DNA of 43,897 nt. Origin: Oscillospiraceae bacterium. Lineage in GTDB: Bacteria > Bacillota > Clostridia > Oscillospirales > Oscillospiraceae. Below the pieces are notes generated by a model. That model was not told the DNA's origin. It searched no databases and saw only the letters and a program-made list of their open reading frames with translations. The DNA is taken from assembly GCA_009786445.1 (NCBI GenBank), contig WQTE01000008.1:1-43897 (forward strand), written 5' to 3'. The translations under genes were made by a program, and so were the position numbers. Positions 1 to 43,897 of this stretch are shown one piece after another. Position 1 is the stretch's first letter, and each line of letters starts with the position of its first letter.

Positions 1-11
1 CCCCCCCCCCC
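1..11. repeat. Poly-C (poly-G on the coding strand) tract inside the DPPY methyltransferase gene
   Basis: At least eleven consecutive C on the given strand, open at the window edge. It reads as G codons directly after the DPPYG motif of the methyltransferase. A change of one or two bases would shift the frame just past the catalytic motif. Confidence 0.9.
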
Positions 12-110
12 GCCATACGGAGGATCCACCACAGCAAGGCTGAAATACTTATCAGGTATCTCTTTTAGCCCATCCATGCAATCCCCTAATACTAATCGGT
101 TTAACTCCAT
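1..110 (-). CDS. Site-specific DNA methyltransferase (N6-adenine/N4-cytosine type), 5' part only
   Basis: Only the first 36 or so codons are inside the window; the gene runs off the left edge. The start is ATG at 110, one base after the stop of the upstream cytosine methyltransferase part, with GGAGAAG seven bases before it, so the two are probably translationally coupled. The protein begins MELNRLVLGDCMDGLKEIPD and then reaches VVDPPYGGG. The DPPY tetrad is the catalytic motif IV of amino-methyltransferases, and a GDCM..L..IP lead-in is typical of phage and restriction-type enzymes of this class. The codons after DPPYG are an uninterrupted G run that reaches the window edge (at least 11 G), inside the catalytic domain. 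Target sequence and any partner nuclease cannot be seen. Confidence 0.8.
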   Translation of the reverse strand, partial: MELNRLVLGDCMDGLKEIPDKYFSLAVVDPPYGGGG

Positions 111-111
111 A

Positions 112-1092
112 CTACTTCTCCATAGGTATCATTTGTCTAAATATATGTTCAAGCACACTTACAACTATGCTATCTCCTGCAGCTTGATAGATTCTCGATT
201 CCGATATTCCAGCAGCTTTCATCTTGTCGTAGTCCTCTGCATCGAAATCCATCAACTTTAGGCACTCTTTAGCGGTTAATTTGCGGATTCTCAACTGGCT
301 TGGCTCATTTTCAAGCACCTTACTTTGGTTGTCTCCGCTTTTGTGTTGTGTCGCTAATATGGCTGGTGCTATATCGCTCTTTTTGTGAGTGACCGTCCTG
401 TTGCCGTCCTCGTCATATTCTCTCTGAGGTATCAATACAGCACTGCTCGAATCGGTCAATATCGCCCTTGACATGCCTTCCAATGGTTTTTTCTCTGCAT
501 ATTGCGGTTTGCCTACATACGTTCCTGCGGGTTCGCCATAAAGCACAGCAGCGTCGTGTTTGTTAGCCTTAATCGCTCGGCTTATTCCGGGAGAAGTTCC
601 CCTGTGAAATTCGTCAGTATCGTTTGTGTATAATCCGGATGGCTCTACGAGGTAATTATCTTTAGTGACGGTCGTTATTGTTCCGCATAAGCCATCGTCT
701 CTAGGTTCTAATTGCTGTATGTGTTTGCGGGGTTCTTTGACATTCCCAGCCTCGTAATCCTTGCGAATCTTTTTGCCGTATTCTGTCCGCTTAGTAGTAA
801 GCACCGCCGGTTCTCTTCCTCGCACGGCTGCAATTGTAGGCTCAGACACTATCGGCGTGTGACCACCGCCCATGCCCGAAGCTGCGTTTATTGTCGGGCA
901 TACTCCATCTGTTCTCGGTGTCTGGTGTTCTTGTAAACCACCCCAAACTACTATCTTCACTTCTTGATTACCCCCCCCCACTGTGTGTATCGTTGGCGAG
1001 ATACCTGTAGGGTCGTATACTCGCCGTGTTATGTCGTGCAATTTTCTGTATTTTTCATCATTCAGGATTCCGTATACAATGCACTTATTCAT
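112..1092 (-). CDS. DNA cytosine-5 methyltransferase, C-terminal (target recognition and motifs IX-X) part
   Basis: This 326-residue product looks like the second half of a C5-cytosine methyltransferase whose first half is encoded just upstream. The C-terminus has the family ending: a motif IX-like LTAKECLKLMDF, then a motif X-like QAAGDSIVVSVLEHI (family form Q.GNS, here D for N). Before that lie about six degenerate units of the form G(I/V/M)(S/C)(P/R).I followed by a stretch ending in V/I and often EP, for example GISPTIHTVGGG and GVCPTINAASGMGGG. Such units resemble target-recognition segments of Firmicutes phage cytosine methyltransferases. The ATG at 1092 overlaps the stop of the upstream part (ATGAATAA), suggesting coupled translation or a frame change. 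A G9 tract lies at 971-979. Confidence 0.75.
   Translation of the reverse strand: MNKCIVYGILNDEKYRKLHDITRRVYDPTGISPTIHTVGGGNQEVKIVVWGGLQEHQTPRTDGVCPTINAASGMGGGHTPIVSEPTIAAVRGREPAVLTTKRTEYGKKIRKDYEAGNVKEPRKHIQQLEPRDDGLCGTITTVTKDNYLVEPSGLYTNDTDEFHRGTSPGISRAIKANKHDAAVLYGEPAGTYVGKPQYAEKKPLEGMSRAILTDSSSAVLIPQREYDEDGNRTVTHKKSDIAPAILATQHKSGDNQSKVLENEPSQLRIRKLTAKECLKLMDFDAEDYDKMKAAGISESRIYQAAGDSIVVSVLEHIFRQMIPMEK
971..979. repeat. G9 homopolymer tract in the methyltransferase C-terminal part
   Basis: Nine consecutive C on the plus strand encode the GGG of a GISPTIHTVGGG unit. The present length keeps the long reading frame open. Confidence 0.9.
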
Positions 1093-1945
1093 AAATCATA
1101 TCCCATTCATGGCGGTCTGTACTTCCCCTACCGCCTTTTCTAACTGCTTTCGACACAGAGCGGGTCTTTGGCGTCTCGGGCGCATATTGTGCTACAGCAC
1201 CCCCCCCCGTTTGTATTCTGCGGGTCTGTTGTTCGAATGTACTGTTCAACAGCTTTTGTACCGACTCATCGGACAAATAGTATTTCTCGTCTACATTAGG
1301 CTCAAGCCTGTCTTTCAGCGTTTCAGCCAACGGCACAGGTAGCGGAAATGTATAAAAACCATCAAGTAGGCTCACCATAAAGCATCTATCTCGGTTCTGT
1401 GGTACTTCATAGTCTTTAGCGTTCAAGTCCTCGCTGTATGACGTGTAACCTTTAGATTCTAAGAAGATTACCCACTCTCGAAAACTGTCAACATTTGCAG
1501 AATCGTGTACCGCAACCACATTTTCCATAATAAGCACTTGTGGTAGTTCTGTCAGTTCGTCGATAATCCGCTCCACTTCCCAAAGTAGCCCTGACCTTGT
1601 TCCACCGTCACGCTTCATTCCCTGCCGTTTTCCGGCATTACTCAAATCTTGACATGGGAATGAGTATGTGAGTATGTAAACGTAATCTTCCGCGTCGATT
1701 ATGCCTAAGTCATTGCCGTGAAGTTCCGTTATGTCGGTTGTTCCAAACTTCATACCGTGTATTGCATTGAATCCGGCAATCTTATATTTACAGAAGTCCA
1801 CCGCTCGGTATGATTCATGTTCAACACCTAATCTTGTCAAAGCCTTGCTGAATGCGCCGATGCCGCAGAAGAGTTCTATTAGGCGCACAGGCTTGTCGAT
1901 TATGAATCTTTCCTTTGTCAGATGGTCAAAACTTATTTGTTCCAC
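1085..1945 (-). CDS. DNA cytosine-5 methyltransferase, N-terminal catalytic part
   Basis: A 286-residue protein with C5-methyltransferase motifs in order: motif I ELFCGIGAF (about residues 24-32, SAM binding), motif IV SFPCQDLS (catalytic Cys about 98), motif VI ENV (about 141-143) and motif VIII QNRDRCFM (about 183-190). It lacks motifs IX and X, which are encoded by the overlapping downstream gene. The C-terminal GRGSTDRHEWDM is a conserved-looking segment before the target recognition region. The start is GTG at 1945, after AAGGAG with five bases of spacing. A second G9 tract (1200-1208) lies in this part, in RIQTGGGAVA. By codon reading, one lost or gained G leads to a stop within about 20 codons. 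Likely role: phage DNA protection against host restriction. Confidence 0.85.
   Translation of the reverse strand: MEQISFDHLTKERFIIDKPVRLIELFCGIGAFSKALTRLGVEHESYRAVDFCKYKIAGFNAIHGMKFGTTDITELHGNDLGIIDAEDYVYILTYSFPCQDLSNAGKRQGMKRDGGTRSGLLWEVERIIDELTELPQVLIMENVVAVHDSANVDSFREWVIFLESKGYTSYSEDLNAKDYEVPQNRDRCFMVSLLDGFYTFPLPVPLAETLKDRLEPNVDEKYYLSDESVQKLLNSTFEQQTRRIQTGGGAVAQYAPETPKTRSVSKAVRKGGRGSTDRHEWDMIYE
1200..1208. repeat. G9 homopolymer tract in the methyltransferase N-terminal part
   Basis: Nine consecutive C on the plus strand. In the current length the frame continues to the stop at 1085. With one G fewer the frame meets TAG at 1194-1192; with one G more it meets TAG at 1142-1140. Confidence 0.9.
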
Positions 1946-2066
1946 GGCAACTCCTTAATAATCTCGCCATCCCAATATGGCTCTAGGTTTGATTTCATAT
2001 ATAGCGGTATGCTTGACTCTTTACACGCAGCAATAATGCTCTCTATCCAACTTCTTTTAGGCTCAA
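1933..2066 (-). pseudogene. Remnant reading frame resembling the C-terminus of a DUF5131 (phage Gp37/Gp68) protein
   Basis: Between the methyltransferase and the next gene an unstarted reading frame encodes RVEPKRSWIESI, then IIAACKESSIPLYMKSNL, and ends ELPWNK. This pattern (WIE.II..CK....P...K.NL...ELPW) looks like the end of DUF5131 family proteins, which are common in phage operons. No start codon or N-terminal part is visible, and it overlaps both neighbours, so it may be a leftover from recombination. The family assignment is from memory of the pattern only. Confidence 0.35.
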
Positions 2067-2609
2067 CACGCTTTCTTCTGTTATTTCGTCGAGAGAACGT
2101 TTGAATACGTTGCGAATATCGCGTGATGCGCCTTTTAGGTCGCCAATTGACCTTGTGTCATGGTCGACTAATCTATCCGGCAATAAAACATAAAAGTGTT
2201 CCCACTTGACGGATTTTCCATCTTCTGCTTGCTCGTAATTCTGATTAGTTCCCACGCCCTTGTGCTTATTGACAAATATGTCAACAACAGGCTTCGACTT
2301 GAGATATTGCGACAGAGCATTTACTACCGGCTGAAATGTACCGTCTCCGGTTTCAAAATCCCACAGTGTATGCACCTCGTTGTTTTTGATTACAACAGCG
2401 TTTCCGAAACTCTTTACAAAATGTCTGCAACAGCTACAGTCAAACTCTCTGCGCTCACGGTACACCTCGTTAGTTCCCGGCGGGAAACTGTCGAGATAGA
2501 GATTCCAGAACTCCTCTTTGTCAATTTCGATTTCAAATAATTGCGTTACTTCTTTTGTCAGACTCTCAAAGTTATCTTGAAATACTTTTTTGAACTCGCT
2601 GAACTTCAT
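2043..2609 (-). CDS. Phage hypothetical protein with CxCC motif
   Basis: A 188-residue protein of unknown function. The chosen start is ATG at 2609, eight bases after AGGAG. A GTG nine bases upstream overlaps that ribosome site and is less likely. It has EFDCSCCRHFVKSFGN near residue 60, which could bind a metal, and conserved-looking blocks such as TLWDF, TFQPVVNALSQYLKS and WEHFYVLLPDRLV. I recall similar proteins in the early regions of Firmicutes phages but know no function. It lies downstream of the two tRNA genes and upstream of the methyltransferases on the same strand. Confidence 0.7.
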   Translation of the reverse strand: MKFSEFKKVFQDNFESLTKEVTQLFEIEIDKEEFWNLYLDSFPPGTNEVYRERREFDCSCCRHFVKSFGNAVVIKNNEVHTLWDFETGDGTFQPVVNALSQYLKSKPVVDIFVNKHKGVGTNQNYEQAEDGKSVKWEHFYVLLPDRLVDHDTRSIGDLKGASRDIRNVFKRSLDEITEESVLSLKEVG

Positions 2610-2663
2610 TGTTTTCACTCCTAAAATTTATTTGACACACTACTGAATTTCGTGTTGCCATCA

Positions 2664-2738
2664 TGGTGACCTCGGAGAGAATCGAACTCTCGCCTCCGGC
2701 TTGAAAGGCCGGCAACTTAACCACTTGTCTACGAGGCC
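2664..2738 (-). tRNA. tRNA-Glu (anticodon TTC)
   Basis: A full cloverleaf can be read. The acceptor GGCCTCG pairs with CGAGGTC, then comes discriminator A and an encoded CCA. The anticodon stem CCGGC/GCCGG encloses the seven-base loop CTTTCAA, anticodon TTC. The T arm is GAGAG-TTCGATT-CTCTC. It lies inside the prophage early operon, so it is a phage-carried tRNA. Confidence 0.92.
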
Positions 2739-2741
2739 AGA

Positions 2742-2819
2742 TGGTCGTGGTGGGTAGGAATTGAACCTCCGACTTCACACAGATGATGAGTGTGCGTTCT
2801 GCCGCTGAACTACACCACG
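2742..2819 (-). tRNA. Aberrant tRNA or tRNA-like gene with a nine-base anticodon loop
   Basis: The acceptor stem CGTGGTG/CACCACG is perfect, followed by A and an encoded CCA. The D arm GTTC-AGCGGCA-GAAC is intact. The anticodon stem CACAC/GTGTG is perfect but closes a nine-base loop, TCATCATCT, instead of seven. The T stem GGAGG pairs with CCTACC only if one A is bulged. The anticodon is therefore unclear: CAT (Met-like) if read from the 5' side, TCA (UGA-reading) if the central triplet is used. It may be a decaying tRNA or an unusual decoder. It sits three bases from tRNA-Glu. Confidence 0.65.
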
Positions 2820-2830
2820 ACATATGAATA

Positions 2831-3019
2831 CTAAGAATCCTCGCTAAAATTTTCGCTGTCAGAGTTTGGAAATCTCGGTATCATGCCAAGCATCATTTGA
2901 TGCTTGGTGAGGTCTAGTGCTATTTCCTTCGGAAACCCAACACGTACAAAGCTGTCGAACGTTATTTTATACAATTCTGTCATTGCGCCAATTGACTCAA
3001 CCATCTTTTCAAAACCCAT
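2831..3019 (-). CDS. Small phage protein, unknown function
   Basis: A 62-residue protein beginning MGFEKMVESIGAMTELYKI. The start ATG at 3019 lies nine bases after the stop of the resolvase gene, with an AGGGG-like site before it. It is mostly helical in character, with TFDSFVRVGFPKEIALDLTK in the middle, and resembles short proteins that follow RuvC-like genes in Clostridia phages. A longer upstream reading overlaps the resolvase and is unlikely. No function can be assigned. Confidence 0.6.
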   Translation of the reverse strand: MGFEKMVESIGAMTELYKITFDSFVRVGFPKEIALDLTKHQMMLGMIPRFPNSDSENFSEDS

Positions 3020-3027
3020 ACCCCTGT

Positions 3028-3519
3028 CTACCTTTCCAATATTGTTTCGATATACGTAACTCCGAGAGCATATGCCGCCCAACAGTCCGCTTTGAATCCG
3101 TAAAACCAATCTCGATTTTTCTTCGTGCCTTTCCCATTCTTTAGGTCGTGGAGCGCAAATCTATCAATCAATGCCCTGCGGACGTTTGTATCTTTAGCCC
3201 TGCTGTCTTGGCAGATATGAACCTTGACCGCCATACGGTAAATCAACTGCAAATCTCGAATAGTCTTGCGTGTAAAGCACTCGTAGAGCCGCCCTATCCA
3301 TTGTGCTGTGTCCAACACGTCACGCCCTATCAGGTTTCCGTAACTTTGAAGATTTTCGATTGCAACGCAGTCTATTTCGTCGAACTGCCATAAATCCCTG
3401 ATATAATGCCGCAACATATGGTTTTCTACTTTCCCAAAATCAAGAGGCTCGAATGTTTCGGCACACATGATGCAGTATGCGCTTTCTTTGTTTCCGGGGT
3501 CTATCGCAATGACTCTCAT
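3028..3519 (-). CDS. RuvC-like Holliday junction resolvase of phage type
   Basis: A 163-residue protein starting MRVIAIDPGNKES, with the acidic first strand (Asp7) of the RNase H/RuvC fold. VAIENLQSYG follows in the second acidic position, and DRDWFYGFKADCWAAYALG-like residues near the end carry the last acidic group. Such proteins resolve recombination or replication intermediates before packaging. The start ATG at 3519 overlaps the stop of the DnaC-type gene (ATGA) and follows TTGGAGG. It belongs to the replication-recombination operon with the loader and the replisome organizer. Confidence 0.8.
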   Translation of the reverse strand: MRVIAIDPGNKESAYCIMCAETFEPLDFGKVENHMLRHYIRDLWQFDEIDCVAIENLQSYGNLIGRDVLDTAQWIGRLYECFTRKTIRDLQLIYRMAVKVHICQDSRAKDTNVRRALIDRFALHDLKNGKGTKKNRDWFYGFKADCWAAYALGVTYIETILER

Positions 3520-4391
3520 TTTGACCTCCAACTTTCGCCCTCGATTACCGTGATATGGCACATTTCCTTTAGCCGGTCTACTATACATTCCGCTGTCGTG
3601 GTATCGGCGCCTTTAGGAGTCAACCTATGAATTAACTCCGAGGGTGCGTAGTTTGTTGTGATGATTGTCGGATTAACCGATTCGTACCGACCGTCAATGA
3701 TTGCGTAAATTGTTGCAAGTGTCCATTCCGTAGCTTTCTCTTTTCCGAAATCGTCAACAACAAGCAGTTTTGCGTTGATGTATCTGTCAATAACGTCTCT
3801 TTCGCTTGCGATGGGATCCGAAAAAGTATGCCGGATATTTCCGAGGAGAGCGCGTTCCGTCATGCAAATAACACGATGTTCTTTTTCAATTAGCCGATTG
3901 GATATTGCGGAGGCGATATGAGTTTTCCCCGTTCCCATTTGCCCTATAAACATAATTCCGTTTCTCTTAGGCAACGCCCTTCCGCGTTTAGGAAGTAGGT
4001 TCTCGAAGTTGGTGGTATATTCTTTAGCCCCGTTGTACATCCGCTTTGCATAATCAGTGGTGGTTTCAAAAGTATCGAGTGTCTGTTGACGTGACCGCTC
4101 ACCCATTCCGCTCATCTTGAAAAGTCTTTCCATGCGTTGTGCTTTCCGTCTTGATTCTTCACGCTCTGTTTCTTCGTGGTATATGGCTTCTTGCTCTGCT
4201 TTGTCACTCTCGTACTTTGCTATGCCTTCGGCACAGGTGCATGAGTTTGGAAAACTGCTTTTTATTTCCAACTCTCCGAGACGTACTGAGTTGTATGTCA
4301 ACGGCTCGTTGCAGAACTCGCATAATTCCTGTTCAATCGAGGATGTGGAATCCTTCAAAAGATCCTGTATCGTAAGTAGATTTGGTCCCAT
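3516..4391 (-). CDS. DnaC/IstB-type helicase loader ATPase
   Basis: A 291-residue AAA+ protein. Walker A is GQMGTGKTH (about 150-158), Walker B is LLVVDDFG (about 210-217), and an IITTNY sensor 1 follows. Cysteines 24, 27, 51 and 53 form a likely N-terminal zinc site (CEFC ... CTC). Helicase loaders of this family deliver the replicative helicase to phage origins. The gene overlaps the upstream replisome organizer by 59 bases and the downstream resolvase by ATGA, so the three are one translational unit. An AAAGGGGG site precedes the ATG. Confidence 0.85.
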   Translation of the reverse strand: MGPNLLTIQDLLKDSTSSIEQELCEFCNEPLTYNSVRLGELEIKSSFPNSCTCAEGIAKYESDKAEQEAIYHEETEREESRRKAQRMERLFKMSGMGERSRQQTLDTFETTTDYAKRMYNGAKEYTTNFENLLPKRGRALPKRNGIMFIGQMGTGKTHIASAISNRLIEKEHRVICMTERALLGNIRHTFSDPIASERDVIDRYINAKLLVVDDFGKEKATEWTLATIYAIIDGRYESVNPTIITTNYAPSELIHRLTPKGADTTTAECIVDRLKEMCHITVIEGESWRSK

Positions 4392-5127
4392 TTTTAGCTG
4401 CGCCCCCTTTCGCTGTGTTCTGTTGGTTCAAGTACCCCTCAAATTTTCTGCCGAACAGTGTTTCCGGTCGTAGGTATTTTGACATCTCAGGATTCTCCAA
4501 CCAGTCAGCAACTTTATTGTCTATAACGCTTTTGAAATCGTCGAGGGTAAACCCCTCTGCCAGCCGTGCGTTAATATGTTCGTTTGTTTTTGTTGATGTT
4601 GGCTTATAATTCGTACCCGCTTTTCCGTTGAGATATTCGATAATCACGTTCCTTATTTCATTCTTATTTATATCTTCATCTTCAATTACATCTTCATTTT
4701 CTAAAGGCTTGTTTTCGGGTTGTTTTTTTTCGGGGTCTTGGGTTGTTTTTGGTTTGTTTTCGGGTTGTTTTCTTGCATTCTGATTTCCTTTAGGCGCACC
4801 GCCCTTTTTGCCGTTTATGCTTTGGTGTTTAAGGTGTTTCGCCCTTTTAATAATTTCTTTTTCTAGCCTCACATTGTAGAAATTTCCATTTTCGTCTGTT
4901 TTGAATTTTTCGAGAACGTCAGAAATTTCTTCGAGTGAAGATACTCTTAAAAACAACCTAATTGTTTTTTCAGATAAACAACCCTTTTGGTGCTGAAGGC
5001 AGAGAAGTTTAATGTATTTACCTACCTCATCATCGGTGAATCCGGCAACGCCTGTGAGGAAATCGCTGCTGTACAAAAGAAATGCCGGGTCTTTGCTTTC
5101 GATTTCGTCGATTTCATTTTTTAGCAC
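4333..5127 (-). CDS. Phage replisome organizer / replication initiation protein
   Basis: A 264-residue protein. The N-terminus DPAFLLYSSDFLTGVAGFTDDE resembles winged-helix phage replication proteins. The middle is a charged linker with repeated QPENKP. The C-terminus, IIEYLNGKAGTNYKP through WLENPEMSKYLRPETLFG, matches the conserved phage C-terminal domain often called Phg_2220_C. Such proteins bind the phage origin and recruit the loader. I chose GTG at 5127, which follows AGGAAAGGAAG; an upstream ATG at 5160 lies deeper in the preceding gene. A local origin is not obvious. It is immediately upstream of the DnaC-type gene. Confidence 0.75.
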   Translation of the reverse strand: MLKNEIDEIESKDPAFLLYSSDFLTGVAGFTDDEVGKYIKLLCLQHQKGCLSEKTIRLFLRVSSLEEISDVLEKFKTDENGNFYNVRLEKEIIKRAKHLKHQSINGKKGGAPKGNQNARKQPENKPKTTQDPEKKQPENKPLENEDVIEDEDINKNEIRNVIIEYLNGKAGTNYKPTSTKTNEHINARLAEGFTLDDFKSVIDNKVADWLENPEMSKYLRPETLFGRKFEGYLNQQNTAKGGAAKNGTKSTYDTGSFEGFHILD

Positions 5128-5497
5128 TACTTTTCTTCCTTTCCTCAGATACGGTTGCAATTACCTGTTTGCATTGATCCACGTCAAACATTGCAATGTG
5201 TGTTTTTTCTTCTGGTATTTTCATCTTCCGTGAGAGCCATTTATATGCACTCTTCCGGCGTCCCTTGAATCGTCCGGTTTTCCATAACGGATCAAACGAA
5301 TCATGCGCCTTTCTGCGCCACAGTCGCAGCTCTCTATTTGCGAGCCGTCCGAGCGGCTTATTTGTATTCATGTGTGTTCCTACATAGGCATCGCAAGGGT
5401 GGCATATATACGCCATTCCGTAACTTTTGCCGTAAATTTCCTTACTATCTATGAGCCTCGCCGATTTTCCGCAGTAAGGGCATTCAACATGAATCAT
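5114..5497 (-). CDS. Zinc-finger-containing phage protein (DUF3268-like)
   Basis: A 127-residue protein starting MIHVECPYCGKSA, with a second CHPCDAYVG pair, giving a CxxC...CxxC zinc ribbon. The rest is basic (LWRRKAHDSFDPLW, RRKSAYKWLSRKM), fitting nucleic-acid binding. The pattern CPYCG...C.PC.AYVGTH...PLGRLAN.ELR matches the DUF3268 zinc-finger family. The ATG at 5497 overlaps the end of the upstream gene and follows AAAGGGG. It shares the replication operon; the exact role is unknown. Confidence 0.75.
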   Translation of the reverse strand: MIHVECPYCGKSARLIDSKEIYGKSYGMAYICHPCDAYVGTHMNTNKPLGRLANRELRLWRRKAHDSFDPLWKTGRFKGRRKSAYKWLSRKMKIPEEKTHIAMFDVDQCKQVIATVSEERKKSSAKK

Positions 5498-6062
5498 TAA
5501 GACTTCCCCTTTCTCTCATCTCCCATTCGGTTTTCATTCTTTCTAACTCTTCCGGCGGTAGCGTTTCGATGCCTTGCTCTTTGCAATCCGCTACAATTAA
5601 CTCAATAAGATTCGCCATCTGCTTTGAGTCGTAAGAACTTGAGCCGAAATAGAAAATGATAGTTTGTTTGCCCGGTTCAATGTCGTTGCCGAGGTCGTCG
5701 CATAACCATCCGAGACCGATTGACTGCCATGCTGCTATAGTCTTTTCTACAGCTTCGTTCCGGACGGAGTATATTTCAAAATTGTCGCCAACTTCACGGA
5801 TATACTGCCAGTAAACCTCAGTTTTTGTGATATTTAGCACCGCAGCGAGTTTTCCTATAAGAACCCAAGCATAAGCATTTGCGGTAAGGCTTCGCTTTTT
5901 TCTATGTATTTTCAACTCTGCGACATGTGTTTTCTGCCGCATTTCAGAGACAAACTTCCGGGCTTTGACAGGTTCTTCGTAGTCACTATGTATTTCAAGC
6001 ATCAAGTAGTCTTTGTTGTTGTGTGCTATAACCATTGCACTCTCAAATTTAATGCTCGTCAT
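5484..6062 (-). CDS. NinB-like phage recombination protein
   Basis: A 192-residue protein. The block KKRSLTANAYAWVLIGKLAAVLNITKTEVYWQYIREVG is of the NinB type (a lambda recombination mediator family that binds single-stranded DNA). The C-terminal part YFGSSSYDSKQMANLIELIVADCKEQGIETLPPEEL is shared by Firmicutes phage relatives. The start ATG at 6062 lies just after the MBL-fold gene stop. Placement among RecT, the loader and the resolvase supports a recombination role. Assignment rests on pattern recall. Confidence 0.6.
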   Translation of the reverse strand: MTSIKFESAMVIAHNNKDYLMLEIHSDYEEPVKARKFVSEMRQKTHVAELKIHRKKRSLTANAYAWVLIGKLAAVLNITKTEVYWQYIREVGDNFEIYSVRNEAVEKTIAAWQSIGLGWLCDDLGNDIEPGKQTIIFYFGSSSYDSKQMANLIELIVADCKEQGIETLPPEELERMKTEWEMRERGSLNDSC

Positions 6063-6065
6063 TCG

Positions 6066-6722
6066 TTAATCCTCGTGTTGGTGGAGTAACACATATTGGC
6101 TGTGTTGCGCCATGTTCTTATAAAGCCAATCCTCTGCGCTCTCTTTCGAGAGATGGTTTTTCAGAACTTCCCACTCATGCACAAACTCGTCGTTTTCTTG
6201 TTTGCGCCGTATGCGTTCAGTTATTTCGGATTCCGTGTAGTTCGCTTCCACAAAATAAAGGTCGTAGCCTTTAGCCTCAATTCTGTCAAGACTATTTGTA
6301 TCTGTCGCATAGAATACACTAACTGGTGCGCCCTTCTCGTTGTCGTGTATGAAGATGTGCCAACAGCAGTTCTCCACATTATGCGTTGTTTTCTGAGGGC
6401 ATACACTCAAAAAGAAGCTGTATGAAACACGCTTGTCCATCTCCATAACGTCAATATTTCTCTTCTTTACCTCGCAAGCGAGTAACCTTTCTACAAGCCA
6501 CTCAGGAACACACCAACGTACCGTAGGACGTTCCTGTGCGAGTCGCCTAATTGTGGAGCGGTTAAAGTGGTCTCCGTGCTTATGCGTAAGAATTACGAGT
6601 TGCAACTTATGAGAAACGCCCTTAATCGCTTTCCACGGCACTCCGAGGTCAATTAGTATGCTATTATTTAAAACAAGCGCATTGCCTTTTGAGCCTGTTG
6701 CAATTATTTCGTAATCAACCAT
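6066..6722 (-). CDS. Phage MBL-fold metallohydrolase
   Basis: A 218-residue metallo-beta-lactamase-fold protein. The metal motif LTHKHGDH (about residues 45-52) is the HxHxDH signature, with the later Asp in VFYATDTNSL. MBL-fold proteins of this kind are often next to recT in Firmicutes phages and are thought to act in DNA processing, but substrate and activity are not shown by the sequence. AAGAGAG precedes the ATG at 6722. Unusually, it is separated from recT by 408 bases without a convincing gene. Confidence 0.8.
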   Translation of the reverse strand: MVDYEIIATGSKGNALVLNNSILIDLGVPWKAIKGVSHKLQLVILTHKHGDHFNRSTIRRLAQERPTVRWCVPEWLVERLLACEVKKRNIDVMEMDKRVSYSFFLSVCPQKTTHNVENCCWHIFIHDNEKGAPVSVFYATDTNSLDRIEAKGYDLYFVEANYTESEITERIRRKQENDEFVHEWEVLKNHLSKESAEDWLYKNMAQHSQYVLLHQHED

Positions 6723-6737
6723 TTGTCACTCTCTTTT

Positions 6738-6810
6738 CTTGTGTGGCGGAGTAGGGGTTGAACCTACCATACAGCTTATTAAGATGTAGCTAATATCCGC
6801 TGACGACAAG
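6738..6810 (-). ncRNA. Candidate structured RNA with a tRNA-like T arm
   Basis: On the minus strand nested helices can be drawn. The outer CTTGT/ACAAG encloses GCGGA/TCCGC. That in turn encloses two hairpins: AGCT with an 11-base loop, and GTAGG-TTCAACC-CCTAC, which looks like a tRNA T arm. There is no normal anticodon arm, so it is not a regular tRNA. It may be a tRNA-like or leader RNA, or a degenerate tRNA. Confidence 0.35.
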
Positions 6811-6916
6811 CCTTGTATACCAAGTGTTTCAATTTCCCTCAACCGGTATTGGTACTTTAGCCTTACATGATATTCGCACTGTTCCGCCCTTATGCAACTG
6901 CTGTGGGATTGTGCCT

Positions 6917-6942
6917 GCGGGGAGTTGGGATATACTCCCCGC
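6917..6942 (-). other. Perfect GC-rich hairpin
   Basis: GCGGGGAGT and ACTCCCCGC form a nine-pair stem around an eight-base loop. No U run follows on either strand, so it is not a simple terminator. Confidence 0.6.
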
Positions 6943-7130
6943 AAGCCTTGCCGTCTCTCCGTGCTGTCACCACCTGTTGAGAGCATCTGCCGTGGTTGCC
7001 ATCAGTCACGTCCTCAACTAACGTCTCACGCTATTACCGCACACGCGTGAAAATAACCCGTACTTATTCGTAACCATTAACTTAACTATGGTCGGCGGTT
7101 AGATTGGATGGTATATAAACGCCCTAGCGG

Positions 7131-8015
7131 TTATAACTCGTCCATCGATACTTGCTCTGCATCGTCACTGTCTGCATCGTCACCTTTAGGCGGCTCGCTT
7201 GCGCTCTCGGTTGGAGTGTCATCGGGTGGTTGTGGGTTCACCTCTGCAACTACTTCGCCTATTTCAGCACCATCAACATATTCAACTGTGCCGTCGGCAT
7301 CAATCATGGCAGTGTCGCGTTCATACGCCTCTCGCATTTCGATAGACATAAACCCCCACTTGCTAATTAGCTGGCGTATCATTGTTTTTAAAGCCATAGC
7401 ATCAAAGTTTTTCTCCCAATGGGTGTAACCTTTTTTCGCTGCGTAACCCTTTGAATAACGAAGGGCGTGTTGCTCCATCTTGTCCTTGCTCCAATAAAAT
7501 GATTTTTCAAAGCCATTGAGATACTTAAGATATGCGTAATAACCTACCGTCTCAGCCGTTTCCCGCACAAGCTCATCTTGTATAATGTTAATATCAATTT
7601 CTCCGGTAAAGGGATTGTAGCTGTTTAGTTCGCCTTTTTTTATTTCCAGCACATCAATATTTTTGTATTGACCTGATCGGATAGCCAGTTGTATGTACCC
7701 TTTGTAGCCGAGGATAAAGGTTGCTACCATTCGATTGTTTTTGTTGTCTTTGAACGGCACAAGATAATACTGGCCAAGCTGCGGCGAGGGTGACAGGTTA
7801 AGGCTCTCGCCAAGCAACGCACACGACAATATTGTTCCAGCATCACACTCTTGGAGCGCAGGGTTGACCGCAACCGCAGAACTGATTGCAGCGACAAACC
7901 GCTGTGCGCGTTTCGGGTCTTGCAATGTGTTGTTGATTAGCTTTTTGTAGCCCTCAGTCTGTATAGCAACTGAGAATTTCGGTTTTTGTGCTTTCGCTAT
8001 TGCTGTGTTGCTCAT
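7131..8015 (-). CDS. recT: RecT-family single-strand annealing recombinase
   Basis: A 294-residue protein with the RecT core: residues from about 20 to 215, including LLGESLNLSPSPQLGQYYLVPF, TFILGYKGYIQLAIRSGQYK and the C-terminal AMALKTMIRQLISKWG. RecT coats single-stranded DNA and anneals complementary strands in phage recombination. The last 50 residues are acidic and Pro/Ser-rich (PPDDTPTES, DDADSDDAEQ), as in relatives. GGAGG precedes the ATG at 8015. No RecE-type exonuclease is seen; a DUF1351 protein lies upstream, as in many Gram-positive phages. Confidence 0.92.
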   Translation of the reverse strand: MSNTAIAKAQKPKFSVAIQTEGYKKLINNTLQDPKRAQRFVAAISSAVAVNPALQECDAGTILSCALLGESLNLSPSPQLGQYYLVPFKDNKNNRMVATFILGYKGYIQLAIRSGQYKNIDVLEIKKGELNSYNPFTGEIDINIIQDELVRETAETVGYYAYLKYLNGFEKSFYWSKDKMEQHALRYSKGYAAKKGYTHWEKNFDAMALKTMIRQLISKWGFMSIEMREAYERDTAMIDADGTVEYVDGAEIGEVVAEVNPQPPDDTPTESASEPPKGDDADSDDAEQVSMDEL

Positions 8016-8016
8016 C

Positions 8017-8304
8017 TTATAAATCCTCCGCTCTAATTTCTTCTGTTTCTATTGCCCGTTCTTCGCTCTTTGGCACATACAGTTTATCGATGGTCTTGAG
8101 TTTCGACATCCACCGCTCATCGACCTTGCTTTCCGGCACGTTTACCGCCGAAACTTTAGCTACGCTCTCACTATTGCCAACTGGAGCAATAACTAAATCA
8201 CCAACAGCAAGGTCTATTCCCGCAAAATAGGTGTACTCCCTGCCATCATACTCGTCGGAGTTCTTCTTGTTTTGATATTGAACAGATACCAAGGGCTTAC
8301 TCAT
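8017..8304 (-). CDS. Small phage protein beside recT, unknown function
   Basis: A 95-residue protein. The central block GREYTYFAGIDLAVGDLVIAPVGNSESVAKVSAVNVPES has the alternation of a small beta-barrel and resembles short proteins common in Firmicutes phage recombination operons. It overlaps the end of the DUF1351 gene by eight bases and its stop lies one base before the recT start codon. GGAGG lies eight bases before its ATG. Function not known. Confidence 0.65.
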   Translation of the reverse strand: MSKPLVSVQYQNKKNSDEYDGREYTYFAGIDLAVGDLVIAPVGNSESVAKVSAVNVPESKVDERWMSKLKTIDKLYVPKSEERAIETEEIRAEDL

Positions 8305-9148
8305 ATTTGTAACCTCCGTCTACGATGAATTTTTTTAACTCTCTCAGCTTTGACAATGGTGCAGTCACCTTAAAAGTAACCGTCTTAACCGGGTCGTCAT
8401 AAACCACTGGCGGGGCTGTCGGTGGAGCAAGAGGAGGAGCAACAGCGGCATCCACTTTGTTTTCCACCTCTTGCTCGGCTGCCTTTTGCTCTTCCCTTGC
8501 TGCTTGCACTTCTAATTGCATCTTGATAGCCTTGTGCCGTTCCGCAACAATCGAGATAGATTCCGCTGCGCTTAGAGATTTTTTGAACTCCGCAAGGATT
8601 TCGCCCTTTAACTCTTCCGGTTGTGTCTCTATCGCCTTTATGTCTGCAACAACTGATTCTATGCGCTCCTTGCATATCTTCTTTAGGGCGGTTTCGGTGG
8701 TTGACATTTTGAACACCGGCATTATTTGTCGTTCAAAATCCGCATAATCCACAACGCCGCTTGATTCAGCGCACTCGTTAAAGAAGGTGAAAAGTTTGTC
8801 AATCTTGACCGACCTCAATTCGTCCTCAACCTCTTTGATTTTGGAGTCCAGAATTTCTTTAGCAGCTTTGTATTTGTCGCTTATGCACTCTTTGTAGACA
8901 GTCTCAAACTCGTCATACGGATTGAGTACCTGTTGCTTGACAATCTTGCGTAGCTTTTCCGCATCGGCAAATTCCTTATTAAACTCAGTACGGATTTTCT
9001 TGACCGCCTTCACTGATTCCTCATCGCACACGAGGGTATCTACGATTGACAACCTGCTGTCAATTTCCTCCGCAACGGTTTTTAACCGTTCTTTAATAAC
9101 AGGGATTTGCTCAACAACAATCAGATCCATTGTTATGAGTTCGCTCAT
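8297..9148 (-). CDS. DUF1351-family phage protein
   Basis: A 283-residue protein. It has a long coiled-coil-like N-terminal and central region (VKAVKKIRTEFNKEFADAEKLRK, YDEFETVYKE, SKIKEVEDELRSVK), a Pro/Ala-rich hinge (about 235-250) and a C-terminal TFKVTAPLSKLRELKKFIVDGGYKYE. This layout fits DUF1351, found next to recT in many Gram-positive phages, where it may work in recombination. AGGAG precedes the ATG at 9148, which overlaps the upstream stop (ATGA). Confidence 0.8.
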   Translation of the reverse strand: MSELITMDLIVVEQIPVIKERLKTVAEEIDSRLSIVDTLVCDEESVKAVKKIRTEFNKEFADAEKLRKIVKQQVLNPYDEFETVYKECISDKYKAAKEILDSKIKEVEDELRSVKIDKLFTFFNECAESSGVVDYADFERQIMPVFKMSTTETALKKICKERIESVVADIKAIETQPEELKGEILAEFKKSLSAAESISIVAERHKAIKMQLEVQAAREEQKAAEQEVENKVDAAVAPPLAPPTAPPVVYDDPVKTVTFKVTAPLSKLRELKKFIVDGGYKYE

Positions 9149-9519
9149 TGTTCACTTTCTCCTTTTAAGTAGTTATTTATTAAGTGCATCAATAGGTCTT
9201 GCATTGTAGTAAACCCCTGCACTTTCATACGTTGTTGCAACTTCGTATAAACGCTCCTTTCAAGCCTGCATGAAACACGGTGCGGCATCTTGTTTCCACC
9301 TCTCACACGCCGTTTTACTTCATCTATGTTGTCCGGCGCACAAAATTCTATAATTGCATTCATAATCTTGGGGTCTATTTTGATTCCGTATTTATAGCCA
9401 TTTTCACACTTCGAGAGCATAGCTTTATCAAAAGCCGGACATATCGGCTTGACGGCTTCTACAACGTCCATCATCTTTTTTCCGCTCTCTAATCGTATTT
9501 GCTTTAACAAACGTGACAT
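9145..9519 (-). CDS. Phage HTH-like plus RHH-like small protein
   Basis: A 124-residue protein. Residues 1-60 (MSRLLKQIRLESGKKMMDV ... AMLSKCENGYKYGIKIDP) resemble an XRE-type helix-turn-helix. Residues 78-120 (PHRVSCRLERSVYTKLQQRM...TTMQDLLMHLINNYL) resemble a ribbon-helix-helix. It may be a DNA-binding regulator. GAGGTGTAGCA precedes the ATG. Family function unknown. Confidence 0.65.
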   Translation of the reverse strand: MSRLLKQIRLESGKKMMDVVEAVKPICPAFDKAMLSKCENGYKYGIKIDPKIMNAIIEFCAPDNIDEVKRRVRGGNKMPHRVSCRLERSVYTKLQQRMKVQGFTTMQDLLMHLINNYLKGESEQ

Positions 9520-9521
9520 TG

Positions 9522-9734
9522 CTACACCTCGGCCTTTCTATCGGACTTGATTGATGGTCCCCATCCGAGCAACATTTTTGGGAAAAATCCATTTTCAGAT
9601 TTGGTGCGCTTCTGTTGTAGTGGTTCGTTCACCCCTGCACCACACTCGCTACAGTAAACGGCTAACCATGTATCATGTACATTCGCTCTTAGTGTTATTC
9701 CGCAGTCGGAACATTTTCTTGTTACATTGCTCAT
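9522..9734 (-). CDS. Small zinc-ribbon phage protein
   Basis: A 70-residue protein with two CxxC pairs (CSDCGIT and CSECGAG, about residues 8-35), a typical zinc ribbon. The ATG at 9734 overlaps the stop of the upstream gene (ATGA). No function is assigned beyond probable zinc binding. Confidence 0.6.
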   Translation of the reverse strand: MSNVTRKCSDCGITLRANVHDTWLAVYCSECGAGVNEPLQQKRTKSENGFFPKMLLGWGPSIKSDRKAEV

Positions 9735-9967
9735 TCTGACTGTACCTCCACCAACGAATATCTTTTGAATGAAACGCTTTCGCCATATCTGTTTTTTGAC
9801 TTATCCCACTCGTCCTTGATGGTGTGTCCGCGTTCTTTTAGGTCGAGTATTCGCCTTGGCAGATGTGCTACTCCAAGTTCTGAAAAAGCTTCAAATGAAC
9901 TGATTGAGCCGAAATCATTCATGTATTTAAGAACTCGGTCACACTGAGTTGGCTTGCTTAACCTCAT
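9731..9967 (-). CDS. Phage winged-helix-like small protein
   Basis: A 78-residue protein with the pattern VLKYMNDFGSISSFEAFSELG followed by RRILDLKERGHTIKDEW and RYGESVSFKRYSL. This is the small helix-turn-helix protein widespread in phage early regions (substrate unknown). A GAAGGATT site precedes the ATG. The 18-base leader containing this site is repeated before the next gene upstream. Confidence 0.65.
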   Translation of the reverse strand: MRLSKPTQCDRVLKYMNDFGSISSFEAFSELGVAHLPRRILDLKERGHTIKDEWDKSKNRYGESVSFKRYSLVEVQSE

Positions 9968-9993
9968 AATCCTTCAATCCTTTCTCGTTCACG

Positions 9994-10200
9994 CTACATG
10001 CAAACCATTACATCCAAGCAGATGGTTTCGCACTCGTCATGTGTGGCGACAATCCTCACAGTTTCGTGTTTAGGTTCAAAAATATTCGTTGCTTCACACC
10101 GATAACATTCAATGTCAGCACCATTTACGTGGACGGTTACTTCAACATCATCACCGGGTTCACAACGAGATAATTCTTTTATTAGTTCCCAAACTTTCAT
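9994..10200 (-). CDS. Small hypothetical phage protein
   Basis: A 68-residue protein (MKVWELIKELSRCEPGDDV...). The start MKVWELIKEL..CEPGDDVEV is the type seen in short phage proteins with a helix followed by beta strands. GAAGGATT precedes the ATG. Function unknown. Confidence 0.5.
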   Translation of the reverse strand: MKVWELIKELSRCEPGDDVEVTVHVNGADIECYRCEATNIFEPKHETVRIVATHDECETICLDVMVCM

Positions 10201-10206
10201 AATCCT

Positions 10207-10533
10207 TCAATCCTTCTTATAGCGTAATTGTTCTTCCGACCAATCGGGGTATCTCAGTTGCAGATATTTCCTAAATAGCCTGTCTATACTCTTTCGCTCC
10301 TCCGGATAGCCGTGGTCGTGTTTATCGTGGCAAGGAATGCACATAACACCAAGATTTTGTTCTATTCCGAGTCCGCTCAAGCTACGAGGTATATAATGAG
10401 CCACTGAGAGCATATCGCCGCGTTTGCATATAATGCACAATGGGCTTATTCCATCGTCGCTGTCACGCTCGTAAACGGCTTTTCTGACTTTTTGAGATAT
10501 ATCTAATGCGCGTGTCCGTTTCGACTTAGGCAT
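10207..10533 (-). CDS. HNH endonuclease family protein
   Basis: A 108-residue protein. It shows CIIC, then AHYIPRSLSGLGIEQNLGVMCIPCHDKHDHG, the HNH (His-Asn-His, with two CxxC zinc pairs) nuclease motif. Such small HNH proteins in phages act as nicking or packaging-associated nucleases. The preferred start is ATG at 10533 after AAGGAAAG; it overlaps the stop of the 58-residue gene upstream (ATGCCTAA). Position in the early rather than packaging block makes its exact task uncertain. Confidence 0.8.
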   Translation of the reverse strand: MPKSKRTRALDISQKVRKAVYERDSDDGISPLCIICKRGDMLSVAHYIPRSLSGLGIEQNLGVMCIPCHDKHDHGYPEERKSIDRLFRKYLQLRYPDWSEEQLRYKKD

Positions 10534-10702
10534 CTTTTTTACTTTCCTTTTCGAGTATCGCATCAGCATTGGGCTGTTTCATAAATTCGATGAACGAGTG
10601 ATATGCCGCCGCAGCGAGATTTTTCTGATTCTGTGTTGGGATTGAGTCGTAATCAGGTTCAACAGGGTTTCCGTCATCGTAATAGAGATTACACTTGCTC
10701 AT
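10526..10702 (-). CDS. 58-residue phage protein
   Basis: A short gene encoding MSKCNLYYDDGNPVEPDYDS and ending KESKKDA. ATG at 10702 overlaps the upstream HTH gene stop (ATGA) and the stop overlaps the HNH gene start. The sequence CNLYYDDG.PVE.DY.SIP..NQKNLAAAAYHSFI resembles a recurrent small phage protein. Function unknown; tight coupling on both sides supports it being real. Confidence 0.65.
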   Translation of the reverse strand: MSKCNLYYDDGNPVEPDYDSIPTQNQKNLAAAAYHSFIEFMKQPNADAILEKESKKDA

Positions 10703-10989
10703 TCTGTCGCTCCTTCTTCTATTTCAATTGATAAAGTACATTTCAATAACAAGTTGGAGTTAATTTGCTTTTGTGGTTCATGTTGCAACTCCCATCCCAC
10801 GAGGTATGAAGGGCTTACCTCCAAAATATGAGCAATATGCTCTATAAGACTGAGCGAAGGTTCTCGTATGCCAGACTCCCAATTGCCAACAACACCGCTC
10901 CTCATTCCTAATTTTTTGGCTAGAGATGCTTGAGACAATTTGGCATCTTCTCGGCATTCTTTAAGCCTCTTTTGAAACAGCACATTCAT
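10699..10989 (-). CDS. XRE-family helix-turn-helix regulator
   Basis: A 96-residue protein with an N-terminal HTH (FQKRLKECREDAKLSQASLAKKLGMRSGVVGNWESGIREPSLSLI, about 5-50) and a short C-terminal extension. GGAGG lies seven bases before ATG 10989, which overlaps the stop of the first HTH gene. Its order at the head of the leftward operon suggests a Cro- or antirepressor-like role. Confidence 0.8.
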   Translation of the reverse strand: MNVLFQKRLKECREDAKLSQASLAKKLGMRSGVVGNWESGIREPSLSLIEHIAHILEVSPSYLVGWELQHEPQKQINSNLLLKCTLSIEIEEGATE

Positions 10990-11189
10990 CACTGCGCCTC
11001 CATCATCAGTGAATCCATAGTCACACCGAAAACATCAGCGATACTCTTTAACAAAGTTGCAGAGGGTTGTTTTTGCCCTATCTCTAATTGTGCAATCATG
11101 TTTTGAACTACGTGAACACGGTCTGCGAGTTCCTGTTGAGAGAATCCCTCTTTTTCTCTTAGTTCACGTATCCTTTTTACATTTACCAT
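10989..11189 (-). CDS. Cro-like XRE helix-turn-helix protein
   Basis: A 66-residue single-HTH protein (RIRELREKEGFSQQELADRVHVVQNMIAQLEIGQKQPSATLLKSIAD). It is the first gene of the leftward early operon, the place of Cro in temperate phages. It faces the rightward immunity genes across a 259-base intergenic region with operators. The binding target is not shown. Confidence 0.8.
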   Translation of the reverse strand: MVNVKRIRELREKEGFSQQELADRVHVVQNMIAQLEIGQKQPSATLLKSIADVFGVTMDSLMMEAQ

Positions 11190-11226
11190 ATGTTGTACCT
11201 CACAATTCAGTTACCGCAATATATTC

Positions 11227-11255
11227 TTGCAATTTCCCCGCAGTCGTGGTATAAT
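11227..11255 (+). promoter_or_regulatory. Rightward promoter (TTGCAA-17-TATAAT)
   Basis: TTGCAA at 11227-11232 and a perfect TATAAT at 11250-11255, 17 bases apart. It would start transcription toward the small gene at 11449 and the repressor. Confidence 0.6.
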
Positions 11256-11330
11256 TAAGTTGCTACATTCAATTAAATGCCATTCTTGCGGGGATTATTG
11301 CGCCCTTCGGTATTACTGGGTAAGTGCAAG

Positions 11331-11352
11331 TATAATTCACCACAGGGTGAAT
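11331..11352 (+). promoter_or_regulatory. Operator 1 with overlapping -10 box
   Basis: TTCACC-ACAG-GGTGAA (11336-11351) is a perfect inverted repeat, and TATAAT (11331-11336) touches its left arm. A protein bound here would block that promoter. Confidence 0.65.
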
Positions 11353-11365
11353 GTCAACACAAATC

Positions 11366-11381
11366 TTCACCTTTTGGTGAA
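11366..11381. promoter_or_regulatory. Operator 2
   Basis: TTCACC-TTTT-GGTGAA, the same arms as operator 1, centred 30 bases downstream of it. Confidence 0.65.
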
Positions 11382-11448
11382 TTTAGTTGATTATACAAAA
11401 AGAACACCCTGCATTTGTGCAAGGTGCATAAGGAAAGGTTTGGCTTAC

Positions 11449-11652
11449 ATGGAGAAAGATTTTCAAGAGTTTAAAGATGGAATGCCTGAGTTTGATAGTC
11501 TGCTACCAGAGTTAATCCGCGGAGTGCTTGCCAAAGAGTCTCACGGCTTTACTGATGATGAAGTTAAGTTTATTGCAAAATTGTCTGCAAGCGTTTCGTT
11601 TGTTCTTCTCGACTGTTATCACCGTTGGTTGAACCTTCCCGAAGAACGTTGA
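11449..11652 (+). CDS. Small acidic phage protein in the immunity region
   Basis: A 67-residue protein beginning MEKDFQEFKDGMPEFDSLLP. The start ATG at 11449 is preceded by AGGAAAGG with about ten bases of spacing. It has an acidic N-terminus and a helical C-terminus (DEVKFIAKLSASVSFVLLDCYHRWL). Function unknown. A minus-strand frame overlaps its 3' half. Confidence 0.6.
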   Translation: MEKDFQEFKDGMPEFDSLLPELIRGVLAKESHGFTDDEVKFIAKLSASVSFVLLDCYHRWLNLPEER

Positions 11653-11748
11653 CACATCGCACATAGCGTTAAGCCTGTCGCTGAGTGTTGTAGTAGTTAA
11701 ATAGTCATGTTTTTCGTGATTATTCTCTAAATAAGCGTTATCTTTCAC
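11512..11748 (-). CDS. Possible small antisense-oriented phage gene
   Basis: A 78-codon frame starting GTG at 11748 with GGGAGG seven bases before it, and a minus-strand TATAAT-like box adjoining operator 3. It overlaps the 3' half of the plus-strand gene at 11449, so one of the two may be spurious, or only its first 30 codons may be meaningful. The protein is not recognised. Confidence 0.3.
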   Translation of the reverse strand: MKDNAYLENNHEKHDYLTTTTLSDRLNAMCDVSTFFGKVQPTVITVEKNKRNACRQFCNKLNFIISKAVRLFGKHSAD

Positions 11749-11778
11749 CGTGATACCTCCCTAGGTGTTTAGGGTTAT

Positions 11779-11800
11779 TATAATTCACCATATGGTGAAT
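11779..11800 (+). promoter_or_regulatory. Operator 3 and repressor promoter
   Basis: TTCACC-ATAT-GGTGAA (11784-11799), with TATAAT at 11779-11784 overlapping its left arm, lies 17 bases before the repressor start codon. This arrangement fits autoregulation by the repressor. Confidence 0.65.
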
Positions 11801-11816
11801 GTCAAGGAGGTTTACT

Positions 11817-12182
11817 ATGGCTTTCCAAGAACGAATCATGGAACTCATTAACAAAAAAAACACAACACGAAGCAAAATGCTTAAAGACCTTGAAATCAAT
11901 CACAACGCTTTCGCAAAATGGAGCAAACCTGATGCTTTTCCTGATGCAAAGAACTTAATAAAAATCGCAAATTATTTCAACGTATCGGCTGACTTTCTAC
12001 TTGGCTTGCCTATGCAGGGATTGGCACAAGACGAACAAAAACTTGTAGAGGACTACAGAGAACTAAACGACCAAGGCAAAGAATGGATAAGGCAAAATAT
12101 GGCTACCGGGCTACACGCATATAAAAAACCTGCTACTTTTCCCAACGTGGAAAGTGCGGTAGGCGGCAATATTATCGCATAA
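11817..12182 (+). CDS. XRE-family phage repressor
   Basis: A 121-residue protein with an N-terminal HTH (ERIMELINKKNTTRSKMLKDLEINHNAFAKWSKPDAFPDAKNLIKIANYFNVSADFLLG) and a C-terminal helix pair. There is no LexA-like protease domain. The start is ATG 11817 after AAGGAGG; an upstream in-frame ATG lies inside the operator. Three identical-arm operators surround it, so it is the most likely immunity repressor of the prophage. Confidence 0.8.
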   Translation: MAFQERIMELINKKNTTRSKMLKDLEINHNAFAKWSKPDAFPDAKNLIKIANYFNVSADFLLGLPMQGLAQDEQKLVEDYRELNDQGKEWIRQNMATGLHAYKKPATFPNVESAVGGNIIA

Positions 12183-12316
12183 AACTAACCGTATGGCATA
12201 AAAACCCTGCTTTTTGTATTGATAGAAGTTTTTTAACGCAGTTGTCGTTATTTGGCGACCGTTATTATATAACTTAATACAACATAATATAACGAAATAC
12301 GTTAGGAGAATTTGAG

Positions 12317-12511
12317 ATGAGCTTAAACGAATGGGGCTTAATACCCGGATCACAGGACAATTTATTGCCGGAGGATGCGCCGATGCTGTCGGAGTTGGAA
12401 TGTAGCCTTGTGAATATCTTTAGAGGTTTGCCCGAAGATGTTGGAAAAAAGTATTTGCAGGCTATGTTTTCTGAGGCTATGTCGTTGCTTGAGTCTGATA
12501 ATCCACAATAA
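12317..12511 (+). CDS. Small acidic phage protein
   Basis: A 64-residue protein (MSLNEWGLIPGSQDNLLPED...). ATG at 12317 follows TAGGAG. The sequence between the repressor and this gene (12183-12316) is AT-rich with short inverted copies of CGTTAT/ATAACG, perhaps another regulatory site. It lies 20 bases before the integrase gene. Function unknown. Confidence 0.55.
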   Translation: MSLNEWGLIPGSQDNLLPEDAPMLSELECSLVNIFRGLPEDVGKKYLQAMFSEAMSLLESDNPQ

Positions 12512-12531
12512 TGTAGTAAGGTGGTGGTTAA

Positions 12532-14112
12532 GTGCCTAAGAAAGAAGTTGCAACTCCGCAGATTGCGGTAATATACGCCCGATTTAGCAGCAGGGGGCAG
12601 AACGAAGAAAGCATAGAACAGCAAATTGCGAAGTGTGAAGCATACGCAACCGCTAACAATCTTGTTGTTACTGAGGTGTATTCCGACAGTGCAATCTCAG
12701 GCAAAACAGACCGCCGCCCTGACTTCCAGAAGATGATGCGCCATGCAGAGCGAAAGCAGTTCAATGTCGTAATTACATATAAGTCAAACCGTATGGGTCG
12801 GGATATGCTAAACGCCATGATGTACGAGAACAAGCTGGCAAAGCTTGGAATCAAGGTTGTGTACTCAGATGAAGAATTTGGCGACAATGCTGCCGGCAGA
12901 TTTGCGCTTCGCATGATGATGAATGTCAATCAATTCTACAGCGAAAATATGGCAGAGGATATCAAGCGAGGGCTAATGCATAATGCCGAGCGTTGCATGA
13001 TTACAAACGGATTTCTTCCGCTTGGTTATAAAAAGGGAGCGGATGGTAAATATGCGCTTGACCCACCAAACGCCGACATAGTGAGAGAGATTTTTAGCCG
13101 TGTAGCCAGCGGTGAGCAGTATGTCGAAATTGCAAGGGATTTAAACGCTCGCGGCATAAGGACAAAACAAGGCAATGAATGGGGAAAAAACAGCTTCCAT
13201 TCCATACTTGATAACGAAAGGTATACAGGGGTATACCTTTACGACAAAGTAAGGGTAGAGGGAGGGGTGCCACAGATTATAGAAAAGGAGTTGTTCTTGA
13301 AAGTGCAGGATTACTTAAAGTCTAAAAAAAATCCAAGAGGACGAAAGAGGGGGGGCGGGGAGTATCTTTTAACTGGAAAACTATTTTGCGGAAAATGCGG
13401 TTCTCCTATGGTCGGGAAATCCGGCACTGGCAAAATGGGCAAGCTACACTTTTACTACGTCTGCAAAGCAAGGGAAGCAAACAAATCTTGCAAGATGAAA
13501 AATGTTAGGCGTGATTGGGCTGAGAGAGAAATTGCTAATGCCTTAAAACAACTGCTCGCCGATGACGAAATGATAGGGAAGATGGCAGATGCGGTAATTG
13601 CTTTTGCCAAGGAGTATCGTGAGAGGTCAGATATAGCAATCTTAGATTCTCAGCTTAAAGAAACAAAAAAAGCACTCGCCAATATGACGAGTGCAATAGA
13701 ACAAGGTATAGTGACCGAAACCACAAAGGAAAGGCTTGAAGAGTTGGAAGCGGAGAAGAGGCGCATTGAGAATCAACTGCTGCTTGAAAACGCCGAGGTG
13801 CTTGACGTATCAAAGGATAAGCTGCTAAAATGGTACAAGATGTTCAGGCATGGAGATATTGAAGATAAATCCTATCAGAGAGACTTAATTAACAATGTGC
13901 TTATAGCCGCATATGTGTACGATGACCATTTCAAGATCGACACAAACGCCACAGGGCGTAGCCGAAAAATCAAGGTGCCATTTAAGGTCATAAACGAGAT
14001 AGAGAGCGGTGGAGCGGAGTGTTCGTATAAAATCTTCTCTGAGCCACCACAATTCGCCCAAAAATCGTTGCATTGCAATGGTTTTTGGTGTTTTTTGTGT
14101 GTTTTTTGTTGA
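12532..14112 (+). CDS. Large serine recombinase (phage integrase)
   Basis: A 526-residue protein. The N-terminal resolvase domain (about 10-150) has YARFSS with catalytic Ser about 19, and KSNRMGRD. The recombinase domain follows (GFLPLGYKKG ... GIRTKQGNEWG ... ILDNERYTGVY). A zinc-ribbon region LFCGKCGSPMVG ... YYVCKA comes next, then a coiled coil (about 370-430). This is the architecture of large serine integrases that insert phage DNA at attB. The start is GTG at 12532 after AAGGTGG. The last residues (CNGFWCFLCVFC) are atypical and run through a palindrome, as if the 3' end crosses the integration point. Confidence 0.9.
   Translation: MPKKEVATPQIAVIYARFSSRGQNEESIEQQIAKCEAYATANNLVVTEVYSDSAISGKTDRRPDFQKMMRHAERKQFNVVITYKSNRMGRDMLNAMMYENKLAKLGIKVVYSDEEFGDNAAGRFALRMMMNVNQFYSENMAEDIKRGLMHNAERCMITNGFLPLGYKKGADGKYALDPPNADIVREIFSRVASGEQYVEIARDLNARGIRTKQGNEWGKNSFHSILDNERYTGVYLYDKVRVEGGVPQIIEKELFLKVQDYLKSKKNPRGRKRGGGEYLLTGKLFCGKCGSPMVGKSGTGKMGKLHFYYVCKAREANKSCKMKNVRRDWAEREIANALKQLLADDEMIGKMADAVIAFAKEYRERSDIAILDSQLKETKKALANMTSAIEQGIVTETTKERLEELEAEKRRIENQLLLENAEVLDVSKDKLLKWYKMFRHGDIEDKSYQRDLINNVLIAAYVYDDHFKIDTNATGRSRKIKVPFKVINEIESGGAECSYKIFSEPPQFAQKSLHCNGFWCFLCVFC
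14058..14088. other. Imperfect 31-base palindrome at the integrase 3' end: candidate att hybrid site
   Basis: The arms CCAAAAATCGTTGCA and TGCAATGGTTTTTGG around a central T match at 13 of 15 positions. Serine integrase sites are imperfect inverted repeats next to the int gene, so this may be the prophage-host junction. A T-rich stretch follows, so a terminator is the alternative. Confidence 0.4.
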
Positions 14113-14165
14113 ATAGGGCAGCAAATTACTTTTACAAATAAATGGCAAATAAATTATTTTTTCAA

Positions 14166-14195
14166 TTGACAATCATATGCTTTTTGATATATAAT
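14166..14195 (+). promoter_or_regulatory. Promoter of the hybrid kinase operon (TTGACA-18-TATAAT)
   Basis: Perfect consensus boxes at 14166-14171 and 14190-14195 with an 18-base spacer. The kinase start codon is about 165 bases downstream, giving a long leader. Confidence 0.75.
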
Positions 14196-14249
14196 TCGGG
14201 TCTATTTAAAAGCTCTAAAATCATTGAAAACACTGCTCAAAACGCACAT

Positions 14250-14281
14250 GATGCGTTATTGCGGCTGCAAGAGAACGCATC
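14250..14281 (+). promoter_or_regulatory. Leader hairpin upstream of the kinase gene
   Basis: GATGCGTT and AACGCATC form a perfect eight-pair stem around a 16-base loop in the 5' leader, followed by TTTTC. It could be a weak attenuator or an RNA-binding site; no known riboswitch was recognised. Confidence 0.4.
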
Positions 14282-14362
14282 TTTTCAGCAGACCCTAATT
14301 CGTAACCTGTAAGTAAGAGTTTTTTCGCAAAACCACACCACATACTATAAGGAGAGTGTAGT

Positions 14363-17236
14363 ATGAAAGTTATAAGACTCATCAAGATATTGGTTGCAAC
14401 TTTTGCTGTTTTGGCATTGGCAAACATACTCTTTTCTGTGCTTGCAGCTTCAGCAGGTGGCGAGAGGGTCGTGATAGGCACTGTCTCTCAAATGGTAGCA
14501 GTCTTATTCGCTATAGTAAGCGTGGGTGGCGCATTCTTTATTTTAAAAACGGTAAAAGCTACCACAGAGCGCGAAAAAACCATAAAAAGGCAACGGCTCT
14601 TATATGATTCAATTCCTATCCCCGCAAGTTTATGGGACGAAAACTTCAACATACTTGACTGCAACGAGGCTATGGTCAATTTCCTTAAAATGCCCAACAA
14701 AGAGGAAGTGCTTAAAAGATTTTTTGAGTTTTCTGTTGATGTTCAGTCCTGCGGAACTCCTTCTCCGGTCAAAGGACAAGAGATTATTACTCAGGCTTTG
14801 ACTGAAGGCTCTATAGTCAGGCACTATTGGAATCATTTGGTCGAGGGTGAAATCATACCGATTGAAGTTACAGCAGCCCGGATTCAGATGGGTGAGAGCT
14901 ATGTTTGTGCGTGTTATGCATTTGACTTGCGCCCGATTATGGTTGCACGTGAAAAAGAACAGCTAGCTGTGGAGAGAGCCACGCTTTTAATAGACTCCTC
15001 TCCTATTTCCTGTTTTCTCCTTGATGATAACCGTGAGGCAATTGATTGTAACCGCGCAGCACTGGATTTATTTCTCAAAGAACCGGATAAGACCATTCCT
15101 GAGTCATACCCCGACAATGAAATTCTTCAGCTATGCAAATATAACCACGGCTGCAAGGATTACGAGCTTTGTGGTCGGGAGGACTGCCGCATACGCATTT
15201 TTCTCATCAGCAATTATCGCAATATTTTCCCCAATTACAAACAAAATAAAGAGCAAATCGAGAGGTCCATTGCCGATTGTTGCCGTAAGGCATTGGAGTT
15301 CGGAGCACAGTCCTTTGAGTTTCCATGTGCGGCTCTGTATGGTGTGGAAATTCCATGCGAAACAACCATAATAGCTGTGAAATACCATGAGGGTAACGGA
15401 TTTGCCGTCTATATCCGTGATTTGCGGGCGGAAAAAAGAAAGGAAATCGCCGAAGAGGAAAGCCGTGCCAAAACCCGTTTTCTGGCACGCATGAGTCACG
15501 AAATACGCACACCTATGAATGTTGTAATTGGCATAACTGAGCTTCAATTGAGAAACAGTAAGCATTTACCCGAGACGGAAGAAGCTTTTTTACGCATCTA
15601 CAGTTCGTCGACTCTTCTGCTCAAGATTATAAATGACATCCTTGACTTTTCAAAAATCGAAGCCGATAAAATGGAAATACTTTCCGTGGTTTACGAAGTT
15701 GCAAGCCTGATTGTCGATACTGTGCAGCTCAATCTTATGCATATCGGCAGCAGGCGGATTGAGTTTAAGCTCGATATAGACGAAAAGCTCCCCGCCTATC
15801 TGGTGGGCGATGAGCATCGGCTTAAGCAGATTTTGAACAATTTGCTTTCAAATGCTTTTAAATACACCTCCGAGGGGCATGTCATGCTAAGTTTTAGCAT
15901 GGATGCGACCGAAAAGTCTGACGAAATCACGCTGGTCATACGCGTAAGCGATACCGGTCAAGGCATGACCGAAGAACAGCAGGGCAGCCTGTTTGATATT
16001 GAATTTACACGATTTAACATGCAAAGCAATCGCGCAATTGAGGGAAGCGGGCTGGGCATGATGATAGCCCACCATCTTATCAAGCTTATGGGTGGCGACA
16101 TTGAGGTGGAGAGCTCGCCTGACGAGGGGAGCATATTTACGGTGCGCATTCCGCAAAAACCGTCGGGAACCGAGGTCTTGGGCAAGGAAGTTGCGGACAG
16201 CCTGAAAAACATTGAAATCGCACAGAAGTCCTTAAAGAAAGTCGAAATGCTTAATCCTGAGCCTATGCCTTACGGGCGGGTGCTGGTGGTAGACGATGTA
16301 GAGTCAAACCTGTATGTAGCTAAAAGTTTTCTTATGCCTTACAAAATCTCAGTTGAGACCGTCACAAGCGGACTTGAAGCCGTTGATCTTATTCGGGCAG
16401 GAGAGGTTTATGATATAATATTCATGGATCATATGATGCCCGAAATGGATGGGATAGAGGCCACGAGACTCATACGGTCGCTGGGGTATAACCCACCTAT
16501 CGTTGCTCTGACCGCAAATGCACTCAAAGGGGTAGCAGAAATATTTATGAATAGCGGTTTCGACGACTTCATATCAAAACCCATTGATGTAAAGATTTTC
16601 GATAGTTGTTTAGTCCGATATATCAAAGATAAGCATCCGAAAGATATGCCACACGCAGCAATAAGCAATAGCGGACACCTGCACGATACAGGTGATATGT
16701 CCAGCAATCTGATAAAGTCGTTTTTGCTTGATGCGCACAGGGTTGCAGGAGTTTTAGAGAAACTTATTGCTGAGCTGAACTTAAAGCAGGAAGTTGATTC
16801 TGAAGATTTGAAAGGTTTTACTACGCAGACACACGCTATTAAGAGCGCCTTGGCAAATATTCACCGCTTAGAGCTTTCTGATGCCGCTAATGCCCTTGAG
16901 AAAGCAGGCAGGGATAATGATATTTCTAAAATCCGAGCGGATGCCCCGTTATTTTTAGCCGAACTTCATAATATTATTGAAGAGCTTTCATCTAAAGACG
17001 ACAGTTTTTCTGCAATCGATGAGGATTTGGATTTCCTTCGAGAGCAACTGACTATCATTGCCGATGCGTGTGGAGATTACAATCTCATAGCTGCCAATAG
17101 CGCACTTTCAAAGCTAAACCCAATGCAGTTTTCAAAAGAAACAAATGTCTTAATTAAGGAGATATCGGACTATTTACTTCACGGAGATTTCATGAACGCC
17201 GCCGCTCTTTCGAGTGATGCAGTCGGTCGGTTATAG
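14363..17236 (+). CDS. Hybrid sensor histidine kinase with PAS, receiver and Hpt domains
   Basis: A 957-residue membrane kinase. Two transmembrane segments (about 8-30 and 38-62) bracket a very short loop, so sensing is probably cytoplasmic. PAS-like domains lie at about 78-195 and 205-355. HisKA has the phospho-acceptor His about 379 (MSHEIRTP). HATPase has N about 497, DTGQGM and GSGLGM. A receiver domain with Asp about 689 (FMDHMMP) follows, then an Hpt-like domain with His about 824 (THAIKS). The second PAS region holds a cysteine cluster (C258, C264, C270, C275), which could bind a metal or sense redox state. AAGGAGAG precedes the ATG. It is followed after 23 bases by a paralogous kinase. 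Confidence 0.88.
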   Translation: MKVIRLIKILVATFAVLALANILFSVLAASAGGERVVIGTVSQMVAVLFAIVSVGGAFFILKTVKATTEREKTIKRQRLLYDSIPIPASLWDENFNILDCNEAMVNFLKMPNKEEVLKRFFEFSVDVQSCGTPSPVKGQEIITQALTEGSIVRHYWNHLVEGEIIPIEVTAARIQMGESYVCACYAFDLRPIMVAREKEQLAVERATLLIDSSPISCFLLDDNREAIDCNRAALDLFLKEPDKTIPESYPDNEILQLCKYNHGCKDYELCGREDCRIRIFLISNYRNIFPNYKQNKEQIERSIADCCRKALEFGAQSFEFPCAALYGVEIPCETTIIAVKYHEGNGFAVYIRDLRAEKRKEIAEEESRAKTRFLARMSHEIRTPMNVVIGITELQLRNSKHLPETEEAFLRIYSSSTLLLKIINDILDFSKIEADKMEILSVVYEVASLIVDTVQLNLMHIGSRRIEFKLDIDEKLPAYLVGDEHRLKQILNNLLSNAFKYTSEGHVMLSFSMDATEKSDEITLVIRVSDTGQGMTEEQQGSLFDIEFTRFNMQSNRAIEGSGLGMMIAHHLIKLMGGDIEVESSPDEGSIFTVRIPQKPSGTEVLGKEVADSLKNIEIAQKSLKKVEMLNPEPMPYGRVLVVDDVESNLYVAKSFLMPYKISVETVTSGLEAVDLIRAGEVYDIIFMDHMMPEMDGIEATRLIRSLGYNPPIVALTANALKGVAEIFMNSGFDDFISKPIDVKIFDSCLVRYIKDKHPKDMPHAAISNSGHLHDTGDMSSNLIKSFLLDAHRVAGVLEKLIAELNLKQEVDSEDLKGFTTQTHAIKSALANIHRLELSDAANALEKAGRDNDISKIRADAPLFLAELHNIIEELSSKDDSFSAIDEDLDFLREQLTIIADACGDYNLIAANSALSKLNPMQFSKETNVLIKEISDYLLHGDFMNAAALSSDAVGRL

Positions 17237-17259
17237 ACGGTTGAAAGGATGTATTTGTA

Positions 17260-20200
17260 TTGGGTGAAAAACAAAAAACCATATTCCTGATAGACGACAG
17301 TACCACCAACCTGACAATTGGCAAAGATCTGTTGTCGGATACGTATAATGTTTATACATTCATTTCAGGTGAAATGATGTTTATAGCGCTCAACAGAGTG
17401 GTTCCCGATCTCATTCTTCTTGACGTCGAAATGCCGGATATGAGCGGCTATGACATCATAAAACGGCTAAAGGACGACAAGGAAACCGCAGCTATACCAG
17501 TGATATTTCTGACTGCGCACGACAATGCGGAGTCAGAGCTAAAGGGCTTTAATTTGGGTGCAATTGACTACATAACAAAGCCTTTTTCTGCGCCGCGACT
17601 ACTGAACAGACTCGAAATGCACCTCAATCTTTTAAGTGCAAATCAAGCACTTAACTACCGCGAAAAACTCCTCAGCGCAACAAACCGTACAGCGGAGGTT
17701 TTGCTCACAGCAAATGAGGAAAACATCATGGATGCTGTCATGGAGGGTCTCAAAATCGTGGGTAGATGCCTTGATTTGGATCGCGTTCAGCTTTGGCAGA
17801 GCGGAGTGGTTGATGGCAAGCAGCAATTTTCAATGAAATATCAATGGTTAAGTGAGGTTGGCAGCAAAAAATGCGAAATCCCTCTTGAAATGAGCATAAG
17901 CAATCCCGATTGGTATGATAGGTTCTTGCGCGGAGAAAGCATAAACGGTCCGATTTCTGACTTATCTCAGGAGGATAGGGAGTTTTTGGGCGCTTATGAC
18001 ATTAAAACCACTGTAATGATACCTTTATTTCTGAGCAAGGAGTTCATCGGATTTTTCAGTGCGGATGATTGCCGAAATGAGCGTACTTTTACTGATGATG
18101 AAATGGATATGCTTGTTTCAACGGGGCTTATGTTATTAAACATATTTAATCGTCTGGAACAGATTCGCTTACGCACCGAAGTTGAAGTTGAGCGTGAGGC
18201 AAACCAGCTTAAGGAGGTATTCCTTGAGTCTTCGCCTTTTGTAATGAACATTTGGGACGACTCAATAAATCTTATCTCCACAAGCCGGCAAGTGGCAAAA
18301 ATGTTTGAGCTTGAAAGTCAGGAGCAGTACATTGAGAGATTCTTTGATCTCTCGCCGAAGTATCAGCCCTGCGGTGAGCTTTCTGACACAAAAGCCCACA
18401 AATTACTAAATCAGGCATTGCAGCAAGATGAGCAAATCAAATTTGAGTGGGAGCATCAAACATTGGATGGCAGAGAGATTCCAATGGAAGTCACTCTTTC
18501 GCGTTTTAAACGTCACGGCAGATACTATGTCGTGACTTATGCCGTTGATTTGCGCTCGGTCAAAGAAGCCCTGCAAAGAGAGCGAGAATTGATGGAGCGC
18601 TGGACACTTATAAACGAAGCAACTCCTATCGGCGTAAACTTTTGGGATGAGAAGCTCAATTATCTCGGCGGCAATGAGATGGGCTATAAGATATTTGGCT
18701 TTTCAAGCGCAGATGAGTTTAATAGTAAATGGCAATCTATCATGCCGGAATTTCAGCCGGACGGCATTTTTTCGCTTGAGAAAATGTCTAGCGCTTTTGA
18801 GAGAACAATTGTTGAAGGACGTTATCGGTGCGAGTGGTTGCATGAGACAGTGGATGGACAGCAACTGCCGCTTGATATATCATTTGTGCGTATCAAAAAC
18901 AAGAGCGGCTATATAATAGTTTGCTTCTTACAGGATTTACGGCCGATTAAAGCGGCAATGGAAATCGAGCGTGAAAGGGAAGTGAACGAGCGCATAAAAC
19001 TTCTATTTGATGCCGCACCTATCGCCATAGGAATGTATGACGAGGATATCACTTTTATCGACTGCAATCTGGAAATGCAAAGATTATATGAATTTCATGA
19101 TAAAGATAAATTCATCAAAACATTTAATGAACGGCGGCATGATTTTGCTCCGTTGATTCAGCCCTGCGGCACTCCGTCAGATAAGCTTATGCAAAATTCG
19201 TTCAAGCAAGCGGCTCTGGATGGGCGCTTTCGTACCGAGGGTGCGATACTCACCTCCGACGGCACAAATATTCCTGTTGAAATTACAATAATATGCATCA
19301 ATTACCGCGATTCATCCATGTTTGTAGTATTTCTCCGCGATTTACGCGAGCTTTTTGAGCGTAAGCGTACCGAAGTCGCCGAAGAAAGCAGCCGTGCAAA
19401 AACCAGATTTTTAGCACGGATGAGTCATGAAATTCGCACACCAATTACAGCTGTTTCGGGCATTTCTGAAATCCAGTTGCAAAATCCTACACTACCGCCC
19501 GAAGTTGAGGAATCGTTTGCAAAAATTCATGATTCGTCAAATATGCTCCTTTGCATTGTAAACGATATTTTAGACCTCTCCAAAATTGAAGCAGGTAAAA
19601 TGTCTTTAGCTTGCGAAAAATACGATACCGCCGGCCTTGTAAGTGATGCGGCGCAGCCGCATACCGCATTGCCTGATTCTAGCGCCATTGAATTTAGAGT
19701 ACACGTTGATGAGAATATACCCAAATTTCTTATAGGCGATGCTCTACGCATAAAGCAAATTATGAACAACATACTCTCAAATGCTTTCAAATACACAGAA
19801 TCCGGCTCAGTAGAGTTGTCGGTTAATTGCCAAAAAAATCCTACTGACACTGCAAAAACCATCCTTGTCATATCCATTCGCGACACTGGCTTTGGCATGA
19901 GCCGCGAACAGCTTAATGACTTATTCAAGGAAGAATACATACGATTTCATGAGCGGGAAACGCCTTATGTGACCGGAACTGGGCTGGGCATGGCTATTGT
20001 CAGCAGCTTAGTTCAACTTATGTCTGCGGAAATTAATGTTGAGAGTGAAATGGGTAAAGGTACAACTGTGGTTGTACGAATTCCACAGGATATATTTGGT
20101 TTTGAAGTTATAGGTAAGGAGGTGGCTGACAGCTTAGGGCGTTTTGACGTCAGTGCAAGCGTAGCCGCAAAGAAATTCAAGTTCACGCCTGAGTCTATGC

Positions 20201-21141
20201 CTTACGGCCGAGTGCTTGTAGTAGATGATGTGGATGCTAATTTGTATGTCGCCAAAGGTTTGCTTTCGTTTTATGACCTTAACATTGAAACTTGTGAAAG
20301 CGGATATGATGCAATAGACAAAATCAAACGGGGCAACATGTATGATATTGTCTTCATGGATGAGATGATGCCCGGTTTGAGCGGTCTTGAAACAATGCGC
20401 ACCATGCGTGCTGCCGGATATACCCGGCCCATCGTTGCACTTACCGCCAATGCGCTCATAGGTCAGGCTGAGGAGTTCATTAAAAACGGTTTTGATGGTT
20501 TTATATCCAAACCCATTCAAACGGTGCACCTTAATACTGTTTTAATTAAGCATATAAGGGATAAACAGCCGCCTGAAGTTATAATTGCCGCAAATAGCGC
20601 AAGCCGAACCGGCAAGGGCGACATTGACGAGTTTCAATGCAACCCGGACTTACTCAAAAAGCTACGACTTGATTTTGCCGTAAACCATAAAAACAAGTTT
20701 ACAGATATTTGCCAAGCTATAAACTCCGGAGATACCAAAACAGCCCACCGCATTGCGCACACTGTTAAGGGATCTGCCGGTTTGATATACGAAAAAAACT
20801 TGGCTAATGTAGCGGAGGATTTGGAAAAACAATTAGCGGACGGAAATTTAGTGGAGACTGCCTTGCTATCACTTTTCGAAAGTGAGCTGGCTCGGGTGCT
20901 CGCAGATATCGGTGAGCCTGAAACCCTGATTGCAAAAGAGGGGGAGCTTTTGAGCAACGCTGAAGCCGTAGCCCTGCTGGACAAAGTAAAGCCTTTGCTG
21001 CTCACCCAGGATATAGCCAGTATGCAGTTACTGGATGACCTGCGCAAGATTCCGCAGTCAGCCGAGTTGTGCCGACATCTTCAAGACTATGACTTCGCAG
21101 GCGCAATTGAGTCTTTGAATAATCTCAAAGCGACTTTATGA
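17260..21141 (+). CDS. Soluble hybrid histidine kinase: REC-GAF-PAS-PAS-PAS-HisKA-HATPase-REC-Hpt
   Basis: A 1293-residue protein without membrane segments. The N-terminal receiver has Asp about 55 (LILLDVEMPD). A GAF-like domain lies at about 135-300. Three related PAS units (about 318-435, 448-565 and 578-695) share a QPCG or QPDG turn. HisKA has His about 723, HATPase has N about 841 and DTGFGM, a second receiver has Asp about 1034 (FMDEMMP), and the Hpt His is about 1167 (AHTVKGSAG). The C-terminal tail resembles that of the upstream kinase, so the two are paralogs. The start is TTG 17260 with GAAAGGATG upstream. Probably both feed one phosphorelay; no DNA-binding or enzymatic output is encoded here. 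Confidence 0.88.
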   Translation: MGEKQKTIFLIDDSTTNLTIGKDLLSDTYNVYTFISGEMMFIALNRVVPDLILLDVEMPDMSGYDIIKRLKDDKETAAIPVIFLTAHDNAESELKGFNLGAIDYITKPFSAPRLLNRLEMHLNLLSANQALNYREKLLSATNRTAEVLLTANEENIMDAVMEGLKIVGRCLDLDRVQLWQSGVVDGKQQFSMKYQWLSEVGSKKCEIPLEMSISNPDWYDRFLRGESINGPISDLSQEDREFLGAYDIKTTVMIPLFLSKEFIGFFSADDCRNERTFTDDEMDMLVSTGLMLLNIFNRLEQIRLRTEVEVEREANQLKEVFLESSPFVMNIWDDSINLISTSRQVAKMFELESQEQYIERFFDLSPKYQPCGELSDTKAHKLLNQALQQDEQIKFEWEHQTLDGREIPMEVTLSRFKRHGRYYVVTYAVDLRSVKEALQRERELMERWTLINEATPIGVNFWDEKLNYLGGNEMGYKIFGFSSADEFNSKWQSIMPEFQPDGIFSLEKMSSAFERTIVEGRYRCEWLHETVDGQQLPLDISFVRIKNKSGYIIVCFLQDLRPIKAAMEIEREREVNERIKLLFDAAPIAIGMYDEDITFIDCNLEMQRLYEFHDKDKFIKTFNERRHDFAPLIQPCGTPSDKLMQNSFKQAALDGRFRTEGAILTSDGTNIPVEITIICINYRDSSMFVVFLRDLRELFERKRTEVAEESSRAKTRFLARMSHEIRTPITAVSGISEIQLQNPTLPPEVEESFAKIHDSSNMLLCIVNDILDLSKIEAGKMSLACEKYDTAGLVSDAAQPHTALPDSSAIEFRVHVDENIPKFLIGDALRIKQIMNNILSNAFKYTESGSVELSVNCQKNPTDTAKTILVISIRDTGFGMSREQLNDLFKEEYIRFHERETPYVTGTGLGMAIVSSLVQLMSAEINVESEMGKGTTVVVRIPQDIFGFEVIGKEVADSLGRFDVSASVAAKKFKFTPESMPYGRVLVVDDVDANLYVAKGLLSFYDLNIETCESGYDAIDKIKRGNMYDIVFMDEMMPGLSGLETMRTMRAAGYTRPIVALTANALIGQAEEFIKNGFDGFISKPIQTVHLNTVLIKHIRDKQPPEVIIAANSASRTGKGDIDEFQCNPDLLKKLRLDFAVNHKNKFTDICQAINSGDTKTAHRIAHTVKGSAGLIYEKNLANVAEDLEKQLADGNLVETALLSLFESELARVLADIGEPETLIAKEGELLSNAEAVALLDKVKPLLLTQDIASMQLLDDLRKIPQSAELCRHLQDYDFAGAIESLNNLKATL

Positions 21142-21157
21142 CCGGTGAGTACGTGAA

Positions 21158-21198
21158 GCAGGGGGACAGGTTCTCTTGTGTCAGATTAACTGCCCCCC
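21158..21198. terminator. Hairpin between convergent genes, possible bidirectional terminator
   Basis: GGGGGACAG and CTGCCCCC pair with one bulged A across about 20 bases of loop, between the kinase stop and the ABC ATPase stop. The motif TGTGTCAGAT occurs inside it and again at about 21229, so it may also be part of a dispersed repeat. Confidence 0.4.
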
Positions 21199-21205
21199 GT
21201 GTCGC

Positions 21206-21991
21206 CTATAAATAGTAATCCTGCTCTGTGTCAGATGCGAAGTTTAGGCGTTTTAGCAAGCGACTTCGCAGATTTGCAAAATCTGAGGCACCGCGGTTGC
21301 GCGGATATGACATCGGCACATTTACAATCTCCGCAATGCGCCCCGGGCGTGGCGACATCACAACAATACGATTGCTCAGATATATCGCCTCATCTACATC
21401 ATGCGTAATTAAAACCATGGTGTTGCCGCGCTCTTTCCACAAGCGAATAATCTCATCTTGCAAAACCATTCGCGTGAAACTATCCAGTGCGCCCAGCGGC
21501 TCATCAAGCAGCAGCACATCGGGAGATACCGCCAGTGAGCGTATAAGCGAAGCTCGTTGGCGCATACCGCCTGATAGCTGGTGCGGGTATGAATCTGCAA
21601 AATCCTTTAACCCCGCAGTGCCAATCAAAGAATCAACAATATTTCCGTTTGTGCCGAAACGTTTTGATGATTTCAGCGCAAACAAAATATTCTTTCGCAC
21701 GGTCAACCACGGAAACAGCGTATGCTCCTGAAACATAAGCCCTCTGTCGGGGCTTGTGCCGCGCACCTCTTTGCCGTTGCATAAGATTTCCCCTGCGGTA
21801 GGCGTTTCAAGACCTGCAATGGTACGCAATAATGTGGATTTTCCGCAACCGCTCGCCCCGATAACGGACACAAACTCTCCTGCTTCAATATTAAGGCTCA
21901 AATCCTCTATCGCACAGAGAGTACCCGTCATGTCTGTGCGGGAAAATGTTTTTTTCAGATTTTTTATTTCGAGCTTTCCCTTCACGGTCAT
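21206..21991 (-). CDS. ABC transporter ATP-binding protein, sulfonate/taurine/nitrate type
   Basis: A 261-residue ATPase of the SsuB/TauB/NrtD subfamily. Walker A is GASGCGKS (about 45-52), the Q loop is MFQEHTLFPW, the signature is LSGGMRQRASLIRSL, Walker B is LLLDEPLGALD and the switch His is in ITHDVDE. It powers the importer with the permease and binding protein encoded upstream. The ATG at 21991 overlaps the permease stop (ATGA), but AGGAGG is only one base before it, so GTG at 21985 (seven bases after AGGAGG) may be the true start. Last gene of the three-gene operon. Confidence 0.88.
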   Translation of the reverse strand: MTVKGKLEIKNLKKTFSRTDMTGTLCAIEDLSLNIEAGEFVSVIGASGCGKSTLLRTIAGLETPTAGEILCNGKEVRGTSPDRGLMFQEHTLFPWLTVRKNILFALKSSKRFGTNGNIVDSLIGTAGLKDFADSYPHQLSGGMRQRASLIRSLAVSPDVLLLDEPLGALDSFTRMVLQDEIIRLWKERGNTMVLITHDVDEAIYLSNRIVVMSPRPGRIAEIVNVPMSYPRNRGASDFANLRSRLLKRLNFASDTEQDYYL

Positions 21992-22944
21992 ACCTCCTGT
22001 TTCCAGCGTAAAACGCGACGTTTTGTAAGGTCAAGCACGGCGTTCACGGCAAAAAAAGTTATACATATAATCACAACTGCTCCGTACATTGCGGCAAATT
22101 CCGCCCAGCCGCGCTGCCAGTTGATATACCAGCCGAGACCTGCCTCAACACCCATCATCTCCGCAATTAAAAGTGCAGTGCAAGCTATCGACATCCCTTG
22201 TGCCAAGCCCTGAAAGATAAACGGTGATGATGCGGGAATAGCGACTTTAAAAATCATCCCCACTTTAGAAACACCGAATGTGCCAGCCGCTTCAAACGTA
22301 CTTTTAGGAACACTTAAAACTCCGTTCATTGTGGTGGACGTAACAGGATACCAGACCGCAAGCGCAATCAGAAATACAGCTCCGCTAAATAAGCTGCTCG
22401 CTAATATCAAGATAATCGGAAGCCATGTTACCGGCGGAATTGATCCGAATATTCTTGTAAGCGGCTGTATCCAATATCGAACTTTTAAAGACCATCCGGC
22501 AGCGACACCTGTGAAAATTCCGAGAGCGACACCTATTCCATACCCGGTGAACAAAAGTCTGAGTGAGTGTCCCAGCGAAAATAAAAGTATTTCGCGATCG
22601 CGAATTATTGCGTTTAATATCGCATCCGGCCACGGAACAAAAGGTTGCGGAAGTATTCCCGATTTAAGTGTTGCGTAGTCATATATAAGTACCAGCAGGA
22701 AAATCACGGCAAGAAGTGGTGCTTTTTTTCGCAGTCGATTATTTACTCGCCGTGAAAAAACTGCGGCAATGTTCCAAACAGCAAATGTTGCTGCAAAAGC
22801 TCCCATTACCCAAACCCATACATACGTCGGCGCATTTTGGTCGAGCGGCGTGAACTCCCGAAAATTCGGCATAAGCAGGTATTGCACGATAACCAGCACC
22901 GAAACAACGAACGGCAATAAGCATATAACGCGGTTTTTTATCAT
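21988..22944 (-). CDS. ABC transporter permease, SsuC/TauC type
   Basis: A 318-residue integral membrane protein with about seven hydrophobic segments. The first two (about 7-27 and 45-62) form an N-terminal extension before the BPD permease core. The core has the EAA-loop-like TFEAAGTFGVSKVGMIFKVAIPASSPFIFQGL (about 215-245). SsuC/TauC-type permeases form homodimers in the membrane. AAAGGAATGG precedes the ATG. It lies between the binding-protein and ATPase genes. Confidence 0.85.
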   Translation of the reverse strand: MIKNRVICLLPFVVSVLVIVQYLLMPNFREFTPLDQNAPTYVWVWVMGAFAATFAVWNIAAVFSRRVNNRLRKKAPLLAVIFLLVLIYDYATLKSGILPQPFVPWPDAILNAIIRDREILLFSLGHSLRLLFTGYGIGVALGIFTGVAAGWSLKVRYWIQPLTRIFGSIPPVTWLPIILILASSLFSGAVFLIALAVWYPVTSTTMNGVLSVPKSTFEAAGTFGVSKVGMIFKVAIPASSPFIFQGLAQGMSIACTALLIAEMMGVEAGLGWYINWQRGWAEFAAMYGAVVIICITFFAVNAVLDLTKRRVLRWKQEV

Positions 22945-22967
22945 AAAACGACCATTCCTTTCGCCCG

Positions 22968-23996
22968 TCAGTCAATTCCCAGCGGATGCCAGACCTGTAC
23001 TCTGATAGTCTCAGGGTCTAAATCGGGGTTTATAACGCCCATCGCTTGAAATTCTGCGATTGATGTGAGCAGCGTTTGCTCTGTTAAGTTGTGCGGTATG
23101 CCCCAACGCCAATTTTCCATAAGTCCGGCAGCATAGGCAACGTCAATCGCTGCGCTTGCATAGCCGTTTTCAATCAGCAGATTAATGCCCTGAACTTTAT
23201 TTTCATAGCTTTTGTCAAGCCAGCGTGAAGCACGGTATACCGCCCGCGTGAGCCTTTCGGCAGTTTCGGGATTTTGGTTAATAAACGCACTCGTCATGCC
23301 CAGTACGCAGCAATTATCGTTTATAAAATCTACATCGTCAAGCGAGCGAATTACGCGCAAAACGCCGTCCTGCACAAATCGCTGCCCGACCTGATCGGGA
23401 ATTACCGCAACCTGAACATCTCCGTTTTGCAGAGCTATTACCGCTTCAGCAGCCGGGAAATCCCGAAACGAGAAATCTTCCGCTGTCAGCCCTGCGCGAT
23501 ATGCAAAGCGTAATGCTATATTATGGAAAGCACCTCCAATCGCGCCGCTAACAGCGATATTTTGTCCGCTTTCCAGCTCTGTTATGTCCGAATCGACAAG
23601 CACAAAGGCAGATGCGCAACCTGTATGCAAGCCTAATGTAAACTGTAAATCAATCCCCTGTGTTACAGGCACGAACCAGCCCGCCAGCATACCCGCTACT
23701 GTGTCGATATGTCCTGCTGCCAATGCATCGCGGGAGCTTACCAGGTCGCCTGTTACAACAATTTCTGTTTCAAGCCCTTCCTCGGTGAAATAACCCAGCA
23801 GGTGCGCCAGCGGAATTGCGGCTTGGCAAAGCCCGCCTTCAAATCCTAAACGGATAGCACGCGCTGCGCCGACTTCATCTTCAAATGCTCCGGGAGTGTC
23901 GTTTTGCCTATCATTTTCACCGCCGCAAGCGGCTAAAATACTTGCTCCAAGGGTGATTGCTACAAGCAGTGCTATTATTCTTATGCTTTTTTTCAT
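22968..23996 (-). CDS. Substrate-binding lipoprotein of the sulfonate/taurine-type importer
   Basis: A 342-residue lipoprotein. The signal peptide KKSIRIIALLVAITLGASI ends in the lipobox LAAC, with the modified Cys followed by GGEND. The mature part is of the SsuA/NMT1-like type (RLGFEGGLCQAAIPLAHLLGYF...GLETEIVVTGD, ALAAGHIDTVAG). The start is ATG 23996 after GAGGAGAAG, rather than the upstream in-frame ATG. Its promoter carries the same operator as cysK, so the cargo is probably a sulfur compound, although related binding proteins also take thiamine precursors. No desulfonating monooxygenase is nearby. Confidence 0.85.
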   Translation of the reverse strand: MKKSIRIIALLVAITLGASILAACGGENDRQNDTPGAFEDEVGAARAIRLGFEGGLCQAAIPLAHLLGYFTEEGLETEIVVTGDLVSSRDALAAGHIDTVAGMLAGWFVPVTQGIDLQFTLGLHTGCASAFVLVDSDITELESGQNIAVSGAIGGAFHNIALRFAYRAGLTAEDFSFRDFPAAEAVIALQNGDVQVAVIPDQVGQRFVQDGVLRVIRSLDDVDFINDNCCVLGMTSAFINQNPETAERLTRAVYRASRWLDKSYENKVQGINLLIENGYASAAIDVAYAAGLMENWRWGIPHNLTEQTLLTSIAEFQAMGVINPDLDPETIRVQVWHPLGID

Positions 23997-24017
23997 TTTC
24001 TTCTCCTCAAATATCAT

Positions 24018-24084
24018 TTTCAACATACTAAAAATATATGTTTTATATGTTTATCATAGTACTACACAAAATATCGTTTGTCAA
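24018..24084 (-). promoter_or_regulatory. ABC operon promoter with cysteine-regulon operator
   Basis: On the minus strand TTGACA (24084-24079), 17 bases, TACTAT (24061-24056). Directly downstream lies an AT-rich operator of the pattern ATAAACATAT...CATATAT..TTAGTATGTT (about 24055-24021), which recurs almost identically at cysK. Confidence 0.7.
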
Positions 24085-24139
24085 GCCCTCTTCGACAAAT
24101 AATGTGATTAACCTGTGAAGCGAGTTCAAAAAATAATAA

Positions 24140-24168
24140 TTGCAGCAATCAAGCTATGCCGTTATAAT
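24140..24168 (+). promoter_or_regulatory. Nitroreductase gene promoter (TTGCAG-17-TATAAT)
   Basis: TTGCAG at 24140-24145 and TATAAT at 24163-24168 with a 17-base spacer, divergent from the ABC operon. No copy of the cysteine operator is seen on this side. Confidence 0.6.
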
Positions 24169-24205
24169 AATGATGAGGATTTAAACTGAGAGGAGTAAGT
24201 AGGTT

Positions 24206-24910
24206 ATGAACGAAATTATTCGCAAACGAAAGTCAATACGAAAATACGACTTTGCGCCGCTTGATGAGGCGGTTCTTGATGCTGTGCGAGCTGAAATCGC
24301 GAGGGTCAAGCCGCTCAATCCCGATATTAAGTATTCCATTGAAATTACTAGTAAGACTAAAGGCATATTAGGCGTTAAAGCCCCTCATTTCCTCATTTTC
24401 AGCAGCGAGGAAAAAGATGGCGCACTCGAAAATATCGGATTTATCGGGCAGCAGTTAGACTTGTACTTTTCTGCAAATGGATTGGGTTCGTGTTGGCTTG
24501 GTGCATCCAAACCCGGTGAAGCGATGGAGTCGAAGCTGCCGTATGTGATTGCACTGGCTTTCGGCAAGCCTGCTCAGCCGTTGCACCGTGAACTTTCGGA
24601 ATTCAAGCGCAAACCTCTATCACAAATCAGCGAAGGTAATGACCCACGCCTTGAAGCCGCCCGTCTTGCCCCAAGCGGCGTGAATATGCAAAACTGGCAC
24701 TTCATAGCAGAAGATGGCAAAATCCACTGCTATCTTAATAAACCAAACCCTGTAATGGGACTGATGCTCGGCAAAATGGGATTGATTGATTTGGGGATAG
24801 CAATTTCACATATTGCGGCGGATAGCTATAACTTCAATTTTACCAAAGAGCCGAATGCACCGATACGCAAAGGTTTGATTTACAAAGGAACTGTGAGTAC
24901 AGGAAACTAA
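24206..24910 (+). CDS. TM1586-type nitroreductase-family protein
   Basis: A 234-residue protein: an N-terminal flavin-binding start (MNEIIRKRKSIRKYDFAPLDE), GFIGQQLDLYFSANGLGSCWLG in the middle, and a second half RLAPSGVNMQNWHFIAEDG, where the second RxAPSxxNxQxW motif of the fold lies. This two-part layout fits the TM1586 nitroreductase family, FMN enzymes that reduce unknown substrates with NAD(P)H. A GAGGAG-like site (GAGAGGAG) precedes the ATG. It is divergent from the sulfur-type ABC operon but a link is not proven. Confidence 0.8.
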   Translation: MNEIIRKRKSIRKYDFAPLDEAVLDAVRAEIARVKPLNPDIKYSIEITSKTKGILGVKAPHFLIFSSEEKDGALENIGFIGQQLDLYFSANGLGSCWLGASKPGEAMESKLPYVIALAFGKPAQPLHRELSEFKRKPLSQISEGNDPRLEAARLAPSGVNMQNWHFIAEDGKIHCYLNKPNPVMGLMLGKMGLIDLGIAISHIAADSYNFNFTKEPNAPIRKGLIYKGTVSTGN

Positions 24911-25075
24911 CGCCATAGGCACACCCACTTGCCGAAAATAAGTTGTACATTATCTGCAAAAAATCATAAGTCCACGATTTTTGCTGTTTTATGAGGCGAA
25001 AATGTACCCTATAGGGTGTAGCGGCAGTGAAATAATTATGTTAAAATATGTACCGTAAGATGATTAAGATTTAGT
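24911..25075. other. Intergenic stretch with two short inverted repeats
   Basis: After the nitroreductase stop, GCAAAAAATC and GATTTTTGC face each other (about 24956-24984) and may act as a weak terminator. ACCCTATAGGGT (25006-25017) is a perfect 12-base palindrome of unknown role. No gene is seen. Confidence 0.4.
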
Positions 25076-25104
25076 TTGCACAATTTGTTCATATATGCTA
25101 TATT
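25076..25104 (+). promoter_or_regulatory. Promoter of the small helical protein gene (TTGCAC-17-TATATT)
   Basis: TTGCAC at 25076-25081 and TATATT at 25099-25104 with 17 bases between. The start codon follows after about 30 bases. Confidence 0.6.
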
Positions 25105-25135
25105 AAAATGAGCATAAATCAAAGGAGTCATTATT

Positions 25136-25492
25136 TTGAAAGCAGAACACGAAAAACATATTCAATTAGGTAACACAACACACGAGATCTCAGGAAGTTT
25201 AGAAGATGCGGAAAAGCTTGCTGATGATATTATTGACACGCAAAAATATATAGCAGTGCTCATGAAAAACATTTCTTTCTATATCAACAAATATAGACAG
25301 GGAGAAAACCCCAGTGATAGTCTTTATCGAGTTAAAGTCTTGCTTTCATCAGCATTATCAGAAGCTGATGAACTTACTAAGTTAATTCAAAGTCCTACGG
25401 GCAAGGTCATTGTCGATAAAGATACATCCCAAAAAATGTTAACCCTCAACGACCAACTTGTTATTGTTAAAGAAGCCACAGCATATGTGTAA
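25136..25492 (+). CDS. Hypothetical helical protein
   Basis: A 118-residue protein not recognised. TTG start at 25136 after AAAGGAG. It is rich in helix-forming residues (DAEKLADDIIDTQKYIAVLMKN, LLSSALSEADELTKLI), with no signal peptide or membrane segment. It is a single-gene unit with its own promoter and a strong terminator, so it is probably expressed, but no function is suggested. Confidence 0.65.
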   Translation: MKAEHEKHIQLGNTTHEISGSLEDAEKLADDIIDTQKYIAVLMKNISFYINKYRQGENPSDSLYRVKVLLSSALSEADELTKLIQSPTGKVIVDKDTSQKMLTLNDQLVIVKEATAYV

Positions 25493-25510
25493 GACTCTAG
25501 TTTTCTGTGT

Positions 25511-25559
25511 GAGACTAGCTAGCTGACTGTACCGTAAGTACAGTCAGCTAGTCTTTTTT
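25511..25559 (+). terminator. Strong intrinsic terminator
   Basis: AGCTGACTGTAC and GTACAGTCAGCT form a 12-pair stem around CGTAA, extended by AGACT/AGTCT with a TAGC bulge, and followed by six T. It ends the 25136 gene and, being convergent, may also serve the cysK side. Confidence 0.85.
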
Positions 25560-25614
25560 GTCTGCGGATATTTAGGCTATCGCCGGTCTTTTTTTGTCTG
25601 CGGACACTCAAAAT

Positions 25615-26550
25615 TCATTCTTGGTTATACAGAGCTGTTGATAGGTACCGCTCACCTGTGTCCGGTAGGAGCACCACTATCGTTTTGCCTTTATTTTCCG
25701 TGCGCTCGGCAAGCTGCGTTGCTGCGTAGGCTGCTGCGCCTGATGAAATTCCCACGAGCAATCCCTCGGTTTCTGCCAACTTGCGAGAGGTTTCAAATGC
25801 TTTTTCATTTGGAACGGTGATGATTTCATCCACAGTATTAGGATTGTATACATCGGGTACAAATCCCGCTCCTATACCTTGAATTTTGTGCGGCGCAGGA
25901 CTCCCGCCTGAAAGCACGGGCGAGTCGGACGGCTCGACTGCAACAATTTTGATGTTAGGATTTTTTGCTTTTAGAGTTTCCCCCACTCCGGTAATCGTGC
26001 CGCCCGTGCCTACGCCGCCTACGAATATGTCTATCTTGCTATCGGTATCTTCCCATATTTCTAAAGCGGTGGTTTTCCTGTGTATTTCAGGGTTTGCAGG
26101 ATTTATGAATTGTCCGGGGATAAATGAATTCTGCGTTTCCTGCGCAAGTTCTTCCGCTTTTGCGATTGCGCCTTTCATGCCTTTTGCGCCTTCTGTAAGC
26201 ACTAGTTCTGCGCCCAGCGCTTTAAGCAGATTGCGCCGCTCCACACTCATGGTTTCCGGCATTGTTAAAACCAGTCTATAGCCCTTGGCTGCTGCTACAA
26301 ATGCCAGTGCAACTCCTGTGTTTCCGCTGGTTGGCTCTATAATGACCGTATCTTGTTTTATAAGCCCTTTTTCTTCGGCATCGGCAATCATTGCATAGCC
26401 TATGCGGTCTTTTACGCTGCCCAGAGGGTTGAAGTATTCCAGTTTAGCTATTAAGTTTGTTTGTAAACCTAGATTCTTGCTGTAATTCCCGAGTTCCAGC
26501 AGCGGTGTTTTTCCTATTAGGTCAGTTAAGTTTTTTGCGATTTTTGACAT
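25615..26550 (-). CDS. cysK: Cysteine synthase (O-acetylserine sulfhydrylase)
   Basis: A 311-residue PLP enzyme of usual length. The Schiff-base Lys is about 47 in [11 protein letters not shown], the phosphate/substrate loop is PTSGNTG, and the PLP-binding glycine loop is [10 protein letters not shown]. It makes cysteine from O-acetylserine and sulfide. ATG 26550 follows GGAGGGC; an ATG-like start nine codons upstream overlaps this site. Its promoter is divergent from the Rrf2 regulator gene. In Bacillus, CysK also acts as the partner of CymR, which fits this arrangement. Confidence 0.92.
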
Positions 26551-26570
26551 TATAAAATGCCCTCCAATCC

Positions 26571-26635
26571 ATAACATACTAACGATATATGATTAATATG
26601 TTTATTATAATACTTCATGGCAATTCATTTGTCAA
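26571..26635 (-). promoter_or_regulatory. cysK promoter with cysteine-regulon operator
   Basis: On the minus strand TTGACA (26635-26630), 17 bases, TATTAT (26612-26607). Then comes ATAAACATATTAATCATATAT, of which the 3' part continues to TTAGTATGTT, the same arrangement as at the ABC operon promoter. Confidence 0.72.
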
Positions 26636-26654
26636 GCCCTTTTCAACAAATTAC

Positions 26655-26700
26655 TTGACAGCAAAGCGATTGACCGCTAAAATACATATCTGATATGTAT
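26655..26700 (+). promoter_or_regulatory. Regulator promoter with palindromic operator
   Basis: TTGACA (26655-26660), 17 bases, TAAAAT (26678-26683). Overlapping the -10 box is ATACATATCTGATATGTAT, a perfect palindrome around a central T (26682-26700). It shares the CATAT/ATATG core with the cysK and ABC operators, so the regulator probably controls itself. Confidence 0.68.
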
Positions 26701-26723
26701 GTTTACTATGAGGACACCATTAT

Positions 26724-27167
26724 ATGAAAATATCTGCAAAGTCACGCTACGCTTTGGCAGCACTTATACAAATGGGGCAATTATGCGAGTCTGAGGAATT
26801 TGTCTCGCTCGTAAACTTATCTGAAAAGCTGGGTATTTCAAAGATTTACCTAGAGCAGGTTTTCTCGCTTTTGAAGCGAGGGGGCATTGTCATTTCTACA
26901 AAAGGATTTGGAGGCGGATATCAGCTCTCTCGCTCTATGCACGAGATATCTGTTTATGATATTTTATCTTCCATCGAATTTTCTTTATTTGAAAAACCCG
27001 CTCAAACAGTGGCAGAAAAAGCACCTAATATTGAAAGCGTTATGCAAGACGATGTTTTTATGGCATTAGATGCTGTGATACCCGGCGTATTAAAAGAGAT
27101 AACTTTAGATTCGCTTGTAATGAGGGCTGCGCAGCATGATGACGGTGGCGGCATGTACTATATTTAG
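26724..27167 (+). CDS. Rrf2-family regulator, CymR-like
   Basis: A 147-residue Rrf2 protein. The winged helix is KISAKSRYALAALIQMG, then NLSEKLGISKIYLEQVFSLLKRGGIVISTKGFGGGYQLSR, and a dimerisation helix ends it. The three cysteines that ligate Fe-S in IscR are absent in the region after residue 85, so it is the CymR rather than the IscR/NsrR kind. CymR represses sulfur genes when cysteine is plentiful, working with CysK. It is divergent from cysK and directly upstream of two PLP sulfur enzymes. Confidence 0.85.
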   Translation: MKISAKSRYALAALIQMGQLCESEEFVSLVNLSEKLGISKIYLEQVFSLLKRGGIVISTKGFGGGYQLSRSMHEISVYDILSSIEFSLFEKPAQTVAEKAPNIESVMQDDVFMALDAVIPGVLKEITLDSLVMRAAQHDDGGGMYYI

Positions 27168-27202
27168 ATAGTAATAGTTATACAGATAGGAGTGATAATT
27201 TT

Positions 27203-28339
27203 ATGAAGTTAAGCACAAGATGTGTCCACGGTAGCGATAAGTGCTTTGATACTACAGGTGCTGTCAGTGTCCCTATTTTTCAATCGGCGACATTCACCCA
27301 TCCCGGCGTGGAGCAAAGCACAGGCTACGATTACAGCCGTTTGCAAAACCCTACGCGGGAGTACTTGGAACACGTAATTGCAAATTTGGAGGAAGGCACA
27401 GATGCTATGGCGTTTTCCTCCGGCATGGCAGCCGAAGCCACGCTGATGGAACTGTTCTCGTCAGGAGACCATGTTATCGCTTCAGATGATTTATATGGTG
27501 GCTCAGTGCGTTTATTTCAGCATATTTCAGCGAAAAACGGAATAGATGTAACCTTAACCGACACCGGCGATATTGATTCTCTGAGGCAAATGATTCGACC
27601 TCAAACAAAAGCTATATTCGTAGAAACACCTACAAACCCCATGATGCAAGTTACAGACATCGCCGCCGTCGCGAAAATCACACGCGCAAAGGGGCTTTTA
27701 CTCATTGTGGATAACACGTTTCTCACTCCCTATCTCCAGCGGCCTTTGACGTTGGGCGCGGACATAGTGGTTCACAGCGGCACAAAATACTTAGGCGGTC
27801 ATAATGATACTTTGGCGGGTTTTCTTGTCGTTAGTGACGAAAGTTTGTCTCAGCGGCTGCGATTCATCTATAAGACAACAGGTGCTTGTTTGTCTCCATT
27901 TGACAGTTGGCTTATCATTCGCGGAATCAAGACGTTGGCTATTCGTATGCAGCAGCAAGAAACATCTGCCCGCTTGATTGCCCAATGGCTGAGAGAGCAG
28001 CAAAAAATCCGCAATGTATATTATTGCGGTTTCGATGACCATCCCGGCTATGCCATCAGCAAAAAGCAGTCTGCCGGGTTCGGGGCAATGATTTCCTTTG
28101 AGGTAGATAATGCTCAGACGGCAAAATTTCTGCTAGAGAGTGTTAAGCTCATCTCTTTTGCCGAAAGTTTGGGTGGAGTGGAGACTCTTCTGACTTACCC
28201 CTATTTACAAACCCATGCTGACGTGCCTGAAGATCAGCGAACAGCTAAGGGGATAACAAATAAGCTCTTACGCCTATCCGTAGGCATTGAGGATACAGAC
28301 GATTTAATAGCCGACCTTTCAACAGCTTTGGAGAGTTAA
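27203..28339 (+). CDS. Cystathionine gamma-synthase/gamma-lyase family enzyme
   Basis: A 378-residue PLP enzyme of the Cys/Met metabolism family. The cofactor Lys is about 195 in HSGTKYLGGH. The N-terminal TRCVHG and the YDYSRLQNPTREYLE segment are typical. The family includes MetB, MccB and MetC, which join or split cystathionine; the sequence alone does not decide which, but a regulator of CymR type upstream favours a cystathionine lyase or MccB-like role. It starts 36 bases after the regulator stop (AGGAG in front) and four bases before the next gene. Confidence 0.88.
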   Translation: MKLSTRCVHGSDKCFDTTGAVSVPIFQSATFTHPGVEQSTGYDYSRLQNPTREYLEHVIANLEEGTDAMAFSSGMAAEATLMELFSSGDHVIASDDLYGGSVRLFQHISAKNGIDVTLTDTGDIDSLRQMIRPQTKAIFVETPTNPMMQVTDIAAVAKITRAKGLLLIVDNTFLTPYLQRPLTLGADIVVHSGTKYLGGHNDTLAGFLVVSDESLSQRLRFIYKTTGACLSPFDSWLIIRGIKTLAIRMQQQETSARLIAQWLREQQKIRNVYYCGFDDHPGYAISKKQSAGFGAMISFEVDNAQTAKFLLESVKLISFAESLGGVETLLTYPYLQTHADVPEDQRTAKGITNKLLRLSVGIEDTDDLIADLSTALES

Positions 28340-28342
28340 CTT

Positions 28343-29509
28343 ATGACTTATGACTTTGATAAAATAATCGACCGCCGTGACACATACAGCATGAAGTATA
28401 ATCCTGCGGCACGCGGTAAGCCTGATGATGTCATACCGCTTTGGGTAGCGGATATGGATTTTACAGCACCACCCTGTGTGCTTGATGCAATTATGAAGCA
28501 AACTCAGCACGGAATATTTGGGTATTTTCACACCGATGAAAGCTACTCCGGCACGTTGCAAAACTGGTTTTTGCGCCGCCATAACTGGCATATTGAGCAT
28601 GATTGGCTTATCAAACTGCCCGGAGTTGTCAGCGCAATTCATCTTGCAATCATGGCTTTCACAGAGCCTGATGAGAGCGTAATTATACAGCAGCCTGTGT
28701 ATTATCCATTCATGTCGGCTGTATCGTCCACGGGACGGCGGCTGGTGGTCAATCAGTTAGCTCTAAAAAACGGTCGCTATGAAATTGATTTTAATGATTT
28801 TGAGCAACAGATTATTTCAAGCAATGTCAAAGTATTCGTCCTGTGCAATCCTCATAACCCTGTCGGACGGGTGTTTACGCGCGAGGAATTGATGCGGTTA
28901 GGTGACATTTGCCTCCGTCATAACGTGATTGTCATTGCTGACGAGATTCACCAGGACTTTATTTATGACGGGCATCAGCACTTAGTCTTTGCGGGGCTGG
29001 ATTCTCGGCTGAGTGACATCACCGTAACTTGTACCGCGCCGACAAAAACATTTAACATTGCCGCACTTTCTGTCGCCAACATTTTCATATCAAACAAGAG
29101 TCTGCGTAAGCAATTTTCACAGGAATACGCAAAGTTTGGTGTGCCGCAAATTGGCGTAATGGAGATTGTCTCCTGCGTAGCGGCGTACGAACACGGCGAG
29201 AAATGGCTTTCTCAGTTGCTCCACTATCTTTCAGAAAATATGAACTCGATTGATGAGTTTCTAAAAAACAATCTACCTGAAATCGAGCTTATCAAACCCG
29301 AGGGAACTTATCTTGCATGGCTTGATTTTCGCGCACTCGGTCTTTCGGACAAGGCATTGGACGATACGATTACACACAAAGCGAAACTATGGCTGCACCG
29401 CGGCACTACATTCGGAGCAGGCGGCGAGGGGTTCATGCGCCTTAATACGGCGTGTCCGCGCTCCGTCTTGCAAAAAGCGCTGGAGCAACTTAAGAGGGCT
29501 TTTAATTAG
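28343..29509 (+). CDS. PatB/MalY-type C-S lyase (cystathionine beta-lyase)
   Basis: A 388-residue fold-type I PLP protein. PLWVADMDF (about 32-40) and the cofactor Lys about 235 in APTKTFNIAAL are typical of the MalY/PatB group, which splits cystathionine or other cysteine conjugates. GNPHNPVGR-like CNPHNPVGR (about 168-176) and the late Arg motif FMRLNTACPR fit the aminotransferase fold. It overlaps no neighbour but follows the cystathionine enzyme by three bases, so the two are one operon giving sulfur transfer between methionine and cysteine. Confidence 0.87.
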   Translation: MTYDFDKIIDRRDTYSMKYNPAARGKPDDVIPLWVADMDFTAPPCVLDAIMKQTQHGIFGYFHTDESYSGTLQNWFLRRHNWHIEHDWLIKLPGVVSAIHLAIMAFTEPDESVIIQQPVYYPFMSAVSSTGRRLVVNQLALKNGRYEIDFNDFEQQIISSNVKVFVLCNPHNPVGRVFTREELMRLGDICLRHNVIVIADEIHQDFIYDGHQHLVFAGLDSRLSDITVTCTAPTKTFNIAALSVANIFISNKSLRKQFSQEYAKFGVPQIGVMEIVSCVAAYEHGEKWLSQLLHYLSENMNSIDEFLKNNLPEIELIKPEGTYLAWLDFRALGLSDKALDDTITHKAKLWLHRGTTFGAGGEGFMRLNTACPRSVLQKALEQLKRAFN

Positions 29510-29620
29510 TTTTTCGGCTTTGATTCATGGCAATTATTAACAAGACTCCCCTTGTGATACATGACTATTATACAAATTACTACGCCGATTGTACAAAAAC
29601 GCTAAATATTTATTTTCAGG

Positions 29621-29681
29621 GTAAAATGTTGGCAAATGTTAACATTTTACCTTGATTTTACTGGGCTGCCTGTGGTATAAT
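29621..29681 (+). promoter_or_regulatory. Receiver gene promoter with upstream perfect palindrome
   Basis: GTAAAATGTT (29621-29630) and AACATTTTAC (29641-29650) are perfect inverted copies ten bases apart. They end one base before TTGATT (29652-29657), which is 18 bases from TATAAT (29676-29681). The position just upstream of -35 suits an activator. A terminator for the preceding operon is less likely, as no T run follows. Confidence 0.55.
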
Positions 29682-29735
29682 ATCAAGTTGGAGAAGTGTG
29701 CAGTTCATCTGTTACCATATGGAGAGGTATTTTGA

Positions 29736-30122
29736 ATGAGTGATAAAAAAAACAGCATCGTAATTTTCGACGATGACAAAACAAGTCTTAGCTTGCTTAC
29801 GGAAATTCTTGGTGAAAGTTACACGGTTTATTCTGAACTTGATGGCACAAAATGTCATGAAATCGCTATTAAGCTTAAACCTGACTTGATACTACTTGAT
29901 ATAATCATGCCAGACATGAGTGGATTTGACGTAATAAAAACACTGAAGGAGAGCGAGGAAACAAAAGATATCCCTGTCATCTTTGTAACTAACCTAACCG
30001 GACCGGACGAGGAAGATCGCGGTCTTTCTCTTGGTGCGGTTGACTACATAAAAAAGCCGTTCGATGCTAAGGTCGTCAAAGAGAGGGTTTCAGCTCAAAT
30101 GAAAATAATCAAACAAAGGTAA
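29736..30122 (+). CDS. Stand-alone response regulator receiver protein
   Basis: A 128-residue single receiver domain. Acidic pocket FDDD (about 11-14), phospho-Asp about 54 (LILLDIIMPD), Thr in FVTNL, and Lys in IKKPF complete the active site. It has no output domain and resembles the N-terminal receiver of the 17260 kinase (MPDMSG.D.IK.LK, GA.DYI.KPF). It could be the phosphate carrier or end point of the kinase phosphorelay. TGGAGAGG precedes the ATG. Confidence 0.85.
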   Translation: MSDKKNSIVIFDDDKTSLSLLTEILGESYTVYSELDGTKCHEIAIKLKPDLILLDIIMPDMSGFDVIKTLKESEETKDIPVIFVTNLTGPDEEDRGLSLGAVDYIKKPFDAKVVKERVSAQMKIIKQR

Positions 30123-30207
30123 ACGCTGATTTTCTGCGAATCTCTGTGTTGAAATTGATTATGATTTACCTGTATGCGGTAAGATGGTAAAGGAGGCTTT
30201 TCTTTAG

Positions 30208-30591
30208 ATGCCCTTGCATAATTGTCCCGAGTGTGGATTTGAGATTCCCGAAGGTGAGCTTGTTTGCTTTAATTGCGGTTTTCTTATTGATGAGCCTATT
30301 GCTCCGATTGTTCCGGAAAACCCCGAGGCAGTACCTGAGGGCGAGGTGCCGCTTGAGGGCGAACCGCTTGACGGTGAGGCGCCTGCCGGTGAAGCTTCGC
30401 CCAATACACAAGATTCACCTATACACGATGCCCCCGGTATGTCCGATGAGTCTGATACGGAAGAACCGCTGCACTACGATGGTCCTTCAGATGAGAGTCT
30501 GCAAAGAGGCTGTTTGATTGCCGTAGGGATAATTGCTACGTTTATCTTAGTAATAATGATGATAATAACATTCAACGTAGGCACACGCTGA
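30208..30591 (+). CDS. Zinc-ribbon membrane protein
   Basis: A 127-residue protein. Two CxxC pairs (CPECGFEIPEGELVCFNCG, about 6-24) make a zinc ribbon. A Pro/Glu/Gly-rich acidic linker follows (about 35-90), then one transmembrane helix (about 102-122). AAAGGAGG precedes the ATG. It converges on the GH9 gene with only eight bases between stops. Role unknown. Confidence 0.7.
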   Translation: MPLHNCPECGFEIPEGELVCFNCGFLIDEPIAPIVPENPEAVPEGEVPLEGEPLDGEAPAGEASPNTQDSPIHDAPGMSDESDTEEPLHYDGPSDESLQRGCLIAVGIIATFILVIMMIITFNVGTR

Positions 30592-30599
30592 TGCTTCGT

Positions 30600-32996
30600 T
30601 TATTTTAGTAGTTTTTGTGCTGCAAGCACGAGGAACATATAGTTTGATGAGCCGCCGCCGATTACATATTCCGTTTGCTGCCATAGGAATGGGAAATTAA
30701 GCAGCTCCGGAAAATCGGGGCGTATTAATGCTGTACCTGATATTACGCCGCCCGGGTAAAACGACCAATCGGCACGGTTCCATCCGTATGCGACCAACGC
30801 GGATTTAGCCCCAACTCCCGATGCAAACGACATATTATTTGACCCTGGGTGGCAGCCTAGTACAAAGTTGAGTGCATTGTATATAAAATCAGGCTCGAAC
30901 ACATCCGGGTATGCTTTATGCAAGAAATAATACTCAAACCCCCGCCTTTGGATATCCCAACCTGCGCCCCAGATATGAGGGCGATATGGGATGCCATATG
31001 GAGTTTCATCACTAAGCGCTTTGAGATTTTCCCTAAGTGCAGGTAGCTCTTTGCCTATTGCTTTTGAAAAACTCTCATCGTTCAGCGCACTGTCTACTCT
31101 CGCTGTTATCCAGCCTAATTTATCCATTGACCCTGTTATTTCATCAACATTTGCCAGTAAAAATTCCTTGTATTTCTTGTCACCTGTCGTCAGAAACAGC
31201 TCGGCGGCTGCGTGGATTTTTGTGTGTACGGGAGATATATGCCAAGGAGTTTCTTTGCTTATCGGGCCGTCTTTTATCTCTGTGATTTCATACAGTTCCT
31301 GTGCTGCCTCAAGTGACTGCGCACTCAGCTCATCATTAAACCCTTTGAGCACGCGGGAAACCGCCGCCAAGTGCGCCGCTGTCTTTAGTTCACGTTGCGG
31401 GTTATCTTCAGTGAATACCCAGCGGTCATCGGCATTGCCGATTATCCCGTCAGTCTGCGCCGCCGTATCGCCCAGCATCACATATTGCCGTAAATTATTT
31501 ACAATAATCCCACGATATAGCCGTCCCAGCGCACGGTATGCCCCTACAATTGATAGTGCACCATGTTCTATCTGCTGAAGTATGTCATTTTTACCGTCGG
31601 GCTTGTGAATATCAACTATTCTTGCTGTCTGGTCGATTGTAGTTGTGTCGTAATCCACGCCAAAGCTCTCATATGCCATTGCAAGAATATAGCACTCACC
31701 CGCTTGCGATTCAACGCGTAAATCATCGTCTCCCGCATCATGCCAGCCGCCTATATTGAGTCCCGGAACATGGTCGCCTGGATTATATTTCGTCATTGTG
31801 GACGGGCCTTGAATGTAGCCGTCAAAGTGGTTGTGGTCAATCGGCGCCATAAGCGCATCGTCCATGTGGCACAGGTCATGCCAAACTCTAAAACGCTCCT
31901 GTACTCTCATATGGCACATTTGCACAGGCAGGAAGTATTCAAGAACAGGTTGCCATACCCCACGGTCGTATATATCTGCGCCAATGCGGAAAACAGAAGA
32001 TTCGGAGCTGCCATACCGCACTTTATACAGTCCGTCTGTTATCACATCCGTAAAATCGAATTTCAGGTAATTGTAGCGCAAAAATGAGCCCCATTCATCT
32101 CCGTCAGCTTCCCGAACCAATTCTTCCCCGGTTTTTGTGATTTTGTATAACGCCGCCTTTTCGCGCTTTTTTTCATCCCTGTCAAGCTCTATAACTGCTG
32201 TTTTTGGTTGATTGGGGTGATAGCCGACTTGTGAAAGCTGAACAACCGGCGTATGCAGCCAGTTTTCGACAACATTTGGCGTTATGACCCAAACCGCCGC
32301 TTCCTTGGTTGTATTTGGCCTTAAGTCACTGCTCAGCACAAACCAGCCGTCATTATGCGTGGCACGCGCATCGTATAGGCAAATCGGAGAGCCCTTTGAT
32401 TCAATTTTACATCTGCCGTAAGGGTCATCAGGTCTGATTGTGAGGTTTTTACCAACTGCGTATGGCTTAATATCAAAAGCATTTATGCTCGGCACAGGCT
32501 CAAACGGCCCGTTTGGCTGAACAGGGAATATTCCCTGCTTTTCGTCCATAATCCACGGTTTGCCAAATAATGCACCGGGGAATAATTCCATTGTGAGGCA
32601 CACATGCCCTACGAAATCATCAGGAACGGGCGAGTCAAGGTCAACCGTTATTACTACCGATTCATCTACGCCTTTGACAGTCACTTTATAGTCAAGCTTA
32701 ATGTCCGGGTACACAATCGGGCTAAAGCCTGTTTCCCTGTCTTTGTCCGGATACGCAAGCGAAGTCGTGATGGTATTTGCTTCTTCGTCTATGACTCGCT
32801 CGCCTTGCTTTGGCACGGGTCTCCATTGCCCTGCAAGATTGCGAAATCGCACATCACCGTTTGAGGCGACACGCTCGCCGTGCATGATAATACTCACCCC
32901 TGCTTGATGCCCATCGGGGTAAATATCGTCAAACGCCATCAGATCTACGCCTTTATTGCGAAAATATCCGTTTCCGTCTTTTAATGTAAATGCCAT
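30600..32996 (-). CDS. Glycoside hydrolase family 9 protein, no signal peptide
   Basis: A 798-residue protein. An N-terminal region of about 240 residues is unassigned. An Ig-like CelD_N-type domain follows (VVQLSQVGYHPNQPKTAVIEL, about 251-340), then a GH9 catalytic domain with the catalytic base in GGWHDAGDDD (D420/D423), the C-terminal FVLGCHPGSNNMSF, and the probable acid Glu about 776 (QQTEYVIGGG). Family 9 enzymes hydrolyse beta-1,4-glucans or related glycans. No signal peptide is visible at MAFTLKDGNGYF, so it probably works in the cytoplasm on imported oligosaccharides. TAGGAGG precedes the ATG. It is downstream of an esterase gene. Confidence 0.82.
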   Translation of the reverse strand: MAFTLKDGNGYFRNKGVDLMAFDDIYPDGHQAGVSIIMHGERVASNGDVRFRNLAGQWRPVPKQGERVIDEEANTITTSLAYPDKDRETGFSPIVYPDIKLDYKVTVKGVDESVVITVDLDSPVPDDFVGHVCLTMELFPGALFGKPWIMDEKQGIFPVQPNGPFEPVPSINAFDIKPYAVGKNLTIRPDDPYGRCKIESKGSPICLYDARATHNDGWFVLSSDLRPNTTKEAAVWVITPNVVENWLHTPVVQLSQVGYHPNQPKTAVIELDRDEKKREKAALYKITKTGEELVREADGDEWGSFLRYNYLKFDFTDVITDGLYKVRYGSSESSVFRIGADIYDRGVWQPVLEYFLPVQMCHMRVQERFRVWHDLCHMDDALMAPIDHNHFDGYIQGPSTMTKYNPGDHVPGLNIGGWHDAGDDDLRVESQAGECYILAMAYESFGVDYDTTTIDQTARIVDIHKPDGKNDILQQIEHGALSIVGAYRALGRLYRGIIVNNLRQYVMLGDTAAQTDGIIGNADDRWVFTEDNPQRELKTAAHLAAVSRVLKGFNDELSAQSLEAAQELYEITEIKDGPISKETPWHISPVHTKIHAAAELFLTTGDKKYKEFLLANVDEITGSMDKLGWITARVDSALNDESFSKAIGKELPALRENLKALSDETPYGIPYRPHIWGAGWDIQRRGFEYYFLHKAYPDVFEPDFIYNALNFVLGCHPGSNNMSFASGVGAKSALVAYGWNRADWSFYPGGVISGTALIRPDFPELLNFPFLWQQTEYVIGGGSSNYMFLVLAAQKLLK

Positions 32997-33021
32997 ATTT
33001 TCCTCCTATGTAGCCGGTCAA

Positions 33022-33130
33022 AGGCAATCCGGAAAATTTGCTTTTTATTGCTTGTGGAGATTTTTAGTGGTCGAATCATGCAGTCGCTTACTGAAGTAGC
33101 GCAATAAAAAGTAAATTCCCCGGATTGCCT
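33022..33130. repeat. Inverted-repeat element (MITE-like or structured intergenic repeat)
   Basis: 30-base arms at 33022-33051 and 33101-33130 are reverse complements at 27 of 30 positions around a 49-base loop, starting AGGCAATCCGG and ending CCGGATTGCCT. It fills most of the 154 bases between the esterase and GH9 genes. No clear target duplication is seen. A long hairpin RNA is the alternative. Confidence 0.55.
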
Positions 33131-33150
33131 CTGATTTGTTGCCCTTTAGC

Positions 33151-33900
33151 TTATTTCATAGCTAAAATAAAATCTTCAATATATTTATCCCAGAGCCTCC
33201 ATTCGTGGCTGCCGGGCTCAAATACGCTCTCGACATTCAGTCCGAGATGTTTTGCTTTTTTGCAGAATCCGACACTCATAAGATACAGGTCGTCCTGCTC
33301 TCCGCAGCGCACTGTAAATTCTAAATCTTTATGTTTTTCGGCATCCAGTAAGTTCATCGGTTCGAGTGACGTTGTTTCGAGTTCGTCTTTTTTTACCATC
33401 ATAAACGGGAATTCGTTACGTTGCTCTTCAGTCAGCCGCGGAAGGATTGCAACAGGGCTTAAAAAGCCTGAAAACAGCCCGACTTTTTTATATCTCTCAG
33501 GATATGTCAGGGCTATTCTTGCCGCCCCGTATCCACCCATAGAGATGCCTGCAATGTTATTAAGCTCACGTTTTCGAGGAACTCCTATCAACAGATTCAG
33601 GTATTCGGGCAGTTCGTTTGCCACAAATGAGAAATAGTTTTGCCCGTTGACGTCGTCGCAGTACATGCTGCGCCCTACGCTGGGCATTATGACCGTCACC
33701 CCTGCATCGCGCGAGAAGAGTTCCACGCGTGACAGGCGCAAAAATGATGTTGCATCGTCCGAAAGCCCATGCAACAGATAAAGGCACTTGCGCTCCGACA
33801 CCGGCATCTCCCCGATATGCGTAGAGTCAGGTGTCACCATTGTCAAAAGAGTGCTCATTTTTAGTTCCCTCGAGTAGAAATCAAGTGTTAGCAATGCCAT
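33151..33900 (-). CDS. Alpha/beta-hydrolase esterase (S-formylglutathione hydrolase / tributyrin esterase type)
   Basis: A 249-residue protein with the nucleophile in GISMGG (Ser about 120), the oxyanion segment YLLHGLSDDATSF, and a late PGSHEWRLWDKYI giving the His. This is the EstA/FrmB-like group that deacylates small or sugar esters. AAAGGAG precedes the ATG. The position upstream of the GH9 gene suggests deacetylation of imported oligosaccharides, an inference from context only. Confidence 0.8.
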   Translation of the reverse strand: MALLTLDFYSRELKMSTLLTMVTPDSTHIGEMPVSERKCLYLLHGLSDDATSFLRLSRVELFSRDAGVTVIMPSVGRSMYCDDVNGQNYFSFVANELPEYLNLLIGVPRKRELNNIAGISMGGYGAARIALTYPERYKKVGLFSGFLSPVAILPRLTEEQRNEFPFMMVKKDELETTSLEPMNLLDAEKHKDLEFTVRCGEQDDLYLMSVGFCKKAKHLGLNVESVFEPGSHEWRLWDKYIEDFILAMK

Positions 33901-33952
33901 GTCTTACTCCTTTCATTCGGTGAGTCTTGTATATTTAAGGTATGTATTATCC

Positions 33953-34351
33953 CTAATCGTCAGTCCCGTCAAAAACAATTCTTTCCTTCACAAATTCAGC
34001 AATCTTTTCGCTGTCTTTAATTGCTAACAGCATATCTGACTCTAAAAGGTCTATTCCCGAAGGATATCTTGGCTGGGTTGAATATCCATTCAAGCGCTTA
34101 CACATATCATGCAATTTCGCAAATGAATCATCATGGTTTTCGCATTCGGCTCTCAGTAATTCCAAGTCATGAGTACGGGGAGGATTAATATTTTTGTATA
34201 TCCAATACGCCTTCAACATCTTTTCAGCCGATTGTTGGCAATGATAGCAGATAATTTCTAAAGGTTTTTGATTCATTCCACACAGGTATTTTGCAGAGGA
34301 TAAATCCATGTCTGAATAAGAAACCCATTCATTAATCGTTATCTTATCCAT
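33953..34351 (-). CDS. HEPN-domain protein
   Basis: A 132-residue helical protein (CYHCQQSAEKMLKAYWIYKNINPPRTHDLELL) of the HEPN class. It overlaps by eight bases the nucleotidyltransferase gene in front of it. HEPN/MNT pairs are toxin-antitoxin or RNA-modifying couples: the HEPN part cuts RNA and the MNT part silences it, often by adenylylation. R..TH and NGYSTQPRYPS motifs are present. The pair is inserted in the run between prfB and the esterase. Confidence 0.82.
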   Translation of the reverse strand: MDKITINEWVSYSDMDLSSAKYLCGMNQKPLEIICYHCQQSAEKMLKAYWIYKNINPPRTHDLELLRAECENHDDSFAKLHDMCKRLNGYSTQPRYPSGIDLLESDMLLAIKDSEKIAEFVKERIVFDGTDD

Positions 34352-34673
34352 ATAATTTCAACCCTTTCCGAACAACTTCACCCTCGATATAACCCAAAGT
34401 ATTCTTGTTTCTGTCAAATTTGCTCTTCGTCCTTACTAACATATCAATGCCTCTTGTCCTGCTCTTAATTGAGCCTTGAATATCCCACGTTGCTTCAAGT
34501 TCACGCATACTTCCATCCGGAATGACAACGTAGAAATCATAGTCGCTATCTTCCTTAGCTGTACCATCTACAAAAGAACCAAAGAGATATATTTCCAATG
34601 CCGGAACAGTCTCCAAAATAATATCGACAATGCTCTTTACTTCGTTTTCAACATCTTTTTCTTTTGCCAACAT
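34344..34673 (-). CDS. Minimal nucleotidyltransferase (MNT) antitoxin-like protein
   Basis: A 109-residue protein with the nucleotidyltransferase signature FGSFVDGTAKEDSDYDFYVV (GS...SDxD, Gly32-Ser33, Asp44, Asp46), which binds metal and ATP. It is the partner of the HEPN protein. GGAGGTG lies before the ATG at 34673. The gene order MNT then HEPN is common in such pairs. Confidence 0.82.
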   Translation of the reverse strand: MLAKEKDVENEVKSIVDIILETVPALEIYLFGSFVDGTAKEDSDYDFYVVIPDGSMRELEATWDIQGSIKSRTRGIDMLVRTKSKFDRNKNTLGYIEGEVVRKGLKLYG

Positions 34674-34691
34674 AACATCTACACCTCCTTA

Positions 34692-35789
34692 TCATCCCAT
34701 ACTCAGATACGCTTCTATGAAGCCGTCTAAGTCGCCGTCCATTACTGCGTTTATGTTTCCGTTTTCATGCCCTGTCCTGTTGTCTTTTACTAAGGTGTAG
34801 GGCATGAAAACGTATGAGCGGATTTGGCTGCCCCATTCTATTTTCATTTGTTCGCCTTTGATGTCGCTTATCTTGTCGAGATGCTGTCTCTCTTTAATTT
34901 CGAGTAACTTTGAGCGAAGCATACGCATTGCTACTTCACGGTTTTGGTGCTGACTGCGCTCCATTTGACATGCTACGACCAAACCTGTCGGCAGATGTGT
35001 AATCCTGACTGCGCTTTCGGTTTTGTTGACATGCTGTCCGCCTGCGCCTGATGCCCGAAAAGTGTCTACCCTAAGATCCTCAGTCTTGATTTCGAGTTCT
35101 ACATCATCTGAAATCAGCGGTGCCACTTCGATTGCAGCAAACGATGTGTGGCGGCGGCCTGATGAGTCAAACGGGGATATGCGCACAAGGCGATGCACAC
35201 CGTTTTCACTTTTAAGCAAACCATAGGCGTTTTCTCCATCTATTTGGAGTGATGCTGATTTCACGCCCGCTTCCTCGCCATCCAGCCAATCGAGCAATTT
35301 AATTTTCATGCCGTGCCGCTCTGCCCAGCGTGTGTACATTCGATACAGCATTTGCGCCCAATCTTGTGCCTCGGTGCCTCCGGCTCCCGCGTGAAATGAT
35401 ACTATTGCCGCTGAGTTGTCATACTCTCCGCTGAGCAACGTTTCAAGCCTTGCCGTTTCGAGTGCTGCGCAAAACTCTTTAAACCCCGCTTCGACCTCTG
35501 CAAGCAGACTTTCATCCTTTTCTTCTGCACCCATTTGACACAACGTCATAAGGTCACTGAAAGAGCTTTCCAGTTTTTCATATGTTTCTATTTTGGTTTT
35601 CAGAGATTTTATGTTTTGCAAAACTATTTGCGAGTTTGACAAATCATTCCAAAAACCATCTTTTGCGCTTTCTGCTTCAAGCCTCTCCAGCTCGGCTGTA
35701 ATCTCCTCGAGCTTGAGTGCTTGCTTTAGCCCATCCAACTGTGGGCGCAAATTATTTATCGATTGTCTGAAATTGTCAAATTCAATCAT
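34692..35789 (-). CDS. prfB: Peptide chain release factor 2
   Basis: A 365-residue RF2. The codon-recognition tripeptide SPF (about 205-207) reads UGA/UAA, and GGQ (about 250-252, in GAGGQHVNK) releases the peptide. It is uninterrupted from ATG 35789, so the +1 frameshift site (CTT TGA) present near codon 25 in many bacteria is absent. The ATG overlaps the metallophosphoesterase stop (ATGA). Length is normal for the family, so the ORF appears complete. Confidence 0.95.
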   Translation of the reverse strand: MIEFDNFRQSINNLRPQLDGLKQALKLEEITAELERLEAESAKDGFWNDLSNSQIVLQNIKSLKTKIETYEKLESSFSDLMTLCQMGAEEKDESLLAEVEAGFKEFCAALETARLETLLSGEYDNSAAIVSFHAGAGGTEAQDWAQMLYRMYTRWAERHGMKIKLLDWLDGEEAGVKSASLQIDGENAYGLLKSENGVHRLVRISPFDSSGRRHTSFAAIEVAPLISDDVELEIKTEDLRVDTFRASGAGGQHVNKTESAVRITHLPTGLVVACQMERSQHQNREVAMRMLRSKLLEIKERQHLDKISDIKGEQMKIEWGSQIRSYVFMPYTLVKDNRTGHENGNINAVMDGDLDGFIEAYLSMG

Positions 35790-36664
35790 TGTCCTACCCG
35801 CAGTTCTACAATAACCAGCTCGGGGTTATTTAGAAATCTTGTCCATCCTAAGTGGTTTCCGAGACCTCGTGTCACTATCATTTGTGTGCCGCCGCTTGTG
35901 TATAATCCGCTCGTATATGTGGGAAACAGCTCCATCCTCGGACCTATCAGCCCGTCTGTAAACGGCAGTCTCACAAGTCCCCCGTGTGCGTGCCCGCTCA
36001 GCAGTAAGTCTACACCCAGTCTGCTGAACATCTCTATCTTGTAATTTCTATGATAGAGAACTATCAGAAATTCCGGAGCTTCGTTTTGATGTATGTTTCC
36101 TAAAAAATCGGCAGGTGTTATCATGTCAGCAGGACCGTTCGGGTCTTCGACTCCCGCCAAAATTATCGTGTCTCCACCGATTTCAAGCCTTTCAAAGCTG
36201 TTGCGAAGAAGCCTCACGCCACGATCTTCAAGTAACGAAAATAATGCCTGCAAATGCCCCGGTCCGAGATCCCACTCGTGATTTCCGGTCACAAAATATA
36301 CAGGAGCGATAGGCACCAGCCCGTCAATCAATTCTTCCGTTATTTCGAGTTGCCTTTCTATGGGCAGCCCGGGCTGGTATCGGTCAACAATATCACCAAC
36401 TATTACTATGATATCGGAATTTGATTCCCTCACAGCTTGTATAAGTTTCTCATTGCCCTCGCCGTGCTCCGCTCCGTGGTTATCCGCAAGGAGCGCAATT
36501 CTGTATCCGTCAAATGCAGGAGGCAGATGTGGAAATTCCAGAATGTACTCGGTTGTGACCAGTCTTGTATTGCTGTCAAATAGTATGATAGCTACGGAGA
36601 ATAATGCAATCAGAAAAAATATCAGAAACACTCCGAAGCAACCTACACGTCTTCGTCTTCTCAA
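35786..36664 (-). CDS. Membrane-anchored metallophosphoesterase
   Basis: A 292-residue protein with one N-terminal membrane anchor (about 8-28). Calcineurin-like motifs follow: ALLADNHG (the usual D-H reads DNH here), VGDIVDR, GNHEWD, and SGHAHGG near the end. It resembles YkuE-type phosphohydrolases. The two metals would sit between these motifs; substrate unknown. It is six bases after the NYN-LOTUS gene stop and overlaps prfB. Confidence 0.82.
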   Translation of the reverse strand: MRRRRRVGCFGVFLIFFLIALFSVAIILFDSNTRLVTTEYILEFPHLPPAFDGYRIALLADNHGAEHGEGNEKLIQAVRESNSDIIVIVGDIVDRYQPGLPIERQLEITEELIDGLVPIAPVYFVTGNHEWDLGPGHLQALFSLLEDRGVRLLRNSFERLEIGGDTIILAGVEDPNGPADMITPADFLGNIHQNEAPEFLIVLYHRNYKIEMFSRLGVDLLLSGHAHGGLVRLPFTDGLIGPRMELFPTYTSGLYTSGGTQMIVTRGLGNHLGWTRFLNNPELVIVELRVGQ

Positions 36665-36670
36665 TTGTTC

Positions 36671-37501
36671 TCAACTTTCTTTGTCACGCACAAATACATG
36701 CTTTATATTAGGGTCGGTCGTCTGCCTGAAGTCTGTCTCGAAACGGTCTATAGATTTTATCATTGATGACAGGCTTTTGTGTCCGAAATTGCGGTGGTCA
36801 AAGTCGGGCTGCTTTTTGAGTATGAGGTTTCCGAGTTCGCCCATGAATACCGACCCGCTATCACCTGCCAATGCGGCTACGGAGTCGGCTATAAGCTCAA
36901 TTACTTCCTGCGGCACAGGGGTTGTGCGCTGCTTTGCCGCATTTTGCGATTTATTTTTGTGTGATGACTGGGACTTTTGTCCGTTTTCACTTTGGTCTTC
37001 GGTTTCGCTTTGTGCTTCATTTTCCGCTGCAAGGGTTTCTGCGTGACGTTTGTTTATTACTTCGATGTATGTGAATTTGTCACACGCAGCAATAAATGCG
37101 CTTGGGGTTTTTCGTTCACCAATGCCTATGACCCGCTGCCCTGCCTCGCGCAATCTGATAACCAGCCTTGTGAAGTCACTGTCGCTCGACACTATGACAA
37201 AGCCATCGGTTCGCTCTGTATAGAGTATGTCCATCGCATCTATAATCATCGCCGAATCGCTGGAGTTTTTGCCTTGTGTGTAGCTGTACTGCTGTATCGG
37301 CGTGATAGCATTTTCCAAGAGCGATGATTTCCAACCGGAAACAACGGGACTTGTCCAGTCTCCGTAGATACGCTTTATCGTGGGTGTTCCGTATATTGCT
37401 ATTTCTTCCAAAACTCGCTTTATGCAGTTGCGCGGTATGTTTTCTGCATCAATGAGCACTGCGAGTCGGAGGTTGCTGAGGTTTAGTGAGTTGTTTGTCA
37501 A
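36671..37501 (-). CDS. NYN-domain protein with C-terminal LOTUS (OST-HTH) domain
   Basis: A 276-residue protein. The NYN nuclease fold (LAVLIDAENIP, Asp18; KNSSDSAMIIDAMDIL, Asp82; SSDSDF, Asp107/109) occupies about 10-150. A Ser/Gln/Lys-rich linker follows (about 160-190), then a LOTUS-like region (VIELIADSVAALAG ... GELGNLILKKQPDFDHRNFGHKSLSSMI). The combination is typical of RNA-targeting proteins; activity and substrate are unknown. It is upstream of the phosphoesterase by six bases. Confidence 0.85.
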   Translation of the reverse strand: MTNNSLNLSNLRLAVLIDAENIPRNCIKRVLEEIAIYGTPTIKRIYGDWTSPVVSGWKSSLLENAITPIQQYSYTQGKNSSDSAMIIDAMDILYTERTDGFVIVSSDSDFTRLVIRLREAGQRVIGIGERKTPSAFIAACDKFTYIEVINKRHAETLAAENEAQSETEDQSENGQKSQSSHKNKSQNAAKQRTTPVPQEVIELIADSVAALAGDSGSVFMGELGNLILKKQPDFDHRNFGHKSLSSMIKSIDRFETDFRQTTDPNIKHVFVRDKES

Positions 37502-37520
37502 ATATCTTCACCGCCTGATT

Positions 37521-38333
37521 TTAGTTTGTTGTTTGGGGTATTCTATCAAATTTACAGGAAAGTTGCAAGTTTTCCTCCAACCATTTTGCAACTCCATCGT
37601 TGTCATTTGCGCCGCATATATGATTTGAAACCGCTTTCACCTCGTCTATAGCATTTTCTACTGCCACGCCGATGCCACACCCTTTTACCATTAAAATATC
37701 GTTATAGTCATCGCCAAACACGACAATATCGTCAGTCGGTATGCCAAATTCCATTGCCACAACTTTTAAAGCATCCCATTTAGTGGCGTTGCGATTCATG
37801 ATCATTGCCATATGGGCAACTTCACTCGCACTTTCTTCAATATATAGTTCGGCAGGTATGTATTTGGCTAATCGCTTCATATCTAACGGTTCCGACGAGC
37901 CAATTACTATCCTGTCGGACAGTTTGTTTGGAATATCTGAAAAATCTGTTCTTATAAAAGCGGTATCGTGCCATACCTCTGAAACATCAAAGTTTGCATA
38001 TAGAGTTTCATCAATCTCCGCAGAAATGGTGAGGTCAGGAAAATCACGTGTAAATGAACGCAGGAGGTCATTTCCGGTTTCGGGCTTTATGCCAAAACTC
38101 GTATGTACCTCTCCATCTATATAAACAACCGCTCCATTGTGGACAATCAAGGCATCGGTAGGGATTTTTTCACAAAAGCTCTCAATAGCTCGTTTGGAGC
38201 GTGCTGTGGCAAACGCAATTTTGGTTCCATGCTTATGATAACGAGCAAGAACATCAATTGTGTAAGCGGAGATGGTTTTATCTGTTCGCAGCAACGTGCG
38301 GTCAAGGTCGGTGACAATCATTTTTACATTCAA
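37521..38333 (-). CDS. HAD-superfamily Cof-type phosphatase
   Basis: A 270-residue Cof-type HAD enzyme. Nucleophile Asp in VTDLDRTLL (DxD), Ser/Thr motif FATARSK, Lys in the cap region, and the late GDDYNDI motif. These dephosphorylate sugar phosphates or flavins; substrate not predictable. TTG at 38333 is ten bases after AGGGA; ATG at 38321 is also in frame. No operator is seen in front, only an AT-rich stretch. Confidence 0.82.
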   Translation of the reverse strand: MNVKMIVTDLDRTLLRTDKTISAYTIDVLARYHKHGTKIAFATARSKRAIESFCEKIPTDALIVHNGAVVYIDGEVHTSFGIKPETGNDLLRSFTRDFPDLTISAEIDETLYANFDVSEVWHDTAFIRTDFSDIPNKLSDRIVIGSSEPLDMKRLAKYIPAELYIEESASEVAHMAMIMNRNATKWDALKVVAMEFGIPTDDIVVFGDDYNDILMVKGCGIGVAVENAIDEVKAVSNHICGANDNDGVAKWLEENLQLSCKFDRIPQTTN

Positions 38334-38440
38334 TTCTATAAAGTTCCCTTCATTTATTCACATTGACTATTACACTTTTATTGACTGAAAAATCAACTAT
38401 AGCAGTATATCACGAGACTTTAATAACCACAACAGTATAA

Positions 38441-38482
38441 TTGTTTTTGGGTTTCCTCTGTTTGTTTTTGGGTTTCCTCTGT
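38441..38482. repeat. Perfect tandem duplication, 21 bases x 2
   Basis: The unit beginning TTGTTTTTGGG and ending TCCTCTGT occurs twice without a gap (38441-38461, 38462-38482), a sign of slippage. Confidence 0.85.
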
Positions 38483-38557
38483 TGTAGGGGTACAATACAC
38501 AAATACACAATACACCTGCAATGGTGTAAGGTGAAAATTGATCATAATTAACGCAGC

Positions 38558-38696
38558 GGGGCTGCTGCAAAACACTAGATTTGTCACTGAGAGAGAGCGG
38601 AGTGACTGAAAAATCCTTCTCGTAACGCATTTACTGAGCATTAAAATCCTTCACTTCGCTAAGGATGACAATTTTTTGGTGTTTTGCAACAGCCCC
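38558..38696. mobile_element. MITE-like element with terminal inverted repeats
   Basis: Ends GGGGCTGCTGCAAAACAC (38558-38575) and, reversed, GGGGCTGTTGCAAAACAC (38679-38696) match at 17 of 18 positions. About 100 bases between, without a coding frame, also hold GTCACT/GTGAC-like inner repeats. It lies 27 bases past the subtilase stop. Size and ends fit a miniature transposon; no target duplication was found. Confidence 0.55.
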
Positions 38697-38723
38697 TAAG
38701 TTTTGCGCTTATATTTCCTGCAA

Positions 38724-41700
38724 CTACGCTCTGCCGAGCCATCTGCCGCTTGCGGCAAACCTATGTCGCTCATTGCCAGCGGCACGGACTCCGCCCCTTG
38801 CCATAGCACCGTCAGCTTGCAGATAGTACCACAATCCGCCGCTCTGCACCCAACCTGTTGCCATAGCACCGTCGCCACGCAGGTAGTACCAGTCGCCATT
38901 CCAACGAACCCAGCCCGTCGCCATCGCACCATCCGATTGCAGATAGTACCACATTTCGCCGCTCTGCACCCAACCTGTCGCCATTGCTCCGCTTCCGCGC
39001 AGGTAGTACCAGCTACTATTCCACTCTATCCAGCCTGTCGCCATAGCTCCGCTTCTGCGCAGGTAGTACCAATCGCCGCGCCACTCTATCCAGCCCGTTG
39101 CCATCGCACCACTTCCGCGCAGGTAGTACCATGTTCCACTATAAAGTACCCATCCGGTTTGCATAATTCCGATATTATTGAAGAAAAAGTGCTCGCCCCC
39201 AATTTGAGCCCAGCCTCGGAGAGTTCCTCCGCTATCGAGGGTGAAGCGCCAGTTGCCATTAGCATCTTGCCGCCAACTCCCTGCCGGATTCACCGGTAGC
39301 CTAGGCGGTGGCAGGGGTGGTTCTGGTATCGGAGTTGGATCGGGCAGCGGCGGCGGCGGTGGTGGTGGTGGAAGTTGCAGAGGTGTTGCCGGTGTTGCTG
39401 TTATCGTAAGGGTCAACAACCTTGTTGTTCGTGGCTCTGCACCTCCACTTTCGATTGCTACATTGACAGTGAAGGTGAAGCTGCCGTTTGTTCCGCTTAG
39501 ATTTGCCTGTGTTCCTGCTATTGCTGCCGTGAATGGACCGTTTACTATTGTTATTTCAATGTCGTCCGACAGGCTAAGCCCGGCTATGATTGCTTCTACT
39601 GCTGCTCTTGCTTGAGGCATATTTATTACATTGGCTTGCAAAGCTGCATAGGTTGCGCCCTCTATCGTTGCGACAGCAGCCGCAATGTCTGCATCATACT
39701 GTGTGAGAAATATTCTCAGCACTACAGGTGCGCTCCATGGAGAATCATTGTGGTTGCCATCACCGAGCCGTCTGACTGTTATGTGTGTGCTGCCCGCTTC
39801 AATGATAGTTACTTCGCCGTCTGCGTTAATCGTAGCAACATCTTCATTACTGCTTTGCCATTCCAATGCACCTGTGCTTGCGCCGTCTGCCGTCGCCGAG
39901 AATATGGGCGGCGCGGCGCTTTCTATGTGAACGACAGTTGACGGACCTACAATAGTCGGCGCGAGTTGGCTTGTGCGGTTTACTATAAGTTCTACGTATT
40001 GTACTTCAGTATAACTTACATCGAAGTTTTGCCGTGCGAGAGCGTTAGTACTCAGCGTAACACTGAAGTCACGGGTTCCTGCTTCCGGTATATATGCCGG
40101 GTCTGTCCATGCAAATGTTCCAAACTCGACATTTCCTCCTGTCAGCGCTGAGTCAGATTTTGTCTGCCCGAAAGTTATCGGTGAGGCTGATGTGGGAAAC
40201 GTAAAGTCCAGCGGCGGCCACGCTGCTTGACCTATTGTGAAGTTTATAATCCTCGTACCGCTGAAGTTACCGATACCTGTTATTGTCACACTTGCCTCCC
40301 CTGCGTTTGTATTGTTTTGCCAATTTGAGAGTGTGAAGTGTGTGCCTTGTGCTAACGTGACATTGCTACCGCTCACTGCGCTTCCCGCAAATGCCGCCAC
40401 AGTAGGCGCAGGAGTGAGAGCCACCCCTGAAAATGTTTGTGACGGTATGCTGATTGACACGTTAGTGTCGCTAATCGGTCTTACTGTGATAGTTACAGTT
40501 GCAGAGCCGTAAAATGGGCTAAAGCCCGTTCCCGGTCTGACTACTCGGAAATGTACCGTATGCACTCCCGCATTTACAAATGTCGGACTGACAGGGAGCG
40601 TGTATTCGCCGTTTGCATCACGGAAAGCCACAACCCCTGCTCCTCCCGTGTCCTGCACAACAACGCTATGTTCCGCGCCGTTAAACATTACATTAATTGA
40701 TGGTGCGCTTATATCACTCGCCGGAATGGGACTGCCGACTATTGTAAATGTCGTGCTTTCACTGCCTGAAAAATTGCCGGATGGAGCAGCCGTAACCGTC
40801 ACGCGCCCTGTACCGGGGCTTGTGTTGTCGGAATAACTGACTATAAAAGCGTTTTCCGGAACATTTATGCCATCTATAACAACAGATGTTACGTTCGGCG
40901 TGATTGCGTTGTTTGTATAGTCAAAAACAGTACTCGAAAGAGTGATTACAGCACCTGTAAGCGACAACGGGTCGATTGTGAAGTCGCCGAGCACAAACTC
41001 TTCTTCACTGTGGGTATCCGATTCTGCAATTATAACCCGCACACTATATATCCCTGCATCTGTTGGAGCTGTGGTCACCCAAGCTGTCGTGCCCCCGAGA
41101 GTGTACTCAACTGTTATTGCGCCCAATCCCACTGCGCCTGTAACCGTAACGGCGCGTGGTGTATTGTTGAATGTCACTGTTGTAAGGTTGTAGCTTAAAT
41201 CTTCTCTAACTGTCGGCCGCCTTGTAACTTCGTCTGTTGGGATTGATTCCACATGCCCTTCTGTGTTTGCTGTGGTGACTCTAACGGTGATTGTCTGCCC
41301 GACATCTGCTTGCACAAGCGTGTATGTGCTATTCGTCGCGCCATCGATAAATGTGATGCCACGATACCACCTATAGCTTACCGCTCCGAGGTTGTCGATT
41401 GTCGGGGTGGAATTTAAGGTATGGTTTGCGGTGAGTGTTTCGCCAAACACAGCATCTCCTGTGATGATTATTGTGCCGCCGAGTTCTGCTACTAGTGGTT
41501 GCGAACGGATGTGAAGGTTTAGGCTTCGTCCACCCAGCCAATTCCAACTAGACCCACATAAAACATAAACCCAAATGCTGAAATCTCCATACTCTGTTGG
41601 TGTACCGGATATCAACCCTGTCTCATTTAGGGATAGACCGTCCGGAAGAAGGTCTCCTGTTCTCCACACAGCACTTGTGGGTAAATTTATCCCTTGCAAT

Positions 41701-43897
41701 TGGTAAGAGTACGGCACTCCGACTTCTCCATCGGGAAGTTCTGTCGTTATGATTCCATAATCCCTTATTTCGATTTCTAAGTCTCGATATGCGATTCGTA
41801 CGCTACTATTATAAACAGCTATCCGAAACGCAAACCATCCGGTAGTTGTTGGAGTACCGGATATTACCGCGCGGTTTACATCACCGGGCAGACCCGCCAG
41901 GTTCAACCCCGGCGGCCAAGTGCCTCCCGGCAAAACTGCCCACGTTGAACCCGCAGGGAGATTAACCGCTTCGACGTACTCCCGGAATGGCACATTGCTA
42001 ATTCCTGAAGGAAGCCACTGCGAGATTATTCCGTACGTAGTTATCCTGATGGTGAAATCGCGATAAGCGATTCGCAAATTATCGCTATAAATGGCAACTT
42101 GGAAACTAAACACACCGGGGGTTGTCGGGATACCCTCAATGCGATGCGAGTTATAGTCATAATAAGTGACACCTGAGTGGTAATCATACCAAAAATTTGG
42201 CGACAACTCCAATCCGGGAGGCAATGCACCGGATGATATCCTCCACTCTGCACCATTGGGAATATTCTCTGCCCCAATCCATGTGAAATAGCTTATATCG
42301 ACAATTCCATCCGGTAGAGCAATATCTGTAATCATTGAAACCTGCAAATTTGCTGCAAATGGCATGGTTATTCTCTGGTCGTCATTAGTAAAAATTAAGT
42401 TGCCTTCGTATAACCCCGGGACAACGTTGCTTGCAAATGTCATTTGCGCTGTGAAAGAATCGCCTGAACCTTCAATTTCAAGTTCTACACCTGTATGGTT
42501 GCCGTTGAATATAACTTCATACGCCCATACTCCACTACCTGCATTGCGTATTGTTATAGGTATTGGACTGCTTTCGGTGCCTATAACTACTCCAAAACTG
42601 AGAGATGCCATGGTTCTTGGTTGCATAGAAAACCCCGCCTCCCACGGCCATGGAAAATCGTCATCCGCCCAAGTTTGCAAGGGAACCGGAACATAATGCT
42701 CCACTGTGGCAAAGGCTGCCTGAGTCAGGGCTTCATAAGGTTGCACAAATCCTGCACCAACTGAAAAAACACTTGTCTGATGAACACCTGTATTTGGACC
42801 ATCATGTGGTCCTTCAAGAGGTCTGGCGGTATTCATAATTCTGGCTTTAATTTCGTATGGCTCGGCATCGGGGAATTCTTGCATTAGTAATGCTGAAATT
42901 CCTGTTATGACAGGACTTGCCATAGAAGTGCCTCCGAATGAACCGTAACCACCACCGGGAGAATCTGTTGATATGCTACTAACACCCGTGACTATTATAT
43001 CCGGCTTGATGTGATAGGTATGCATTACCGGACCTCGACCTGAAAATCTGGCAATTGTATCCGTAGGGTGACGATAGGTACTTCCCCAACCCCAATAATT
43101 GGAAGACATTGTTTCCAATATAGCCACATCATTGCCTCTGGTGCCTGCCCCGACAGATATTGCCAGAGGACTGTTAGCGGGACCATACATTGTAAACGGA
43201 TTCGGACCAGCGTTATGCGCAGCGGCAACAACAACGTGCCCTGCTTCTACAGCTAACGTCACAGCGGCAGCCTCGGGTTGAAAAGGATTTGTTCCTCCTC
43301 CCCATGTGTAGATAATATCCGCCTCTATGCTCACCGCTACCTCCAAAGCTCCAATAGCTGTAAGTCCCGCATGAGTAATATTATTATCAGTGTGGATGCG
43401 ACGAAAAGACCATAGCTCTACCTCCGGAGCCATAGCAATTATTGCACCGGCAGTCATTGTTCCATGATTGTTTGAATCTGTATAAACATATCCTCTCTCT
43501 ATATGTTGCTCCCAACCGCGTACCCTGCCTGTTCCATCACGAAAACGCTCAAACTCCGGATGAGTAGAATCAATGCCAGTGTCCAGCATGGCTACCCGCA
43601 CACCTCTTCCGGTTATGTTTAAAGTGCTATGAATCTCATCTATTCGCAAATCTGTTCTAAGTGTTCTCTTTAAGTTATCATTTATGAAGAACCCGGAAGT
43701 TTGCGCGGCAGAGGTGGGCATCGGCGGGACTGGAATTATGTGTGGCGTGACTGCAAACACCTCAGGTAATGCTGCAATTTGCTCTACTAACTCGGCAGGC
43801 ACACGCATATAAACGCCATTAAAAAGCTGATAATGCTCACTGAATATTTCAAACGGCATTGCAAACGGTGTCATTGCTCCCGGAGGAGCGGCGGGGG
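38724..43897 (-). CDS. Large S8 subtilisin-like cell-surface protease with Ig-like and choline-binding-type repeats, 5' end cut
   Basis: At least 1716 residues, the frame open to the window edge (no ribosome site before ATG 43874), so the signal peptide lies outside. From ATG 43874: an inhibitor I9-like propeptide end (about 28-45), then the S8 catalytic triad Asp98 (MLDTGID), His137 (NNHGTMTAG), Ser317 (GGTSMASP) and oxyanion Asn221. Three putative-Ig repeats with ALPPGL/LPDGLS motifs follow, then further Ig/MBG-like domains, a Big_2-like part (TINADGEVTI), a Pro-rich linker (about 1495-1527) and eight 20-residue cell-wall repeats. The whole fits a secreted, wall-bound protease of adhesin type. 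Confidence 0.88.
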   Translation of the reverse strand, partial: PAAPPGAMTPFAMPFEIFSEHYQLFNGVYMRVPAELVEQIAALPEVFAVTPHIIPVPPMPTSAAQTSGFFINDNLKRTLRTDLRIDEIHSTLNITGRGVRVAMLDTGIDSTHPEFERFRDGTGRVRGWEQHIERGYVYTDSNNHGTMTAGAIIAMAPEVELWSFRRIHTDNNITHAGLTAIGALEVAVSIEADIIYTWGGGTNPFQPEAAAVTLAVEAGHVVVAAAHNAGPNPFTMYGPANSPLAISVGAGTRGNDVAILETMSSNYWGWGSTYRHPTDTIARFSGRGPVMHTYHIKPDIIVTGVSSISTDSPGGGYGSFGGTSMASPVITGISALLMQEFPDAEPYEIKARIMNTARPLEGPHDGPNTGVHQTSVFSVGAGFVQPYEALTQAAFATVEHYVPVPLQTWADDDFPWPWEAGFSMQPRTMASLSFGVVIGTESSPIPITIRNAGSGVWAYEVIFNGNHTGVELEIEGSGDSFTAQMTFASNVVPGLYEGNLIFTNDDQRITMPFAANLQVSMITDIALPDGIVDISYFTWIGAENIPNGAEWRISSGALPPGLELSPNFWYDYHSGVTYYDYNSHRIEGIPTTPGVFSFQVAIYSDNLRIAYRDFTIRITTYGIISQWLPSGISNVPFREYVEAVNLPAGSTWAVLPGGTWPPGLNLAGLPGDVNRAVISGTPTTTGWFAFRIAVYNSSVRIAYRDLEIEIRDYGIITTELPDGEVGVPYSYQLQGINLPTSAVWRTGDLLPDGLSLNETGLISGTPTEYGDFSIWVYVLCGSSWNWLGGRSLNLHIRSQPLVAELGGTIIITGDAVFGETLTANHTLNSTPTIDNLGAVSYRWYRGITFIDGATNSTYTLVQADVGQTITVRVTTANTEGHVESIPTDEVTRRPTVREDLSYNLTTVTFNNTPRAVTVTGAVGLGAITVEYTLGGTTAWVTTAPTDAGIYSVRVIIAESDTHSEEEFVLGDFTIDPLSLTGAVITLSSTVFDYTNNAITPNVTSVVIDGINVPENAFIVSYSDNTSPGTGRVTVTAAPSGNFSGSESTTFTIVGSPIPASDISAPSINVMFNGAEHSVVVQDTGGAGVVAFRDANGEYTLPVSPTFVNAGVHTVHFRVVRPGTGFSPFYGSATVTITVRPISDTNVSISIPSQTFSGVALTPAPTVAAFAGSAVSGSNVTLAQGTHFTLSNWQNNTNAGEASVTITGIGNFSGTRIINFTIGQAAWPPLDFTFPTSASPITFGQTKSDSALTGGNVEFGTFAWTDPAYIPEAGTRDFSVTLSTNALARQNFDVSYTEVQYVELIVNRTSQLAPTIVGPSTVVHIESAAPPIFSATADGASTGALEWQSSNEDVATINADGEVTIIEAGSTHITVRRLGDGNHNDSPWSAPVVLRIFLTQYDADIAAAVATIEGATYAALQANVINMPQARAAVEAIIAGLSLSDDIEITIVNGPFTAAIAGTQANLSGTNGSFTFTVNVAIESGGAEPRTTRLLTLTITATPATPLQLPPPPPPPPLPDPTPIPEPPLPPPRLPVNPAGSWRQDANGNWRFTLDSGGTLRGWAQIGGEHFFFNNIGIMQTGWVLYSGTWYYLRGSGAMATGWIEWRGDWYYLRRSGAMATGWIEWNSSWYYLRGSGAMATGWVQSGEMWYYLQSDGAMATGWVRWNGDWYYLRGDGAMATGWVQSGGLWYYLQADGAMARGGVRAAGNERHRFAASGRWLGRA
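38796..39215 (-). repeat. Seven of the eight 60-base cell-wall-binding repeat units in the subtilase gene
   Basis: Each unit encodes GW......WYYL...GAMAT (20 residues, 60 bases). Six are canonical and the first is degenerate; a further degenerate one follows at the very end of the protein. Trp/Tyr placement fits choline-binding or cell-wall-binding type 1 repeats. Close identity of neighbouring units suggests recent duplication or exchange. Confidence 0.85.

What the first reader, a model, noticed from the sequence alone, without database searches (positions are those of the whole stretch)
1..1208. Three long G tracts in adjacent phage methyltransferase genes
Seen: at least 11 G at the window edge right after DPPYG, 9 G at 971-979 and 9 G at 1200-1208. 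All lie on the coding strand of methyltransferase genes, two of them in the target recognition part. Known: homopolymer slippage in methyltransferases is the usual means of phase variation in pathogens. Inference: the prophage may switch methylation of host and phage DNA. The present frames are open; single-base changes in the 1200-1208 tract cause nearby stops. The contig may end at base 1 because tract length varied.
Basis: partly seen in the sequence, partly recalled or inferred. Interest (0 to 1): 0.75.

Follow-up and report, generated by a model that had tools for sequence, protein, structure and literature searches.

The report
Prophage methylation genes with slippery poly-G switches
A virus lying dormant in a bacterial genome carries DNA-methylation genes with long runs of G of a kind that changes length in related viruses, where such genes occur in both intact and frame-broken versions, so these viruses most likely switch their DNA marking on and off at random.

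Summary
The three G tracts are real: at least 11 G at 1-11, 9 G at 971-979 and 1200-1208, on the coding strand of prophage DNA methyltransferase (MTase) genes and far beyond chance. An IMG/VR contig identical to window 1-12182 continues past base 1; tract 1 is 13 G there, in an intact 231-aa N6-type MTase right after DPPYG. ORFs 1085-1945 and 112-1092 are two parts of a C5 MTase that is one 527-aa gene in Dulem virus 39. Length change is shown in relatives, not for the window's own tracts: in the four comparisons of near-identical phage contigs that have gaps, all seven gaps are G-run length changes, while A/T runs did not vary. Among 106 full-length relatives, tracts go with broken frames (32 of 48 against 9 of 58). 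12-G runs sampled without regard to gene are enriched in DNA MTase families. The host's other long G tracts lie in genes that look like surface or polysaccharide genes. Best reading: phase-variable phage MTases. The mechanism is known; its use across phage MTase families is a little-described variant.

The parts
1..11 (-). Tract 1: at least 11 G, cut by the contig end; 13 G in the identical IMG/VR contig, right after the DPPYG codons of the N6-type MTase
1..110 (-). 5' part of the N6/N4-type DNA MTase gene (whole, 231 aa, at L003:4983-5678)
   Evidence: PF01555, 57.9 bits against cut-off 26.7; phrog_67
112..1092 (-). ORF B, 326 aa: C-terminal part of a C5 MTase (Gly-rich variable region, then the C-terminal part of the family profile)
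   Evidence: (PF00145 profile 252-323)
971..979 (-). Tract 2: 9 G coding Gly-Gly-Gly in ORF B; both other frames stop within 4 codons
1085..1945 (-). ORF A, 286 aa: N-terminal catalytic part of the C5 MTase
   Evidence: (PF00145 profile 2-252)
1200..1208 (-). Tract 3: 9 G in ORF A (Gly 247-249); in 15 of the 20 phage matches listed the similarity to ORF A ends at residues 227-241, in the other 5 at 268-272
1085..1092 (-). Stop of ORF A overlaps start of ORF B (8 nt) in the present frame; possible translational coupling (inference)
11799..12182 (+). Phage regulator/repressor-like gene; the IMG/VR contig ends at 12182
12532..14112 (+). Large serine integrase; host-type genes follow from 14363, so the window holds one end of an integrated prophage

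Best explanation
The prophage carries DNA methyltransferases that are simple-sequence contingency loci. Poly-G tracts of 9 to 13 bases lie on the coding strand, at Gly codons in variable parts of an N6-type MTase (just after the DPPYG motif) and of a C5 MTase (after the conserved catalytic part and in the following Gly-rich region). Slipped-strand mispairing changes a tract by one or a few bases and shifts the frame, which either leaves a full product or cuts it off within a few dozen codons. A phage population is then a mixture of methylation states. Shown: the tracts, their place, and length variation with intact and broken frames in related phages. Inferred: slippage as the cause, reversibility, and the use, most likely varied modification of phage DNA against host restriction, possibly with switching of host methylation during lysogeny.
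For: Tracts far above chance. Of 10 contig pairs at 99% identity or more, 8 were examined for gaps and 2 are 100% identical; 4 of the 10 have gaps, and all 7 gaps are at runs of 7 or more G, at 4 distinct tracts (three of the comparisons come from one trio). Over 9 of these pairs (L054/L064 left out as redundant) 5 of 10 G runs of 7 or more vary and 0 of 19 A/T runs (Fisher 0.002). In the trio L037/L054/L064 the N6 MTase frame is intact in one contig and broken in two. Of 106 full-length relatives, 32 of 48 with a run of 7 or more G are broken against 9 of 58 without (p 6e-8); by 85 clusters 20 of 36 against 7 of 49 (p 6e-5). Runs of 8 or more G are 0.63 per kb inside the MTase against 0.047 per kb (G or C) in flanks, and the inside run-length histogram is bimodal. 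12 of 21 such runs in the flanks lie in other MTase genes by my tally; 2 of the 12 are the window's own C5 tracts and 2 (L086, L097) are one tract in two relatives. Gene-blind 12-G sample: 11 of 90 upstream and 13 of 93 downstream pieces match DNA MTase families against 1 of 100 control ORFs (p 0.0014 and 0.0004; if all three control families that were not shown were also MTases, p 0.03 and 0.01). Host tracts in surface- or polysaccharide-like genes; 17 of 19 genomes of the genus, own included, have a G10 run.
Against: No reads: variation of the window's own tracts is not shown, and both 9-G tracts agree in the two assemblies. Of 45 frame changes in relatives only 28 have a tract of 7 or more within 60 nt, and 9 loci without such a tract are also broken (8 by frame change, L131 by an in-frame stop). 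Two near-identical pairs with a long tract showed no change (L086/L087, L094/L095), and in four less similar pairs gaps also lie elsewhere. The A/T control runs are mostly of length 7-8, the G runs 7-10, so lengths are not matched. 16 of 48 tract-bearing relatives are intact, as switching would also allow. In the window no frame after tract 3 joins ORF A to ORF B, so simple ON/OFF of one full-length C5 MTase is not what is seen here. Some metagenome frame breaks may be assembly errors or decay.
Confidence: 0.82

Rival explanations
1. The tracts are chance or constrained Gly-Gly-Gly motifs written with GGG codons, without any switching role.
For: All three encode Gly runs; a Gly-Gly-Gly at the place of tract 2 is kept in L056 with other codons, and some relatives have DPPYGGG without a long run.
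Against: Synonymous permutation never gave three such runs (0 of 2,000); the run-length histogram is bimodal and G-biased over C; tract lengths differ between near-identical contigs and go with broken frames.
Confidence: 0.05
2. The length differences and frame breaks are assembly or sequencing errors at homopolymers.
For: 6 of 7 runs of 11 or more in the MAG lie within 62 nt of a contig end; the sequencing technology of the contigs is unknown to me.
Against: A/T runs of 7 or more did not vary in the same alignments (0 of 19); long runs concentrate in MTases and not in flanks, which errors would not do.
Confidence: 0.08
3. The tracts are sites of transcriptional or ribosomal slippage, so that both products are made from one sequence rather than by mutation.
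For: G runs can be slippery (recalled); in the window ORF A and ORF B are in different frames and overlap.
Against: DNA lengths themselves differ between near-identical contigs; after tract 3 both other frames also stop before ORF B.
Confidence: 0.1
4. The C5 MTase is a two-subunit enzyme (ORF A plus ORF B), with tract 3 changing only the tail of ORF A and its coupling to ORF B, rather than an ON/OFF switch of one protein.
For: The stop of A overlaps the start of B; Streptococcus phage Javan129 has two neighbouring genes annotated as C5-type methylase parts, and L056 also has separate parts.
Against: Dulem virus 39 encodes the same protein as one 527-aa gene; the DNA of the tail of ORF A also holds, in another frame, a stretch like one in L005, which suggests a frame change in the past.
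Confidence: 0.35

Closest known systems
Poly-G phase variation of receptor-binding proteins in Campylobacter Fletchervirus phages (Sorensen et al. 2021; not read, seen only through passages of PMC11868660 and PMC11959909)
   Same: Phage genes with hypermutable poly-G tracts giving population diversity; the host uses poly-G too
   Different: There receptor-binding proteins, here DNA methyltransferases; Campylobacter phages there, a prophage of another lineage here
Prophage MTase M.Btr192IV of Bibersteinia trehalosi (similar to hia5) with 12 CAAG copies (PMC4996451, passages)
   Same: A prophage-encoded DNA MTase with a simple-sequence repeat in its coding sequence
   Different: Tetranucleotide repeat 63 bp after the start codon, genes reported as not expressed in their native hosts; here mononucleotide tracts at Gly codons of an N6-type and a C5 MTase, recurring over many phages
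Phasevarions of bacterial type III and type I MTases (e.g. ModA, ModM, ModH; abstract starts and passages)
   Same: Random ON/OFF of a DNA MTase by repeat slippage
   Different: Those are genes of the bacteria's own restriction-modification systems; here phage-borne MTases; no regulon tested
Dulem virus 39 cytosine-specific methyltransferase (XCD07457.1)
   Same: 56% identical over the part matching ORF A, and matches parts of ORF B
   Different: Single gene, no G or C run of 5 or more

Membership tests
Simple-sequence contingency locus (slippage phase variation) | Long homopolymer inside a coding sequence, above chance | tested here: met
Simple-sequence contingency locus (slippage phase variation) | A length change truncates or alters the product | tested here: met
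   other frames stop within 1 to 33 codons
Simple-sequence contingency locus (slippage phase variation) | Tract length differs between closely related genomes | tested here: inconclusive
   met in relatives; for the window's own tracts only two assemblies, equal where comparable
Simple-sequence contingency locus (slippage phase variation) | High-frequency, reversible switching of expression | not testable with these tools
   needs reads, cultures or reporters
Phasevarion | Genome-wide methylation and a regulon change with tract state | not testable with these tools
   needs methylome and transcriptome
N6/N4 DNA MTase PF01555 | Profile match above curated cut-off, and DPPY motif | tested here: met
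   57.9 bits against 26.7, matching residues 149-217; DPPYG near the N-terminus and DTHVGSG near the C-terminus; that this order is that of beta-class enzymes is recalled
C5 DNA MTase PF00145 | Profile match above curated cut-off | tested here: met
   ORF A 137.3 and ORF B 28.2 bits against 22
C5 DNA MTase PF00145 | Whole family length in one protein | tested here: not met
   ORF A matches 2-252 and ORF B 252-323 of the profile, in two ORFs
Campylobacter-phage poly-G system | Tract in a receptor-binding protein gene | tested here: not met
   the genes are DNA MTases

The most novel reading that the evidence does not exclude
Random switching of self-encoded DNA methylation is a widespread, convergently evolved phage strategy: unrelated phage MTase families (C5, N6/N4, Dam-like, D12 and others) have repeatedly gained poly-G tracts at Gly-coding positions in or near their catalytic motifs, so that one phage can carry several independent methylation switches and its population holds many methylation states against host restriction.
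Probability: 0.5. Interest if true: 0.78.

Novelty: new variant of a known kind. Interest (0 to 1): 0.62.

Why it matters
Phage methyltransferases are usually treated as fixed (my view of the field, not from a call). If phage methylation is switched at random, phage populations hedge against restriction and may also re-mark a lysogen's chromosome. It makes a testable prediction for existing long-read gut and rumen metagenomes: tract length and methylation state should vary together. It also warns that apparently broken phage MTase genes in databases may be OFF variants rather than pseudogenes.

Tried and rejected
Phages (megablast) gave no match and, of 60 genomes searched, only the window's own matched. 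The rest of the prophage was not found in the MAG: the query from tract 1's gene onwards (L003:4983-8900) matched only the window's own 110 bases and one 164-base stretch on C3 at 90%, so tract 1 could not be compared within the MAG. Genus-mates hold only partial matches to the N6 MTase (7 of 18 genomes besides the own, 29-41% identity). Two MAG contigs of the Asn-synthase-like gene meet at one tract; one reads 12 G, the other an N followed by 11 G, so I do not count this as length variation. I considered that tract 3 joins ORF A and ORF B in another frame; searches show that both other frames stop before ORF B, so I dropped it. Literature: ten searches; most lists were capped at 10 to 25 rows, and among the rows listed no title or abstract start was about poly-G tracts in phage methyltransferases. 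The library is open-licence only. No paper was read whole: passages of PMC4996451, PMC13076061, PMC11868660 and PMC11959909, a term search of PMC10477858 without hits, listings for the rest. Dropped rows: 6 of 112 loci not full length; of 159 IMG/VR candidates not returned by the tool; 1 of 57 intact cluster representatives (L145) left out of alignment A4; 1 of 11 prepared pieces (L082) left out; of 240 12-G tracts, 79 nearer than 300 nt to a locus end and 58 without long open frames.

Full report
Observation. On the + strand the window has C runs at 1-11, 971-979 and 1200-1208, that is G runs on the coding (minus) strand. No other G or C run in the 43,897 bases exceeds 7. Seven-G matches number 12 (overlapping) against a mean of 1.74, with 0 of 100 shuffles reaching 12. 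Permuting synonymous codons over 22 prophage genes gives 0 of 2,000 permutations with three runs of 9 or more.

What the genes are. ORF 1085-1945 matches positions 2-252 and ORF 112-1092 positions 252-323 of the C5 methylase profile PF00145. NCBIfam model dcm is above its cut-off for the first ORF (116.3 against 100.65) and below it for the second (37.4). In Dulem virus 39 both parts are one 527-aa gene without any G or C run of 5 or more. In the 20 phage matches listed (of 486 records) the similarity to ORF A ends at residue 227-241 in 15 and at 268-272 in 5; in L056 it ends at 241, in L005 it runs to 286. Tract 3 codes for Gly 247-249. It therefore seems to lie at the entry to a variable, presumably target-recognising region, with tract 2 inside it (inference). 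The third gene is cut by the window edge. IMG/VR contig IMGVR_UViG_3300027864_001044 is identical over window 1-12182 and goes on: tract 1 has 13 G there and the gene is an intact 231-aa PF01555 methylase. In an alignment of that protein with 56 intact relatives no column from residue 33 to 79 is invariant or nearly so, and tract 1 lies at the start of that stretch. Solved structures related by sequence (11 sequences) include CcrM, M.MboIIA, DpnA-type and RsrI methylases, matching within residues 147-230.

Setting. The window holds the end of a prophage: replication-initiation and helicase-loader genes, RecT, a phage regulator and a large serine integrase at 12532-14112, then host-type genes such as histidine kinases, ABC transporter genes and a GH9 glycoside hydrolase. 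The contig C8 is 45,234 bases long.

Does tract length vary? For this very prophage I had two assemblies. They agree on the two 9-G tracts, and tract 1 is cut off in one, so there is no answer, and the two may stem from one sample. For relatives there is an answer. Among the 80 IMG/VR loci of the N6 methylase search, 10 pairs are 99% or more identical over long stretches. L037, L054 and L064 are 99.6-99.9% identical over 4.2-6.3 kb; each of the three comparisons has two gaps and all six are one-base changes in G runs, at three distinct tracts. L069 and L070 differ by one gap, G7 against G9. The other six pairs have no gap (four, two 100% identical); two of them carry an unchanged long tract (L086/L087, L094/L095). 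In four less similar pairs that I also looked at, gaps lie at tracts and elsewhere. Over nine of the ten pairs 5 of 10 G runs of 7 or more vary and 0 of 19 A/T runs (Fisher p 0.002; an earlier count without the two identical pairs gave 0 of 16 and p 0.004). The A/T runs are mostly shorter, two pairs share L037, so this is a rough control. In the trio the methylase frame is intact in L037 and broken in L054 and L064.

Family-wide test. I scored 112 loci encoding the N6-type methylase: the best 80 of 159 IMG/VR candidates and all 32 returned from reference genomes. 106 are full length and fall into 85 clusters at 90% identity. With a run of 7 or more G, 32 of 48 are broken; without, 9 of 58 (p 6e-8); broken means a change of frame, or in one case (L131) an in-frame stop. 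By first member of each cluster: 20 of 36 against 7 of 49 (p 6e-5). Against a neat story: of 45 frame changes only 28 have such a run within 60 nt. Run lengths inside the methylases are bimodal: 39 of length 5, 5 of length 6, then 10, 13, 10 and 9 of lengths 7 to 10, and 4 longer. Runs of 8 or more: 36 of G and 1 of C in 56.9 kb inside, against 21 of either in 446.6 kb of flanks. 25 of the 36 begin within 49 nt of the DPPY codons.

Other methylases. Of the 21 runs of 8 or more in the flanks, 12 lie in other methylase genes by my tally; two of these are the window's own C5 tracts and two are one tract in two relatives (L086, L097). Ten pieces beside tracts that I picked mostly as likely methylases all matched PHROG DNA methyltransferase families, among them phrog_67, 116, 363, 757 and 954; this choice was not blind. 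161 lie at least 300 nt from the ends of their locus, and 103 of these lie in long open frames, with G on the strand taken as coding in 68 (p 0.0015). Upstream pieces: 11 matches of 90 pieces to DNA methylase families (6 C5, 2 N6/N4, 2 Dam, 1 D12); downstream pieces: 13 of 93 (7 C5, 5 N6/N4, 1 Dam); control ORFs, one random draw from the same loci: 1 of 100 (D12). These are counts by family, so a piece matching two families would count twice. For the control only 25 of 28 matching families were shown; the three others have one member each and E-values between 1e-4 and 1e-3, and if all three were methylases p would be 0.03 and 0.01 instead of 0.0014 and 0.0004. Upstream and downstream pieces are largely of the same genes and must not be added. 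Most pieces, and most controls, matched no family. Other tract-bearing genes included tail- and baseplate-like proteins and FkbM- and RfbT-like proteins. One pair in the sample is 90% identical.

The host. In the 2.72 Mb genome there are nine runs of 9 or more G; C82:6-16 and C128:51-62 are the same tract in overlapping contig ends, so eight distinct tracts. Those outside the prophage lie in a large protein with a carbohydrate-binding match (PF03442) and a weak Ig-like one, in an Asn-synthase-like gene (PF00733), in a gene that looks to me like an FkbM-type methyltransferase (no Pfam match), in a Methyltransf_23-like gene (26.9 bits, cut-off 27), and at the start of a probably secreted protein (no Pfam match). 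That the Asn-synthase-like gene sits in a polysaccharide-type cluster (flippase- and glycosyltransferase-like neighbours) is my reading of the translations. 17 of 19 genomes of the genus, own included, have a run of 10. The prophage therefore seems to live in a lineage that itself uses poly-G switching, and whose replication and repair background presumably lets such tracts mutate (inference).

How it most likely works. Slippage at a tract shifts the frame. For tract 1 a shift removes everything after DPPYG and a short tail; for tract 2 it cuts ORF B soon after its start; for tract 3 it shortens the tail of ORF A and moves its stop away from the ORF B start, which may uncouple B (coupling is inference). 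The phage population then holds variants with different methylation. The likely use is protection of phage DNA from some host restriction systems, or relief from the cost of methylating the lysogen; neither is tested.

Known or new. Poly-G phase variation is well established. Phages using it for receptor-binding proteins are on record (passages in PMC11868660 and PMC11959909), and a prophage methylase with tetranucleotide repeats is on record (PMC4996451). Ten searches, with capped lists, showed no title or abstract start on poly-G tracts in phage methylases as a class. I rate it a new variant of a known kind.

Noticed in passing
window 2664-2819 (minus strand): Two tandem tRNA genes, Glu (TTC) and Met (CAT), inside the prophage.
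   Followed up: no
G000 C8:1, C33 end, C82 both ends, C128 near start, C158 end: Six of seven G runs of 11 or more in the MAG lie within 62 nt of a contig end (two of them are one tract seen from both sides), so long G tracts seem to break this metagenome assembly at phase-variable-looking genes.
   Followed up: partly
window 1200-1140 (minus strand): After tract 3 an unused frame reads STICARDAKDPLCV, like STLCARDFKDPKCV in L005, while the open frame ends in GGRGSTDRHEWDMIYE: a hint of past frame changes in this region.
   Followed up: partly
L003:5694-6443: A PAPS-reductase-like gene (PF01507, phrog_424) directly follows the N6 methylase; its role beside DNA modification genes is unclear.
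   Followed up: no
L063, L077, L073, L101: N6 methylase relatives with broken frames but no run of 7 or more G in the gene: decayed genes or older events.
   Followed up: partly
L115, L116 (G000 C82, C128): Host polysaccharide-type cluster, by my reading, with several poly-G genes (Asn-synthase-like, FkbM-like, Methyltransf_23-like); the last appears in two frames at its tract.
   Followed up: partly
G013: One genus-mate has an unusually large number of G10 matches (113 overlapping matches on many contigs), a candidate for a large set of phase-variable genes.
   Followed up: no
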